Positions 1-64,000 of a DNA stretch of 64,000 nt are shown piece after piece. The number at the start of each line of letters is the position of its first letter. Positions within the stretch are counted from its first letter, which is position 1. The notes beneath the pieces are model-generated. The model was not told the DNA's origin. It was given only the letters and a program-made list of their open reading frames with translations, and did not search any database. Origin of the DNA: an uncultured Fidelibacterota bacterium (GTDB lineage: Bacteria; Fidelibacterota; Marinisomatia; Marinisomatales; TCS55); assembly GCA_913049685.1 (NCBI GenBank), contig CAJWZD010000009.1:1-64000 (forward strand), read 5' to 3'. Made by a program: the position numbers and the translations under genes.

Positions 1-46
1 CAGGATTTTCATTCCTGCAACAGGGGTTCGATTCCCCTACGGGCTA
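1..46 (+). tRNA. tRNA-Glu(TTC), 3' part only (truncated by window start)
   Basis: Anticodon stem-loop CAGGA-TTTTCAT-TCCTG (anticodon TTC), T-arm AGGGG-TTCGATT-CCCCT, acceptor 3' strand ACGGGCT plus A; CCA not encoded. Confidence 0.85.
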
Positions 47-79
47 CAATTTTTTTTAACTATTAAATTATTCATTTCA

Positions 80-526
80 ATGAATGTCCCTTATCATCCT
101 TTATTAATTCATCTTCCAATTGGATTTATTTTTGCAGCGTTAATTATGCATTCTATCTATTTATTTAAAGCTAATTGGACGTGTAGAATAGTAAGTATAT
201 GGCTTACTGGGTTCGCTGCGCTTTTTTCACTATTAGCATCTATTAGCGGCCAACTAGAATATCAAAAAGCTTTATCTAAAAACTATTCATCTCAAATTAT
301 TAATATTCTTGAAACCCATAAATTAATGGGCAATTTACTAACTTGGATTTTGATAGTCTTTGCTGTTGTTTGGGTAAATATTTTTTTCAAGAAAATGGAT
401 GATAGAAGAATCGATATCGTTGCTTTTATTATTCTGTTATCTATAACAATTGGTATAACGATCACTTCTTATTTCGGAGGCACTCTAGTTTGGGTATATG
501 GCGTGGGCATTAAGAGCGCTATCTAA
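80..526 (+). CDS. DUF2231-like multi-pass membrane protein
   Basis: N-terminal HPLLIHLPIGF motif and four hydrophobic segments. Confidence 0.65.
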   Translation: MNVPYHPLLIHLPIGFIFAALIMHSIYLFKANWTCRIVSIWLTGFAALFSLLASISGQLEYQKALSKNYSSQIINILETHKLMGNLLTWILIVFAVVWVNIFFKKMDDRRIDIVAFIILLSITIGITITSYFGGTLVWVYGVGIKSAI

Positions 527-1583
527 AGTCTCTACCTCTTTTTAAATAAACATAAAATGATTTATAGGTGTGCGATGAAAACAATCCGTACCCTCCGCTT
601 ATATTTGAACCAGGTAAAGTGTAAATATTATTTTCGAGAGGATCGCCTTGAAGATAATCATAAAAGTTCATGTCAGTTGCTTGAACTGTAATTAACTGCA
701 AACCGTAGTAATTAAAGTAGAGCCAGCTCATACGAATAGGACCTTTTTCAACAGACCACACAAAAGGGTTCTCACGAGATGGATTATTTTTTGCGTCTCT
801 TAAGTAAGGTCCTTTCCAAAGTATATTTACGAAACTTGTATCATATATTAGGTTAATATAGGTGGAATCACGCTTACCATTCCAATTGTAATCATAGTAA
901 TCTCTATCTGTCCCCGGTTCAAGCCCTAAGGTTTCTGTCTCCAAACCATAAGTAAGTGTTCTTACCAGTTTTGAAGATTCATCAATTTCAAAATCCAAAG
1001 CAAACATGGGGTAGGAAGCAAAGCTTCCGGTGAAGCACTGTCCGTAATTATACTCTAAGGTGTCTACTTTTGAAGGTATTGGTTCTCCATTACTGTTCAT
1101 ATTATCTGTGTTTATAGCTTTTACAGGTAGTGAAGTTCCATCATTACAAATATAATTTTTTAAGTCTGTTTCGGAATTAATGTTCAACGATTTTGGAACG
1201 GTAGTTTCAGATGTTAAAGTTTTACCATTTACTAAGACAGAAAGTTTATAGTTTTGACCTGCTTTAAAAACCACTGATTGTTCAGTTTGATATCTTCCAG
1301 GTTGACCTAATACAGGAAAAGCAGTATAGCTATTTCCATCACCGCTAATTGTAATATCTGCATCACTAATCCATAATTGATTGGCTTCCACTTTTTCATC
1401 TAGAGAAGCTGAGCGCGACACAAAAATAGTGTCATCAATCATTGACATATTACCTGAAATATTTCCAAAAACAACGTACTGCTCTATATATGGAGATTCA
1501 GGGTCATTGAAATCATCGCAAGCAGAAAATGCTATAAAAACTAAAATAAATAGAGGATAAAATTTTCTCATTAAAAATTCCAT
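519..1583 (-). CDS. DUF4249-like lipoprotein paired with TonB receptor
   Basis: Lipobox FSACDD; beta-rich sequence; directly downstream of and overlapping a TonB receptor gene. Confidence 0.7.
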   Translation of the reverse strand: MEFLMRKFYPLFILVFIAFSACDDFNDPESPYIEQYVVFGNISGNMSMIDDTIFVSRSASLDEKVEANQLWISDADITISGDGNSYTAFPVLGQPGRYQTEQSVVFKAGQNYKLSVLVNGKTLTSETTVPKSLNINSETDLKNYICNDGTSLPVKAINTDNMNSNGEPIPSKVDTLEYNYGQCFTGSFASYPMFALDFEIDESSKLVRTLTYGLETETLGLEPGTDRDYYDYNWNGKRDSTYINLIYDTSFVNILWKGPYLRDAKNNPSRENPFVWSVEKGPIRMSWLYFNYYGLQLITVQATDMNFYDYLQGDPLENNIYTLPGSNISGGYGLFSSHTYKSFYVYLKRGRDFR

Positions 1584-3904
1584 GTTATACCAATTGTAGG
1601 TATAATTGGAAAAAGGCTAACGGGCTTTCTCTGTATTCTAGATTCGTCTTCTTCATCAACATTAGGTTCACCTTTATCTGGTCTTTTATTTCCATTTTTG
1701 TCATGTTTTTTCTGATCCCAATCGCCATCATCATCTATGCCATTTGACGTATCTCCTAGAGGGTAAGTATATGTAAAGACATTTTCTCTGTTGTAAGCAT
1801 TGATTACTTGCATAAAAAGATCAAATTTTCGTCCTTTAACGTCAAAATGGCGAACAGCACCTAAGTCAAGTCGATGATAAGAAGGGTATCTGCCTCCATT
1901 TCTCGCAGCTGGAATTGTACGGTAATTCTGTTGAGAATCACCGGGAAGGTTTTGTAAAAAATACCCATTAATTGGAGTAAAGGCCTGACCGCTTTGTAAT
2001 GTGAACTTAATATTATATTCCCATTTTAAGCTTGCTTGATAGTTAGCTAAAAAATTTATTACATGGGATCTATCCCAATTTGTAAAATACTCCTTACCAT
2101 TCATTAACTTCCTGCTTACAGACCAAGAATATCCTGCCCAACCACTCAACCTTCCAGCGGACTGCTGAACAAATAATTCAGCTCCGTAAGCATATCCATC
2201 TGCAGGCGTAAGAAGATCAAGAAGACTTTCACTATTAACATTTCCATCGGTTGTTGCTCTAGATTCTTCGTAAGTGAGCATGTTCGTAATATACTTGTAA
2301 TAACCCTCAACTTGAACTTTCAAACCTCTACCGATAAATTGCTCATAACCTAGTACTGCTTGCGTAGCCCGCGATGGCTCACCATTCTCATCAACAGCGA
2401 ACCAGCTATCAAGGATTTGAGCACTAAAGTCATCTTGAAAAGTTGAGATAAATTGGTGATAGTTGCCTACCGCAAAGTTTATAAAACGATTTTCATTAAT
2501 AATATATTTAGCACTTAGCCTCAAATCAGGATATATGCCGCTACTATGAGAAGAAAATGTTATTAATCTGATACCGGGCTCAATAATGAATTTTCTATTC
2601 GGCTTCCACTTTATTTTGGAATAAAATGCTGTTTCAAATGGCTTAGTTTGAGAGTCAAATAGTATTTCGTTATTAAACTTTGAATTATATCTAATATTTA
2701 AACTTTTAGCCTGAGCACCAAAAAATATATTGAAATCTTGGCTACGGAAATATGCAATGTCTCCCGAAAGTGTTTGATCTGACAAAGGATTGTATTCATT
2801 TATTCCAGCGTCTCCGCCAAGACCAAAGCGAGTGTAAAATTGACTGTTTGCGGCAAGGAAGTTTCCTATTATTTTTTCACTAAATACTCGACGGTAAGCT
2901 AAGCTAATAGTTTTATTTCCCCAGTCTGAATCAAGATCTAAATCTTTAAATTCAAGATCATCTACTCCTCTATAAAAACTAAGCGATATTCTATCTTTTT
3001 CATTTAGATCGGTAAAAATATGACCTTGTAAGTCGTAAAAATAATACGGAAGATCAAAATTATCAGTGACATAGGGGAGTACTTTATCAAAATATGTTCT
3101 TCTTCCAGCAACTAAAAAAGCTCCTCCGGGAATGGGGCCTTCAATGGTTGACTGTGCAGTTAAAAGAGAGACACTACTACTTCCTTCAATTTTATTTCTA
3201 TTGCCTTCCCTGCTTCTAATGTCAAGTACAGCTGATAGGCGACCACCGTACTCCGCATTATAGCCTCCTTTAATTAGCTCAGCATCCTTGACTGCATCAA
3301 CAATGAAATTTGAGAACAAACCACCAAGGTGAGAAGGATTATAAACCGTTATTCCATCAAGCAGGATCAAATTTTGATCTGTATTTCCTCCTCTAATTAC
3401 CAAGCCTGTACTAAACTCGGAAGTTGTTAAAACTCCAGGCAAAGACTGAATGGTTCTAAATATATCTGGTTCCGCTAAAGATGGTTGAGACTTTAATATT
3501 CTTGGAGAAAGATTTACCCTGCTTGGTTCAATTTTGTTTAATCTTTCGATTTCTTCGGCTGTGACATCTACTTGCATCAATTCTATAGATTCAGGATTTA
3601 AGGATATATTTATATTCTGAGATGAGGAGACGCTAAAATCAATAAAACGCTCAAATTTTTCATAACCCACATAAGAAACAATCAGTTTGGCAGATTTAAT
3701 TGATATATCGGATAGCACATAGTATCCATTATTATCTGTTGCCATTCCTTGACCGGTTTCTTTAATGAAAACATTTGCCCCGATGAGGGCTTCTCCAGAT
3801 GTGCTGTCAGTAATGAACCCGTATAGCTGATAAGACGATACTTGGGAAAAGGTAATGCTAATTAGCGCTAGGAAAGCTAAACTATTTCTTTTGATTGATT
3901 TCAC
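1571..3904 (-). CDS. TonB-dependent receptor with CarboxypepD_reg-like N-terminal domain
   Basis: QLYGFITDSTSGEALIGANVFIKETGQG...; plug motif IRGGNTDQNLILLDGITVYNPSHLGGLFSNF. Confidence 0.9.
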   Translation of the reverse strand: MKSIKRNSLAFLALISITFSQVSSYQLYGFITDSTSGEALIGANVFIKETGQGMATDNNGYYVLSDISIKSAKLIVSYVGYEKFERFIDFSVSSSQNINISLNPESIELMQVDVTAEEIERLNKIEPSRVNLSPRILKSQPSLAEPDIFRTIQSLPGVLTTSEFSTGLVIRGGNTDQNLILLDGITVYNPSHLGGLFSNFIVDAVKDAELIKGGYNAEYGGRLSAVLDIRSREGNRNKIEGSSSVSLLTAQSTIEGPIPGGAFLVAGRRTYFDKVLPYVTDNFDLPYYFYDLQGHIFTDLNEKDRISLSFYRGVDDLEFKDLDLDSDWGNKTISLAYRRVFSEKIIGNFLAANSQFYTRFGLGGDAGINEYNPLSDQTLSGDIAYFRSQDFNIFFGAQAKSLNIRYNSKFNNEILFDSQTKPFETAFYSKIKWKPNRKFIIEPGIRLITFSSHSSGIYPDLRLSAKYIINENRFINFAVGNYHQFISTFQDDFSAQILDSWFAVDENGEPSRATQAVLGYEQFIGRGLKVQVEGYYKYITNMLTYEESRATTDGNVNSESLLDLLTPADGYAYGAELFVQQSAGRLSGWAGYSWSVSRKLMNGKEYFTNWDRSHVINFLANYQASLKWEYNIKFTLQSGQAFTPINGYFLQNLPGDSQQNYRTIPAARNGGRYPSYHRLDLGAVRHFDVKGRKFDLFMQVINAYNRENVFTYTYPLGDTSNGIDDDGDWDQKKHDKNGNKRPDKGEPNVDEEDESRIQRKPVSLFPIIPTIGITWNF

Positions 3905-4400
3905 TTAATATTTTCTCCGCATGAGTGTTAACATTCATTTTTCTATAAATTTTTTCGATTTTGCCATTCTCATCAATAACAAATGTGATTCTTTTAGTCC
4001 ATAATGGTGAATTTGCTCCGTATTTAACAGCAACTTCTTTTTTTGAATCTGAAAGGAGGTTAAATGGTAGCTTCCATTTCATTTTAAATTTTTTAAGTGA
4101 CCTTGGTGAATCATAGCTAATTCCAAAAACCACTATATCAGATTTCTTGTATTTGTCATATATGTCACGGAACCCGCAAGCCTGAATCGTTCATCCAGGT
4201 GTATCAGCTTTAGGAAAATAATACAAGACAATTTTCTGGCCAAAATAATCAGACAGTTTATGGAATTTTTTATCCTGATCTTTAAGCTCAAAAGAAGGTG
4301 CTTGATCGCCAACTTTTAGCTCAATATTAGTTTTACCTACTAAAGATGAAAAACTAAAAAGTACAATGATGCTAATTGTTAGAATAAAAATGAATTTCAT
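3882..4400 (-). CDS. Bcp/PrxQ-like peroxiredoxin, probable selenoprotein (in-frame TGA at 4193..4191), exported
   Basis: Reading through TGA gives ...YYFPKADTPG-U-TIQACGFRDIYDKYKKSDIVVFGIS..., continuous with ORFs 4191-4400 and 3882-4133 in the same frame; N-terminal hydrophobic signal sequence. Confidence 0.85.
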
Positions 4401-4411
4401 AAATAAGTTTT

Positions 4412-5341
4412 TTAATAGTTCTTGAGATAACTCAAAGTATCGGTATTGTAAGGAATTTGTTCTATCTCAAATAAATCAAAATGATCTTTTGAGTCACATA
4501 CATTACTCTCTAAAAGCATAGTCAGTTGGTCAACAGTGATCGGAAACCATGAAAATCTTTGCAAAAAGAATGCCATTGCCTTTACCGCAATGGCCGGAGC
4601 AGGTACCATCCATTTCTTTTTGCCATAGGCTGCTGCCATAGTTGGAACTAAATCTTTCCAGTGATAGGCTTCACCGCCCAAGTTAAATGTTTTATTTTTT
4701 GCAGTGTCCATAGTTATTGACTTAACAACGAATTCAGCAACATTTTTAATGTGAATAGGTGATAGAGCAAATTTTCCTGCATTAAGCGGCAACAATCCTT
4801 CATGAAAACTTGGCGATGGAATAGGAAGGCTAAGCATGTCCTTTTTTAGTTGTGTACAAAATTCAGGTCTACCATCACCACGTGGATCTCCAAAGCAGAG
4901 TGAGGGTCTAAAAATTGTCCATTCTAGTTTAGAATGCTTTAAATACTCCTCAGCAAGATATTTTGTACTCTGGTATTTTGTGCCATCTAGTTTTGCTCCA
5001 TTTGCGCTGATCAATATATAACGCTTTATATTAAACTCTGATGCTAGGTCAACCGTTTGCTTCACCCCTTCAAACTGAGTCTCCTGAAAGGTAATTCCTC
5101 TATGCGGAAATTCCCTAACTAGACCAATGCTGTATATAACAACATCTGCAGACTTTATAAGTTTTTTAACCGCTTCATGGTTTGATAAGTCCCCCTCAAT
5201 TATATCGCATTTATCTGCTTCGAGTAGTTTTTTAGTAGAATTTTCTCTAACTAAAAGTTTTGGCTTATGTTTATGCTCTAATAGTTCATCTGTTATGTAT
5301 GAACCAACAAATCCAGTTCCCCCAAATAGTGCAACTTTCAT
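4412..5341 (-). CDS. NAD(P)-binding atypical SDR / NAD-dependent epimerase family
   Basis: MKVALFGGTGFVGSYITDEL Rossmann motif; YILISANGAK. Confidence 0.8.
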   Translation of the reverse strand: MKVALFGGTGFVGSYITDELLEHKHKPKLLVRENSTKKLLEADKCDIIEGDLSNHEAVKKLIKSADVVIYSIGLVREFPHRGITFQETQFEGVKQTVDLASEFNIKRYILISANGAKLDGTKYQSTKYLAEEYLKHSKLEWTIFRPSLCFGDPRGDGRPEFCTQLKKDMLSLPIPSPSFHEGLLPLNAGKFALSPIHIKNVAEFVVKSITMDTAKNKTFNLGGEAYHWKDLVPTMAAAYGKKKWMVPAPAIAVKAMAFFLQRFSWFPITVDQLTMLLESNVCDSKDHFDLFEIEQIPYNTDTLSYLKNY

Positions 5342-5826
5342 TATTTGTATTCCTTGCTTTTTTTTACTTCGTTATTTGTAAAAATTTTATCAATTACTTC
5401 TTTTCGATATTTAAATACTCTATTTAAATCATTCCTAATCCAAAGATAATGTAGCGCTCTTCCTAGTACCCCGAGTGGTATAGAGTATTTAATTACATCA
5501 CTAATTAGTACACCATCCTTATTAGGTTTAAAAGTATGTGTATGGTGCCAGAAAGAATAGGGACCTTTTAGCTGTTCGTCAACAAATTTCTTTGGGGGTT
5601 CGTAAGCCGTAATAAGAGTTCTCCATCTCAAGGGAAAACCAAATACCCTAATAGTATATTCAATTAAGGCTCCTCTTTGCATCTTGATGGGTGATGGTGT
5701 TAAAACAATAAATCCCATCTTAGATGGAGTGATTTTAGATAAATTCTCAGGTTTGGAGAAAAAATCAAATACTTCTTCTATGGGTGCATTAACTTGATGC
5801 GAGACATTTAATTCATAAATTTTCAT
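5341..5826 (-). CDS. SRPBCC family protein
   Basis: HQVNAPIEEVFDFFSKPENLSKITPSKMGF; ATG overlaps neighbour, same operon. Confidence 0.8.
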   Translation of the reverse strand: MKIYELNVSHQVNAPIEEVFDFFSKPENLSKITPSKMGFIVLTPSPIKMQRGALIEYTIRVFGFPLRWRTLITAYEPPKKFVDEQLKGPYSFWHHTHTFKPNKDGVLISDVIKYSIPLGVLGRALHYLWIRNDLNRVFKYRKEVIDKIFTNNEVKKSKEYK

Positions 5827-5856
5827 TGCACTAACTTAACGTTTTGTGTAAATAAA

Positions 5857-7227
5857 TCAAACGGATAATTGAGCGTTTAGAGCGTTATTTTGTATATAAT
5901 CATTAACTTTAAATTTTCTTTTACACCCATTGTAGTTCATAAATCTAATCTTGCCGAAAACCGGTCTTTCAAACCATGGCCTGTCATGTATTCCCCCTAT
6001 GCTCCATGCAATACCAGTATATCCATTAGGGTCTCTTCCATCTAATTGGTATTTATCATTTAAGTCTATTGCTATCTGGAGCGCTGATTCTGGATCAGGG
6101 GTCCATTCTAAGATTTTTTTTGCCCAATACATCCTCATAAAACCATGCATTTTACCTTTTTCAACCATCTCGATCTGTGCTGCATTCCAAAGCTCATCAT
6201 GTGTACCCGCATTCTCAAATTCGCTTTTTGAATATAAATACTCACGTTTATCCGATCTATGCTCATTAAGAGTTTTTTTAGCCCATGGATGAAATCCATT
6301 AAAGGAATCATAATTTTTGTTGTAGAAACAAAAATTTTCAGCAAGTTCCCTTCTTACAATGAGCTGTTCAAGAAAACTATTTTTACCATCAGAATCTTCA
6401 AGGTCATTGATTTCGTTCGCAATATATTGAGCTGAAATTTGACCATAATGTATATAAGGACTTAAGTTGGATAAGTTATTCTTGGTTGGATTATTTCTTA
6501 ACTCACCAGAAACATCAAAGCGATCCCTGATAAAGCTGTGTAAAACCTTTATTCCATTTTGCTCACCTGGCATCAACCAACTTATTTCATGAACAGAGTT
6601 ATCAATTTTTAGGTTTTTTAGAATAACATTTGGCTTGAATTCTTCATGCTCATTTTTTTTTAGTGAAAACGGATGAGGGATTATTTTAGGGATAGGATGC
6701 ATAAATTCATCTAGGAGTAAATGTATTTTTCTTCTAAACGTGTGTGCTGCAAATTCTTGTTTTTCACTTACAGCCCAAGTTGGAACAATATTGTGAGCAT
6801 CAATTATCTCAAATGGAATATTTATCGCTGAAGCAAGCTTAGCTACTCTATTTTTGTATACTCTAAGTGGAGAGAAATCTGTAATTAAATATCCAGTATT
6901 AGCTTTAGTGATATATTTTTTTATTGAAGAAATAGCATCACCTCGTCTTATATGGAAGGGAATTTTGTATTTTTTTAATTCTTCAATTGTGTCAAACAAA
7001 CCTTTTAAAAGAAATCCATATTGACGATTATTTGCTTCACTAAAGTTTCCATTAAGAGAATAAAAAACACTTAAGGGAGCTTTAAGTTTGATAGCAATAT
7101 TTTGGGCATGCAATAGAGCCCAATTATTATTTGACCTTCTGTCTCGCTGCATCCAATAAACAACCTCACCATTGGAATAATCTAAGTTGTTGAGTTTTTT
7201 GATACGTCTAGTATCTAATTCAAACAT
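5857..7227 (-). CDS. phr: Class II CPD deoxyribodipyrimidine photolyase
   Basis: VVYWMQRDRRSNNNWALLHAQ and LDGRDPNGYTGIAWSIGGIHDRPWFERPVFGKIRFMNYNGCKRKF, class II signatures. Confidence 0.93.
   Translation of the reverse strand: MFELDTRRIKKLNNLDYSNGEVVYWMQRDRRSNNNWALLHAQNIAIKLKAPLSVFYSLNGNFSEANNRQYGFLLKGLFDTIEELKKYKIPFHIRRGDAISSIKKYITKANTGYLITDFSPLRVYKNRVAKLASAINIPFEIIDAHNIVPTWAVSEKQEFAAHTFRRKIHLLLDEFMHPIPKIIPHPFSLKKNEHEEFKPNVILKNLKIDNSVHEISWLMPGEQNGIKVLHSFIRDRFDVSGELRNNPTKNNLSNLSPYIHYGQISAQYIANEINDLEDSDGKNSFLEQLIVRRELAENFCFYNKNYDSFNGFHPWAKKTLNEHRSDKREYLYSKSEFENAGTHDELWNAAQIEMVEKGKMHGFMRMYWAKKILEWTPDPESALQIAIDLNDKYQLDGRDPNGYTGIAWSIGGIHDRPWFERPVFGKIRFMNYNGCKRKFKVNDYIQNNALNAQLSV
5871..5883 (-). 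promoter_or_regulatory. Candidate operator copy C (GCTCTAAACGCTC) 45 bp upstream of SRPBCC ATG
   Basis: 9-bp-period direct repeat matching sites at 8167-8179 and 10719-10731 with identical spacing to the start codon. Confidence 0.55.
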
Positions 7228-7240
7228 TTAGGATTGGTTT

Positions 7241-8122
7241 TTAAATTAATTTTTTGAGGTCGTTGTAGGTAAGAAACGAATTGTCAATTTTACCCTTGAT
7301 ATCATCCAATAGAAAAAGGCCCTCACCTCCAAATAATATTTTAATATCAAGCTTTTTTGCCACTTTAATACTGTCAAAAATCTGAGCAACTGTTTTAGAA
7401 ACATTATCTTCAACTACGGCGTTACAACACTGGAGATTGCATAGGTAGAAAAGGACAATATCTATTTTACGTTTAATTATAATTTCGCTAAGCTCACCAA
7501 GCTCAGCGTGGGAACCAGAATTGAAAACATTGTATCCATTGTGACGCATTAATACTTCAGACATAACTACGCCAATGTCAGGCAAATTATCTTCAAAATT
7601 TATACATAAAGCATTTTTGCCGTTAAAATTACCATTTGGCTTGTCTCTATTTAAACCGTCAACTGATCTCGTAATGATTTTACGAGACAGATATGCATCT
7701 GTATGAGCAATTTTGTTATTTTTAAGCCGATCTTCAACGATGTTGCCAGCAACATCAATTACGAAATCAAATAGATCTGCAACAGGAGTTCCATTCATAT
7801 ATAAACCATTGATAATGGTATCAACGGTTGACTCATCAGCATTAAGACTAGCGCTGGAAAGATCAATAGCAAGCTGTTTATAATTCTGTTGATTAATAAG
7901 ACCATAAATCTTTTTATGGTTTTTTGATTCAAGGCTTAGAGAGTCACTTTTAGAACTATTTGAATACGTTTTATAATAATTACGTATGTGTTGCATAGTA
8001 AATTTTCGATGACCACCTGCTGTTTTTTCGCAACCCAATTTGCCGCTATCTGTCCAGCGCTTTAACGTAGATATATTAATACCTAAGATGCCTGATACTT
8101 CTTTAGAATTCAAATACTTCAT
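7241..8122 (-). CDS. MerR-type HTH regulator with B12-binding-like domain (CarH/LitR-like)
   Basis: LNSKEVSGILGINISTLKRWTDSGKLGCEKTAGGHRKF; C-terminal Rossmann-like ALCINFEDNLPDIGVVMSEVLMRHNGYNVFNSG. Confidence 0.85.
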   Translation of the reverse strand: MKYLNSKEVSGILGINISTLKRWTDSGKLGCEKTAGGHRKFTMQHIRNYYKTYSNSSKSDSLSLESKNHKKIYGLINQQNYKQLAIDLSSASLNADESTVDTIINGLYMNGTPVADLFDFVIDVAGNIVEDRLKNNKIAHTDAYLSRKIITRSVDGLNRDKPNGNFNGKNALCINFEDNLPDIGVVMSEVLMRHNGYNVFNSGSHAELGELSEIIIKRKIDIVLFYLCNLQCCNAVVEDNVSKTVAQIFDSIKVAKKLDIKILFGGEGLFLLDDIKGKIDNSFLTYNDLKKLI

Positions 8123-8166
8123 AATTAAAGTTTATTTATATTTTTACGAAAAAACAATGAAAAAAA

Positions 8167-8179
8167 GAGCGTTTTGAGC
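8167..8179 (-). promoter_or_regulatory. Candidate operator copy A (GCTCAAAACGCTC) 45 bp upstream of the MerR-B12 gene
   Basis: Direct repeat shared with two other promoter regions at the same distance to ATG. Confidence 0.65.
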
Positions 8180-8181
8180 TT

Positions 8182-9657
8182 TTATAAGTGAAGACTGTCT
8201 GCAATTTGATTGTATTCTATTTTTTGTTCACTAGTTTTTTTATTATAAAGACTGGTCATCATACTCATTCTCGGATTCTTTTGAAAAAATGACTTATGAT
8301 CATTAATGAAATTCCAATATAGTGCATCCCATTTTAAATTCCATTCCCCTTTTTTATAATTACTCATTTTCATAATATAATTACTTCCACTAATATAAGG
8401 TTTTGTTGACATTATACCTCCATCAGCAAACTGGCTCATTCCATATACATTTGGAACCATAACCCAATCGTAAGAATCGATGAAAAGCTCCATAAACCAT
8501 TTATAAACTTCATCGGGGTCATATCGTAGCAAGCACATAATATTTCCTAGTATCATCAACCTTTCAATATGATGACTGTATGCATATTTCATTATATTTT
8601 TTATCGTATCATCAACTGGTTCAATTCCCGTTTTCCCTGAATAAAATTCATCTGGGATCTTCTTTGTAAAATTCCAGTGATTCTTTGTTCTTTGATATAC
8701 ACCCTTTACTTGATAAATACCTCTTATGAATTCTCTCCAACCAATGATTTGCCTAATAAAACCCTCGAGGGAATTTATGGGTATAGAATGCTGATCTGAA
8801 AAATCAAGGCTAGCACTAACGACTTCATTTGGAGTTAATAAGCCAATATTCATGGCAGGAGATAAAACACTATGAAAAATAAACCTGTGTTCTGTAGATA
8901 TAGCATCCTCGTACGATCCAAAATCTAAAAACCTTTTTTCTAAAAAGAGATTTAAAGCGTTTTTTGCTTGTGATCTATTTACTGGATAATTAAATGAATC
9001 TGTCGTTCCATAATTCTGTTTAAAATTAGAGTTGATGTGTTCAATCGTATTTTTAAAATCTACATTTTCATAGGTATTTTTTATCGGTGGTGGAATATTG
9101 ACATTTTTTGGAAGTTTTTTTCGGTTCTCTGAATCATAGCTCCATTTACCACCAACTGGTTTACCCTCATGATTTACGAGTATGTTTAATTTTTTTCTCT
9201 CTTTTTGATAAAAAGTCGTTAGAAAGAATTTTTTTTTATTAAGGAAATAATCATCTATCTCATCTTTGGTGTTTATAAAACCTGGAGTGTCATAAAAATG
9301 GGACTTAATTCTTAATTTTTTGAATACTTTATTTAGTCTTTTTTGAACAATGAAGTCATGAGGGTCCACGTAGTGAACCTCGCTTACTTTATTTGATTTA
9401 AAAAAACTTTCATAATCGTTAGGAGTTTTTATTGTCGAATTATCCAATATCTTAACATTATAACCATATTCATTTAATTCATCAGAATAACATTTAACGC
9501 TTAAAACGTGGAGCATAATTTTTTGTTTATGAAATCGTGTTGGGTACTCCTTATCATTTAAAAAAATAGGGTCCTCCAAGATAAATACAGTTCTTGATCT
9601 AGATAAAACTGGATTTGGATAAAATAGTTGATGGGGTAAGATTAATGAGATTTTCAT
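8182..9657 (-). CDS. Cryptochrome/photolyase-related protein (FeS-BCP / prokaryotic 6-4 photolyase family)
   Basis: DSYDWVMVPNVYGMSQFADGGIMSTKPYISGSNYIMKMSNY and DALYWNFINDHKSFFQKNPRMSMM. Confidence 0.9.
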   Translation of the reverse strand: MKISLILPHQLFYPNPVLSRSRTVFILEDPIFLNDKEYPTRFHKQKIMLHVLSVKCYSDELNEYGYNVKILDNSTIKTPNDYESFFKSNKVSEVHYVDPHDFIVQKRLNKVFKKLRIKSHFYDTPGFINTKDEIDDYFLNKKKFFLTTFYQKERKKLNILVNHEGKPVGGKWSYDSENRKKLPKNVNIPPPIKNTYENVDFKNTIEHINSNFKQNYGTTDSFNYPVNRSQAKNALNLFLEKRFLDFGSYEDAISTEHRFIFHSVLSPAMNIGLLTPNEVVSASLDFSDQHSIPINSLEGFIRQIIGWREFIRGIYQVKGVYQRTKNHWNFTKKIPDEFYSGKTGIEPVDDTIKNIMKYAYSHHIERLMILGNIMCLLRYDPDEVYKWFMELFIDSYDWVMVPNVYGMSQFADGGIMSTKPYISGSNYIMKMSNYKKGEWNLKWDALYWNFINDHKSFFQKNPRMSMMTSLYNKKTSEQKIEYNQIADSLHL

Positions 9658-9782
9658 TGATATCTCTTAGAGCTGCATTTTTTACTGCAATACTTGACGT
9701 TTAACCAGTCCTTCTTCCATTTCTTTCTCCAGAAAAAAGGACGATGACAAATTACACAAATTTTTTCAGGAAGATTTTTTAT
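9654..9782 (-). CDS. DUF2256-like zinc-ribbon small protein, non-ATG start
   Basis: Hand translation: (I)KNLPEKICVICHRPFFWRKKWKKDWLNVKYCSKKCSSKRYQ*; stop overlaps cryptochrome start (ATGA); not in ORF track. Confidence 0.75.
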   Translation of the reverse strand: MKNLPEKICVICHRPFFWRKKWKKDWLNVKYCSKKCSSKRYQ

Positions 9783-9785
9783 TTT

Positions 9786-10505
9786 TTACGCTTTGGTTGA
9801 TGATAGACCACCATCTACATAAAATGTTTGACCGGTAATCCAATTATTTGATGGATTGAGTAAAAAGCGAATCATCTGAGATACATCCCGTGTTTTACCG
9901 ATGCGTCCAGCGGCGTGCATTTTCTCACTCACTTGTAAGGCTGCAGGATTATTAACTATTCGACTAGATAGAGGAGTGTCAACTAAGCCAGGAGCAACTG
10001 CATTGAATCTAAGGGATTTTTTTGCATAGGTTTGTGATGCTGATTTGACCATGGATTCAACTCCGGCTTTTGCAGCAACTATTAACTCGTGATTTGCAAG
10101 CCCTATTGATACAGCAGCTGTGGACATTAATACAATGGACGAATCTGAAAGAAGTTTTCCTGCAGAGCGAACAACAGAAAAAGCAGATTTAAGATTGATG
10201 TTAATTGTATGTTCAAAATCTCTATCTGATACTAGATGTGGAGGTCTTAATGTAATAGATCCTGGTAGAGCTACTATACCATGTACGTGGTCAACCTTAT
10301 CTTTACAATCAGTAATGAATGATAGGGTTTCTTCGAAAGAGCTACAATCAAGCTGTGCGGACTTAATAATAGGATAATCGTTATGATTAGATGATTCATT
10401 ATGATATCCAAGGAGTAAACCACAATGATCACTACTTAAGTCCGCAACAAGTTGTGTACCAATTCCCCCGCTAGCACCAATAATTATGAAATTTTTATTT
10501 TTCAT
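9786..10505 (-). CDS. Short-chain dehydrogenase/reductase
   Basis: IIIGASGGIGTQLVADL; NAVAPGLVDTPL; WITGQTFYVDGG. Confidence 0.9.
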   Translation of the reverse strand: MKNKNFIIIGASGGIGTQLVADLSSDHCGLLLGYHNESSNHNDYPIIKSAQLDCSSFEETLSFITDCKDKVDHVHGIVALPGSITLRPPHLVSDRDFEHTININLKSAFSVVRSAGKLLSDSSIVLMSTAAVSIGLANHELIVAAKAGVESMVKSASQTYAKKSLRFNAVAPGLVDTPLSSRIVNNPAALQVSEKMHAAGRIGKTRDVSQMIRFLLNPSNNWITGQTFYVDGGLSSTKA

Positions 10506-10674
10506 TTTTTGTTAAGGTTTGATAAAGCATACTATTGGCAGCACTGACACCCCCCATGACATACCAGCCATCATTCAATAGAGACTGAATGGTATCCGTA
10601 AAATCTTTAATATCATCTGCGAATGCAGAAACAATGCAGTAAGTTTCTTTTTTATTTATTTTAACAGTAGACAT
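10495..10674 (-). CDS. DUF1737-like small protein (59 aa)
   Basis: Hand translation MSTVKINKKETYCIVSAFADDIKDFTDTIQSLLNDGWYVMGGVSAANSMLYQTLTKNEK; overlaps SDR start by 11 bp; not in ORF track. Confidence 0.7.
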   Translation of the reverse strand: MSTVKINKKETYCIVSAFADDIKDFTDTIQSLLNDGWYVMGGVSAANSMLYQTLTKNEK

Positions 10675-10718
10675 GCATCTATTTTATAGTAATATATTAT
10701 AAGTTGCAAGCATTAAAT

Positions 10719-10731
10719 GAGCGTTATGAGC
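10719..10731 (-). promoter_or_regulatory. Candidate operator copy B (GCTCATAACGCTC) 45 bp upstream of the DUF1737 gene
   Basis: Direct repeat shared with sites A and C; followed by TTGCAA-N17-TAAAAT. Confidence 0.65.
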
Positions 10732-10840
10732 TTTTTATTAACTAATAAAAATAATTTTATATATTAATCGTACTTTTCTTGACGAAAGGAAATATAAAAG
10801 GTATTTATGAGTTAGGAGGGATGTGGGTTGCGCTATGGTA

Positions 10841-11149
10841 CTATGATTCTTGATCTAATAGTTCAATAAAATTTCCATTTGGATCAGTTTCATATATGTA
10901 TCCAATACCATCACGATGGTATTGGATATTCTTTTCTTTAACTATTGAACGATCAACTATCGCAAAATGATTTGGATGCTCGTCTTTTGTTACCAATGCC
11001 AAATTAATATTATCAAATTTTAACATTGCCCATGTTGCATCCTTATGTTTCACTTCGCAATTAAATTTAGTTGAATAGTATTTTACAGATTCCTCTATAT
11101 TTTCAACTATAATTGCCAAATGATCAATTTTAGATAGTTGATCGTTCAT
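10841..11149 (-). CDS. VOC/glyoxalase family protein
   Basis: KIDHLAIIVENIEESVKYYSTKF ... IYETDPNGNFIELLD. Confidence 0.85.
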   Translation of the reverse strand: MNDQLSKIDHLAIIVENIEESVKYYSTKFNCEVKHKDATWAMLKFDNINLALVTKDEHPNHFAIVDRSIVKEKNIQYHRDGIGYIYETDPNGNFIELLDQES

Positions 11150-11171
11150 AGAACATTAATTGAATTACTGG

Positions 11172-11894
11172 TTAGCTATCTTTTGCGGCTGACCATACAA
11201 CTAAGCCAAAGCCAATTTTATTAATGGCGTCACCAACATTGTAGATCAAGTCACGCGCGTCTGTATCTACTAAACCAGCCATAAATGAGTACCACTGACC
11301 GTCTGCTGTACCAATCAGGTATCCAAGAGGATATATACCCCAACCAATAACAACAAATTTTAGCAATAGTCCATTTGCGTTTTCAATCTTTTTACCAGCT
11401 TTTTTTGCTGCTTTAGCAACATCACCTTGGTATACTTCGTTAACTATATAGAAGTATGCAAGACCACTGATAAGACCCCAAACTGCTGGGCTTGAGCCGC
11501 CAAATACGGAAAATACTGATGCTTCTCCAAAGTAGCCGGCAACAAGCATGACAACTGATGCAGTTATCATCTTACTCAATCCAGTTTTAGTTAATAGATA
11601 GAATTCAACACACATCAGAGGAACTGTTAATATCCAATCAATGTATCTGAATTCCGTAGGGCTCATGTAAGAACTGACCCATACGTCTCTCATGTAGTAA
11701 TAGTGAACTGCAGCAATTAGTGTGATTAATCCAGAAACTGTCATTGACAACTTCCATTCATCACTAACCGATGATCTTTCTACAAAGAAAAATACTGTAG
11801 CAGCTAACATAGCAACTGAGCCTAGAAAAAATGTGAATCCAACTAGATCCCCGCTTTGAAGGCCTGAGGCTAATAACATATTTACCATTATCAT
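11172..11894 (-). CDS. Proteorhodopsin (proton-pump motif, Met at spectral-tuning position)
   Basis: HYYYMRDVW (helix B His), RYIDWILTVPLMCVEFYLL (D97/T101/M105/E108 in GPR numbering), GDAINKIGFGLVVW (Schiff-base Lys); AAAAAGGAG ribosome site upstream. Confidence 0.96.
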   Translation of the reverse strand: MIMVNMLLASGLQSGDLVGFTFFLGSVAMLAATVFFFVERSSVSDEWKLSMTVSGLITLIAAVHYYYMRDVWVSSYMSPTEFRYIDWILTVPLMCVEFYLLTKTGLSKMITASVVMLVAGYFGEASVFSVFGGSSPAVWGLISGLAYFYIVNEVYQGDVAKAAKKAGKKIENANGLLLKFVVIGWGIYPLGYLIGTADGQWYSFMAGLVDTDARDLIYNVGDAINKIGFGLVVWSAAKDS

Positions 11895-11971
11895 CTCCTT
11901 TTTGTATTAAAAATAAATTTTACAATTTTTTAAGTTTTCTAATTTACATTAAAAAATTTTAAAAAGTGAAT

Positions 11972-12829
11972 TTACAATTTTTTTGCTAAAAAACTAAAAA
12001 TGGATAAAAAATAGGTCGTTGGTATCAACATAATTTTTTGAAAATTGTTGACCCTGACTCTTTTGCTTAAAAGTTTTTTTGAAGAAGTAGATTTAAGTTT
12101 TTTAAATAGCTTAAGATAATATCTATACGCAAGCAGAACCCCAAATCTGCTTGAATTTGGAAGTTTATATATACCATTCCTCGCATCATCAAATTCACTT
12201 TTTATTTCTGATTCAATTTTTTTCTTTACGTTTTCGTCTAAATTTTTCTCAAGATCAAATCCTGGAAAATATAATCTACCTTTTTCAAAATAATCTTCAT
12301 TCAGGTCTCTAAAAAAATTAACTTTTTGAAATGCTGAGCCAAGTTTTTTTGCAGAGAAAACTAGACTATCGTACGACTTTTGATCACCGTAAACAAATAT
12401 TTTTAAACACATTAGACCTACTACCTCTGCTGATCCATAAACATACTCATCTAATGATTGTTGAGTATGTTTGTTTTTATTGAGGTCTGACCTCATGCTT
12501 GAGAAAAAAGCTTCTACAAGATGGTTATCTATTTTGAACTTATTCACAGCATTTTGAAATGAATGTAAAATTACGTTTGTGCTAAACCCCTCTTCTATTG
12601 CAGAATAAGTTGCGGCTTCAAATTCATCTAATAAAATTTCTTGATTTGAATCAAAAAAAGTATCAACAATTTCATCTGCAACTCTAACAAATCCGTAGAC
12701 ACTATAGATTGAATCTCTTATATCTTTTCCAAGGCATTTAATGCCTAATGAAAAGGAGGTGCTAAATTCTTTTGTTACAGATTTTGAGGATTTAAAGCTT
12801 GCTTTTAAATAGCGCTCTATATTGGTCAT
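11972..12829 (-). CDS. crtB: Phytoene synthase
   Basis: SVYGFVRVADEIVD; KLGSAFQKVNFFRDLNEDYFEKGRLYFP. Confidence 0.92.
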   Translation of the reverse strand: MTNIERYLKASFKSSKSVTKEFSTSFSLGIKCLGKDIRDSIYSVYGFVRVADEIVDTFFDSNQEILLDEFEAATYSAIEEGFSTNVILHSFQNAVNKFKIDNHLVEAFFSSMRSDLNKNKHTQQSLDEYVYGSAEVVGLMCLKIFVYGDQKSYDSLVFSAKKLGSAFQKVNFFRDLNEDYFEKGRLYFPGFDLEKNLDENVKKKIESEIKSEFDDARNGIYKLPNSSRFGVLLAYRYYLKLFKKLKSTSSKKLLSKRVRVNNFQKIMLIPTTYFLSIFSFLAKKL

Positions 12830-14295
12830 GAATTATCCTTCATAACCTGCTTAGCAACTATTTTACCAGAAACCAATGCGGGGGGCATTCCTGGTCCCGG
12901 CACAGTTAATTGTCCTGTATAATAAAGATTTGAGAGTCTGCTATTTTTAATTTTAGGTTTTAAAAAAGCAGTCTGAAATAATGTATTAGCTAATCCATAT
13001 GCATTGCCTTTGAATGAGTTGAAATCAGAAATAAATTCTTTATGAGCATAGGACCTGGTCAAAACAACATTGCTTCTAATGCTTTCTCCAGTTTTTTGCT
13101 CGATTCTATCCAACACTTGATCTAAATATGAATTCCTGAGCGCAGGTTCATCAGTCAAATCAGGTGCAACCGGAATCAAAACGAAGAGCGCTTCACTTCC
13201 TGATGGCGCAACATCTAAATCTGTTTTTGATGTACACGATACATAAAATAATGGATTATCAGGCCATTTTGGATCATCGTATATATCCTTGACATGGGAA
13301 TTAAAGTTTGTATCAAAAAATAAGCAATGATGCGGAATATTAATTTTTTTATTTATTCCTATGTAGAAGAGAAGAGCGCTAGGAGACATAGTTCTTTTAT
13401 TCCAATATGCTTTTGAATAATTACGATACTTTTTATCTAACAGATTAGTTTCAACATGCTCATAATCAGCGTTTGCAATTACGATGTCGGCCTCATAAGA
13501 TCTATTTTTTGATATAACTTCAAACACCGATCTGTCTTTTTTATGTATTTTTTTTATCGGCTCATCGTAAACAAACTCTACCCCTTGCTCTACTGCAACA
13601 CTTTGCACAGCAGTAGCAACAGAACGTATTCCTCCGCTTGGATACCATGTGCCAAGCTTTATATCTGCATAATTCATCAAGCTATAAAGCGCTGGAGTCT
13701 TTGAAGGCTTGGCGCCTAAAAGCAGACCTGGGAATTCAAGCATTTGTATAATCCTTTTATCCGTGAAGAACTCTCTGATATGCTTACTTATCGGTTTAAA
13801 GATTGCAAGCCTACCTAGATGCTTAATTAAGTCTAAACGTATATATTCGAATGGCGAGAGACTAGGTTTGTATATAAATTTTTTTACAGCAATTTCGTAT
13901 TTTATTTTTCCATCACTTAAAAATTCATCTAAAGCATCAGAGGATCCGGGTTCAATTTTTTCAAGATTTTTTTTAAGTTTTTTATAGTTTTCAGGAACAT
14001 CAAAAAATTCCTTATCCTCAAAATACACCCTGTATCCTGGATCTAACCTGGTTAAGGTATAATAGTCGCTGGCTTTTCGATCAAAGTCAGAAAAAAAAGA
14101 TTCAAATAAATCAGGCATCCAATACCAACTGGGACCCAAATCAAAAGTAAAGCCTTTTTCTTTGTATGTTTGTAATCTTCCACCATAGGTGCTATTTTTC
14201 TCTACTACTTTAACTCTATGTCCCTCTTTAGCCAAATAGGCTGCTGACGCCATCCCGGCTAAACCGGAACCAATTACAATGATATTTTTTTTCAT
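12826..14295 (-). CDS. crtI: Phytoene desaturase
   Basis: IVIGSGLAGMASAAYLAKEGHRVKVVEKNSTYGGRLQTYKEKGFTFDLGPSWYWMP; C-terminal YYTGQLTVPGPGMPPALVSGKIV. Confidence 0.93.
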   Translation of the reverse strand: MKKNIIVIGSGLAGMASAAYLAKEGHRVKVVEKNSTYGGRLQTYKEKGFTFDLGPSWYWMPDLFESFFSDFDRKASDYYTLTRLDPGYRVYFEDKEFFDVPENYKKLKKNLEKIEPGSSDALDEFLSDGKIKYEIAVKKFIYKPSLSPFEYIRLDLIKHLGRLAIFKPISKHIREFFTDKRIIQMLEFPGLLLGAKPSKTPALYSLMNYADIKLGTWYPSGGIRSVATAVQSVAVEQGVEFVYDEPIKKIHKKDRSVFEVISKNRSYEADIVIANADYEHVETNLLDKKYRNYSKAYWNKRTMSPSALLFYIGINKKINIPHHCLFFDTNFNSHVKDIYDDPKWPDNPLFYVSCTSKTDLDVAPSGSEALFVLIPVAPDLTDEPALRNSYLDQVLDRIEQKTGESIRSNVVLTRSYAHKEFISDFNSFKGNAYGLANTLFQTAFLKPKIKNSRLSNLYYTGQLTVPGPGMPPALVSGKIVAKQVMKDNS

Positions 14296-14406
14296 AAAAC
14301 TCTTTTGGGAGTAAAAAAATTACTTTTTATTTTATTTTTTAAAATTAAACATTGATAAACAATTAACGTTATTTATGAAATTGATAATAGCTTATATCCC
14401 CTTTAG

Positions 14407-15873
14407 CTATTTTGAGGATGGTTTATTCGAAAGTTTTTTAGTTAAGTAGCTATTCATTATATAAAAGAAAGTTAAAACAGTTCCCCATTGAATAACGCAG
14501 GTAACAAAAAAACTTGGGCTTTCGATCATCCACCATGCAACTAATGTAAAGCCAACTAATGGGGCTATGAACCTAACAACGAGTGGCCACCATCTTGGAA
14601 AAGGCCAATCGTCCTCACTTTCAATGCTTATTTCATTCATCATTTTATCTATTCCATACTTTATGGCTGCGATAGCCATTAAAATTCCAGAAATGATGAG
14701 CCCTACACTCCATACAAAGTCTTGGTTCCCTAAAATCTCTAGACTTATCGCGGAAGGAATACCAAGTAAAAATGACGAGAATACTATCCATAAAACAGCT
14801 GATGAGCGCTGAACACCAAAATCGATCAAGTTTCTAACTGCTAACTCTAGCATTGAGATTAATGATGAAAAGCCAGCAAAACTTAAACCGAGAAAAAATA
14901 AAATAGCCAAAGGTTTGCCAAAAGCCATTTTTGCAAATAGCTGCGGCATCCAAATAAATGTCAAGCCTGTTGCTGCTGGACCGGATGTCTTCATTACATC
15001 TAAAATTTCAGATTTTTGCATCCCCATTTCATTGCCTAAAATTGAAAATACGGTACTAAAGATCATTATCGCAGCTATCAACGATACAAGATTATTTCCA
15101 ATAGCTGTAGTAAATGCATTTTTAACAATACCATACTTTTTTCGAATATAAATAGCATATGTTAAAAATAATCCAAATCCAGCGCCTGTATCGAAAGCAT
15201 TTTGCGCTAAAGCATCCACCCATATACCAGGCCGCCTTAATTGAGACCAGTCCGGGGTGAAAAGGTACGCAATCCCATCTAATGACCCAGGTAGACTAAC
15301 CGCTCGAAAAACTGATAAAAGCACAATACCAAGCAGAATAGGAATTAATATTTTATTTACTTTTTCTATTGATGATACACCCTTAAATATTGCTAATCCT
15401 CCTACAGTCATTGCGATCGCGTGAAATATTATTGGGAGCGAACTATTTTGAAATGAAGACCATAATGCCCATGACGTATCATTATTTTGAGGAAGGTCTG
15501 TAAAAATTATTGCACCAAAGTAATAAATATTCCATCCTACAATGACTGAATAAAAGAATGCGATTGCAGTAGACACAACGCCAACAAATCCCCCAAGGAA
15601 AGCAAACGGTTTTCCCATAAAATTAGAAAAAGCGCCTACAGTACCCATCCGCGATTGACGACCCATAATGTATTCAACGATTATCAAAGGTATGCTCCAC
15701 AAAAAAAGGAAAGTGATCCATGCAACAAGAAAGGCTCCGGCTCCATCGTCTCCTGCATTTGAAGCTACTATCCTTGGAAAGCGCCATATATTGCCAGTGC
15801 CAACTGCAATTCCTAAAGCGCTTAATAAAAATGTAAATCTGCTTGAAAATCTATTATTCTGGTTTTCCATCAT
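14407..15873 (-). CDS. Sodium-dependent transporter, NSS/SNF family
   Basis: SRFTFLLSALGIAVGTGNIWRFPRIVASNAGDDGAGAFL. Confidence 0.9.
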   Translation of the reverse strand: MMENQNNRFSSRFTFLLSALGIAVGTGNIWRFPRIVASNAGDDGAGAFLVAWITFLFLWSIPLIIVEYIMGRQSRMGTVGAFSNFMGKPFAFLGGFVGVVSTAIAFFYSVIVGWNIYYFGAIIFTDLPQNNDTSWALWSSFQNSSLPIIFHAIAMTVGGLAIFKGVSSIEKVNKILIPILLGIVLLSVFRAVSLPGSLDGIAYLFTPDWSQLRRPGIWVDALAQNAFDTGAGFGLFLTYAIYIRKKYGIVKNAFTTAIGNNLVSLIAAIMIFSTVFSILGNEMGMQKSEILDVMKTSGPAATGLTFIWMPQLFAKMAFGKPLAILFFLGLSFAGFSSLISMLELAVRNLIDFGVQRSSAVLWIVFSSFLLGIPSAISLEILGNQDFVWSVGLIISGILMAIAAIKYGIDKMMNEISIESEDDWPFPRWWPLVVRFIAPLVGFTLVAWWMIESPSFFVTCVIQWGTVLTFFYIMNSYLTKKLSNKPSSK

Positions 15874-15927
15874 TGTAATAATTTGTACTAATTAATTTAA
15901 TTTTGAAATTTGAACTAAAATATAATT

Positions 15928-17121
15928 TTATTGGTTAATAGCCGCTAAAGCTTTAATGAGAATTTCTATATTACTTTTGAAAGAATTAGGATCGAGAGAT
16001 CCAAAAGAGAATCTAAAGAAATTTCTCAAAGACGATTCATCACCTTCTCTTTTCATATCGCAATCATTCCCCTTTAAAATAGCAGCCCCACTCTTAAATA
16101 ATTCTCTATTAAGATCTTCCGCTGTTTTGTTATTTTTTAGTTTACACCAATGATAAAAACCCCCAGATCCTGAAAAAAGGTCTAAACCTATATTGTTAAA
16201 TGCATCAGCGTACATTAATCTCTGTTCATCATAAAATTTTGGAATGGCACTGTGAGCTAAATCTGTACGACCTCTTTCAAGCAAATTTTCTGTATAAATT
16301 TGAGATAATTTCGAAACACCGCCTATTCCGAAAGAAGAGAAATTTCCAAGGATTTCAATATTTTCTTTTGAGGCAACAATCCAACCAACTCGAATGCCTG
16401 GAGCCTGAAGGCCTTTTGTTGCCGCGCCACAAACAAATAGGTTAGAGTCATTAATGCTCTTTATATAGCTCATTGCACTTACGGGCGGATTGTTAATGAT
16501 TTCATATGCTTCATCAATAAGCAGTCCACTATTTTTAAATGATGATTTCTCTACAAGCTCTTTTAAAGTGTCTCCTTTTTTTGTTATACCAGTTGGATTT
16601 GATGGATTGCTTAAAAAAATAAGCTGTCTTTGATTTGTTTTATTGCCAACAAGGTCATTAATGCTAGGCCTAAATGAATTTTTTTCACTGCAGTCCACAA
16701 GAGAATATTTTATTTTAAGAAACTCTAGAATGTCATAATAGGGAGTATATTCTGTAGAGGAAACTCTAACTTTGACATCTTTCGATAAAAACATTAAAAC
16801 TGCAAGCAGACCGGGACGGCCACCTGCAAAAACCATAACATTTTCCATTGTAATATTCGAACCATAATAGTGATTGTAGTAATCTGCTATTTTCCTCCTA
16901 AGATTAGGATTGCCCCAAGATTTTGGATATGATAAATCTCCTGATTTCACATTGATAGATCCAATTGGCTTAGGACCGCCTGGTATTTGTGTAACTAAAG
17001 GACTGCCTTGAGTCCAGGGGGATGTATTTTCTGTGCCCATTTCAGACCCAAAACTATTATAAAATTCATAGAGTGTTTGATAGATGCCTTGAGGGTAGAC
17101 GTGTTTTAAAAAAGAGCTCAT
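15928..17121 (-). CDS. PLP-dependent aminotransferase class I/II
   Basis: IFLSNPSNPTGITKKG; GLLIDEAYEII; GAATKGLQAPGIRVGW. Confidence 0.88.
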   Translation of the reverse strand: MSSFLKHVYPQGIYQTLYEFYNSFGSEMGTENTSPWTQGSPLVTQIPGGPKPIGSINVKSGDLSYPKSWGNPNLRRKIADYYNHYYGSNITMENVMVFAGGRPGLLAVLMFLSKDVKVRVSSTEYTPYYDILEFLKIKYSLVDCSEKNSFRPSINDLVGNKTNQRQLIFLSNPSNPTGITKKGDTLKELVEKSSFKNSGLLIDEAYEIINNPPVSAMSYIKSINDSNLFVCGAATKGLQAPGIRVGWIVASKENIEILGNFSSFGIGGVSKLSQIYTENLLERGRTDLAHSAIPKFYDEQRLMYADAFNNIGLDLFSGSGGFYHWCKLKNNKTAEDLNRELFKSGAAILKGNDCDMKREGDESSLRNFFRFSFGSLDPNSFKSNIEILIKALAAINQ

Positions 17122-17129
17122 TTAAAACT

Positions 17130-17354
17130 TTATGAATAGAGCTTAATTAGATCGTCATAACCTCCGATTGGCTCGTCATCGATAACAATCTGAGGTACAG
17201 TTGTAGCTTTACCAACCTCGAGCAATTTTGATCTATCCCAACCAAGCTCTTCTATGTTAATCTCTTTATAGCTCCACCCTTTTTTATCAAAAAACATCTT
17301 CGCTAAATCACAATACCTGCACCAATTTGTACTATAAATAAGTATTTTTTTCAT
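17130..17354 (-). CDS. Glutaredoxin
   Basis: IYSTNWCRYCDLAKMFFDKKGWSYKEINI; TTVPQIVIDDEPIGGYDDL. Confidence 0.9.
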   Translation of the reverse strand: MKKILIYSTNWCRYCDLAKMFFDKKGWSYKEINIEELGWDRSKLLEVGKATTVPQIVIDDEPIGGYDDLIKLYS

Positions 17355-17385
17355 TGAATGGGGCTGAGAAAGTTTTTTGATTTTT

Positions 17386-17475
17386 TCATTTCTCAGCTTT
17401 TTTGAGGAGCTTATGAATTACATAAAACCCTCCAAGGGAAATGACCCAACCTATAGTAAAATAAAAAAGTTCCAC
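17386..17475 (-). CDS. Possible 29-aa single-TM small protein (GTG start)
   Basis: Hand translation VELFYFTIGWVISLGGFYVIHKLLKKAEK; no homology evidence. Confidence 0.3.
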   Translation of the reverse strand: MELFYFTIGWVISLGGFYVIHKLLKKAEK

Positions 17476-17493
17476 AATGATCCTAAAAATTAA

Positions 17494-17910
17494 TTATTCA
17501 ATGCGTTTCCATGTCTCGACTAAAGTGAATTCATCATTAAACTTTACAGTTTGAGTATATATTTTTCCTTCTGAACCCATTTCAATACCTATATCATATT
17601 CGTTTCCGATGTTTTCAGCTCTAGTATGATTTTTGATAATTTCTTTTAGTGTTCCATTGTTGAAAGTGTACTCACCAAAGGCCGCTGCAAGCAAGGTATC
17701 ATTTTCAACAAGATTAGATTCATAGTAATTAAATATTACATATTTGTCTGTGAAAACTTTTACCATTCTTGGTTCAAAGATTTCCATATTTTCCCCATTC
17801 CATGAAGCGCTTTCAAGCTCCCATGTCCCAACTAACGGATTGCTATTAGAATTTTCGCACGATATAAATAAAAATGCAACTAATCCTATAATAGCTTTGT
17901 TAATATTCAT
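17494..17910 (-). CDS. Lipocalin-like lipoprotein
   Basis: Lipobox FISCENS; NPLVGTWELESASWNG. Confidence 0.5.
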   Translation of the reverse strand: MNINKAIIGLVAFLFISCENSNSNPLVGTWELESASWNGENMEIFEPRMVKVFTDKYVIFNYYESNLVENDTLLAAAFGEYTFNNGTLKEIIKNHTRAENIGNEYDIGIEMGSEGKIYTQTVKFNDEFTLVETWKRIE

Positions 17911-17946
17911 GTTCCCCTCTTTCTATTTTAATTAAACAGTTGTGAT

Positions 17947-18444
17947 CTATTTTTTTGAAACAAAATCTAATGCTAATGAATTTATGCAATATCTTAAGCC
18001 AGTAGGCTTAGGACCGTCTTCAAAGACATGGCCTAAATGAGAGTCGCATTTAGCACAAGTAACTTCAATACGCCTCATTCCAAAACTCAAATCAGTTTTG
18101 GTATTAACTTTTGTTTTATCAAGAGCATCATAAAAAGCTGGCCAACCTGAACCAGAGTCGTATTTAGTTTCTGAGCTAAATAACTGATTGTCGCAACCAG
18201 CGCAAACATATACCCCTTTCTCCTTATGATTATAATATTCACCTGTGAATGCGCGCTCGGTTCCCTTTTCACGAAGAATTCTATACTCTGCTGGAGTCAA
18301 ACAAGTTTGCCACTCTTTTTTTGATTTTTCTACTTTATCCATAAAAATACCTGATGCTGAATCTTTGTTTCCTTGAGCCATCAATTGCATTGAAATACAA
18401 TAAATGATAATTAATAGTGTTTTTTTCATATATAAATATACCAA
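17947..18444 (-). CDS. msrB: Peptide-methionine (R)-S-oxide reductase, exported
   Basis: [30 protein letters not shown]...GSGWPAF...[17 protein letters not shown]...RYCINSLAL; signal peptide. Confidence 0.95.
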
Positions 18445-18565
18445 TTTAATTATCTAATTAAATACACTAGACTTAATGTAGAGCAGTATTAATATTTTGC
18501 TGATTTAAATTTCTTAATTCAATATTAGGATAAAAAATTGAAGGATTTTATTTCGGAATATAGAT

Positions 18566-20791
18566 CTAAAATAAGAATCTATATTGAATACTAATACTCC
18601 TACCCATTTCAGGCATAATTAATTTTATCTTAGATAGATGATTATAGTGAACTTCATCATAGATATTATCAAATTGGAAAATAATTTTATGCGAACCATT
18701 GCCTAGATTAAGATTATAGCTTCCATATAAATCAACGAGTGTATAACCGTCTGTTGGCTGCTCAAACTCACCTAATCTGCTCTGCGATGAAGCTTTGATA
18801 ATTTGTATAGTTGGAGTAAAGTTTTTCATTTTATTGTATGTCAACTTTATTCTTGTCTTCGATGGAGGGATATAGGGTAATGGTATATCTTTACTAATAT
18901 TATTACCAAATACCGATGAATAATCCGCACTTATGGTTGCAAAATCAGCTTTATAGCTAACATCAAATTCAACTCCATATATACGAGCCTTCAAACCTCT
19001 CATTTTATATTTATAGAGCCATCCACTAGATCCACTTCCCCACTCGATCCAATCTGACCCTGGTACATAACCATCTCCTATTTTTGAAGATAAATGGAAG
19101 TTTGGACTGTAATTACTATACGAAGTTAGTGTGGATTTAAATTTGTTTTTTTCATAGCCGATAGACATTTCCATGCCTTGTGTGAGCTCTAAATCTAGAG
19201 TTGGTTCTCCAATTTCATAGGAATAGCTTCCCAGGTGGGGTCCATCCGAAAACATATCTTCAATTCCAGGTGCGCGCTGTAACAACATAAGACTGGATGA
19301 CATTTTCCAATTCTGCCAATTTTTAAAGAAACTAAGTGCATATGAGCCATAATAAAAGTTTCGTTCTTTAATTTGATCCTGATCAATATTTACTGAGGAC
19401 AGAGTTGTTGTTTCAGGCTTAATTGTTAAAAACTCAAGTCTGCTAGAAGCTTGCACTGTTATAAAATTAAATTCTTTTTCTCTAAATCCAAAAATCGAGA
19501 TATTTATCTCATCCGTGTCAGGTGTCCAATAAAAACCTCCTGCAATGAATTTTCTATATTGGATAAGTGAGCCTAATGCTCTATCCTCTCCAGTTAACTT
19601 TCCTTGAAGGTATAGTATTTGCTGTCCAAGATCGACAGCTGCAAATGTTTTTTTAGTTTCATACTCTTGGTGTTCGTATTTGACAAATCGCTGCTCGATA
19701 TCAAACGTTTTAAAATTAGGTAAAAAAGCTATATCTCTATGGTGCTCAAACTTTTGAGTGATTTTTTCCATTTCAATATCTACACCATTGATGTGTCCTT
19801 CTGGGCTTCCTGGTATTCCATAATCCATTGTCAACGATTCTACAGATATAGACGTTCTAGCATCTTCATGGTAATTAGCAATTCCTGCAAAAAAACCACT
19901 GTTGATACTTGAGGTATTTTTCAAGGTCCCTTTAGGGGTAATCTGCTCTCCAGTGTTCCTCAGTAAAGCTGAAACTGTAATCTGATTATTTTTAAAAGGA
20001 TAATGATACACTGTATTTACAAAAGAGCTATTATCTCCGCTTACACCTCCTAAAACACCATGAAAATGTTGTCGCGTAAATTGTAGTTCAGGCAGTGAAT
20101 TTTTTTTAATATCGATTACGCCAGCAATTGTGTTTGTGCCATAAAGTAAAGCTTTTGCCCCTCGTATGATATTTACACTCTGCGCTGAAGACATATCCAT
20201 ACTTACAGCATGATCACCTGATGTTTGAGACAAATCTCCTAATTCTAAACCTCCATCAGTTAGCAAAAAACGATCACCACCATAGCCTCTAAGTATAGGG
20301 CGGGCTGTTGCTTGTCCCATTGAGGTTATTGCAATACCTGTTGCATTTGAAAGTGATGCAGCTAAAGTGCTTTTCATTTTTTCTTGAATCTCAGATCCGG
20401 AAAGAGATATGTTGGATAAAGATTCAGTATAGCCTAATTCTGGATGGGCAGCTACATTTATTTCTTCGAAATCAAGAACACTTAATTCTAGGTAAAATTT
20501 TCCAATGTTTATCTGGTTATCGTTACTGGTTATAAAAACAGAAGTATCCTGAAAACCTATAATGCTAAACGATAATTTAAAATCACTGTCCGGGATTCTC
20601 TCAATGCTAAAATATCCATCTGATTCTGATGAGGTTCCAATTTCTTCATTAGTAATAAAAATATTGACGTTTTCAATGGGAGAATTCGTTTGATTATTTA
20701 AAACGTATCCTGTAATCTTTCGGTTTTGAGCATTGATAATGCTCAAAACCGAAAGCGAAGTAATTACATATCTATAAATTATAGTAATTAT
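18566..20791 (-). CDS. TonB-dependent receptor (start codon uncertain)
   Basis: ITGYVLNNQTNSPIENVNIFI plug-preceding domain; ILRGYGGDRFLLTDGGLELGDLSQTSGDHAVSMD; signal peptide IITIIYRYVITSLSVLSIINA-Q lies upstream of the TTG called at 20746. Confidence 0.85.
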   Translation of the reverse strand: MITIIYRYVITSLSVLSIINAQNRKITGYVLNNQTNSPIENVNIFITNEEIGTSSESDGYFSIERIPDSDFKLSFSIIGFQDTSVFITSNDNQINIGKFYLELSVLDFEEINVAAHPELGYTESLSNISLSGSEIQEKMKSTLAASLSNATGIAITSMGQATARPILRGYGGDRFLLTDGGLELGDLSQTSGDHAVSMDMSSAQSVNIIRGAKALLYGTNTIAGVIDIKKNSLPELQFTRQHFHGVLGGVSGDNSSFVNTVYHYPFKNNQITVSALLRNTGEQITPKGTLKNTSSINSGFFAGIANYHEDARTSISVESLTMDYGIPGSPEGHINGVDIEMEKITQKFEHHRDIAFLPNFKTFDIEQRFVKYEHQEYETKKTFAAVDLGQQILYLQGKLTGEDRALGSLIQYRKFIAGGFYWTPDTDEINISIFGFREKEFNFITVQASSRLEFLTIKPETTTLSSVNIDQDQIKERNFYYGSYALSFFKNWQNWKMSSSLMLLQRAPGIEDMFSDGPHLGSYSYEIGEPTLDLELTQGMEMSIGYEKNKFKSTLTSYSNYSPNFHLSSKIGDGYVPGSDWIEWGSGSSGWLYKYKMRGLKARIYGVEFDVSYKADFATISADYSSVFGNNISKDIPLPYIPPSKTRIKLTYNKMKNFTPTIQIIKASSQSRLGEFEQPTDGYTLVDLYGSYNLNLGNGSHKIIFQFDNIYDEVHYNHLSKIKLIMPEMGRSISIQYRFLF
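20717..20755 (-). promoter_or_regulatory. Perfect 17-bp inverted repeat with 5-nt loop over the TonB receptor 5' end
   Basis: CTTTCGGTTTTGAGCAT-tgata-ATGCTCAAAACCGAAAG. Confidence 0.7.
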
Positions 20792-20796
20792 TTATT

Positions 20797-21291
20797 TTAG
20801 TTAACTGTGACTGGTACGTTGTTGGTTGAAGTATAGTCTGCGTGACCACCATGCATTACCTCAAGCTTAAAGCTTGTTGATCCTTTTGCAACACCTACGA
20901 CCTGTAACAATTTTTCTTCGTGGCCGTCGTGTTCTTCTTCAATCATTTCAACAACAGCTACTGAAGCATTTGCACCTGATACTCTAACGCCATCTTCGTC
21001 GTCACCGTGGTCATCATCGTCGTGCTCAATCTCATTACCATCATGATCGAGGAAATGAACCATAAAATGCAAAGTATCACCAACTGCAAGTGAAACAGAA
21101 CCAGTTACTACACCTTTAAGCTCTTTATAGGCTTGTACACCATCTTCCGTTTCGAGCACAAATCCGTCTGCATCAGTATGATCTGGATCTTCTTCATTTT
21201 CGTCCTCACATGCAACTGCAAATAGTAATATGAACACTGAAATTAGTGAAAATAGGTATCTTCGTGATATACTTATATCATTGATTGACAT
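20797..21291 (-). CDS. His/Asp/Glu-rich lipoprotein, probable divalent metal binding
   Basis: Lipobox AVACEDENEED; HFLDHDGNEIEHDDDDHGDDEDG; EEEHDGHEEK. Confidence 0.65.
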   Translation of the reverse strand: MSINDISISRRYLFSLISVFILLFAVACEDENEEDPDHTDADGFVLETEDGVQAYKELKGVVTGSVSLAVGDTLHFMVHFLDHDGNEIEHDDDDHGDDEDGVRVSGANASVAVVEMIEEEHDGHEEKLLQVVGVAKGSTSFKLEVMHGGHADYTSTNNVPVTVN

Positions 21292-21363
21292 AAAAACTCC
21301 ATATGTTTTATTGTGTTATTAAAGTTTGTTTTTTATACAGCTAACAACTGCTGATATGTTATG

Positions 21364-21708
21364 CTAAGAATAAAGTGCGGGTGGGGCACGTGTAGAAAAA
21401 ATTACGTGCACTGGGGATGAGTAAAATATCTCAAATGTGTTTGGTACTTTATAAATGAAAACTAAAAGTGAAGATGGTGAATCAGCTAAAAGAGATCCGC
21501 TATAAGCAACAAGCCTTTGTGCGGTGAACCAATCACACGAATCTCCAGCTGAACGATGTAAGGAGTCATTACAGTCTTGAGCGCACATGTTTTGCTCAAC
21601 AGGTAACAGATCATGAGAGTGGCCAACATGTAAAACGGATAATGTAGTAAAAGCAGACAGCCAAACTATTAAAAATGATGAAGTAACTTTTTTAAATAAG
21701 GGAAGCAT
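21364..21708 (-). CDS. DUF2946-like small membrane/secreted protein
   Basis: Start re-assigned to MLPLFKKVTSSF; HVGHSHD and C-terminal FSTRAPPALYS. Confidence 0.5.
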   Translation of the reverse strand: MLPLFKKVTSSFLIVWLSAFTTLSVLHVGHSHDLLPVEQNMCAQDCNDSLHRSAGDSCDWFTAQRLVAYSGSLLADSPSSLLVFIYKVPNTFEIFYSSPVHVIFSTRAPPALYS

Positions 21709-21712
21709 TGAA

Positions 21713-21865
21713 TTAATTAGTGCGTCTTTCAGGCCCCATTCTTCGATCGGATGTGTCTCTACGATCACCTAGAGATCGGCGATCATTTTCAACTGATACT
21801 ATTTGTTGTCTTCGGTCAGCAACACGGCGTTCACCGGACCGTCTTTCTTTTTCTCTGTTTGTCAT
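21713..21865 (-). CDS. 50-aa Arg-rich small protein with repeated D/E-R-R motifs
   Basis: Hand translation MTNREKERRSGERRVADRRQQIVSVENDRRSLGDRRDTSDRRMGPERRTN; stop just upstream of the next gene's ATG; not in ORF track. Confidence 0.5.
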   Translation of the reverse strand: MTNREKERRSGERRVADRRQQIVSVENDRRSLGDRRDTSDRRMGPERRTN

Positions 21866-21926
21866 ATTATTCTCGAATTATAAAACATTAAATATATTGA
21901 CGTAATAATCACTAAGTCAATTGGTT

Positions 21927-21962
21927 AAAAAAAGGTTGTGCAATATATACACAACCTTTTTT
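21927..21962 (-). terminator. Rho-independent terminator (bidirectional) downstream of tRNA-Asn
   Basis: AAAAAAAGGTTGTG-caatatata-CACAACCTTTTTT. Confidence 0.85.
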
Positions 21963-21966
21963 AACG

Positions 21967-22039
21967 CTCCGGAGGAGGGACTCGAACCCCCGACCTGGTG
22001 GTTAACAGCCACTCGCTCTACCAACTGAGCTACTCCGGA
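21967..22039 (-). tRNA. tRNA-Asn(GTT)
   Basis: Complete cloverleaf: TCCGGAG acceptor, anticodon arm AGTGG-CTGTTAA-CCACC, T-loop GGTTCGAGTCC. Confidence 0.95.
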
Positions 22040-22102
22040 CTGCAATTTCATCGCTATAGCGACAGCAAATTTATAATATTTATTTTCGAGACGCCAATAT
22101 AA

Positions 22103-23962
22103 TTACATTTCTTTTTCGGCTTTTATTTGCATCCCACTAAGAAATTGTCCGTGGTCTAACTCAGAAGAATTTAAATAAACGACACCATCTTCATTATGCG
22201 GTAAAGCAAATATAGAGTGGGCAGACTTTAGACCTCCTAGCCACCAGCGAGCGTCTTGAATGTACACTAAATCACCAGGATTAGCTTTCATTCTATCCAT
22301 ATCATTTTTTGAGAATCGAATACCATCTTGATCATCCTTATTTGTTTTCCAATCAACTATGATTTTTTCACCGATTGCTTCGTTCGGCGCGGAGCCTTTA
22401 TATATTCCTTTAAGTTTTGCAGCGTCAAAGATAGTTAACCCTTTAAGCTTTTTATCCGATTCGGGTTTTGTAAATAAAGAAACAATTATACCAACACCAG
22501 CACAAACTATAATATTGTACAACGCTCCAATGTAAGAATATCCACGGTCCGGTCTTAATTCAATTCCGTGAGCAAATGGAGAAATTAATTGCGGATAAAA
22601 TTGTCCAAGCACCATTAAAAAGGCACCTCCAACAAATGTTGCAATGATTCCAGCTGTCGTAAATCTTTTCCAAAAAATACCTAAAAAAACCCCTACTGCA
22701 AGAGGAGGTGTAAAGGTTGAATGAAACCATCCATTTGCCTCATAAATTGAATCAAACGTATTAAAAAAAGGTACCATAATAACCGCAATTACCTTGACTC
22801 CTAAAGATGTCCATCTAGCGAATTCAAGCTGTTCCTTATCGCTACGCTTCTTTTTTGATAAAGGCTTATAAATATCATTTACAATAATTGCAGATGAAGC
22901 GTTCACTAAAGTATCTGAAGTAGACATCAATGCAGCGCATAAAGCAGCTATTATAAAACCAAAAACTCCTGGAGAGGATATAACGTTTGTTACTGCTACG
23001 AATACATCATTCGACGCCATATCTACTGGCAACGTTCCAGGAACCGCATTAGCTATCGCTCTTCCAATCCAACCTGCATTTGAAACCACAATAGCGGATA
23101 TTGGCAATATGACTAAGGCATTGAATGCTACAGCTTTACGGCCATCGTTTACACTTCGAGCGGCCATGAAACGCATTATTAAGCCTTGATTTAAAAACAA
23201 AAAACCAACGGATCCAGCTATGCCATCTTGCCAGAAAATTCCTACGAAATTGAAATCGGGCGGTTTATTAAAATGAGCCAATGGAAGCTTTTGTTCGGGT
23301 GATAGGTTCATCCAAAAAGCCTGTAAGCCAGAAAACGGAGTATTGACCCCTAAGAATTGGATTCCCAAATAAAAAAGTAGAAGTCCTGCAAATATTAATA
23401 TAAAACCCTGTATTAGATCAGTGAAAATAACAGACGTTTGCCCACCGAAATGCATGTATATCGTTGTAGCTATCGCAATGATTACCACAGTCATCATTAG
23501 AGGAATTCCAAATATTCTGTAAAGAGCTGTAGCAAGTGTTAGAAATTGAATCGCAATGTATCCAATCATAAAAATTAATGTCATAAAGGTTGCTAAATAT
23601 CGAGCATTTGCACTAAACCTTCTTTCAAAGTATTCTGGAATGGATCTTATTCTCATGTAGTATATAATAGGAAGCCATCCAAACATAAATAGTGGAACAA
23701 AAAACCAATCATTCATATAGGTCATTGTTGATGAAAGGCCATACTGGTATGCTTTGGTAGAGTATTTTAGAAAACTGTGCGATCCAACTCCAGTTGCTAC
23801 AATTGATATTGCTATTAACCACCAAGCAAATCTTCTGCCACCAAAAAAGTAGTCTGTAGTAGTCTTACTATAACGTCCAAAGTAAGCACCAAAACCCATA
23901 ACCAAAGCAAAATAACCTATGATAATTATTCTGTCTAGAGATGTTCCAATCGCTAAATCCAT
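22103..23962 (-). CDS. Sodium:solute symporter (SSS family)
   Basis: MDLAIGTSLDRIIIIGYFALVMGFGAYFGRYSKTTTDYFFGGRRFAWWLIAISIVATGVGSHSF; start moved to internal ATG. Confidence 0.9.
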   Translation of the reverse strand: MDLAIGTSLDRIIIIGYFALVMGFGAYFGRYSKTTTDYFFGGRRFAWWLIAISIVATGVGSHSFLKYSTKAYQYGLSSTMTYMNDWFFVPLFMFGWLPIIYYMRIRSIPEYFERRFSANARYLATFMTLIFMIGYIAIQFLTLATALYRIFGIPLMMTVVIIAIATTIYMHFGGQTSVIFTDLIQGFILIFAGLLLFYLGIQFLGVNTPFSGLQAFWMNLSPEQKLPLAHFNKPPDFNFVGIFWQDGIAGSVGFLFLNQGLIMRFMAARSVNDGRKAVAFNALVILPISAIVVSNAGWIGRAIANAVPGTLPVDMASNDVFVAVTNVISSPGVFGFIIAALCAALMSTSDTLVNASSAIIVNDIYKPLSKKKRSDKEQLEFARWTSLGVKVIAVIMVPFFNTFDSIYEANGWFHSTFTPPLAVGVFLGIFWKRFTTAGIIATFVGGAFLMVLGQFYPQLISPFAHGIELRPDRGYSYIGALYNIIVCAGVGIIVSLFTKPESDKKLKGLTIFDAAKLKGIYKGSAPNEAIGEKIIVDWKTNKDDQDGIRFSKNDMDRMKANPGDLVYIQDARWWLGGLKSAHSIFALPHNEDGVVYLNSSELDHGQFLSGMQIKAEKEM

Positions 23963-24174
23963 TATCGACTTCCTAGCGCTAAAAAAATGAAAGTGGCATG
24001 CAAACCAGCCCAGAAAAAGAATCCATAAAATAGAACCCAAAGCCATTTTCTGTGACGTTCATAACTTGGCCTAAGGGCTTTGGTACGTAGAATAAGAATT
24101 AATCCTACAGTGAATATTATACCACCAACTCCATACAAATATATGAAGGGCAACCAAACTCTAAAAAAATCCAT
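23962..24174 (-). CDS. Small two-TM membrane protein co-transcribed with symporter
   Basis: Hydrophobic 70-aa ORF adjacent to the SSS gene. Confidence 0.55.
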   Translation of the reverse strand: MDFFRVWLPFIYLYGVGGIIFTVGLILILRTKALRPSYERHRKWLWVLFYGFFFWAGLHATFIFLALGSR

Positions 24175-24175
24175 A

Positions 24176-24376
24176 CTATTTTAACCTATTGAAATGAGAT
24201 TTTAAATTATCATAAGTGTCATGATGGCCATTCGTAATCATCTTACTTTGGTTGACCATTAGCATGAAATTTGTATCGTCTTCCAAACTAGAGACAATAT
24301 GAAAATAAATATCCTTAGAAATTGCTCTGCCACTAGTTTTTGCTATACTTGATCCAAGATTAAAATATAAATTCAT
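24176..24376 (-). CDS. Hypothetical protein
   Basis: Tightly packed ORF in operon context. Confidence 0.45.
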   Translation of the reverse strand: MNLYFNLGSSIAKTSGRAISKDIYFHIVSSLEDDTNFMLMVNQSKMITNGHHDTYDNLKSHFNRLK

Positions 24377-24682
24377 CTACAACAATTCTTCCTGATTACT
24401 TGAAATGTACTCTCTCAAGACTGGTTGAATAAAAATATTTTTTAAATTTAGTTTAGAAAATTCTTTGACTAAGACACCGAGTCTTTGATCAATTGGCTTT
24501 AACTTATTTAAAACAATATAAGATTCACTATTAACAGAACACATTCCACCCTGAAAGTCTCCTTTGCCTTGAACAATATTTATATTCATCTTTTCTGCAA
24601 GGTCTTCAAACAATGAAAGCAGTTTATCTGGTTTGGTTTTTACCATGGGATTATAAAAGCTTTTTATTTTTTGATTTCTCAA
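24377..24682 (-). CDS. Hypothetical protein
   Basis: ORF packed between manC-like and following ORF; internal ATG possible. Confidence 0.5.
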   Translation of the reverse strand: MRNQKIKSFYNPMVKTKPDKLLSLFEDLAEKMNINIVQGKGDFQGGMCSVNSESYIVLNKLKPIDQRLGVLVKEFSKLNLKNIFIQPVLREYISSNQEELL

Positions 24683-25709
24683 GAAACTCTACTACTCTCT
24701 TCACTTCTTCAACGCGCGATCTTGGAATGACAAGAGTGGCATCATTAGTGCTAACAACAACTAAATCACTTTGACCAATAATAGCTGTAAATTGATTTTG
24801 CGATTCAATGAAATTATTGTTTCCATCAATAACAACGCCTTGACCGCGTATTGCATTATTGTCTTTATTTTTTGGAGCGAATTCAAAAACAGAATTCCAG
24901 GAACCCAAATCATTCCAGTCAAATTCTGCTTTAACAACATGAATATTTTTGGTCTTTTCTAATAATCCATAATCTATAGATTCGGATTCAATCCTACTCC
25001 ATAATCGAGAAAAATCTTTCTTATCTATAATGCGTTTTTCAATTTTCCCTAATTGGGAATCTAGCTCAAGCATGTGTGAACTTATTTCATTAAAAAAAGA
25101 GTCAATTCTCCAAATGAACATTCCACCGTTCCATAAAAAATCTCCGCTTTTTAAAAAACGTGCTGCAAGCTTTTTATGGGGTTTTTCCGCAAAAGTTTTA
25201 ACAGGAAATGCATTCAGGTGTTCGTAAGTACTTTTTTTGTTAAACTGAATATAGCCGTAGCCAGTCGCAGGATAATGAGGTTTAATTCCTATCGTAACCA
25301 ATGTTTGTTTTTTTGTAGCAATTTGAATTGCTGACCTCACTGATTTAGAAAACTTTTGAGCACCAACAATTAAATGATCAGCAGGGAAAACTCCCATGAC
25401 TGCGTCTGAGCGCTTTTGTTTAATGTATAATGCAGCGAGACCTATAGCTGGGGCAGTATTTTTTGCACTTGGCTCAATAATTATATTTTTAGGATCTACG
25501 CCTGAAATCGTTTTTTTTATTTTGGCCTCTAAATGTTTTCCAGAAATAATAAATATATCTTCAACATTTTTCGTTTTTCTGAGACGATCAACAGTCATCT
25601 GCAGCATTGAATTTTCACCTATAATATTTAGTAGTTGTTTGGGCTGATTTTTTCGACTAGCAGGCCAAAACCTGGTACCTCTTCCACCAGCTATTATCAC
25701 CGCGAACAT
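24651..25709 (-). CDS. manC: Mannose-1-phosphate guanylyltransferase
   Basis: MFAVIIAGGRGTRFWPASRKNQPKQLLNI; VFPADHLI; GYGYIQ; FAEKP; WNGGMFIW. Confidence 0.93.
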   Translation of the reverse strand: MFAVIIAGGRGTRFWPASRKNQPKQLLNIIGENSMLQMTVDRLRKTKNVEDIFIISGKHLEAKIKKTISGVDPKNIIIEPSAKNTAPAIGLAALYIKQKRSDAVMGVFPADHLIVGAQKFSKSVRSAIQIATKKQTLVTIGIKPHYPATGYGYIQFNKKSTYEHLNAFPVKTFAEKPHKKLAARFLKSGDFLWNGGMFIWRIDSFFNEISSHMLELDSQLGKIEKRIIDKKDFSRLWSRIESESIDYGLLEKTKNIHVVKAEFDWNDLGSWNSVFEFAPKNKDNNAIRGQGVVIDGNNNFIESQNQFTAIIGQSDLVVVSTNDATLVIPRSRVEEVKRVVEFLEKSKNKKLL

Positions 25710-25716
25710 TTAATTC

Positions 25717-27378
25717 TCACTTTTCAATTTCAATTTTTCCAATATCTATTTCCCAGTTTGCCCTAACTTCAAAAGTATCAGAAGATATGTAAAACCACTC
25801 GCTTTTTTTTAATGGCATTATGGTGCCGTAATTAAAGATTCTATCTTTATTTGAATCGTTGATAACCATTAGCTCATATCTTCCTTCAGGTAATTCATTT
25901 ACATAGAATTCATCATTAGAATCTACATCAGAAACAAAGTACTCTGGGACTTTAGAAATTAATTTAAGCCGGATGATGGAAGGTTTTTGTGCTCCCACCA
26001 ATGATCCTAACAGTGTTCCATACCCAATCTTCTTTTTTGAAATCACATCAATACTTTTAATGGGATCAGGAAAAGATTTGCCCTCAATTGGGAGTAAGTA
26101 TTTTGAGAATAACAACAAACGGTAGGTTTTTTTCTCTTTCCATCCTTTTTTAGGTAGAAAAGTGAATTCCATAGGATTGACTTTAGTCATGCTTGCTAAT
26201 GTAGTGTCTGAATCTGAAATTATCTGAAATGCAGAATCTGAAAAAGACTCTATCGGTTTTGAAAAAACTACAGACAGTAAAGGGCCGCCTTTATTGTCTT
26301 TATTAATAATTGAGGTCAAAGGAGGTTTTAGTAGATAAAGATGCGATGAATCTGGATCGTTTGAAACTCGAAAACTTATTGCTGAATTAGAAGTTGACGG
26401 ACCAGAATTAGGAACAATTTTTTTAATATTCAAATTTACTTTACCTTCATTCAGTGTGTCGTTTAAGGTAAGTAAAAATCTTGACTTTTCGCTAGAGTCC
26501 TGATAATAGTTTGGTATTAATTCAGAAGAATCTGAATCAATGATTTTTACTCCCTCAAAAGATATATCGTTCAATGATTGATTGAAATGCATCCAGCCCC
26601 ATCGTGGCCCTTTCCAATCAACATGAGTGAGTTTTATTTTTGGAGTTTCGCGATGAATCATGAATGAAATATTCTTTATTACTTCATTTGAAGAAAGATT
26701 GTAGACGAGTTGAGGTCCAAGACCATAAGCTATCCTCTCTCTATTGAGAGGTAGTCCTGCTGCACTGCGGTCTACAGCCAAGGCACCATATTCCCCATTT
26801 GATAAATAATTAAATTGAAAGAAGCCTTTGTCATCTGCTTCAGATACGTATAATGGTTTGGAAAAAAATAATGTATCTATTATGTCGCCATTTAATTTCC
26901 ATAAATGAACGGCATATTTTTCTTCACCAAAGACCCTACCCATTATTTTCCCATTTTCAATAGTGCTACCAGTACTAAATGCAATTTGAATTGATTTATC
27001 TAAAGCGACATTCCTTTCATCGGTTAAAGTGCGATTGATGGAAATAATGTAAGTTTGATTTAATAGCAGCTCTTCTGGAAAGAAAAGATGAATTTCATCA
27101 TCCTTATAAATTACATCAACAGGAGTTTGTGGTTCCGGTGAAATAGAGATCGCTCTATCAATGGATTTCTTATCTATGTACTCAGAAAATTGTAATATAA
27201 CCTTTCCTCCCATGAATTCAGTGCTTCCCGATTCTGGTATAGAACCTATGAACTTTGGAGCAGTTTCATCATCCGGTCCTCCGCTTGGTGGAGCAATAGC
27301 TGCGCAAGAATAAATAGCTAAACCAATACCCAGACTACTTAGAAAATAAAATGTTTTTGTAATAATTGCTCTTTTCAA
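25717..27378 (-). CDS. Ig-like (Big_5) domain lipoprotein
   Basis: Lipobox YSCAAIAPPSGGPDDETAPKFIGSIPESGSTEF...LQFSEYID. Confidence 0.8.
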   Translation of the reverse strand: MKRAIITKTFYFLSSLGIGLAIYSCAAIAPPSGGPDDETAPKFIGSIPESGSTEFMGGKVILQFSEYIDKKSIDRAISISPEPQTPVDVIYKDDEIHLFFPEELLLNQTYIISINRTLTDERNVALDKSIQIAFSTGSTIENGKIMGRVFGEEKYAVHLWKLNGDIIDTLFFSKPLYVSEADDKGFFQFNYLSNGEYGALAVDRSAAGLPLNRERIAYGLGPQLVYNLSSNEVIKNISFMIHRETPKIKLTHVDWKGPRWGWMHFNQSLNDISFEGVKIIDSDSSELIPNYYQDSSEKSRFLLTLNDTLNEGKVNLNIKKIVPNSGPSTSNSAISFRVSNDPDSSHLYLLKPPLTSIINKDNKGGPLLSVVFSKPIESFSDSAFQIISDSDTTLASMTKVNPMEFTFLPKKGWKEKKTYRLLLFSKYLLPIEGKSFPDPIKSIDVISKKKIGYGTLLGSLVGAQKPSIIRLKLISKVPEYFVSDVDSNDEFYVNELPEGRYELMVINDSNKDRIFNYGTIMPLKKSEWFYISSDTFEVRANWEIDIGKIEIEK

Positions 27379-27453
27379 AAGTAAATTAAATTATTAATCA
27401 GAAGATAAATTTACAGGATTTCTTATTGAAATCGTATTATTATCATTATTCTA

Positions 27454-28383
27454 ATGTCCGATTTAAAAAAACTAATCTATAAGGCACAATGCATTGGCAA
27501 TGTTGAACCAATTGAATACATGGTCCCCTATCCCAACTTAAGAGCTTTGATCGAAGGTCAAAATATAAAATACGGTAAAAAGATGGTCTATGCAGATTAT
27601 GAATTAAGTTCAGATAAAATATATAGGATGGCGCAGCAATCTGCAAACCTCTTCTTGTCACTTGGCGTAAAACCAAAAGAAAGAGTAATGATTCAAGCGC
27701 TTCCATTTCCTGAATCTGAAATTGCTATGCTTGGTGCGTGGACACTTGGGTCATCTCTGGTCTTTACGAGTGATCATGATTATTCTCGTGCAATTAAAGC
27801 TTCGAAACCAAGCTTAATCATCTCACAGGAAATGCAATTTTTAGAAAAAATTAAAGAACAGTCAGATGAATTCATTCCCAAGGTTAAGGCGTTTCTAGAA
27901 GATGAGGCTGTAGTTTTTTGGACAGATGGACGTGGAATTAGATTGAGCCACTACAATATTTTGGTTAATACAAATGGTATACAGCATGCGATAGATCTTT
28001 ACGAAGATCAATTTTTTGATATTAAAATAGAAGCAAATTCAATGCCATGGGTGATTCTAAAAGTTGTACTTCCGCTTTACAGCGGAGCTCCAATTAGCAA
28101 AGATAAGGCCGATATATCTTTTGGTGAAAAAGATGCGGATTATATCATCAAGTACAATTGGGATTCCATTTCAAACTCTTTACCTAATGAGCTAAATGTA
28201 TGCAACGAGAATAGTGGTTTTATTAGCATTGGGAAAGAACCGATCCATCTTACTGAAGTGAATGATCTCAACAAACCTACCGCCATCAATGGTCATTCTG
28301 TGATGATGGGGTATTTAAATAAAAAAGAGAATAAAAAAGTATTTAAAAAAGGGAGGCTCTACATTCAAACAAAATCTGATTAA
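27454..28383 (+). CDS. AMP-binding (ANL superfamily)-like protein, degenerate
   Basis: MVYADYELSSDKIYRMAQQSANLFLSLGVKPKERVMIQALPFPESEIAMLGAWTLGSSLVFTS resembles ANL N-domain; canonical phosphate-binding loop replaced by VVFWTDGRGIRLSH. Confidence 0.6.
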   Translation: MSDLKKLIYKAQCIGNVEPIEYMVPYPNLRALIEGQNIKYGKKMVYADYELSSDKIYRMAQQSANLFLSLGVKPKERVMIQALPFPESEIAMLGAWTLGSSLVFTSDHDYSRAIKASKPSLIISQEMQFLEKIKEQSDEFIPKVKAFLEDEAVVFWTDGRGIRLSHYNILVNTNGIQHAIDLYEDQFFDIKIEANSMPWVILKVVLPLYSGAPISKDKADISFGEKDADYIIKYNWDSISNSLPNELNVCNENSGFISIGKEPIHLTEVNDLNKPTAINGHSVMMGYLNKKENKKVFKKGRLYIQTKSD

Positions 28384-29081
28384 GGTAAGTTCTCATTGGC
28401 ATATTTTAGCATTTTCTTCTGCATGCTAAGCCATCCGAGTCGCACTTCAATATTTATATATCTTACGCCCCATTTTAATGCTGCCCAAGATAAAGACCCA
28501 TCATCATCTTCGGGGTAACTTTCCTGAAGCACAACATTATAAGGCGACTTAGAAAGTATCTCGAAATCTTTTCGGTTTGTACAGAGATAAAAGTCGCGAG
28601 GGTTTTGATTTTTCTTAATTGATACGGTATCGCTTTTAGAAACTTCCTGGTATACATTATACCCTTTAAAATTATTATGGAGTGCAATCAAAAGTTCTCC
28701 ATCTGAAGGAAATATCGTATTTAAAAAATCTTCCCTTTCTTGATCCATAGCATTTAAAACTGATGACTTCTTTTTGTTTGTCCAGTTCGGATTATACTTG
28801 TGGAGATTTTTTTTTGCACCTTCAGATGAGAAAATTCTATTCGGATCTATTAGGCCATCTGCAACTATGATCTCTCTTGTCTCGCTTTGAATGAGAAAAG
28901 CTTTACCCTCATTTCGATGCATATGATCATTAAGAGCCATTTTTGCCGTTTTTTCATCGCCATGAAGCCAAATGTAATGCCTATTAGATTTTCCTTTTTC
29001 CACAACCTGAAATGAGATTTCACCAAATTGAATCTCATCAGAAATCGCTAAATAGGATAAGAATAAGATTATTTTAAACAT
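28380..29081 (-). CDS. Hypothetical exported protein
   Basis: Signal-like N-terminus; converges with the AMP-binding-like gene. Confidence 0.5.
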   Translation of the reverse strand: MFKIILFLSYLAISDEIQFGEISFQVVEKGKSNRHYIWLHGDEKTAKMALNDHMHRNEGKAFLIQSETREIIVADGLIDPNRIFSSEGAKKNLHKYNPNWTNKKKSSVLNAMDQEREDFLNTIFPSDGELLIALHNNFKGYNVYQEVSKSDTVSIKKNQNPRDFYLCTNRKDFEILSKSPYNVVLQESYPEDDDGSLSWAALKWGVRYINIEVRLGWLSMQKKMLKYANENLP

Positions 29082-29146
29082 TTATTTGTCTAAAATTAAG
29101 AAAAATCAGTTTGACATAGATATTATAAAAAAATAAAAATGAAGAA

Positions 29147-29866
29147 TTATCCCCCCGAAATAATAATTAAAGTAACAACCATTAAAGCAGCTGTACCAGC
29201 TGGAGCAAGGCATTGTTCTCTTCTTAGTCTTTTAATCTCTTTCATATAAATTTCTTTGTATTGTTTTTTTAAACTAGGGTCTAGATCTTTATAAAATTTG
29301 CTTTCAGGCGCAGATACTCCCACGTCTCCCATAATGGCTAAAGTCATTAGGGGGATAGTGATAAATGGAATTGGATTAAGACAAGCGCCTGTACCAAGTA
29401 CCGTGTTAATTAATCCATTGTTCTTATTACCCGCCTCTCTCTTTGCTCTCGAAGCAATATTTTGGGATGTGAATCTATTATCTTTTGAAGCGCTTTCCTT
29501 AATAACCGGTGCACTAGCAGATCGTCTAGCAGACATTGGTACTCCACCAATTGATAAAGATTTAATATTGATTCTTTCAACCGTAACTATACCTAGCATT
29601 TCTGATTCGACAATGATTTTTTCTTGATCTTGACTAATTAATTTTCCTTGGACAATATCTCCCGTAACCAAGACAAGTTTTGCCATCATCCCTTCTGTCT
29701 TTTTTTCAATAGGTTTTCCGGTATTTGGATCGAATTTTTGCTTGATCTCTTCGCCAGTATTAGGGTCAAACTTTTTTCTTTCGATTGGTTCACCTGTATT
29801 AGGATCGTATTGCACTTGTCCCGCAAGACAGCTAAACAGAAAAATGAAAGTGACTAATTTTATCAT
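29147..29866 (-). CDS. Exported protein with N-terminal DPNTG(E/K)xI repeats and C-terminal TMs
   Basis: QVQYDPNTGEPIERKKFDPNTGEEIKQKFDPNTGKPIEKK. Confidence 0.6.
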   Translation of the reverse strand: MIKLVTFIFLFSCLAGQVQYDPNTGEPIERKKFDPNTGEEIKQKFDPNTGKPIEKKTEGMMAKLVLVTGDIVQGKLISQDQEKIIVESEMLGIVTVERINIKSLSIGGVPMSARRSASAPVIKESASKDNRFTSQNIASRAKREAGNKNNGLINTVLGTGACLNPIPFITIPLMTLAIMGDVGVSAPESKFYKDLDPSLKKQYKEIYMKEIKRLRREQCLAPAGTAALMVVTLIIISGG

Positions 29867-29884
29867 TACTAAAACATTCTATTT

Positions 29885-31396
29885 CTAGAATTCAAAAAAC
29901 TCCCAATAGAAATCAAGGAAAGGCTGCTGAAAATGTACACCAATTCTAAAATTATCAGTTGGAGCGTATAGCAATCCAAAATCAAAATCAAACATGCTTT
30001 TTTTGCCTTTAATTGAGTCAATTGATAATGGCGTTGAACCGTCAGATCCAGTATAGTCTTGGAATGCATCTCCAGCATCCATACTTCTGTAGCCATTGTC
30101 AATCCAAGTTGACGCAACAAACTTTAGGTCTTTTCTTAGATCGTAGTCTAAACTTGCCCATAGCCTGTAGGGTATTTTATAGTTCTCATCATCAAAAGTA
30201 TAACCTGACTTAAGATAACCTTGTATATTATCTTGAAAAGCATTTGAAACTTTACCTCCAACTGTCCATCCTACTTTTCCGCGGCCAGTCGGGTTAGTTC
30301 TGTGTGATGTGTAAACCAAATAAGCTTCAACGTAAACAGGATTTTCCTCAATATTAGGGTCTTTCATCACATCTTCGATCTCAAGATTTACTAGATTAAT
30401 AGTAGTGTCTGACTTGCCATCAACCTTAATAGCATGGGCATACTTTCCAATTGTGGATTTAACAGGATACGAACGGTGAAAGCCAAGCCCAACAGACATA
30501 CTGCTCTCTTTATCCGCTGACTTTTTATGTCTAAACCTTAATCTAGGATATAAGTTTAAATCACCATTGAAATTAGATGCGTATTTAGTGGTTAATTGGA
30601 ACCTATCTGTCAATCCATACCCCAAAGACATTCCGCTTATATAAAATGTGTTTGGAGCTAGAAGATTTGCTGTTGGATCAAGAAAAACCGAAAGCAGGTT
30701 TGCCTCTCCAATGTAAAAACGCTTAGTCATTTCTGTTTGAGGGTCCCTAATGCCTCCATGGTATCTGCTCATCTTATCAATATTTCTCTTGTGTATAACA
30801 GCATCTCCATATTGTGTGCGTATTGAAAACTCTTCATTTGTCTCTTTAAGTACATGACCTACAAATTTTTCACCCTTTTTATTTGTGATTTCTGCAGTTT
30901 CTGCTAAAAACTCATCTTTTGGAATTTTGAATTCTCCAGATTCGGTTAAAAGAGTAACAAGGTTGTCGTTCACTCCAGTAATTTCGCCTTCGCTTATTGA
31001 CCCATCTTTAAAATGAAATCTTTTTTTCATTCCAACTTCTAAAACACTCGCAGCAATCAAGTCCTTGCTTTGCGCTGAACCTTGCTGGCTTGTGGATTGA
31101 GTATTTTCAACAACTTGCCGTGGAGGATTAATATATTCTAAAACTGAATTTTTGGATATAGTACCATCCTGAAAACCTTTTATTATCTCAACACCTTCTG
31201 ATTGGGTTAATTGATACAATGGTCTATTATAACGCTTTTTTAAATAACTGTCTAGATTGTTATTTGATAGCCCAGCATCACTCGATAGGTTATTTATTGC
31301 CTTTTGCTGACCAAATAGAATGGTCTCCTCTTGAGCGTGAAGTGCAAAACTTAAAAATAAAATAACTAATAAATAATTAAGCCTACGTTTGTTCAT
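29885..31396 (-). CDS. Predicted outer-membrane barrel protein
   Basis: Signal peptide LSFALHA-QEET; alternating beta pattern; terminal ...FLDFYWEFFEF. Confidence 0.5.
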   Translation of the reverse strand: MNKRRLNYLLVILFLSFALHAQEETILFGQQKAINNLSSDAGLSNNNLDSYLKKRYNRPLYQLTQSEGVEIIKGFQDGTISKNSVLEYINPPRQVVENTQSTSQQGSAQSKDLIAASVLEVGMKKRFHFKDGSISEGEITGVNDNLVTLLTESGEFKIPKDEFLAETAEITNKKGEKFVGHVLKETNEEFSIRTQYGDAVIHKRNIDKMSRYHGGIRDPQTEMTKRFYIGEANLLSVFLDPTANLLAPNTFYISGMSLGYGLTDRFQLTTKYASNFNGDLNLYPRLRFRHKKSADKESSMSVGLGFHRSYPVKSTIGKYAHAIKVDGKSDTTINLVNLEIEDVMKDPNIEENPVYVEAYLVYTSHRTNPTGRGKVGWTVGGKVSNAFQDNIQGYLKSGYTFDDENYKIPYRLWASLDYDLRKDLKFVASTWIDNGYRSMDAGDAFQDYTGSDGSTPLSIDSIKGKKSMFDFDFGLLYAPTDNFRIGVHFQQPFLDFYWEFFEF

Positions 31397-31538
31397 TTTG
31401 CGATCCTTGTTATTTTAGTAAATATAATAACAATATTAAAATTAAATATATTAAATAGCAACAATAATTCATTAATAATGAATTTTATTAATTTTTAATT
31501 AAATTGATTCATTAAAAATTTATATTTAGATTGTTTTA

Positions 31539-32228
31539 ATGAATAAAGCGCAAAAATTAATAAATCGCATAATGTTGGAAAATGGATTAAGACACAAATA
31601 TCAAGTTGCTGAATATTTTGGGGTTACCCCTCAAGCGATTAGCACATGGCTCACAAAAGGTGAAGTGCCGTCAAAACACCAGCTGAAAGTAAGAAGTGAG
31701 GTTGAGCAAACTGAAATGCCAGATCATCATGAACCTACATCTGAAGATAGAAAAACGGTTATTGATTATCTTATAAATGAAAATGTTACCCTAAAAAATC
31801 AAATTGCCAATCTGAAAGCTGAGCTTCAAATGTCAAAATCAAAAGGCAATGATGATTTAATATCCAAAATTAACTCAAAATCATTGGTATTAAAGGGGCG
31901 AGTTACAGATGGAATGATAACAGAGATTGGGGGAGATTGGCACAGATTGCTAGGATACAAGGAATCTGATCTCGTAAATCATAAATACGATGAAGGGTTC
32001 ATTCATAAAGAAGATGCTTTTAAAATTCAACAAAACCAAGCTAACCTGCTGCGATCAACAGGATTAAAAGAATCCAGATTTAGCACCATTAGAAGATGGA
32101 AGCATAAAAAAAATAATGAATATATAATGCTATGCATGGTATGGTATGTTGATATTGAGAATGATGAGATTGAAATTATTGCAAAACCAATTGACCACCA
32201 AATTCAAGATACGTTATTTGCGAACTAA
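31539..32228 (+). CDS. HTH (CI/XRE-like) plus coiled coil plus PAS-like regulator
   Basis: YQVAEYFGVTPQAISTWLTKGEVP; WHRLLGYKESDLVNHKYDEGFIHKEDA. Confidence 0.6.
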   Translation: MNKAQKLINRIMLENGLRHKYQVAEYFGVTPQAISTWLTKGEVPSKHQLKVRSEVEQTEMPDHHEPTSEDRKTVIDYLINENVTLKNQIANLKAELQMSKSKGNDDLISKINSKSLVLKGRVTDGMITEIGGDWHRLLGYKESDLVNHKYDEGFIHKEDAFKIQQNQANLLRSTGLKESRFSTIRRWKHKKNNEYIMLCMVWYVDIENDEIEIIAKPIDHQIQDTLFAN

Positions 32229-32230
32229 CT

Positions 32231-32821
32231 ATGAGTCATGTATTGAATAAATTTAAACTTTTGAGGCCGTTATGGATTGTAGGGTTAATTAGTTTTAGCT
32301 TTTCGCAAGACAAGGAAGAAAGAACTCCGCTATGGATAGAAAAAGATGACATTATTATCTCTATCAAACCAAATGCTTTGATGTCGCTTAAAAGCTCGGA
32401 TACAAACGATGAAAAAATTATTAAATATTTTGACGTTGACCACAAAAAGAGGGAGATATATTGCAACATAGATGGTAGTTCAGAAATTCTTTCTTACAAC
32501 TTTGATAATATCGAGTATTTCAAGCCACTTAAAAAAGGTGTACCCTATGCTGTAAAAGTAGTTGCGCTATCTGGAGTTTTAGGAGCAGGTTTAGGATATT
32601 ACAATATTACAAGTAGCAGCCCCAAAGAAAGTGATTCAGAGAAGATATTTCAAGCAGCGTTCTCAGGCTCAATAATAAGCGGTTTTATTGGGAGCTATGT
32701 CTTTTCAGAAAAAAGACCTTATGTAAGTTCTTTTGTTTATATAGATGACAATGGTGAATCAGTACGAAAATTTCCTGAATTGATTCAAATCGGAAAAGAT
32801 GATTGGATAATAATTGAATGA
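32231..32821 (+). CDS. Hypothetical exported protein
   Basis: Signal peptide ISFSFS-QDKEER; glycine-rich TM hairpin. Confidence 0.55.
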   Translation: MSHVLNKFKLLRPLWIVGLISFSFSQDKEERTPLWIEKDDIIISIKPNALMSLKSSDTNDEKIIKYFDVDHKKREIYCNIDGSSEILSYNFDNIEYFKPLKKGVPYAVKVVALSGVLGAGLGYYNITSSSPKESDSEKIFQAAFSGSIISGFIGSYVFSEKRPYVSSFVYIDDNGESVRKFPELIQIGKDDWIIIE

Positions 32822-33708
32822 AAATTCTATCCAAATTCCTTACTGTTATTTTATTTCTAATATCTCCTCTTATATCTGATACCATAATATTTAACGATGG
32901 TCAAATGCTAATAGGAGCGTTAATAAAGATTACAAAAGAGCATCCATACGATCCAAAGACAGGAGCAGAACAAGAGGTGCTCTTTAAAGTAGAAAAATAT
33001 AATTTGAATATGGTTCCAAAAAACTTTGTCATAAATAAAAGCGATGATAATGTGTTTATGTTTGATGTAAATAGTATCTATAAAATTGAAGATGAATATG
33101 GGATGCTTATTTTTTCATCAAACAAAAAATTAGCTTCTAGCACTGGAATTAGAAAAGTAAATCCAGAAACCGGAAATACATTAGAAATAGTTCCAACAAA
33201 TTTAATTATAAAAAAGAATGAAAAAATTAATGAGATCTATCAAGGTTCTGAAATTAGCTTATATTTCTACAACCCTGTTTTTGGGTCTCGCGCAATACCA
33301 ACTAGGATACTTGAAGAAGTTAAATATCAAGGTATTGGGGTGGACTCCGGTTCACAAAAATACTTTGTCAAAACAAATGCAGGTGCTTTTGAAATTGCAA
33401 ATATTCGAAAGGTGGAATACATAACCGATAGAGAGAATAGGGCAATAGAAGGATTTCTAATTTATGGAGGAATTTCTTTGGCTGCAGGGGGCTTGCTTAT
33501 GCTAACAGACTCCGGTGCTAATACTGCAAATGGGGGTCCTGGAATATTAGGGGCTTTGTTAGTTATTGCTTCTCCTTTTGCTGGTTTTTACGGAGCAATG
33601 GAAAATTGGAGTGTATCAGCAAAGAAAGGTTTTGATATTTATAAAGGCGCTTGGGAGTTTGATATAGATTCCATGGTCCGTAACGTTAAATCAGCGGAAC
33701 AAAATTAA
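32818..33708 (+). CDS. Hypothetical exported protein
   Basis: Signal peptide; overlaps previous stop (ATGA-type). Confidence 0.55.
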   Translation: MKILSKFLTVILFLISPLISDTIIFNDGQMLIGALIKITKEHPYDPKTGAEQEVLFKVEKYNLNMVPKNFVINKSDDNVFMFDVNSIYKIEDEYGMLIFSSNKKLASSTGIRKVNPETGNTLEIVPTNLIIKKNEKINEIYQGSEISLYFYNPVFGSRAIPTRILEEVKYQGIGVDSGSQKYFVKTNAGAFEIANIRKVEYITDRENRAIEGFLIYGGISLAAGGLLMLTDSGANTANGGPGILGALLVIASPFAGFYGAMENWSVSAKKGFDIYKGAWEFDIDSMVRNVKSAEQN

Positions 33709-33744
33709 TTTTATCTAAGTTTAAAGATTGAAAGGATAATCATT

Positions 33745-34140
33745 ATGAAAAAATATAATTTTTTACTAGTTACCTTATTTCTTATCGCAGGATGCAGTAA
33801 TGCACCTAAAGAAACACCATCGAAATTAACTCTTGGCCTTGCTCAATCCACCGTAACAAAAGGCGCAAACCAAACTGAGATAACCAAAGTGCTGGGTGCT
33901 CCCAATATCATCTCCAAGGATAAGCAAGGAAACGAAACATGGACCTACGATAGAATTTCAAGAGACGCTGAATCTAGTAGCGGTTCCGGTGTAGGATTTG
34001 GTGCTTTATTTGGTTGGGTATTTGCGGGTGGAAGAAGTTCTGCATCATCAAGCACATCTAATAGATCACTTACAGTTATTATTACATTTGATGATAATAA
34101 AAACGTAATAGATTATGCTTATCAAAGTTTGGAATTCTAA
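33745..34140 (+). CDS. SmpA/BamE-like lipoprotein
   Basis: LIAGCSN lipobox; GANQTEITKVLGAPNIISKDKQGNETWTYD. Confidence 0.6.
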   Translation: MKKYNFLLVTLFLIAGCSNAPKETPSKLTLGLAQSTVTKGANQTEITKVLGAPNIISKDKQGNETWTYDRISRDAESSSGSGVGFGALFGWVFAGGRSSASSSTSNRSLTVIITFDDNKNVIDYAYQSLEF

Positions 34141-34818
34141 ATGCTAATAAGATTCATACGTCCTGAAACGATCTATGCGAGATCTTTATATTATCTCTTA
34201 ATTGGATATTTGGTCGTTGGTCTTTCGGGTTGCAGCACTCCTCCAAGAACTGAAAAACCTCCAACATCAGTAGCAAGAGCTATGGAAACCAGATCTTTTT
34301 CTGGTGATCTAAAAACTGTATTAAAGGCTTCAATTAATTCCCTCCAGGACATGGATTATACAATTGAGGTTCTAAATTCGGATGTTGGTTTAATCACCGC
34401 AAGCAGAACTACAGAAAATAAAAAGGCGAAGCTTGCCAGTGAACAATCCAATGAGGGGATGACTGATTCAGAAAAAGCATGCCTAACAATTGGCGCTATT
34501 GCGGTTATTGCAGTTATTGCTGCCGCAATTTTTGATGGAGATGATGATGATAGAGGTGGAAATACTATATATACTGGAGGTGGTAATGATGATGGGCCTG
34601 ATGGACCAATGATTTACCGCTATAGAGTTACTATAAATTTAACTGAGCTAAACAATGATGAAACCAACGTACGCGTAAGTGCTAGTGGAGAGGTAGAGCA
34701 GGATGGGAAAATACTTTCTACTGGAGGTGTACACGAACCAGAGTTTTTTCAGAAATTCTTTGCAGGCATGAATCAAGGTTTATTCCTTGACCAAAACCAA
34801 CCTATTAAAACAAACTAG
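34141..34818 (+). CDS. Hypothetical lipoprotein
   Basis: GLSGCSTPP lipobox. Confidence 0.55.
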   Translation: MLIRFIRPETIYARSLYYLLIGYLVVGLSGCSTPPRTEKPPTSVARAMETRSFSGDLKTVLKASINSLQDMDYTIEVLNSDVGLITASRTTENKKAKLASEQSNEGMTDSEKACLTIGAIAVIAVIAAAIFDGDDDDRGGNTIYTGGGNDDGPDGPMIYRYRVTINLTELNNDETNVRVSASGEVEQDGKILSTGGVHEPEFFQKFFAGMNQGLFLDQNQPIKTN

Positions 34819-34836
34819 GTCAAATAATTAGCTATT

Positions 34837-35289
34837 TTATAGTTCAGCCAATACATCCTTTGCGTGTGTTTTTGTAGTAACTTTTGAAAAAACTTTTTCA
34901 ATTTTCCCGTTCTCATCAATTATGTAAGTAGATCTATAAATACCTTCGTATTCTCTTCCATACATCTTTTTTACACCCCACGCACCGTACGACTTAATTA
35001 CATCTTTATTTTCATCAGATAGAATTGGGTACTCAAAACTCTGCTTATCGCAAAAATTCTTTTGTCTTTGCACTGAATCAGCACTCATCCCAATAACAGC
35101 AACATTTTTTTCTTTAAACTTTTGGAGTTCATCACGGAACCCCTGACCTTCAGTTGTTCATCCGGATGTACTGGCTTTAGTAAAAAACCACAGTACAACT
35201 TTTTTTCCAGAAAAATCATCAAGCGAAACATTCTCTCCGTCTTGATTTGGAAGAGTAAATCCAGGTGCTTTATCTCCTACGCTTAACAT
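34837..35289 (-). CDS. Bcp/PrxQ-like peroxiredoxin, probable selenoprotein (in-frame TGA at 35160..35158)
   Basis: MLSVGDKAPGFTLPNQDGENVSLDDFSGKKVVLWFFTKASTSG-U-TTEGQGFRDELQKFKEKNVAVIGMSADS...; continuous frame through a single TGA. Confidence 0.85.
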
Positions 35290-35302
35290 AATACCTCCAA
35301 TA

Positions 35303-35767
35303 TTATTTAAAATTCACTTTGGACCACCGCATTCTATCATCGTTACTATTTATCATAGCATTAACAATCTTTAATCCGGTCTTTTGTCCATTCCATACTA
35401 AAGTATTTTTGGCTTCAGTATAATCAACCCATTTAAAGTCAACATGCTCTTCAGATAAAATTACATCTTTTGAATCAACTTCTATACCAAAAACTGGGAC
35501 AAGATTAATTCTATCGCCGTTGGTTTCATAAAATCTACTAACGTGATCTGCCACAAAAATATTCAACGGGTCGAGTCCGGTTTCCTCTTTTAATTCTCTA
35601 ATTGCAGCCTGCCAGGCAAGCTCACCCTTTTCAATCTTACCAGCAACTCCCTGCCAAAGATGCTCATATATTTTATTTTTATTTCGCTTTAGAATTAAAA
35701 ACTCAGGATTATCTTCTAGTAAATTAAAAACATAACAATCTACTACTCTAACAGTAACTTTTGTCAA
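35303..35767 (-). CDS. NUDIX hydrolase
   Basis: GKIEKGELAWQAAIRELKEETGL Nudix box. Confidence 0.93.
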   Translation of the reverse strand: MTKVTVRVVDCYVFNLLEDNPEFLILKRNKNKIYEHLWQGVAGKIEKGELAWQAAIRELKEETGLDPLNIFVADHVSRFYETNGDRINLVPVFGIEVDSKDVILSEEHVDFKWVDYTEAKNTLVWNGQKTGLKIVNAMINSNDDRMRWSKVNFK

Positions 35768-35792
35768 ACTAACTCCTTTTGGTAAAAAATTT

Positions 35793-37943
35793 TCATCTTA
35801 AGAGAACAAATTTTTGAGTTTTATAATTTGAGGCCCATTTAAATCGAACAAAATAGACTCCTGATGGTGCAAGTTTTTCGTTTAAAGTTTTTCCATTCCA
35901 AGTAAATTTTTCATCTTGCGAATCAACATTAAGATTTGCTATTAAATATCCAGCAGCATTGATAATTTCAATTTTATCAAGGCCTACGTTATCCGAGCCA
36001 AAGTTCAATTTAAAGTTAACAACTGATTTTGAGGGATTAGGGTAAATGAAAAGCTGGGTAGATTTTGGATTCGTATTCATTGAATCTGAAACTGTAATTC
36101 CATCTTTGTCTAATGGCATAATCTTATATTCATTAAAACCGTAGTGAGCAATTCCTGAAATATTTTTTATTAGTGTTCCTTTTTTTAGATTTGGCCAGTC
36201 TCCCTCATAAAGATATCTATCTACAATAATTTGGTTACCAAGTGAATCTGAAACAAAGAATTGACCTTTGTCGTTTTGATCTCCCGTAACAACAATATCA
36301 TCTATAGACACCAACATCCCTTCATACTTCTCCCCTTCAAAATTGCACCCCCCTGATAATGCTCCTGGGTTAATAGTCACCGGTTCAATTGTATTATTTG
36401 AAGACAGGATAACTGTATTGGATATATTTGCTAACTCTGTTAATCCATAATACTCTTTAACATCTGCAGTTAGAAGTACATTGCTTCCAACTGGTGGTGG
36501 ATTATAACCGCTATTAATGTATACAAAAATACCAGCCCATTCTAGTTTCGAAGGGTCTTGAATAAAAAAATTAGGGTACTGATCATCTGGTCTTATTGCA
36601 GTAACAACCCCCTCTACTTCAAGCTTTTGACCGGCAAACTTTGATGGAAAACAATCATCACCAACACCCTTATCCGATACAAGTTGAATAAGGTAGGGTG
36701 TAAAACCACTAGTTATTGGAACAGTTATATTTACCTGATCTGATCCCATCTCTCCATCGTTGTCTACCACAGTTAGCTTAAACGATATGGTAGTTGAAAT
36801 ATCAACCGTAGGAACGACAAAGGTTGCGTTTATACTATTTCGATTTGTTAAGGAAACATTTTGACCAGATAGCTGTAGCCAATCATAGGATATAATGGAT
36901 CCGTTTGGATCATAGCTTTTGGATGCATCTAAAATAATAGTTTCGCCAATTTGAGCAACTTGGTCCTCACCTGCATGAGCAATTGGACTGGTAGTTGTTT
37001 TTGATGTATAAACTATCTTAGATATTACGGGATAGTGATCAGATGCATAATAGATTGACTGAATAATCTCTTCTGGAGCTGAATCATTAGTTCCATCAAT
37101 TATTGAGCGATTAAAATGCTTACCATCATTTCCAATAACAGTGTAAGAATTTTCAAGAAGCTTAAGATTGGGATCCGTTTTTGTAAAATGATCTGAGAAT
37201 AAAATAAAATCAAATCTATCATCTAATCCTCCCGTAGAACCTCCATCCCCTATCTGATCTGTGCGCGTTGATTGCGTGTATTTTAAGACATTTGAATTAT
37301 CATCTCTGACCCAATCTCCAATAGGATCTTCAAGATCAACAGACATGCTATCTACCAATAGCTTATATGCTCGCTCATTTGGACTATAAAGATTAAGATC
37401 TCCTGCTAAAATATATCGGTAATCTTTATCTTGCTGACTTATATAGTTTTGCAGTTGCTTAGCCTCTTCCCATCTTCGATTTTCATTACTTGATCCAGTG
37501 CTCGCTTTTAAATGAGCTGAAAAAACTGTGAAAGGTACTACGTCTTGAGCAGCATTTTTTATTGAAAATCTGAACCCACTTATATCTCTTAAATCTGTTG
37601 AGATTGACTTGTTTGAAACCAGGTCCAGAAGGGTGCTTCTATAAATAACACCATTTTCCATATCTCTTGAATTGGATAATGGACCTGAAGAATATTCCTG
37701 CGAATTTTTATTAAAGACCTCATTTAAGAGAAGATCTATTCCACCTTGATCTTCTATCTCTTGAAATGCAACTATATCAGGCTTGATATAGTTAATTACC
37801 TTTTCAAAGTATTGTGCTCTTGAAGCATTATTTTCGCTAAAACGAAGGGCGTTGTACGACATGATCGTTAAGGTATCTTGACCATGTGTAATACCAATTA
37901 AAATCAAAAAAAAAATTGATTTAGAGATTTTAATCAATCTCAA
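35793..37943 (-). CDS. Endonuclease/exonuclease/phosphatase family protein with T9SS type A sorting domain
   Basis: LTIMSYNALRF; IVAFQEIEDQ; AGDLNLY; SDHYPV; C-term LFIYPNPSKSVVNFKL...GVYFVRFKWASNYKTQKFVLLR. Confidence 0.88.
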   Translation of the reverse strand: MRLIKISKSIFFLILIGITHGQDTLTIMSYNALRFSENNASRAQYFEKVINYIKPDIVAFQEIEDQGGIDLLLNEVFNKNSQEYSSGPLSNSRDMENGVIYRSTLLDLVSNKSISTDLRDISGFRFSIKNAAQDVVPFTVFSAHLKASTGSSNENRRWEEAKQLQNYISQQDKDYRYILAGDLNLYSPNERAYKLLVDSMSVDLEDPIGDWVRDDNSNVLKYTQSTRTDQIGDGGSTGGLDDRFDFILFSDHFTKTDPNLKLLENSYTVIGNDGKHFNRSIIDGTNDSAPEEIIQSIYYASDHYPVISKIVYTSKTTTSPIAHAGEDQVAQIGETIILDASKSYDPNGSIISYDWLQLSGQNVSLTNRNSINATFVVPTVDISTTISFKLTVVDNDGEMGSDQVNITVPITSGFTPYLIQLVSDKGVGDDCFPSKFAGQKLEVEGVVTAIRPDDQYPNFFIQDPSKLEWAGIFVYINSGYNPPPVGSNVLLTADVKEYYGLTELANISNTVILSSNNTIEPVTINPGALSGGCNFEGEKYEGMLVSIDDIVVTGDQNDKGQFFVSDSLGNQIIVDRYLYEGDWPNLKKGTLIKNISGIAHYGFNEYKIMPLDKDGITVSDSMNTNPKSTQLFIYPNPSKSVVNFKLNFGSDNVGLDKIEIINAAGYLIANLNVDSQDEKFTWNGKTLNEKLAPSGVYFVRFKWASNYKTQKFVLLR

Positions 37944-38791
37944 TCTACCACCTGAGAAAGAAATTTAAATTCAATACCTCGATCAATCAAATCAGGAATT
38001 TTTTTCTGCAAAACTTCCAGTGTATTTCTCTTAACGTGACCAATTCCAATTGCTAGGCCTTTTTTTTCTGCAATCTCTACGAGCTTATCAAGTTGGCTTA
38101 AAATATTTTCAGTGTTTAGATCATTATCCAGAAAAATATGACGTCTAGCTGTTGGCACACCAGCAGAACGCATAGTATTTTCTGCAACTGTTTTTGACGA
38201 TGTTCTGCTATCGAGGAAGAATTTGTTATTATTTTTTAAAACAGAGGCGACGACCGCCATAACTCTTTTATCAGAAGTCGCTTTAGATCCTTGATGATTA
38301 TTAATACCAATAGCCTCAGGTATGTCGCTTAATGCCTCGCTCAATCTCCATTCAATTTCCTCGCTCGTCATTCCTGTCTTGAGTTTAAATCCATCTTCCC
38401 CGGAAGAAGCCACGGAGGATTGCATAGGCATATGTATGATAACTTCCTTACCAGCATTTACAACTTTTTTTGCAATTCGAGAACTTTGACTGTGACCTGG
38501 TAGCACTGCGCAGGTAATTGGAACTGGTAAATTAATAAATCCATCTGATATTGCGTCATTTCTATAACCAAAATCATCTATAACAAGAACGATAGTATTT
38601 ACTGTTTCTGTAACAACGCTTATCACGCTATCTTTAAGGGCAGGCTCTTCAGCGGGTTCTATTTTTTCGACTGGGGCGCGAATCGCTAAATCTAATTTTC
38701 TCAATGCAGAATAGTTGCTCAAAAGTAAAATAACTATTGTGACAGATAATGCCCATATTATTCGTTTGTATTTTGTTATGCTATTTATCAC
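37940..38791 (-). CDS. Divergent polysaccharide deacetylase family (YibQ-like)
   Basis: IVLVIDDFGYRND; VPITCAVLPGHSQSSRIAK; GINNHQGSKATSD. Confidence 0.85.
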   Translation of the reverse strand: MINSITKYKRIIWALSVTIVILLLSNYSALRKLDLAIRAPVEKIEPAEEPALKDSVISVVTETVNTIVLVIDDFGYRNDAISDGFINLPVPITCAVLPGHSQSSRIAKKVVNAGKEVIIHMPMQSSVASSGEDGFKLKTGMTSEEIEWRLSEALSDIPEAIGINNHQGSKATSDKRVMAVVASVLKNNNKFFLDSRTSSKTVAENTMRSAGVPTARRHIFLDNDLNTENILSQLDKLVEIAEKKGLAIGIGHVKRNTLEVLQKKIPDLIDRGIEFKFLSQVVD

Positions 38792-39630
38792 GGCAATCTA
38801 AAAGATATATCAATAATTTGTGGAAATCCAATATCTTGATTTCCATATTGAAAACCATAAGAAAATGAATAAGAACCAAGATTAATACCAATACCAGATG
38901 ATATCATTCTAGAGTCATCATTCATAATGGCAGTTGCTCCAAAGAATATATTATCAATCTTAAATGCTGATCCAATGGAGTAGATGGGTTTTTCAATCAA
39001 TTCATTGCTTTCATATGAAACAAAAATATCAGCCCTATTTAGTTTATAAGTTAAAATATTATTGAATCTAGTTGGCAAAACAGGTCTCTCATTTCTAAAT
39101 GAATTCATTTTGCCAAAATTTACAATCGAACTAGCTATATTTATTTTCTCACTAAGTTGCCACGATATTCCTAAGTCGGTGGCAAAACCAGAACTTTCAT
39201 CTTGATAAATCTGCATCGATATCATTTGGAATGCAAAACCATAATTTATATTACCTCTTGAAAAGCTAGTAGCTAGCTTACTTGAAACGCCATAAGCCCC
39301 ATAATAACCCAAAGGATCAGAAGAAGGCCTATTATCTCTCAACTCAATATCGTTAATTCCAACATATCGCATAGCAATACCTGTGCTATGCGACCTTATT
39401 TTTCCTTGCCATTCAAAAGACAAATTCTCTGTTTCACCAAACCATTTTCCATAAGCGAAAGATAGTTCTGGTGACTTTTCTGAGATATTTAAAAAAGAGG
39501 GGTTTCTCCATGCAGAGCGGAATATAATAAGGTCATTTGCTGAAGATGGTATTGATAAAAATTGTAACCCTGAACTCATTCCTTGAGAAAGAAATAGAAT
39601 TGAGATCAATGTCTTAAAATGAGAAAGCAT
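38788..39630 (-). CDS. PorV/PorQ-family outer membrane protein, PorQ-like
   Basis: FRSAWRNPSFLNISEKSPELSFAYGKWF; barrel; follows PorV-like gene; start moved to internal ATG. Confidence 0.65.
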   Translation of the reverse strand: MLSHFKTLISILFLSQGMSSGLQFLSIPSSANDLIIFRSAWRNPSFLNISEKSPELSFAYGKWFGETENLSFEWQGKIRSHSTGIAMRYVGINDIELRDNRPSSDPLGYYGAYGVSSKLATSFSRGNINYGFAFQMISMQIYQDESSGFATDLGISWQLSEKINIASSIVNFGKMNSFRNERPVLPTRFNNILTYKLNRADIFVSYESNELIEKPIYSIGSAFKIDNIFFGATAIMNDDSRMISSGIGINLGSYSFSYGFQYGNQDIGFPQIIDISFRLP

Positions 39631-40546
39631 ACGTAAATACGTGTGAAATTCCAGCAGCACCTTCTAAGGTGAAGGCGTAATCCAACCTGCTATCCATTTC
39701 TTCAAATAGTGACCAATCTAACCCAAGACCAATGCCAACACGACCGTTTCCAAAACCGCCTCGTAAATAATAATGTTCAAGATATTGATATTCAACGCCA
39801 AAGCGTGCAGAGTAACCCACTAAATCGCTTCCACTCATTACAACTCCTGCGTCAGCTGTTATGTAGGTATTGCTATAGTTAAATGTTGAACCAAGTCTAT
39901 AAAGCGTTGGAAATTGTTCAATATATACTTTTCCTCTTTCAAAAATTTTATCTGTTTTCCACTGATATCTTGAATTTAAATCTTGTACCATTATTCCATA
40001 ATTTGCACCTGACTTCGTTTTGATAAAAATTCCAAAATCCATCCCAACTCCTTTGCCCGTAAGATCCATTGTGTTTACAGGTAATTGATGTCTAAGTACT
40101 TTCACGTTTAATCCTACAGATAACCAGGGAAGCATTGCTTGAGCAAAAGAAAGCATGTACGCATTTTCAGATGTTGAGAGATTTTTAGTATGCTCACCAG
40201 ACATACTTCTTCCATCAATATTATCTACTCCAGCGCCAATCCATGAAACTCCAATTGCTGCTGAAGGTGGCAAGGGCATAGATACATTTACTGTCATCAA
40301 TTGTCTATCTAGCATTAAAAAATGATTACTAAATCCTGCATGTGATTTTTTTAAATGAATTAGAGTGGCTGGATTGTAGTAAGCTGCAAAACTTTTGTCA
40401 ATCTCTGCGGTAAATGAACTGCCCATTGCAACTGCTCTAGCTGATGTTCCCATTCGCAGAAATCCACCTGCATAAGACCCTAGTTTTTGCGCAAAACAAA
40501 AATTTGTAAATAAAATTAAGGCTAAACTGATCGTGATTTTTTTCAT
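39614..40546 (-). CDS. PorV/PorQ-family outer membrane protein, PorV-like
   Basis: AGGFLRMGTSARAVAMGSSFTAEIDKSFAAYYNPATL. Confidence 0.8.
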   Translation of the reverse strand: MKKITISLALILFTNFCFAQKLGSYAGGFLRMGTSARAVAMGSSFTAEIDKSFAAYYNPATLIHLKKSHAGFSNHFLMLDRQLMTVNVSMPLPPSAAIGVSWIGAGVDNIDGRSMSGEHTKNLSTSENAYMLSFAQAMLPWLSVGLNVKVLRHQLPVNTMDLTGKGVGMDFGIFIKTKSGANYGIMVQDLNSRYQWKTDKIFERGKVYIEQFPTLYRLGSTFNYSNTYITADAGVVMSGSDLVGYSARFGVEYQYLEHYYLRGGFGNGRVGIGLGLDWSLFEEMDSRLDYAFTLEGAAGISHVFTYAFSF

Positions 40547-42192
40547 TATTTAACCACTATCAATTTTATCCATTCAACTTTTTCATCGTACTCAAGCCTT
40601 ATAAAATAGACACCATTATCTACAATTCTTCCACTATCATCTTTCCCGTCCCATTTAAATGAACCAGTGCTAGTTATTCTTCTGTCAAACTGCTTCGTAT
40701 GAACTTTTTCCATTGCAAAGTTGAAGACATCCATCTTTACGACAAACGAAACTTTTACACTTAAATTAATATGAACATAACCGCTTCCCTGTAGTTGATT
40801 ATGCTCATATGGAGAAAAGGGATTTGGATAAGCGTAGGCTTTTTTGGGATCATAATCAGCGCGGTATATTTGCCAGTTGCCTCCAAATGTATTCATTGCT
40901 CGAGCAAGACCATCCCAAGAACTAATCCATATCGTTGCATCCGATGAATAAAAAGGTCTTGTGTCATAAGAAACAGCTACGACCTCATCACTTAAAAGCT
41001 CATCTATTCTATATGTACCAGTTGACCCTATTTCTAAAACCTGTTTTGCTGATTTGTATTTTGCCCAAGGTTTCGCAACGTCAGATGGGTCGTCAATTAT
41101 AGTTTTCCAAAGACCTTTCTTGGTCGCAACTAGAACTATTGAATCTGATGCGGTTATATTATATGCTCTTTCATTTAGCAGGGTTGAGTTCCATGTATCT
41201 CCTCCATCGATTGAATAACTAACTCCATTGGACTCTCCTGTTTCCGCAAGAACTGTTGCAGCCCAGATTATAGTATGACCTTTAAATCTTTGAACAGCTA
41301 AATCAACAACAAATCCTCCGGTCAATCCATCAGCTGCAGGAGTATAATGCGTCCAGTTAATGCAACCATATGGTCCCACTAGCCCTCTGTTAATACCGTT
41401 AGCTGTGCCAACCCAAACTGTATCCGCATAACTAATTACTGAAAATGCTTTATGATTATGATTCCCGCCATCATTTGGATCGCGTGGATTAAGATAAAAG
41501 TTTTTTAAAATACTTCCACTGGTAGTTGTGACATAGCTTGATTCGTCACAGGTATTTAAAATCTGATCGCTATCTTGTGGAAGAGGAATTCTTTGCCAGA
41601 TTTTTGTAATAGTATTGTATCTTCTTAATCCTCCCGCCCAACTAGTTATATATATATCATTACCATTTATTGAAGCATCGTATGTTACATTTGCTTCTTT
41701 AACTGTAATTGGAAGACCTCTAAAAAAACGTTTAGCAAATGGAGATAAAGAATCGGCTTCAGTATCAGTTAGCTGATCAAAATAAGTCCAACTTGTTGAG
41801 TTGCCTGTTGAATTTGAGGAATAAATGAGGCCATTGCCTATTGTTATGTTTTCACCGCTTTTAGCAAAAGCAGCAAACAAAGAATTTCCATTAACAGCAA
41901 GCGCTGAAACTGCACCTTCAGGTGTAGATGTTGATGCTTGTCCAGCACTGATTTCTTTACTTGAGGCTAAAGTATATATAGATGAAGTGTCTCGTAAAAC
42001 CGCGAGACCAGATCCAGTTCCTAGCCATAGCAGAGTATCGCCCTGAGGAACAATATCGCCAATGATATTTGTTTTCAAACCGCGATAGGCGCTACTATCA
42101 AAACTCGCGTTTCTCATTTTGTAGGATCTAGGTAGCATATCTTGTCCAAGGATAAATGAAGAGAATAAGAATGTTATAATTATTTTTTTCAC
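40546..42192 (-). CDS. Propeller-type secreted protein with C-terminal FlgD-like/T9SS sorting domain
   Basis: AYPNPFSPYEHNQLQGSGYVHINL...FKWDGKDDSGRIVDNGVYFIRLEYDEKVEWIKLIVVK. Confidence 0.75.
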   Translation of the reverse strand: MKKIIITFLFSSFILGQDMLPRSYKMRNASFDSSAYRGLKTNIIGDIVPQGDTLLWLGTGSGLAVLRDTSSIYTLASSKEISAGQASTSTPEGAVSALAVNGNSLFAAFAKSGENITIGNGLIYSSNSTGNSTSWTYFDQLTDTEADSLSPFAKRFFRGLPITVKEANVTYDASINGNDIYITSWAGGLRRYNTITKIWQRIPLPQDSDQILNTCDESSYVTTTSGSILKNFYLNPRDPNDGGNHNHKAFSVISYADTVWVGTANGINRGLVGPYGCINWTHYTPAADGLTGGFVVDLAVQRFKGHTIIWAATVLAETGESNGVSYSIDGGDTWNSTLLNERAYNITASDSIVLVATKKGLWKTIIDDPSDVAKPWAKYKSAKQVLEIGSTGTYRIDELLSDEVVAVSYDTRPFYSSDATIWISSWDGLARAMNTFGGNWQIYRADYDPKKAYAYPNPFSPYEHNQLQGSGYVHINLSVKVSFVVKMDVFNFAMEKVHTKQFDRRITSTGSFKWDGKDDSGRIVDNGVYFIRLEYDEKVEWIKLIVVK

Positions 42193-43019
42193 TTGACTAC
42201 GATTGTCCTTTTAACTGTATCACTATACGCGTTCGACTGGTCTTGAGCTTCGAATGTCCAATGATAGGTACCAACTAAAGCATTTTCTGATATAGAAATA
42301 GTTCTTGAAAAAGTACCATCGCCTTTCTGAAGATCGCCACTGCCACTTGGACCAGATCCATCATCGAGTAATAAAATTGGATTACCATTATTCATCAAGG
42401 AGTCCAATCCAACATGGTATGACCTAAAGAACACTCTTTTGATGTCATCTAAACCGTTGGCATCGGATGCGTTAGCTGAAACGGTGAATTTAATCGTGTT
42501 CACAATGTTAGGATCTGCATTAGCTGAAGGCCTATCTACGCTTTGCGGCAACACAATTGAGCTTATTTTCGGATGAATATTCCCCAAAACAAAGAATTCC
42601 ATATCCGATTTAATTAAACGCCCTTTAAACATGCTTTGCACAGATAAAAAGACAGAATCCTTAGCGCCTTTTGGTATCACATTTGTGATAGCAGTGTTTG
42701 AGTTTAAAATCTTTCGTGAATAGATATTATCGCTTGAAATGATGTCGCCCATTGATCCATCATCAAATAGTCGAATCGTGTCATTAGTATTACTTGCATT
42801 GATACCACTCCATAACACCTCTACAGAATCTATGGATGAATTCATGTAACGCTGGTTTACTCGAGCAGAGATAAAAAGCTTATCTGATCCCTGTAAATAA
42901 TCAAAATTGATTTCTGTAATTGGGAATGGCTCAACTATGGATGATGGATCTTCACAGCTAGATATCACAAAGGATGCAGTAAGAATTAAATTTATTTTTG
43001 TAATTCTATTTTTTATCAT
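42189..43019 (-). CDS. Lipoprotein with Ig-like repeats
   Basis: Start moved to MIKNRITKINLILTASFVISSCEDPSS (lipobox). Confidence 0.6.
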   Translation of the reverse strand: MIKNRITKINLILTASFVISSCEDPSSIVEPFPITEINFDYLQGSDKLFISARVNQRYMNSSIDSVEVLWSGINASNTNDTIRLFDDGSMGDIISSDNIYSRKILNSNTAITNVIPKGAKDSVFLSVQSMFKGRLIKSDMEFFVLGNIHPKISSIVLPQSVDRPSANADPNIVNTIKFTVSANASDANGLDDIKRVFFRSYHVGLDSLMNNGNPILLLDDGSGPSGSGDLQKGDGTFSRTISISENALVGTYHWTFEAQDQSNAYSDTVKRTIVVK

Positions 43020-43929
43020 AATTATAGATATGATTAACAAGTAAGGTTCCAACCTGACGCATGCCTTCTGGGGAACAATTTTGAACAATATCATTATGGG
43101 TATGATGGTAATTTACTCTATCATTTGGAAAGTCAAAATCAATGATGTTTACCGCGGGAATTCCTGCAATCTCATAAAGAGGGACATGATCGTCAAAAAC
43201 AGCATGTCGTGCCTGCTTTTTAAATGCCTTAAGTCCAAGTTTTTCAGATAACTCCCAAAGCTCTAGAACTAGGGATGCGTTCTGCTGGTACGATATTCGT
43301 TCTATGAAAAACTCCGGCTGCCTGTCAGCTACCATATCGATATTTATAGAATATTCAGGGTAAGGAATTGGCAGGTTCTGTGCAAAGTATTGCGAACCAA
43401 TGCAATACGTCCAATTATCACCAGGAACTCCATAGTCTTCAGCGTCAAATAAGACCAAATTAATTCCAAAGGACGGTGGGTTCTTGTAAAGTATATTTGC
43501 TAGTTCAATTATAACAGCAACTCCGCTCGCACCATCATTCGCACCTATAATCGGTGAATTTTTTCGCATAACACTGTTACTATTTTCAGCCCATGGTCTA
43601 GTATCCCAATGCGCAGAAATCACAATTTGCTTTGGAGATTCTGTATTGAATCTCGCAATTACATTATTCATAGTAACCTCTAGGCCCGTTCTAGGCATTG
43701 TATCCGTAAAGGGCTGAGTAAAAACGGTATCAGCAAGACTTTTAAAAGTTGATAAATAATATTGAAGGGCTTTTTTGTGGCCTACGGAGCCTGGGTCGCG
43801 AGGACCGAAATCGCATTGCTTGATCAGATAATTAAAAGCTTTATCTCCACTGAAGATAGGTACCTTTGACTGGCAGCCTACAAAAGTAATTAAACAAATT
43901 ATTGATATAAAATTAAATTTTTTCATCAT
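43006..43929 (-). CDS. M28-family zinc hydrolase, glutaminyl-peptide cyclotransferase-like lipoprotein
   Basis: FVGCQSK lipobox; FGPRDPGSVGHKKA; ISAHWDTRPWA; GANDGASGVAVIIELA; DDHVPLYEIAGIPAVNIIDFDFP...HHTHND. Confidence 0.8.
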   Translation of the reverse strand: MMKKFNFISIICLITFVGCQSKVPIFSGDKAFNYLIKQCDFGPRDPGSVGHKKALQYYLSTFKSLADTVFTQPFTDTMPRTGLEVTMNNVIARFNTESPKQIVISAHWDTRPWAENSNSVMRKNSPIIGANDGASGVAVIIELANILYKNPPSFGINLVLFDAEDYGVPGDNWTYCIGSQYFAQNLPIPYPEYSINIDMVADRQPEFFIERISYQQNASLVLELWELSEKLGLKAFKKQARHAVFDDHVPLYEIAGIPAVNIIDFDFPNDRVNYHHTHNDIVQNCSPEGMRQVGTLLVNHIYNYDKK

Positions 43930-46900
43930 CCTCTTATTGCCAAGTTAACATCAAATCCAAAATCTCTGTCCACTTTTTTACCAGTATGTTTTGAGTCGTT
44001 CTCTCTGTATTCCCACACCATACTTCCACTAACAGATTTTGAAAATGAGTAGGTTAATCGAAAGCCTGATTTCCAGCTTGTGGTAAATGTGGTTTCCGCA
44101 AACTTCACCGCTTCCTGAGCTTTTTGAAGTGTTCTATTTTTATTCATGTCAAAATTGAAAGTAAAATTAACCTGATTATTGACTTTATAATTATCAAAAA
44201 AAGGTAGTGGAATATTAAATCCACCTTTATGAGCGTAATTCGCAGAAATAAGATACGATTGATCGTTAAAGATTTTCTGACCACCATTCGCTGTAATTTC
44301 TTTTGACATTGTGCGATTATGTCTCATATTTATTGAAACACCTTTTTTTAGAGCAATAGTTGCACCCACTAGAGGAGCAAAATTCATATTTACTCTGGAT
44401 GTCCTTTGATTATCTCTATAAGCTGAAATAAAATCATCTATAGCAAAGAACGATATTGGTGGTCCAGAGAATTGATCAAATTGCCATGATCTGCTTTCTT
44501 TACCAGTAGTTGCATGGTCAAAACTTAGAGAGTTTACATATTTACTTATAAATTTATTTCTTTCCAAACCAGTTAATCGTATCGACCAACCAAGGAAAGG
44601 AAAGCCATTTTCAAGGTATTGCCCATATGATAGATAGTCTCTTGAAACTGATCTTTGCTCTAGTCCAGACCCCCTTAAGTTACTAGAGACATTTTGTGCA
44701 TAATTAAATGCAACATTTATCATTCTAGTTAAGCTTACTCCTGATCGAATAGAAAAATCTCTTTTTCTATCAAAGTTACCTGTATTTGAACCTACCTGGC
44801 TAGAATGTTGCAATCCATGGTCTCTTTCAAATCCCAGTCGGTAAGCAAAAGGCGTTTCACCAATCACGCCCAAGCCAGTTTTATTAAAATTTTCATTATA
44901 TGAAATATTAATTGGACTAAACTTTTTTGTAAATCCATGCATTGAATTAAGGATTTTATTTTCTTTTTTCTTCTTTTCTTTTTTGGGTTTTTCCTCCTCA
45001 GCTGCCTGACTACTTTCATCAAATCCCGTATCTTCTTCCGAAATAGGTTTTCCAGGAATGCGTCTTCGGGAGCGCGACGATGGTGTTCTTGTGGGTTTGC
45101 GAGTTGATGAGCTTGTTACGGTTGTGGGTTTGTAGAAAATCTCTACCAGTCGAGTGGGCGATAGTGTTACTCCAGAAGATAATCTTAGCTGGCTTGATAT
45201 GTTTGAGCCTTCAATATTTTTATCCCTGGACTTATTCCAGCGATAATTTGAAGAATAGCTGAAAGAAGGCTTAAGCCAGTCAAAAATCACTGGAGAAAAT
45301 GATGAATTAAAATTTTCGTTTATATCAGAAATAAAACCTACGTCACCTTTCATTATTGAATTTAATTGATAGCCTCTGGATTCAGCCATATTGCTATTAA
45401 TTGATCGACTGTATTTTGTAGTTATCATCTCCGTTAGTTTATAGTCCATTATATACGATTGACTCAATCCAAAATTATAATCATCAGGAGATTTCTCACC
45501 TTTTCTTGGGGTTCGCTGTGAAAGCTGTTCATTGTAATTTATTGTGGCATTCAAAGCACTTGGAGTATAATATAAGTGAGTGCTTCCCAACTTTTCTCCT
45601 AGCCATGGGATTGATGACATCCATTTTAGGGGCATTACATAATTATTTCTGCCAAAAGGTAAAGCATAGCTTAATCCGCCTGAGTAAGATTCATTTAGAA
45701 CTTCTTTTTGAATTTCATTAGACGCCATCCTCCTGCTCATGCTGAATCTCGTTTTTATTTTATCCAGAGAATATTTGATAATTTTATTATCAGATTTTGA
45801 AGTTTTTGAAGCAGATATATTCATGCTCAATGAATTGTTGATATTCAAAATAGAATCAGGGGGGGATGATTGATCTACCAGCACATCTTGTCCAGGTAAA
45901 TATTTTGGCTTATTTATTGCTTGTGCAAAACTCGTTGATACTGGCACTTTAATACCCCATTCTGAGGGCATCAACTTATCAAGGTTAAACCCGGCATTTA
46001 TATTTAAACTTTCGTTCGAGCGATTTGATCCAAGTCTTCTTTGAAGAGTATGAAAATCGGCATCTTGTCGCCTGTAAGCGAATGAAGTGTTTACAAGATC
46101 TGCTACATTAAATCGACTCTGCAATCTCATAGACACACCTTTATTTCTCTTTACCCCACTAAGTCTTAATTCATCAAGCCAAACTTCTCCTGAGATTGGA
46201 ATTCCAGACAGGTTTTTTACACCAACGATAAAATATTGGATTCTATTCAAGGAAGGTTGTCCTTTTATTTTAATAGCTTTTCCGGTTTCAATTCCAAGTT
46301 CATCGGTAAATAGGTATTCTTTAGAATTTGTAGAATCTCTAAAAATATCAGAGCTGTTGTATTTTTTTATTGAGGTTGAATCTTGAAGCTTTAAGGCTGT
46401 CAACCATTTTAAATCAAGGTTAACAGAGTTACGACTCAATGACTCATCCCATCCATCATATACTGGTTGTGATATTTCGTAATAGTTTTCTCCAAATCCA
46501 AAACGCATAAACATTTGTACATCAGATTTTTCATTTGTAATCGATGGGCTAGATCCATGTACATACATCTTCATTCGATCGTAGGATAGATAGCTTTGTG
46601 CGCGCTCACCGCTCAAAGACATCAATGTTTTCATTGCTGCACCACTAGTATTTGAGGGTAATTCGTTGAACTTCATAACCAGAGATTGTTCTTTTGAACG
46701 AATTTGATTTATTCTATCAAACTCACCCTGCACACCTTGCGGGGGTTTGTAGCTTGCATTATCGTCCGTATTGATAACAGAAATTGCAAAAACAGAATCA
46801 GCATTTTCCTTGCTATAGACCCCACTAGTGTCTGAAGCAATTCCTAGCTCTTGCCATTCGTTACCCACTAATTCAATTTTTGCTACGTAGACTGTAGTTG

Positions 46901-49900
46901 TTTGATCTGTATTACCAAGCCTTAATCGTAAATGATGAATATTATCCCAAGATTTGTCCTTAATAGTATTTGTTGCTTCAAAGTCAACAAGAGGTATCCT
47001 GTAAAGCTTCCATCCAGTTAATTCTCCATTTTTGGTTTTTGTCTGTCCAGCTAAATATGTTGTATCAGACAATGAAAAAGATTTTGTGAAATAATCATTT
47101 GTTCTATCTAAGAAACCTGTCCTATCCAAATCCTCAGTATCTGGATATCTACCTGCATCGAGCGCATTATTCTCTGTTCCGTTAATTTTAGTATAGTCAT
47201 TGCTTCCTTCAACATATTCCCAATTATCATCATTCGGATCATCCAATAAAATATCATTATTTGCATTGATAATTATTTCTTCTCCCAAGGCTAAATAATC
47301 AGCATAAGATGACCCCAAAGGATCTAGACAACCACCCCAACCATTTTCGTATTCATCGCTACACCCATCAAGCCCAACGTCTTCCTCATCATCTAGAATG
47401 CCGTCTCCTATTAAACCTCCAACTGGGATATCTTCAGTATTTAAGGTTCCATTTCCATCCCTATCTTCGCTAATCTGACCAAGGTCAACAGAAACCGTTG
47501 CACCTTCTCCCTGGAGCCAGATCTCAAAGAACTTTGTTTGTGTTTGATCGTAGTCTCCGGAATGAAATGGAGTAATAATTCCACTCCATAAAGAGTCATT
47601 AGGTACAGCATCTTGGTGGGATCTTTTATTGTATCTTAATACTAAAATATCCGTTGTTTCATTTTGCGCCTGTATGGAAGTAGATAAATTTGGCCAAATA
47701 TCCTTTGTTCTTATCTGAGCAAATGGGTTGAACCATCTTAATTTTGCTCTTTTATACTGTGATACTGGTGCCCCAGTTAATAAGTCAAGTGGAGCAGAAG
47801 CTTCTCTCCAAAAACGACGCAAAATAGGGATCGATGTTGTTCTTTTTGAACCCTCAAAGTCATCAATAAATGCTACACCATTTGGGTCGCCAGTTGCAGT
47901 ATTGCTAATTGGGTTTGGATTCGGTAAGATTTGAGCAAACTCACCTTCAAATGAAATACCAGACTGTTTGTCTGTTTCAATGAATGGCATTTTATCTACC
48001 GATCGGGTGACAAAAGGCAGATCTTGTTTGAATCTACCATTTACTCCAAACATAAAGTTTCGCATGGGCTCATAACCGACTTCAACTTTTTCATTCATAA
48101 TTGATTGGTTATAATAGAGCGCTGTTCCTCCAATAAATGAATTTTCACCAAAATCCATTTGCGATCGTACACCTAAGATTGTTTTTTTATCAAAATTAAC
48201 AAATTGGTGCCTGTCATATGTTACATTTAACTCAGCATTTGGGTCGATATTATCTGATAAAACGATTGTACCGCTAAAATAATCAACCTGGTAGTCTATT
48301 CCTCTTTTTAATGGAACACCGCCTCTGGACACCTGCTCACTTCCTTCAACAATCATAAATCCTAGGTTAATGGTAGAACTTTGATTAGAATAATCCACCT
48401 CGATCGTAAATCTACTATCATTACTTATCTGGGTCCTCTGTGTTGAAAAATACATCATTCCTTCGCCTAAAGAGCCTTTTAACTCTGCAGTTTGATTGCC
48501 ATCTGCTATTGTGTCAGATGCAAATGGGTGAAATGCAGGAATGAATATTTCACCATTTACCAGGTTAATGATATTTGGATTTGTTAAATCTATTTTTTGA
48601 TCCGCTGTGCGTATTCCGCTTTCATTTAGACTGTCTAATCCAAATATTGTAATATACGGATTACCTTGTGCATTTAGATGGCTAGGTACAGTCAATCGAT
48701 CATTGACTATTCGCAAATCAAACCCTTCTTTATTAATGTTATTTGTCCCAAGGTAATAGACATTTTTAAACATCAAAGGCCATACTGGATGACTAGGATT
48801 AAGATTTCTTGGTTTTAACATTTTTAGCTTTAACGCGCCATTTGTAGAAGAAACTCCTTCACCAACCACGTATAAGGTATCTCCACTAATACGATCCGCA
48901 ATTACGTACGTACAGCCAATTACTTCATCAGTAGCTTTTTGACGCAAGCGTATAAACCCAAGATCTTCACTTAGTGTATAGTCTTGACCTTGCTCTAATC
49001 TTTTAAAATTACCCGTTTGGTCATTGCTCTCTTCTGGTAATTGTAAATCAGCAAATGCTGTTCCAGGGTTTGTTTCAGAATTTGTAGACTGGTCAAGCTG
49101 GTACAATTCAAAATTCCTAATCACAACATTTCCAATTTGATGCAACCCCTCTCTTAGTGGATAAAAAGAAGGGATTTGAACAGGTGCTCCATTCAAAGTT
49201 ATTTGTGTCCCATTTCTAAACCACTCATGAATAAAGAAATATTGATTTTTTACATAACTATAATCCTTTATTTGCTGGGTTTGCGATTCGCTAGTTCCCT
49301 TATACTGTTCCGATTTTTTTTCTGTGTTTACAACAGATGCTATAGCTGTAACATCCATAGGGCCAAATTTTGATGTAGTTTTCACTCCAAAAAGTCCCTG
49401 ATGGTTAGCTGAACCCATCAGAGACTGAGAGCCGGGAAGAGAAAGAGAAACATTTCCAGCATCTACTGATTGGATAATATCATCCTCTTTGCCCTTATAA
49501 TTTATTCGAATATTATTTTCCCAGTTGAAATCTCGTTCAGAGTCGTGGTCAACATTGACAGAGATCCTTTCACCAACTTTTCCCTCAACGCTTATTCGCT
49601 GCATTTGATCAAACTTTAAATGTGTGTTTCGAGTTTCGCTGACTTTTGACCGAATAAGTTCTTGATCTTGAAAAACAAGATTCCCCTTTACAGTTACATT
49701 TCCTCTGGCAGAAAGAGAGACCCTCCCCAATTGACCAACATTTACACCAATAAATTCGACACCACTACCCCTATTGTCTTGTAAAAATTGAGATTGCGAT
49801 ACGAGTGAGCGCGATGTGTCGTTAATAGCCTTAGTCAATGCTATCTTTCTATTTACCTTTATTCTTTTATCAAAGTACCATTCTACTGGTGCTATAAAGG

Positions 49901-50201
49901 GGACAGAATACGATTTTCCTTGAATTATACCTTTAAGCTCAATTGTTGACCAGTCTTTAGCTACTTCTGTTTTCTTAATAACAATAAATGGAAGTTTAAT
50001 TAAGCCCCTGCTTTCATATATTGATGAGTCAGCTGGCATGATTAAATTATTTGAACTTAATACAATTGGCTCTATCACGTATTTTGATACAGGGAACCAA
50101 TGAGAGGGTATATTTATGATAGACGAATCTTGTTGGCCGTATAATGCAAAAGAAACGGTCGTCCAAAATATTAAGCTAACTTGCAGGGTCTTTTTAACCA
50201 A
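43926..50201 (-). CDS. sprA: SprA/Sov, T9SS outer-membrane translocon
   Basis: 2091 aa; GVNVGQLGRVSLSARGNVTVKGNLVFQDQELIRS, KVGERISVNVDHDSERDFNWENNIRINYKGKEDDIIQSVDAGNVSLSLPGSQ, FIDDFEGSKRTTSIP. Confidence 0.95.
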   Translation of the reverse strand: MVKKTLQVSLIFWTTVSFALYGQQDSSIINIPSHWFPVSKYVIEPIVLSSNNLIMPADSSIYESRGLIKLPFIVIKKTEVAKDWSTIELKGIIQGKSYSVPFIAPVEWYFDKRIKVNRKIALTKAINDTSRSLVSQSQFLQDNRGSGVEFIGVNVGQLGRVSLSARGNVTVKGNLVFQDQELIRSKVSETRNTHLKFDQMQRISVEGKVGERISVNVDHDSERDFNWENNIRINYKGKEDDIIQSVDAGNVSLSLPGSQSLMGSANHQGLFGVKTTSKFGPMDVTAIASVVNTEKKSEQYKGTSESQTQQIKDYSYVKNQYFFIHEWFRNGTQITLNGAPVQIPSFYPLREGLHQIGNVVIRNFELYQLDQSTNSETNPGTAFADLQLPEESNDQTGNFKRLEQGQDYTLSEDLGFIRLRQKATDEVIGCTYVIADRISGDTLYVVGEGVSSTNGALKLKMLKPRNLNPSHPVWPLMFKNVYYLGTNNINKEGFDLRIVNDRLTVPSHLNAQGNPYITIFGLDSLNESGIRTADQKIDLTNPNIINLVNGEIFIPAFHPFASDTIADGNQTAELKGSLGEGMMYFSTQRTQISNDSRFTIEVDYSNQSSTINLGFMIVEGSEQVSRGGVPLKRGIDYQVDYFSGTIVLSDNIDPNAELNVTYDRHQFVNFDKKTILGVRSQMDFGENSFIGGTALYYNQSIMNEKVEVGYEPMRNFMFGVNGRFKQDLPFVTRSVDKMPFIETDKQSGISFEGEFAQILPNPNPISNTATGDPNGVAFIDDFEGSKRTTSIPILRRFWREASAPLDLLTGAPVSQYKRAKLRWFNPFAQIRTKDIWPNLSTSIQAQNETTDILVLRYNKRSHQDAVPNDSLWSGIITPFHSGDYDQTQTKFFEIWLQGEGATVSVDLGQISEDRDGNGTLNTEDIPVGGLIGDGILDDEEDVGLDGCSDEYENGWGGCLDPLGSSYADYLALGEEIIINANNDILLDDPNDDNWEYVEGSNDYTKINGTENNALDAGRYPDTEDLDRTGFLDRTNDYFTKSFSLSDTTYLAGQTKTKNGELTGWKLYRIPLVDFEATNTIKDKSWDNIHHLRLRLGNTDQTTTVYVAKIELVGNEWQELGIASDTSGVYSKENADSVFAISVINTDDNASYKPPQGVQGEFDRINQIRSKEQSLVMKFNELPSNTSGAAMKTLMSLSGERAQSYLSYDRMKMYVHGSSPSITNEKSDVQMFMRFGFGENYYEISQPVYDGWDESLSRNSVNLDLKWLTALKLQDSTSIKKYNSSDIFRDSTNSKEYLFTDELGIETGKAIKIKGQPSLNRIQYFIVGVKNLSGIPISGEVWLDELRLSGVKRNKGVSMRLQSRFNVADLVNTSFAYRRQDADFHTLQRRLGSNRSNESLNINAGFNLDKLMPSEWGIKVPVSTSFAQAINKPKYLPGQDVLVDQSSPPDSILNINNSLSMNISASKTSKSDNKIIKYSLDKIKTRFSMSRRMASNEIQKEVLNESYSGGLSYALPFGRNNYVMPLKWMSSIPWLGEKLGSTHLYYTPSALNATINYNEQLSQRTPRKGEKSPDDYNFGLSQSYIMDYKLTEMITTKYSRSINSNMAESRGYQLNSIMKGDVGFISDINENFNSSFSPVIFDWLKPSFSYSSNYRWNKSRDKNIEGSNISSQLRLSSGVTLSPTRLVEIFYKPTTVTSSSTRKPTRTPSSRSRRRIPGKPISEEDTGFDESSQAAEEEKPKKEKKKKENKILNSMHGFTKKFSPINISYNENFNKTGLGVIGETPFAYRLGFERDHGLQHSSQVGSNTGNFDRKRDFSIRSGVSLTRMINVAFNYAQNVSSNLRGSGLEQRSVSRDYLSYGQYLENGFPFLGWSIRLTGLERNKFISKYVNSLSFDHATTGKESRSWQFDQFSGPPISFFAIDDFISAYRDNQRTSRVNMNFAPLVGATIALKKGVSINMRHNRTMSKEITANGGQKIFNDQSYLISANYAHKGGFNIPLPFFDNYKVNNQVNFTFNFDMNKNRTLQKAQEAVKFAETTFTTSWKSGFRLTYSFSKSVSGSMVWEYRENDSKHTGKKVDRDFGFDVNLAIRG

Positions 50202-50311
50202 AAGACCTACCTCCTATAATTAATTGCTAACAATTGCCAATTAGGGCATATTTATATTCAAATGCGAATTTAATCCGTTAACGTTGTTACTATAGTCGGC
50301 TCCTTATTATT

Positions 50312-50905
50312 TTAAAGGTTTCTTTGTTTTTTAAGTATTTCACAGAAGTTACGTAAAGCTATACCACGATGTGAAATACTATTCTTTTCGTCTTTTTTTA
50401 ACTCTGCGAACGTTTTTTCAAGCTTTGGATAGTAAAAAATGGGATCGTAACCGAAACCATTATGACCTATCATTTCATCAATTATTAGACCGTTAACACT
50501 TCCTTCGCAATGAAATTTTTTATCTTTTCCAACAAAAGCCATTATAGTTCGAAATCTTGCCGTTCGATCCTCAGGTCTAACTCCATCTAATTTGCTTAAT
50601 ACTTTAGCACAGTTATCGAGATAAGATGCATTTTCTCCAGCATAACGCGCAGAATAAACACCAGGCTCACCACTAAGAGCATCGATCTCAAGCCCTGTGT
50701 CATCTGCCAATGAAGATAAACCAGTTTCATTGAAGACAGTTTTTGCTTTGATGAACGCATTCTCCAGCAAAGTTTGACCTGTCTCTGGTATTTCATCAAT
50801 ATGGGGAAAATCCTTTAGAGTAATTACATCTACAGATATGTCTTTAAGTGCATACTGCATCTCTGAAATTTTCCCATCATTGTGGGTTGCTAAAACTAGT
50901 TTCAA
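50312..50905 (-). CDS. rdgB: XTP/dITP diphosphatase (RdgB/HAM1)
   Basis: LVLATHNDGKISEM; SLADDTGLEIDALSGEPGVYSARYAGE; GFGYDPIFYYP; SHRGIALR. Confidence 0.95.
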   Translation of the reverse strand: MKLVLATHNDGKISEMQYALKDISVDVITLKDFPHIDEIPETGQTLLENAFIKAKTVFNETGLSSLADDTGLEIDALSGEPGVYSARYAGENASYLDNCAKVLSKLDGVRPEDRTARFRTIMAFVGKDKKFHCEGSVNGLIIDEMIGHNGFGYDPIFYYPKLEKTFAELKKDEKNSISHRGIALRNFCEILKKQRNL

Positions 50906-51014
50906 TCAATACCTCGAAAATTGATGAAGAAACTAGTCTATTTTACATAAACACTCAACACGATAATAAATTTGGGCAAATCGATGATTAAAGCACCGCT
51001 AGACTTTTCAAGCT

Positions 51015-51551
51015 TCAATGTATTTTAGTACCTTGGGATTTATGGATCTTAGCAAGTTGAACGTATTTTTTTGCCCATTTTATATTTTTGTCGTAGGTAT
51101 CATCCGGCAATGTTTTGATAACCTTTCCAGGTAACCCTACTACAAGTCCTAATGCAGGGACATGCATATTTTCTGTTACAATTGCTCCTGCTCCTACCAC
51201 TGCTCCTTTGCCAATTACGGCTCCATTCATTATTATTGATCCCATTCCAATTAGGGCGCCATCATCAATAGTGCAGCCATGGATAATTGCATTGTGACCT
51301 ATTGTAACATCATTTCCAATAGCTACTCCTTGATCGTTTTCTAAATGCAAGACGCTGTTGTCCTGAATATTGGTTCTCTCTCCAACAATAATTTGATTAA
51401 TATCGGCCCTAAGAACAGTATTGTACCATACTGAGCTTTCTGATTTCATGGTTACGTCACCAATAACTTTAGCTCCATCAGCTATAAATGCAGTATCATT
51501 AACTTGAGGTTTTTTTATTATTACGTTATCATTGAGTTCAAATTTTTCCAT
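51015..51551 (-). CDS. Gamma carbonic anhydrase-like hexapeptide protein
   Basis: SSVWYNTVLRADINQIIVGERTNIQDNSVLH...IGHNAIIHGCTIDDGALIGMGS. Confidence 0.9.
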   Translation of the reverse strand: MEKFELNDNVIIKKPQVNDTAFIADGAKVIGDVTMKSESSVWYNTVLRADINQIIVGERTNIQDNSVLHLENDQGVAIGNDVTIGHNAIIHGCTIDDGALIGMGSIIMNGAVIGKGAVVGAGAIVTENMHVPALGLVVGLPGKVIKTLPDDTYDKNIKWAKKYVQLAKIHKSQGTKIH

Positions 51552-52851
51552 TATTGTATCCTATTTTTTTATAAGAATATCTTAAATACAGTGTTTGTGA
51601 TAAGCCTGCAAAAACAAAAACATTCACTGCCCAATATATTCCTGGAAAAGTAGCAAAATGTGTTCCAATCCACAACCCTATAATAGCAATTATAGCATAA
51701 AGCAACACTGCATAGCTAATACCGTTAGTTTGATTCTTATTTACTAATAACCCTGCATACCAAGCCTGATAGACTTGATAGCATGGCATAATTATTGCAA
51801 AAATTAAAGTAATTGAGGATAGATAGGCGAGATCATTTGAGAGGCCTGATATATAAATAAACCAATAACTCCCAACAGGAGTTAAAGCTAGCAAGGCTAA
51901 AAATGCACTGGTTGAAAATGCCAGAATCCTGGTAAATCTTAAAAGCTCATATTTTCCATTTGGTCGTGGTAATAAGGCCACAACAACTTCATTAAACGCA
52001 AATCCCATTGATCTTGTTATAAATACCAATCCATACACTACCGGCCACGCTGCAAGTGATGGTAAAGCTTCAGGCATACGACTCATACCTGCAGAGCCAA
52101 CTGGATGAATTAATAAAGAAGCCAAGGGTGTAATTGCCAAAGGTAAATAAAATTTAGTGAAGCTTTTTCTGGTGATTTGATCTGATATATTTTCTTTAGG
52201 AAGAGTTTTTCTTAATATTTTTCTAACTGCTAATTGAGCATATATAGCTTCAGCTGTAACCGCTAAAGCAACCGCAGAAGAACCAGTAACTATTCCTGAA
52301 AAATTAGAGAACCATCTCCCATAAGATAGTACAAGCAGTAGAGTTATTAATCGAATTGTTGTTCCAATTGCAACCATATTTGAACTGCCATGCTTTATCA
52401 TCACTCCCTGATTAAGTCTCCTCCAAGCAATCATTAATGTCCATGGGGTCATAATCTGGAGGCCTATTTTACCGGGCTCTAAAAGAGATTCCGGTACATT
52501 CATCAAATCACTAGCCACAAAAAAGAATATTGGGGTAAAAGCAATGAGGATATGAATGAGGGTGAGAATCAAAGACATTGTAAGCATATATTTAAATAGC
52601 TTTTTGTAAGAGGGCATATCTTTTGCAAGAGCGGTGCTAGCTGTCAGCAACATTATAATTGGACCTTCAACAACAAGGGAGATTGGATATACTAAAGAAC
52701 CCCATGTCGCTAATGTAATCTCAGGGTAAACCATTCTTGCAACAAAAGCAGCCAACATAGGTGATTCAATTCCCATTAACAGCCAGCTTCCGGCCAATGG
52801 TAACCACAATCGATAAACATCTTTTAGGGATATAGTTTTAGAATGGGACAT
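51538..52851 (-). CDS. Multidrug/MOP (MATE)-like membrane protein
   Basis: About 12 TM segments; LWLPLAGSWLLMGIESPMLAAFVARM. Confidence 0.6.
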   Translation of the reverse strand: MSHSKTISLKDVYRLWLPLAGSWLLMGIESPMLAAFVARMVYPEITLATWGSLVYPISLVVEGPIIMLLTASTALAKDMPSYKKLFKYMLTMSLILTLIHILIAFTPIFFFVASDLMNVPESLLEPGKIGLQIMTPWTLMIAWRRLNQGVMIKHGSSNMVAIGTTIRLITLLLVLSYGRWFSNFSGIVTGSSAVALAVTAEAIYAQLAVRKILRKTLPKENISDQITRKSFTKFYLPLAITPLASLLIHPVGSAGMSRMPEALPSLAAWPVVYGLVFITRSMGFAFNEVVVALLPRPNGKYELLRFTRILAFSTSAFLALLALTPVGSYWFIYISGLSNDLAYLSSITLIFAIIMPCYQVYQAWYAGLLVNKNQTNGISYAVLLYAIIAIIGLWIGTHFATFPGIYWAVNVFVFAGLSQTLYLRYSYKKIGYNNGKI

Positions 52852-52974
52852 AAATATAGAAAAAGATGTTCATAAATTAGAAAAATCTATTTACCTGTCA
52901 TAATCATAATAATTTGAATTATATTACTACAGCTTTAAAATTCATCTACATATTTTAAAAAGGAGTAAAATCGA

Positions 52975-54003
52975 ATGATTGACCGAAGAAAATTTATAAA
53001 ATCTATTTCTGCGCTAGGTCTTTCTCTGCCAGCATTAAATTCTAGTTTACTGGGAAAACCAAACGCATCAATAAAAAACAATCCTGTAATACTTTGCAGT
53101 CGAGGTGAAAAATGGGGTAAAAAAGTATTAAGGCCTGGGTGGGATATTCTTAGAAAAAATGGTTCACTTTTGGATGCAATTGAACTTTCGGCTAATGTGA
53201 CGGAACTAGATCCAGAAGATACTTCAGTGGGATATGGCGGATTACCGAATATGAATGGGGTGGTGCAATTAGATGCATCTATAATGAATGGATCGGATCA
53301 CAATTGTGGTTCTGTTGCTTGCATAGAGGGAATCAAAACTCCTAGTTCAGTTGCTCGTCTGGTTATGGAAAGAACTGATCATATTCATTTAGTAGGTAAA
53401 GGTGCTCAGGATTTCGCTCTAATGCATGGTTTCAAAATTGAGAATTTACTAACGGAGAATACTAGAAAGATTTGGGTTAAATGGCGGGAAAACCTTTCCG
53501 ACAAAGACGATTACCTACCTCCTTTGAATAGTAATGATTCTGGAAAAAGAACAACTGGAACTATTAATGTTCTAGGATTAAACAATGATGGAGATATCGC
53601 AGGTATCACAACAACTAGTGGACTTGCATGGAAAATCCCTGGAAGAATTGGAGATTCTCCTATAATTGGAGCAGGTCTTTATGTTGACAATGAAGTTGGA
53701 GCTGTAGGAGCAACTGGAAGAGGTGAGGAAATGATAAGGTCATGTGGATCGTTCTTGGGGGTAGAGTTGATGCGCAATGGCAAAAGCCCGCAAGAAGCTT
53801 GCGAGGAAGTATGTAAACGCATTGTCGATATCAATGGAGGGCCTTCTAAGGTTAATTTTAATGATAAGATTGTTGCTCTCGGGAAAAATGGTGAGGTTGG
53901 CTGCGCTTCAATTCGAGAAAAAAAAGGGCAGAATCCAGAAATTGCTACATGGTCTAAGAAGGGCTTTAAAGTGACAAAAGGAACCTATCTTATTGAGATA
54001 TAG
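52975..54003 (+). CDS. N4-(beta-N-acetylglucosaminyl)-L-asparaginase, Tat-type signal
   Basis: MIDRRKFIKSISALGLS; DTSVGYGGLPNMNGVVQLDASIM; GTINVLGLNNDGDIAGITTTSGLAWKIPGRIGDSPIIGAGLYVDN. Confidence 0.92.
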   Translation: MIDRRKFIKSISALGLSLPALNSSLLGKPNASIKNNPVILCSRGEKWGKKVLRPGWDILRKNGSLLDAIELSANVTELDPEDTSVGYGGLPNMNGVVQLDASIMNGSDHNCGSVACIEGIKTPSSVARLVMERTDHIHLVGKGAQDFALMHGFKIENLLTENTRKIWVKWRENLSDKDDYLPPLNSNDSGKRTTGTINVLGLNNDGDIAGITTTSGLAWKIPGRIGDSPIIGAGLYVDNEVGAVGATGRGEEMIRSCGSFLGVELMRNGKSPQEACEEVCKRIVDINGGPSKVNFNDKIVALGKNGEVGCASIREKKGQNPEIATWSKKGFKVTKGTYLIEI

Positions 54004-54035
54004 TGAGGCGCTAATAAAATGTAATTATTATTTTA

Positions 54036-55922
54036 ATGAGATCAAAAAGAACAGTACTGCCTTCCCCTTTTATTTCAAGAATTAGTATCGCTAACAAAGG
54101 CGGATTTGTTATAAACTCAGATACCAATGAGAAGTATTTTGTTGGTCAGGCATTTTTGAAAGGTGCGCTTGATGGAGATACGGTTAAAGTTCGTATAGAT
54201 GAAACAAAGCAAGCCCAAATAACTGCAAAAATTGAAAGCATCTTAAGTAGGAATAAAAGTGTCTTTACTGCTAAGGTTTTCGCGAAAAAAAGTCAACTAG
54301 CAGCATTGCTTTATCCCTTCCAAGCGAAACCTATTACAATCAAAGAAAACGCAGTTAGAGCCTCTATTGGAGACATCGTAAAAATAAAAATTGTTAATTG
54401 GCGCGAAAACCACAAAACGGCATATGCAAAAGTTATATCTATAGTTTCCAATAAAAATGATGCTAATTCTGATTTTTTGTTTATTGCAGGAAGATATGAA
54501 CTAGACAAGCTCCCTAAGATTGAAATTAATGATGATGAGTGCGCTAAATATAAATCAATTCTCGATGAAAATAGTAAAAATAGAGTTGACTTAACTGACA
54601 TTCCTACAATTACCATTGATCCAGATAATGCTCGCGATTTTGATGATGCCCTAAGTATTGTCAAGAAAAAATATGGTTATGATCTATATATTCACATTGC
54701 GGACGTATCAACTTATGTTAAAGAAGGTGAGCCTGTTGATATCTGCGCTAAAGAAAGAGCAAATAGCTATTATTTTCCGGAGAAAGTATTTCATATGTTG
54801 CCTGAAGTACTTTCTACTGATTTATGCTCATTGGTGCCCAATAAAGATAGATTAGCCCTCACTTTAAAAGTAGAAATAGATGCTAACTACTCTATTATTA
54901 ATTACGCGTTTTTTGAATCAATAATTAATAGCGACAAAAGGTTTACCTACACTGAGGTCTCTAGCATATTAAAGAAATTGAATTCAAGCTCTTTTGCAGA
55001 TTCACTAGATTTGTTAAATGAGCTGACTAGCGATTTTAAGAGCAGGCGTCTAAATGATGGATTAAGTTTTGCTCATCATGAAGTTATCTTTACTAAAGAT
55101 CGTAAAAATAATTATAACCCTCTTACGATAAAAAAAGATGAAGATTCCCACAGGATTGTTGAAGAGTGCATGTTAATTGCAAATAGAATTGCTGCAAAAG
55201 AAATTATTGATTTGAACAAAGATTCAAATCGATCAGGCTTATTTAGAAATCATGATATACCAGATCAAAAAAATGAGGACTATATTAATAATATTATAGC
55301 AAAATTTTCTAAGGCGAAGACAGACTCACAAAAACTGACTATAAAATCAATCAATGAATTCTTCAATTATTTTCATGGCACAGATTTATACAATATCATA
55401 TCGATGTTATTCATAAGAAAAATGCAGAAAGCATTTTATTCAACCTATAGTATCGGTCACTATGGATTGGGTTTTAATGAGTATACCCACTTTACTAGCC
55501 CAATAAGGAGGTACTCTGACCTTTTAGTTCATCGAATTATAAAAAAACGATTTAAAAATTTTAACACTCTTCCTGATTCAATAATTTTTTGCAACTCTGG
55601 TGAACTAAAAGCCAAACAAGCTTCTAGAGACTATACAAAAATAAAGAGTTTGAGATGGCTTAAGAATCAAGAAGATAAAATACTTCATGGAATTATTACA
55701 AATATTAAACCCTCGCTTATAACACTTTGTGAAACCTCATCAGAAACTACAGGCTATATAGAAACTCGAACGCTTCCCAGGGACCTTTATAATCTATCGT
55801 CAAATAGATTGATACTTTTAGGAAAATTTTCAAAGAACAGGTATGAGGTAGGCCAAAAAATAGATATTAAGATTGATCAGATAGACATGCTAAATCAACA
55901 TGTGACTTTCACGCTACAATAA
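54036..55922 (+). CDS. rnr: Ribonuclease R family exoribonuclease
   Basis: IDPDNARDFDDALSI; YIHIADVSTYVKEG; HFTSPIRRYSDLLVHRII. Confidence 0.94.
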   Translation: MRSKRTVLPSPFISRISIANKGGFVINSDTNEKYFVGQAFLKGALDGDTVKVRIDETKQAQITAKIESILSRNKSVFTAKVFAKKSQLAALLYPFQAKPITIKENAVRASIGDIVKIKIVNWRENHKTAYAKVISIVSNKNDANSDFLFIAGRYELDKLPKIEINDDECAKYKSILDENSKNRVDLTDIPTITIDPDNARDFDDALSIVKKKYGYDLYIHIADVSTYVKEGEPVDICAKERANSYYFPEKVFHMLPEVLSTDLCSLVPNKDRLALTLKVEIDANYSIINYAFFESIINSDKRFTYTEVSSILKKLNSSSFADSLDLLNELTSDFKSRRLNDGLSFAHHEVIFTKDRKNNYNPLTIKKDEDSHRIVEECMLIANRIAAKEIIDLNKDSNRSGLFRNHDIPDQKNEDYINNIIAKFSKAKTDSQKLTIKSINEFFNYFHGTDLYNIISMLFIRKMQKAFYSTYSIGHYGLGFNEYTHFTSPIRRYSDLLVHRIIKKRFKNFNTLPDSIIFCNSGELKAKQASRDYTKIKSLRWLKNQEDKILHGIITNIKPSLITLCETSSETTGYIETRTLPRDLYNLSSNRLILLGKFSKNRYEVGQKIDIKIDQIDMLNQHVTFTLQ

Positions 55923-55924
55923 TT

Positions 55925-57025
55925 TTATCTGATTAAAGACTCAAACAGATTATCATAGTCTACAATTATATTTTTCCAATCAAATCGGGTAAACAGTTTT
56001 TTTTGTGAAAATTTTCGTGTTGCTTCAATATCCAATATGCACTTTTTTAATTTAATATATAAATCCTCATTATTAGAGTATATGTGTTTTGAGTGTAATG
56101 CTTGGGGTAGTAGTTCAGGATATGTCAGCCTGTTTGGTAAAAGCGGATAAGTGTTACAATACATAGATTCCACAACACTTCCACCAAAAAAATCTTGATT
56201 GCTTGTGACTGGTAAAATATCGGCAATCCAAACCCATTTTGCGTATTCTGAAAATTCGTCACAATATCCATAATGAGCTATTTGATTTTTAAGTATTTTT
56301 CTTGCTTCTAAAAAAATATTGGGCTTAGAGTTAAAACTTTCTCCAAGCAGGGCCACTTTAAAATTAATGCCTTCATCCTTTAACCTGTACAGGCTTTGAA
56401 AGAACGGTTCTGGATTTTTATCATATTCCCATCTATGATTCCATACTATGAGTGGTTCATGCTTTGCTAATGTTTTATATTTATCAAACTTAGATAAATC
56501 CATACCTAGGTAGAGAACTTCGCTTTTTCTTTGAATTTTTTGCATTACATCTAATTCATTTCGATCGGGGAAATTTTTTAAAAATTTTAATCCTTCATTT
56601 TGAAATGATTTATAGTGATAGTTTGAATTGAATAAGACATGATCAGCAGCTAATGCTGATGATATGTTTATAAATCCATACTGCCTGTCACGTTTTTTTT
56701 GTAAATCTCTGTCATTTATCGACCATGGATAAGATAGCTGATTTTCATGAAAATAAATAGCAATCGGCAGCTTGTAGGAACGCGTTCTTGTAAGACTAAG
56801 GAACGTTGTAAGGTCTAACATGTCTGTTACCAGTACAAGATCAGGGTTGTAATCTAATTCCATAAACTCATTTGCTAGCGTAATTGCACCTCCCCTCATT
56901 CTCCACTTCCAATATTTGCCCGGTAAGGAAATAATTTCAATTTTGTGATTACTGTACTGCTTGAGTCCAGATGCCCATAGCTTATGAGATCCAGAAAAAT
57001 ATGGCTCAATTAAAACTATTCTCAT
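55925..57025 (-). CDS. DUF3524 glycosyltransferase, tRNA-queuosine mannosyltransferase-like
   Basis: MRIVLIEPYFSGSHKLWASGLKQYSNHKIEIISLPGKYWKWRMRGGAITLANEF. Confidence 0.87.
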   Translation of the reverse strand: MRIVLIEPYFSGSHKLWASGLKQYSNHKIEIISLPGKYWKWRMRGGAITLANEFMELDYNPDLVLVTDMLDLTTFLSLTRTRSYKLPIAIYFHENQLSYPWSINDRDLQKKRDRQYGFINISSALAADHVLFNSNYHYKSFQNEGLKFLKNFPDRNELDVMQKIQRKSEVLYLGMDLSKFDKYKTLAKHEPLIVWNHRWEYDKNPEPFFQSLYRLKDEGINFKVALLGESFNSKPNIFLEARKILKNQIAHYGYCDEFSEYAKWVWIADILPVTSNQDFFGGSVVESMYCNTYPLLPNRLTYPELLPQALHSKHIYSNNEDLYIKLKKCILDIEATRKFSQKKLFTRFDWKNIIVDYDNLFESLIR

Positions 57026-57037
57026 AAAATGATTTAA

Positions 57038-58768
57038 TTAATTTTTAGTTTCGTACGATAAGTCGTAGCGCTCTTTTAAAACAGGTCGCATGCTTTGAAT
57101 TGAAGTCTCAAAATTGCTTAATGAAGTATCTTTTAGAAAATTAAGGTCTTTTAAGATTTTCTCTATTTTTGAGTCAACTCCAGAAATAAAAACTTCAGTA
57201 TTTTTTTTCAAAGAGTTTTTAATAAGATCTTCTAAGGCATATATACCTGTTATATCAATCATTGAAACATTGCTTAGGTCTACAATTAGAACTTCATGTT
57301 CATCTGTTCTGACATAGGATTCAATCATTGGTTCGATTGATCCAAAGAATAAGGGGCCATCTGGCTTGAGGATTTTAACGGGTAGCTCATCAAGCTTCTT
57401 TTTATCATGATTCTCCAAGGCAAATTTTGTTTCAGTTAAATTGCTTATTATCTTCTTTGAATTAGATTGAAAAACTAATTTTATTTCATTCCTTGAGCCG
57501 ATAACTGCAAAAACTACACCAATTGCTATAGCGATCATTAAATCTTCAAAAACTGTAATTATTAATACGATTGTAAAAATTGATAGATCAGTTTTTGGAA
57601 GCTTTCTAAGAACAGGGAGGATTCTATAATCCATAATTTCAATGCCAACTTTGAATAAGATTGCTGCTAAGCAAGCTGTTGGTATAATAGCTACCAATGA
57701 ACCTAAACCAAGTAATATAGCTAATAATGTTGCACCATGTATAATTGAGGCAAGTGGAGTTTTAGCTCCAAATTTTATATTAGCAACAGTTCGCATTGTG
57801 GCGGTTGCGGTAGTGACTCCACCAAAGAGACCAGCTGCCATATTTGCCATTCCCTGTCCGAATGTTTCACGATCGCTACTGTGACGAGTATTGGTCAAAT
57901 TATCAGCAACTTTGCAGCTAAGTAAGCTGTCCAATATAGCTAAACCAGATAAAGCAAGTGCTGGAATAATAAATTGTCTTATCCTAGAAAGGTCAGGAAT
58001 ATAAAAACTAAAAACATTGCCCTCTGAAGCGCTACCCATTTTATCTCCAATATAGGGTATGTCTAAATTCATAAAATAAGCAATGCTTGTACCCATAATT
58101 AAAGCTGCGAGTGGAGAAGGAATAGCCTGAAGGCGGCCAATTTTTTTTTCGATAACTGGCCACATAAATAAAATCAATAAGCATGGCAAAGAAACAATTA
58201 AAGCTTCTGAATTATAGTTTTTAAATGTGTGGTTTAAATTTAAAATAATTTCATGAATACTTGACTGAACTTCAAGACCAACAAAGGCATTTAATTGAGT
58301 TAGAATAACTATGACACCTATGCCACACATGAAGCCAGCTATTACCGGGTAAGGAGTATAATGAATAAATCTTGAAATTTTTAAAAGCGAGATACAGACA
58401 AGAATCAAACCGCTTAAAAATATAATTGAAAAAGCAGCAACAAGATCTGGATTATTAAGTTCGCCAATAACAAAAAAGCTCATAAATCCAGCAATTTGAG
58501 CAGCCTTTGGAGCTGTGGGGCCACTCACACCAACCATACATCCTCCAAAAAGTCCCCCTATTAATCCACCAGCAATTGCACCCCAAATTCCTGCGATAGG
58601 GCCAAGTTGTGAAATTTCACCAAAAGCTAAAGCAAGCGGAAGTGCAATAATACCAACAGTAATTCCTGCCAGCACGTCTCCTTTTATATTGGTACCAAGA
58701 GATCTAATATTTGAACGTGGATCGATTTCTTCTAAATTGCTTTTTAGAAAAAATAATATTTTCTTCAT
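57038..58768 (-). CDS. SulP family inorganic anion transporter with STAS domain
   Basis: DVLAGITVGIIALPLALAFG; GLFGGCMVGVSGPTAP; C-term VLIVDLSNVSMIDITGIYALEDL. Confidence 0.93.
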   Translation of the reverse strand: MKKILFFLKSNLEEIDPRSNIRSLGTNIKGDVLAGITVGIIALPLALAFGEISQLGPIAGIWGAIAGGLIGGLFGGCMVGVSGPTAPKAAQIAGFMSFFVIGELNNPDLVAAFSIIFLSGLILVCISLLKISRFIHYTPYPVIAGFMCGIGVIVILTQLNAFVGLEVQSSIHEIILNLNHTFKNYNSEALIVSLPCLLILFMWPVIEKKIGRLQAIPSPLAALIMGTSIAYFMNLDIPYIGDKMGSASEGNVFSFYIPDLSRIRQFIIPALALSGLAILDSLLSCKVADNLTNTRHSSDRETFGQGMANMAAGLFGGVTTATATMRTVANIKFGAKTPLASIIHGATLLAILLGLGSLVAIIPTACLAAILFKVGIEIMDYRILPVLRKLPKTDLSIFTIVLIITVFEDLMIAIAIGVVFAVIGSRNEIKLVFQSNSKKIISNLTETKFALENHDKKKLDELPVKILKPDGPLFFGSIEPMIESYVRTDEHEVLIVDLSNVSMIDITGIYALEDLIKNSLKKNTEVFISGVDSKIEKILKDLNFLKDTSLSNFETSIQSMRPVLKERYDLSYETKN

Positions 58769-58841
58769 AGGAAAATTTACACAACAAAAAAATTTCTACA
58801 TAAAGGACAATTAATCTTATTTCGTAATTATCGTTCTATGT

Positions 58842-61800
58842 CTATTTTTTAAAATAGAGCTTTTGGGAGGGCATTGGATTTGGAAACACTCTGGATGCGT
58901 CCTTACCACTGTATACCACTCCATTTTTAACCACGTATTCAATAGTTCTCGTATTTCTAATGTTTTCAAGGGGATTTTTTTGCATAATAACAAAGTCTGC
59001 AAGTTTTCCAGGTTCTACAGACCCAAGAATATGATCAAGCCCATGGTGCTTAAATCCATTAATTGTTGCTATTTCAATAGCATCATAATTAGAGAAACTT
59101 CCATGAGTAAATAATTCCATCTCCCAATGAGCACCTAGACCCATCATATTTCCATGAGCACCCATTTGCATTGTTATTCCTCGATCGTATAATTTCTTCA
59201 TCGTAAGGCCCATTTGAGCGGCATAATGGTCATCAGGCCAATAAAAAGTTGGCCGACGTAGTTTTATGAGCTCATCCTTTCTAAAAAAATTCAATAATTT
59301 TCTATCCTCCCACAGTCTTTCTGTTTGATAAAAAAATGTTTCTCCTGATGGTCCATTGTAAACAACAATAAATGTTGGAGTGATTCCCAGTTTAGTGCTT
59401 TTCAATAGCTGAACGACATCTTCATAGATTGGCTCTAAGCCAAGAGTATGCTCTAAACCAGTAAAGCCATCAATGATCTGGGTTAAATTCATCTGAGGAT
59501 TTGAAAAAGATTCACTAATAATATTTACACCTAACTGTCTTGAGGCTTCAACCAGATGTTGCCTCGCTATCCGATTGTGATTTGAATAGTCTTTTACTGC
59601 CGTTGCCCCATGATCCTTATTAAATTGAACATGTTCTAGTGCATCGCTCAATGATTTAATTGGTCGGTACATTTTAGTTCGATATTTGGTGACAAAAATT
59701 GGATCTCCCACAGAAAATATTCTAGGACCGTCTATATTGCCCTTTTGCAACATGTCAGAAACCCAAAAATCTTTTTGAGTTGTTCCATAAACATCATACA
59801 TGGTAGTAACACCATAAGCAAGATTTGCTTTAAGCCCATAAAGATTTTGCTCTATCACGTTCAAAGCGGATATTGGACTTCCGTAGTGCCCGTGCGCATC
59901 AAACATTCCTGGCATTATAGTCCTTCCTTCCATGTCAAAAACTTTTGCTGACTTTGGAATCCTTACTTCATCTCCTACTGAAATAATTTTATTGTTTCTA
60001 ACAAGAATCGAAACACCTTCTAAGATATCTTTATCCTCATTCATTGTTAAAACTCTGACATTCTTAAAGACTATTGTGGTTGAGGGCTTGTCAATATCGT
60101 ATGAAAAAGATATATTATTTTTAGTTAGCTTAGACTTTTTTTCAATGATAGCTTTTAAAGATTTCTCATAATGATGCTTTCCTCGCGTCCACATTAGAGA
60201 ATTTCCATCTGAAGACCATGACATAAAATCTCCATCATATTTTTTATCTACACGCTGTGTGAATCCAAGATTATCTTCTGCGCTAATAGATACAGCTTTG
60301 CCAAAGAATTCAAAGGGAGTAACATAGCTTCTATGGTATTCTCTAAAGGCAATCCAATCCATGTTGGGAGAAATGATGGCTCGCGTAGCATGAGGAAATT
60401 TATATACCTCTCTTTCATCCAAGCCTGACCTTGAAATTGACTTCAAAGTCAATACATCTCCAACATAGTCTGAAAAATATATTCGATTATCATTTCCAAA
60501 AAGAACACTTGGTGGTCTTTTAGCATATCTATTTCTACTCCATGTAATTGAAGCTAGAATCTTCTCTGAACCATTTTCATTTAAGATTAATTCAAAATCC
60601 GTTTGACGTTCGAGGTGATTTCCATTCATTAGTGAACCTGCACCTCTCATATAAGCTAATGCGCCGTCATTGGATGATGTAATTGAACCATATTGACTTG
60701 ATTTTTTTGTAATTTTCTTCTTCTTATTCCCGCTAAGATCTATCTGAAAAACGGCACCCATTTCATTGTCATTCCATGAAGCATAATACACTTTCCTTGT
60801 CCTAGGATCATAGTGAGGACTGGTTTCATGATCAGTTGACTCAGTGAGATTTTTTATTTTTGTTCCGTTTTTTAAATAAAGGTCACCTAAGCTTTCGTAA
60901 AGAATTCCTGCAGGCGTTTGCTGAGACCAGCGATGCGATCTAGTCACTGCTTTATCTCTTGGAACATCCAGTTTAAAACGAATGGTTTCCTTTACTTGTC
61001 TTTTTACTCTGGCAGTGAAATTTATTTTTTTTGTTTTCATGGTAACTACATTTACGGAATGAATTCCTCCATCATAAGAAATGAAAATTTCTTTATTATT
61101 CGGGTGCCAACTCATATTCGTGTAAGAACCATAGAAACTGCCACCATCCATACGGTCAAAATCTAAATTTCGGTTTACTATTTTTTCTTCGTTAGTTTGA
61201 ATATTCCTAACAACAAGCACTGTTTGCCTGTCATCACGATGAACATAAGCTAAAAATTTACCATCCTGGGATAGCGTAGGGTTCGCAGCGCCTCCTGCTC
61301 TATCAACATAAGTTTTTATTTCACCATTTTGAATATTATATGTTTTAATTCTGTCACCACTTCGATACAAAGGGCCGTCTCCATGAGAAAAATAAATAAG
61401 GTTATTTGTAGGGTGCATTGCAAAGTGATTAACGGGTGATCGTGAGCCAGCAGGGATAATTTCCTGTTTTTTCCCATACATATTAAATCTGTAAACCGGG
61501 TGTCTGACTTTCATATTTAACGCTGTTCCAAAAACATGTTTTCCATCCGTAGACCATGTCCCTTGGTGGACAGGAATATCCATTTTACTTACATTTTTCA
61601 TATTACCTGTTTTAATATTTTGAACCCAAAGGTCATCGCTACCGCTTCTATCAGAAGTAAACAGTATTTTTTCTCCATCAGGGCTAAATCGAGGTAACAT
61701 ATTCCATGAAGTACCTTTAGTGATAGCTTCTGCCGTTCCACCGCTTGAAGGCATTAAATAAATATGCCCTAATAAATCAAAAGCTATTGTTTTGCCGTTT

Positions 61801-61919
61801 GGCGAAATATCCACACTAATGAGGGTACCCTCTGAAGTATCAAAAGATAATGTAGTATCGTTTTGACCTGCAAAGGCAAAGACTATTATAAACCCCCAAT
61901 TAAGTAGCCAACTTTTCAT
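58842..61919 (-). CDS. Exported TolB-like propeller plus amidohydrolase fusion
   Basis: FSPDGEKILFTSDRSGSDDLWV; GRTIMPGMFDAHGHYGSP; EPGKLADFVIMQKNPLENIRNTRTIEYVVKNG. Confidence 0.92.
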   Translation of the reverse strand: MKSWLLNWGFIIVFAFAGQNDTTLSFDTSEGTLISVDISPNGKTIAFDLLGHIYLMPSSGGTAEAITKGTSWNMLPRFSPDGEKILFTSDRSGSDDLWVQNIKTGNMKNVSKMDIPVHQGTWSTDGKHVFGTALNMKVRHPVYRFNMYGKKQEIIPAGSRSPVNHFAMHPTNNLIYFSHGDGPLYRSGDRIKTYNIQNGEIKTYVDRAGGAANPTLSQDGKFLAYVHRDDRQTVLVVRNIQTNEEKIVNRNLDFDRMDGGSFYGSYTNMSWHPNNKEIFISYDGGIHSVNVVTMKTKKINFTARVKRQVKETIRFKLDVPRDKAVTRSHRWSQQTPAGILYESLGDLYLKNGTKIKNLTESTDHETSPHYDPRTRKVYYASWNDNEMGAVFQIDLSGNKKKKITKKSSQYGSITSSNDGALAYMRGAGSLMNGNHLERQTDFELILNENGSEKILASITWSRNRYAKRPPSVLFGNDNRIYFSDYVGDVLTLKSISRSGLDEREVYKFPHATRAIISPNMDWIAFREYHRSYVTPFEFFGKAVSISAEDNLGFTQRVDKKYDGDFMSWSSDGNSLMWTRGKHHYEKSLKAIIEKKSKLTKNNISFSYDIDKPSTTIVFKNVRVLTMNEDKDILEGVSILVRNNKIISVGDEVRIPKSAKVFDMEGRTIMPGMFDAHGHYGSPISALNVIEQNLYGLKANLAYGVTTMYDVYGTTQKDFWVSDMLQKGNIDGPRIFSVGDPIFVTKYRTKMYRPIKSLSDALEHVQFNKDHGATAVKDYSNHNRIARQHLVEASRQLGVNIISESFSNPQMNLTQIIDGFTGLEHTLGLEPIYEDVVQLLKSTKLGITPTFIVVYNGPSGETFFYQTERLWEDRKLLNFFRKDELIKLRRPTFYWPDDHYAAQMGLTMKKLYDRGITMQMGAHGNMMGLGAHWEMELFTHGSFSNYDAIEIATINGFKHHGLDHILGSVEPGKLADFVIMQKNPLENIRNTRTIEYVVKNGVVYSGKDASRVFPNPMPSQKLYFKK

Positions 61920-62018
61920 TTTTACTCCTTGATTAACAAAACTGAATCATAAATTAACTAATTATTAAACAAATACCTTAAGAAGTGGTATTTTAGTTTA
62001 TGAAACAAATAATTACTT

Positions 62019-62969
62019 ATGAAATTTAGTTATCTCATATTGTTCAATTTATTAGTAACCCATGTATTCAGCCAAGAAGTGATTTCTTTTAATAGCTCTA
62101 ACCCTTTTGGCTTTAAAGATGTAATAACAAACTTGGATAACCAAAAAAGTCAAGAAGTCAGTGCAGTCTTACGGTTGCCAAATGGTAAGGGTCCTTTTCC
62201 TTTAGTGATAGGTGTCGCAGGAAGCTTAGATTGGGGACCGCACCACCTTAAATACCTTAAGATGTTTAGGTCGTCTGGAATTGCGACCCTAGAACTTCAA
62301 AGTTTTTCTAGTAGAGGAGTGAAATCTACGGTTGGTTCACAAATCGAGGTCACTACCGCCACTATGGTGTTGGATGCTTATCGCGCCCTTGATAAAATAT
62401 CTACTCATTCAAAAATTGATAAGAATCGAGTCGCAATCATGGGTTGGAGTCTCGGTGGAGGTGTTGCTATATTTTCAGGATGGCTGCCTTTAATTGAAAA
62501 AATAAATGCGCAGAATTCATTCGCTGCACACTTATCTATATATCCACCTTGTATTGCTCAGCCTCGAAATCCAATTTTTACAAATGCTCCGATGCACATA
62601 CTCATTGGCGAACTAGATAGCTGGGTTCCCGCTTCTGCATGCAAAGAGCTATCTGAAATGGCTGAGCAAGCAGGATCAAAAATAGGAATCACTATTTACC
62701 CAGAATCGCATCATTCATTTGATAGAGAAAGTGCCATAACTGTTAAAAAAAATGCATATAAAACTGTTGATTGCAGATTTGAAATTCGAGATGATGGTGC
62801 TGTATTGATGAGCTTTCTCAATATTCCCATGACTACACCTATTAGACAAAAAATTGGACTGGGTTTGTGTGCAGGAAAAGGCCCTAAAATGGGAGGAAAT
62901 CCAAAGTACAGAGAAGCTTCTTTTAAGTTCGCAAATCAATTTATGGTTGAACATCTACTGTCACAATAA
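62019..62969 (+). CDS. Exported alpha/beta hydrolase (dienelactone hydrolase-like)
   Basis: AIMGWSLGGGVAIF nucleophile elbow; HILIGELDSWVPASAC; YPESHHSFD. Confidence 0.85.
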   Translation: MKFSYLILFNLLVTHVFSQEVISFNSSNPFGFKDVITNLDNQKSQEVSAVLRLPNGKGPFPLVIGVAGSLDWGPHHLKYLKMFRSSGIATLELQSFSSRGVKSTVGSQIEVTTATMVLDAYRALDKISTHSKIDKNRVAIMGWSLGGGVAIFSGWLPLIEKINAQNSFAAHLSIYPPCIAQPRNPIFTNAPMHILIGELDSWVPASACKELSEMAEQAGSKIGITIYPESHHSFDRESAITVKKNAYKTVDCRFEIRDDGAVLMSFLNIPMTTPIRQKIGLGLCAGKGPKMGGNPKYREASFKFANQFMVEHLLSQ

Positions 62970-63027
62970 TGATGCTTCCTCATTTGTCATGTTCCTGTAT
63001 ATATTTATACCAATAAAATAAATACGT

Positions 63028-64000
63028 ATGAATAAGATTAAACGAATAACTGCCTACAAAATAGATCTTCCGCTAAAGGAGGGTTCATATAACTGGTCAG
63101 AAGGGAAATCTGTATCCGTATTTGATTCTACTGTTATTGCGGTAGAAACCGAAAATGGAACGATTGGGTATGGTGAATGCTGTCCATTGGGGCCATTTTA
63201 TCTTCCATCGTATGCTGAAGGAGTGCGAGCTGGAATTAAGGAACTGGGGCCACATCTCATTGGTTTAGACGCGACTAACCTTTTTTATTTAAATCATATC
63301 ATGGATCGATCATTAAAGGGTCACCCCTACGTTAAGTCTCCGATTGATGTTGCATGCTGGGATATCAAAGGTAAGACTGCTGGTCTTCCAGTAAGCAATT
63401 TGCTCGGAGGTGTCTATGGTGAAGACTTCATTCTATATAGAGCTATTTCTCAAGACCAACCAGAGGCAATGGCAGATAAAGTAAAAGAGTATCGAGACCA
63501 AGGTTATCGAAGATTTCAGCTTAAGGTGGGTGGTAATCCAGATGAAGACATAAAAAGAATTCGCTCTGTTGCGGAAAAAATGGAAACTGGGGATAAGTTA
63601 ATTGCTGATGCAAATACTGGATGGCTGACACATGAAGCTGTGCGCGTAGTAAATGGTGTTTCAGATATTGACGTATATATTGAACAACCATGTTTAAGCT
63701 ATGACGAGTGTTTTGCGGTTCGAAAGAAGACTAATCATCCATTTATACTCGATGAGAGCATCAATAATATGAGAACACTCTTAAAAGCTTATCACGATCA
63801 AGCTATGGATGCTGTAAATATTAAAATAAGTAAATTTGGTGGAATTACTAAAGCAGCCCTAGCAAGAGATATTTGTTCTGAGCTTGGTATCGCAATGACT
63901 ATTGAAGATACCTGGGGAGGCGATATTGTAACTGCTGCAATAGCGCATTTAGCTCATACTACCGATCCTAAATTACTCTTTACTGCTACTGATTTTAACA
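63028..64000 (+). CDS. Mandelate racemase/muconate lactonizing enzyme family, truncated by window end
   Basis: [19 protein letters not shown]...[16 protein letters not shown]...LIADANTGW...YIEQPC...ILDESI...[13 protein letters not shown]. Confidence 0.9.

What the first reader, a model, noticed from the sequence alone, without database searches (positions are those of the whole stretch)
43006..43929. Q-rule: Gln at +1 of most predicted signal peptides, plus a glutaminyl-cyclase-like lipoprotein in the sprA operon
Predicted SPI sites followed by Q occur across the window: CFA-QKLGSY (PorV-like), ILG-QDMLPR, LYG-QQDSSI (SprA), [72 protein letters not shown] (MsrB), and FS-QVSS or SSY-QLYG (TBDR). 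Apparent exceptions are few (e.g. 28380-29081, 32818-33708, the Prx at 3882-4400). The M28 gene has QC-like features (GPRxPGS, DDHVPL, HHTHND) and a lipobox, and lies between sprA and the PorV-like gene. This matches the Bacteroidota Q-rule in which QC makes N-terminal pyroglutamate, here in a possibly non-Bacteroidota FCB genome with physical linkage to T9SS genes.
Basis: partly seen in the sequence, partly recalled or inferred. Interest (0 to 1): 0.7.

Follow-up and report, generated by a model that had tools for sequence, protein, structure and literature searches.

The report
Glutamine-capped secretome in Marinimicrobia
A marine bacterium outside the Bacteroidota cuts most of its exported proteins so that they begin with glutamine, and it carries the probable enzyme that seals that glutamine, in an operon with its type IX secretion channel; published work says this 'Q-rule' is exclusive to Bacteroidota, so the trait looks older and wider than thought.

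Summary
The window comes from a Candidatus Marinimicrobia (Fidelibacterota, SAR406) genome. ORF 43006-43929(-) is a 307-aa lipoprotein whose nearest solved relatives are Bacteroidota glutaminyl cyclases. It keeps all their zinc and catalytic residues and the aspartate that aminopeptidases lack. Two substrate-pocket residues differ: W298 is His and F294 is missing.

A signal-peptide predictor that ignores the +1 residue, run on 462 kb of this genome, finds Gln at +1 in 36 of 79 signal-peptidase-I candidates (46%; background 3%). The same script gives 10/20 on Bacteroidota plasmids and 2/20 on E. coli. All 9 T9SS-tail proteins sampled have a small residue then Gln at the end of the signal peptide (by inspection).

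Beyond the finding: the QC gene is present in nearly all of 149 Fidelibacterota genomes. It lies directly after sprA in every Fidelibacterota locus examined that has upstream DNA, and in five of about 17 loci from other lineages. Gln enrichment at +1 also appears in Calditrichota, KSB1, an Aminicenantes genome and weakly in Zixibacteria, but not in Cloacimonadota, which has the enzyme. This contradicts the published 'exclusively Bacteroidetes' statement. Pyroglutamate itself is inferred, not shown.

The parts
43006..43929 (-). Glutaminyl-cyclase-type M28 lipoprotein (QC), 307 aa
   Evidence: PF04389 5.7e-31; best PDB hits are Bacteroidota QCs, E 5e-54 to 3e-44; model pLDDT 90, TM 0.87/0.92 to T. 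forsythia QC
43873..43875 (-). Lipobox Cys19 (FVG^C), predicted lipid anchor
   Evidence: sequence
43534..43536 (-). Asp132, zinc ligand (PgQC D149), followed by Gly as in Bacteroidota QC rather than Asn as in aminopeptidases
   Evidence: (invariant)
43435..43440 (-). Glu164 (catalytic, PgQC E182) and Asp165 (zinc ligand, PgQC D183; the Asp is specific to bacteroidal QC)
   Evidence: PMC7948796
43336..43338 (-). Asp198 (PgQC D218, HsQC D248)
43186..43194 (-). Asp246-Asp247-His248, the DDH motif (SDH in the own-genome aminopeptidase-like paralogue)
43102..43107 (-). His275 (Trp298 in PgQC) and His276 (zinc ligand, PgQC H299)
   Evidence: His at the W298 position in 18/18 of the window clade, Trp in 45/46 other Fidelibacterota
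43926..50201 (-). SprA, T9SS outer-membrane translocon; its stop overlaps the QC start (ATGA); own site LYG^QQDSSI
   Evidence: PF14349 1.1e-31; junction
42189..43019 (-). Lipoprotein of unknown family, conserved third gene of the operon (start taken at the internal ATG; first start would be 43094)
40546..42192 (-). Exported protein with C-terminal FlgD_ig-like domain; ILG^Q
39614..40546 (-). PorV/PorQ-family protein; CFA^Q
   Evidence: NF033709 2.5e-23, just under its cut-off
38788..39660 (-). Second, weaker PorV/PorQ-family protein
   Evidence: NF033709 7.4e-11, below cut-off
37940..38791 (-). Divergent polysaccharide deacetylase, conserved in the operon
   Evidence: PF04748 3.6e-69
35793..37943 (-). 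Endonuclease/phosphatase-domain protein with T9SS C-terminal sorting domain; THG^Q
   Evidence: PF18962 3.8e-9
17947..18444 (-). MsrB (SelR domain) exported protein, LMA^Q
   Evidence: PF01641 1.5e-53
29885..31396 (-). Exported protein, LHA^Q
32231..32821 (+). Exported protein, SFS^Q
58842..61919 (-). Exported amidohydrolase with beta-propeller, FAG^Q (predicted site one residue upstream)
62019..62969 (+). Exported dienelactone-hydrolase-like protein, VFS^Q
1571..3904 (-). TonB-dependent receptor-like protein, TFS^QVSS (predicted site a few residues downstream)

Best explanation
The genome runs the Q-rule system known from Bacteroidota. Steps: (1) Sec-exported proteins carry signal peptides whose signal-peptidase-I site is followed by Gln (shown as a sequence statistic). 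(2) Cleavage exposes N-terminal Gln (inferred). (3) The lipid-anchored periplasmic QC encoded at 43006-43929, co-translated with SprA, cyclises it to pyroglutamate (inferred from the conserved one-zinc active site). (4) The cap protects periplasmic, outer-membrane and T9SS-secreted proteins from aminopeptidases (inferred from P. gingivalis work). QC and the +1 Gln were probably present before Bacteroidota and Fidelibacterota separated, or spread early among FCB-type lineages.
For: Q at +1 36/79 vs 3% background, same as the Bacteroidota control and unlike E. coli. All 9 T9SS-tail proteins in sampled stretches have [AGS]Q at the signal-peptide end, by inspection. QC zinc/catalytic/DDH residues conserved in the window and all 80 relatives; the own-genome M28 paralogue has the aminopeptidase set. 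Tree puts Bacteroidota QCs inside the FCB QC group with the paralogue far outside. Fold: TM 0.87-0.92, rmsd 1.9 to Bacteroidota QCs; aminopeptidase 1qq9 TM 0.68/0.75, rmsd 3.8. QC in 147/149 Fidelibacterota genomes at E<=1e-3, nearly all at full-length QC strength. No type I QC (PF05096) in the assembly. sprA-QC junctions overlap or lie within about 10 nt in most loci. T9SS parts present: SprA, GldM/PorM, C25 peptidase, 26 sorting-tail matches.
Against: No chemistry or proteomics. W298, reported as conserved in type II QCs, is His in this clade, and F294 is absent. The predictor is home-made with about 4% decoy hits, so exact percentages are rough. The assembly is 79% complete. Two more distant Fidelibacterota genomes show weaker enrichment (3/19, 3/16). 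Cloacimonadota has the QC but not the Q preference (1/40), so QC alone does not imply the rule.
Confidence: 0.85

Rival explanations
1. The M28 protein is an ordinary periplasmic aminopeptidase, and its place beside sprA has nothing to do with the Gln preference.
For: Pfam/NCBIfam only name it M28 or aminopeptidase-like; Trp298 and Phe294 of QCs are not conserved here.
Against: Glu-Asp instead of Glu-Glu, DG instead of DN, DDH instead of SDH, all as in QC; sequence, tree and fold closest to proven QCs.
Confidence: 0.06
2. Gln at +1 reflects a preference of signal peptidase I or of the c-region, inherited from a QC-using ancestor; in the W298H clade the enzyme is weak or has another substrate, and most N-terminal Gln stays open or cyclises spontaneously.
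For: W298 to His in 18/18 of the clade and in L074 and L078 elsewhere; QC and the Gln preference are separable, as in Cloacimonadota.
Against: The clade with His keeps the strongest enrichment (36/79; 33/82), and the second group with His is also high (11/23), which suggests selection is intact; E. coli shows no such default preference.
Confidence: 0.09
3. QC is specifically part of the T9SS: it serves SprA and the T9SS cargo or shuttle proteins, and the genome-wide Gln preference follows from sharing that pathway.
For: Direct sprA-QC adjacency in all Fidelibacterota-type loci with upstream DNA, and in L060 Zixibacteria, L068, L069, L072 Calditrichota, L076; 9/9 sorting-tail cargo with Gln.
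Against: Aminicenantes genome G155 has QC and 9/27 Gln but no SprA_N match; Bochtler 2018 found no role of cyclisation in T9SS targeting (PMC5837995); in P. gingivalis QC is in an operon with PG_2158 and hemG (PMC10653852).
Confidence: 0.2

Closest known systems
Bacteroidota Q-rule with PgQC (PG_2157) of Porphyromonas gingivalis
   Same: High share of signal-peptidase-I substrates with Gln at +1; lipid-anchored M28 one-zinc QC; T9SS cargo among the substrates
   Different: Different phylum; QC gene follows sprA instead of standing with PG_2158/hemG; W298 is His and F294 missing; pyroglutamate not yet measured
Animal type II QC (human QPCT, Drosophila QC)
   Same: Same fold and equivalent catalytic residues (E201, D248, D305 equivalents)
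   Different: About 20% identity; the zinc ligand Glu202 is Asp here; secreted/Golgi enzymes acting on hormones and chemokines
Planctomycete and acidobacterial QCs (7d1b Fimbriiglobus ruber, 7d18 Acidobacteriales)
   Same: Bacterial M28 QCs outside Bacteroidota with solved structures
   Different: More distant (TM 0.81 and 0.75 by query length); no Q-rule known to me for them
M28 aminopeptidases (S. griseus SgAP, B. subtilis YwaD/BSAP)
   Same: Same superfamily and core fold
   Different: Two zinc ions, DN/EE/SDH motifs; weaker sequence and fold match

Membership tests
Bacteroidal-type (type II, M28) glutaminyl cyclase | Zinc ligands PgQC D149, D183 (Asp, not Glu), H299 | tested here: met
   D132, D165, H276; invariant in window and L001-L080
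Bacteroidal-type (type II, M28) glutaminyl cyclase | Catalytic Glu182, Asp218, and Asp of the DDH motif (HsQC E201, D248, D305), absent as a set in aminopeptidases | tested here: met
   E164, D198, D246; own-genome paralogue L081 has SDH
Bacteroidal-type (type II, M28) glutaminyl cyclase | Gly after the D149 ligand (aminopeptidases have Asn/Asp) | tested here: met
   DG in window, all Fidelibacterota, 12/17 others
[quoted passage not shown]
   F294 missing or replaced, W298 is His275. F294 is absent also in the QCs of other lineages with Gln enrichment, and the His clade is nested among Trp-bearing QCs, so I treat it as a derived pocket, not loss of family; activity needs an assay.
Bacteroidal-type (type II, M28) glutaminyl cyclase | Closest by phylogeny and fold to proven QCs | tested here: met
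Bacteroidal-type (type II, M28) glutaminyl cyclase | Lipid anchor at the N-terminus | tested here: met
   Lipobox FVG^C19
Bacteroidal-type (type II, M28) glutaminyl cyclase | Cyclase activity on N-terminal Gln; one zinc bound | not testable with these tools
   Needs purified protein
Q-rule organism | High share of signal-peptidase-I substrates with Gln at +1 (Bacteroidota above 48% by SignalP) | tested here: met
   46% exact, 65% with site tolerance; Bacteroidota control 50% and 65% with the same script
Q-rule organism | The exposed Gln is pyroglutamate in mature proteins | not testable with these tools
   Needs mass spectrometry
M28 aminopeptidase | Full two-zinc ligand set (DN, EE) | tested here: not met

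The most novel reading that the evidence does not exclude
Pyroglutamate capping and the T9SS translocon SprA form one ancient functional unit, kept as an overlapping sprA-QC gene pair in several phyla. Cyclisation would act on SprA and its partners or cargo, and the genome-wide Q-rule of Bacteroidota would be a later generalisation of it.
Probability: 0.17. Interest if true: 0.75.

Novelty: new member of a known kind. Interest (0 to 1): 0.55.

Why it matters
The two main papers call the Q-rule Bacteroidetes-specific (2018) or 'exclusively' Bacteroidetes (2023), and explain it by unusual proteolytic pressure there. Here it appears at full strength in a marine phylum and, in smaller samples, in several other lineages. 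That moves its origin back and weakens the niche explanation. The conserved sprA-QC operon also reopens the question, raised and set aside in 2018, of whether pyroglutamate and type IX secretion are linked, and gives natural contrasts (Cloacimonadota: QC without Gln; Aminicenantes: Gln without SprA). A cultivated Fidelibacterota strain now exists, so it can be tested directly.

Tried and rejected
A first small sample suggested that Zixibacteria has QC but no Gln preference (1/21); more sequence gave 7/46 with odds ratio 4.3, so that reading was dropped. 'Cloacimonadota use Glu instead' was considered: 8/40 at +1, p 7e-3, but with paralogues, so left as a lead. The 'Bacteroidetes' record L074 was tried as an entry to Bacteroidota chromosomes; its group is a small separate one of 9 genomes, so sprA-QC adjacency in Bacteroidota could be judged only from the literature for P. 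gingivalis. A type I (plant-type) QC was looked for and not found. My motif failed to extract three further own-genome M28 paralogues for the tree, so the outgroup is one long-branched row.

Full report
What is there. The window is contig C9 of a 1.63-Mb, 79%-complete assembly. The nearest QC relatives are Candidatus Marinimicrobia (Neomarinimicrobiota, now Fidelibacterota, formerly SAR406); L001 (TMED108) is 85% identical. ORF 43006-43929(-) encodes a 307-aa lipoprotein with one M28 domain. It starts inside the stop codon of sprA (ATGA overlap). It is followed by a lipoprotein, a FlgD_ig-tailed protein, two PorV/PorQ-family proteins, a polysaccharide deacetylase and an endonuclease/phosphatase-domain protein with a T9SS sorting tail.

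Is the enzyme a glutaminyl cyclase? The best solved relatives are QCs of Bacteroidota (3gux, 3tc8, 6qro, 6qql, 7cje, 4fuu; E 5e-54 to 3e-44), while classical aminopeptidases score 5e-13 or worse. Residues named in the PgQC structure paper (PMC7948796) were read off an alignment. The zinc ligands D149/D183/H299, catalytic E182, D218 and the DDH motif are present in the window protein and in essentially every one of 80 relatives (one unreadable residue at D218). The genome's own M28 paralogue L081 has the aminopeptidase set DN/EE/SDH. Two pocket residues differ: Trp298 is His in the window clade (18/18) but Trp in 45/46 other Fidelibacterota, and Phe294 is missing or replaced. A tree places the window in a well-supported Fidelibacterota clade and the Bacteroidota QCs inside the wider FCB set, with the paralogue far away; deep branches are not well resolved. 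The AlphaFold2 model (pLDDT 90.2) matches Bacteroidota QCs at TM 0.87-0.92 and rmsd 1.9, against TM 0.68/0.75 and rmsd 3.8 for S. griseus aminopeptidase. I conclude it is a bacteroidal-type QC by descent, with an altered substrate pocket and untested activity.

Is the Gln preference real? No SignalP was available, so I wrote a scorer (n-region charge, hydrophobic core, -3 and -1 residues; nothing at or beyond +1), removed lipoproteins and proteins with further membrane spans, and calibrated it. Own genome (window plus 20 stretches, 462 kb): Q at +1 in 36/79, p 4e-33; +2 to +5 are 8, 6, 6, 1. [AGS]Q pairs near the site against residues 60-200: odds ratio 11.9. Counting a small residue then Q within a few residues of the site: 51/79. 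The same script gives 10/20 (13/20 tolerant) on three Bacteroidota plasmid stretches and 2/20 (odds ratio 1.3) on E. coli K-12. The own genome and the Bacteroidota control do not differ (p 0.80); own against E. coli p 0.004. For all nine complete genes with a T9SS sorting tail in the sampled stretches, I read [AGS]Q at the end of the signal peptide by eye; the script placed five of these sites exactly and four up to a few residues off or at another start.

How wide is it? QC is found in 147 of 149 Fidelibacterota genomes at least 85% complete at E<=1e-3, nearly all at full-length QC strength (a few only through weak M28 paralogue matches), including 0.8-1.0 Mb streamlined genomes. Among the 80 fetched loci, every Fidelibacterota-type locus with upstream DNA has sprA directly before QC on the same strand, most often overlapping or within about 10 nt; so do Zixibacteria L060 and L076 (overlap or 0), L069 (10 nt), and more loosely L068 and L072 Calditrichota. 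Q at +1 elsewhere: other Fidelibacterota 100/318 (many from orthologous operon genes, so not independent; randomly placed stretches 7/17, 3/19, 3/16); the group of L074 11/23 and 10/24; Calditrichota 7/19; SpSt-1156 7/17; KSB1 5/13; Aminicenantes G155 9/27, whose genome has no SprA_N match; Zixibacteria 7/46; Cloacimonadota 1/40 despite an intact QC. Most of these are single MAGs and small samples.

What is known. Bochtler et al. 2018 (PMC5837995) describe the Q-rule as Bacteroidetes-specific, while listing outliers (Ignavibacterium album 77%, Chloroherpeton 55%) 'with no obvious pattern'; they note the coincidence with T9SS and find no role of cyclisation in T9SS targeting. Szczesniak et al. 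2023 (PMC10653852) say 'exclusively in the Bacteroidetes phylum', show QC is essential in P. gingivalis and protects against proteolysis, and give its operon as PG_2157-2159. No held paper joins Marinimicrobia with glutaminyl cyclase. So the system is a known kind in a new phylum, and the sprA-QC operon is, as far as I could find, undescribed.

What remains inferred. Cleavage at the predicted sites, cyclisation, the protective function and any link to T9SS beyond gene order. The strongest warning is that QC and the Gln preference can come apart (Cloacimonadota), and that this clade has changed a pocket residue.

Noticed in passing
L062, L067, L073, L077, L080, L128-L139, L213-L220: Cloacimonadota keep a QC with all catalytic residues and have SprA, yet Gln at +1 is 1/40 while Glu is 8/40 (p 7e-3, partly paralogues): perhaps a Glu-using variant, or a QC with another job.
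   Followed up: partly
G155 (L070, L140-L143, L193-L198): An Aminicenantes MAG shows Gln at +1 in 9/27 and a QC, but no SprA_N match, so the Gln preference may exist without T9SS.
   Followed up: partly
window 43102-43107; L074, L078: The pocket Trp of QCs is replaced by His in the window clade and also in L074 and L078 from another lineage, apparently independently.
   Followed up: partly
window 35303-43094 and L001-L066: The whole block sprA-QC-lipoprotein-FlgD_ig-PorV-PorQ-deacetylase (often plus the T9SS-tailed endonuclease) is conserved across Fidelibacterota; the lipoprotein, FlgD_ig protein and deacetylase are candidate new T9SS-associated parts.
   Followed up: partly
window 18566-20746: A long frame beginning with INA-Q has no ATG/GTG/TTG far enough upstream for a full signal peptide; it may use a rare start codon or be affected by an assembly error.
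   Followed up: no
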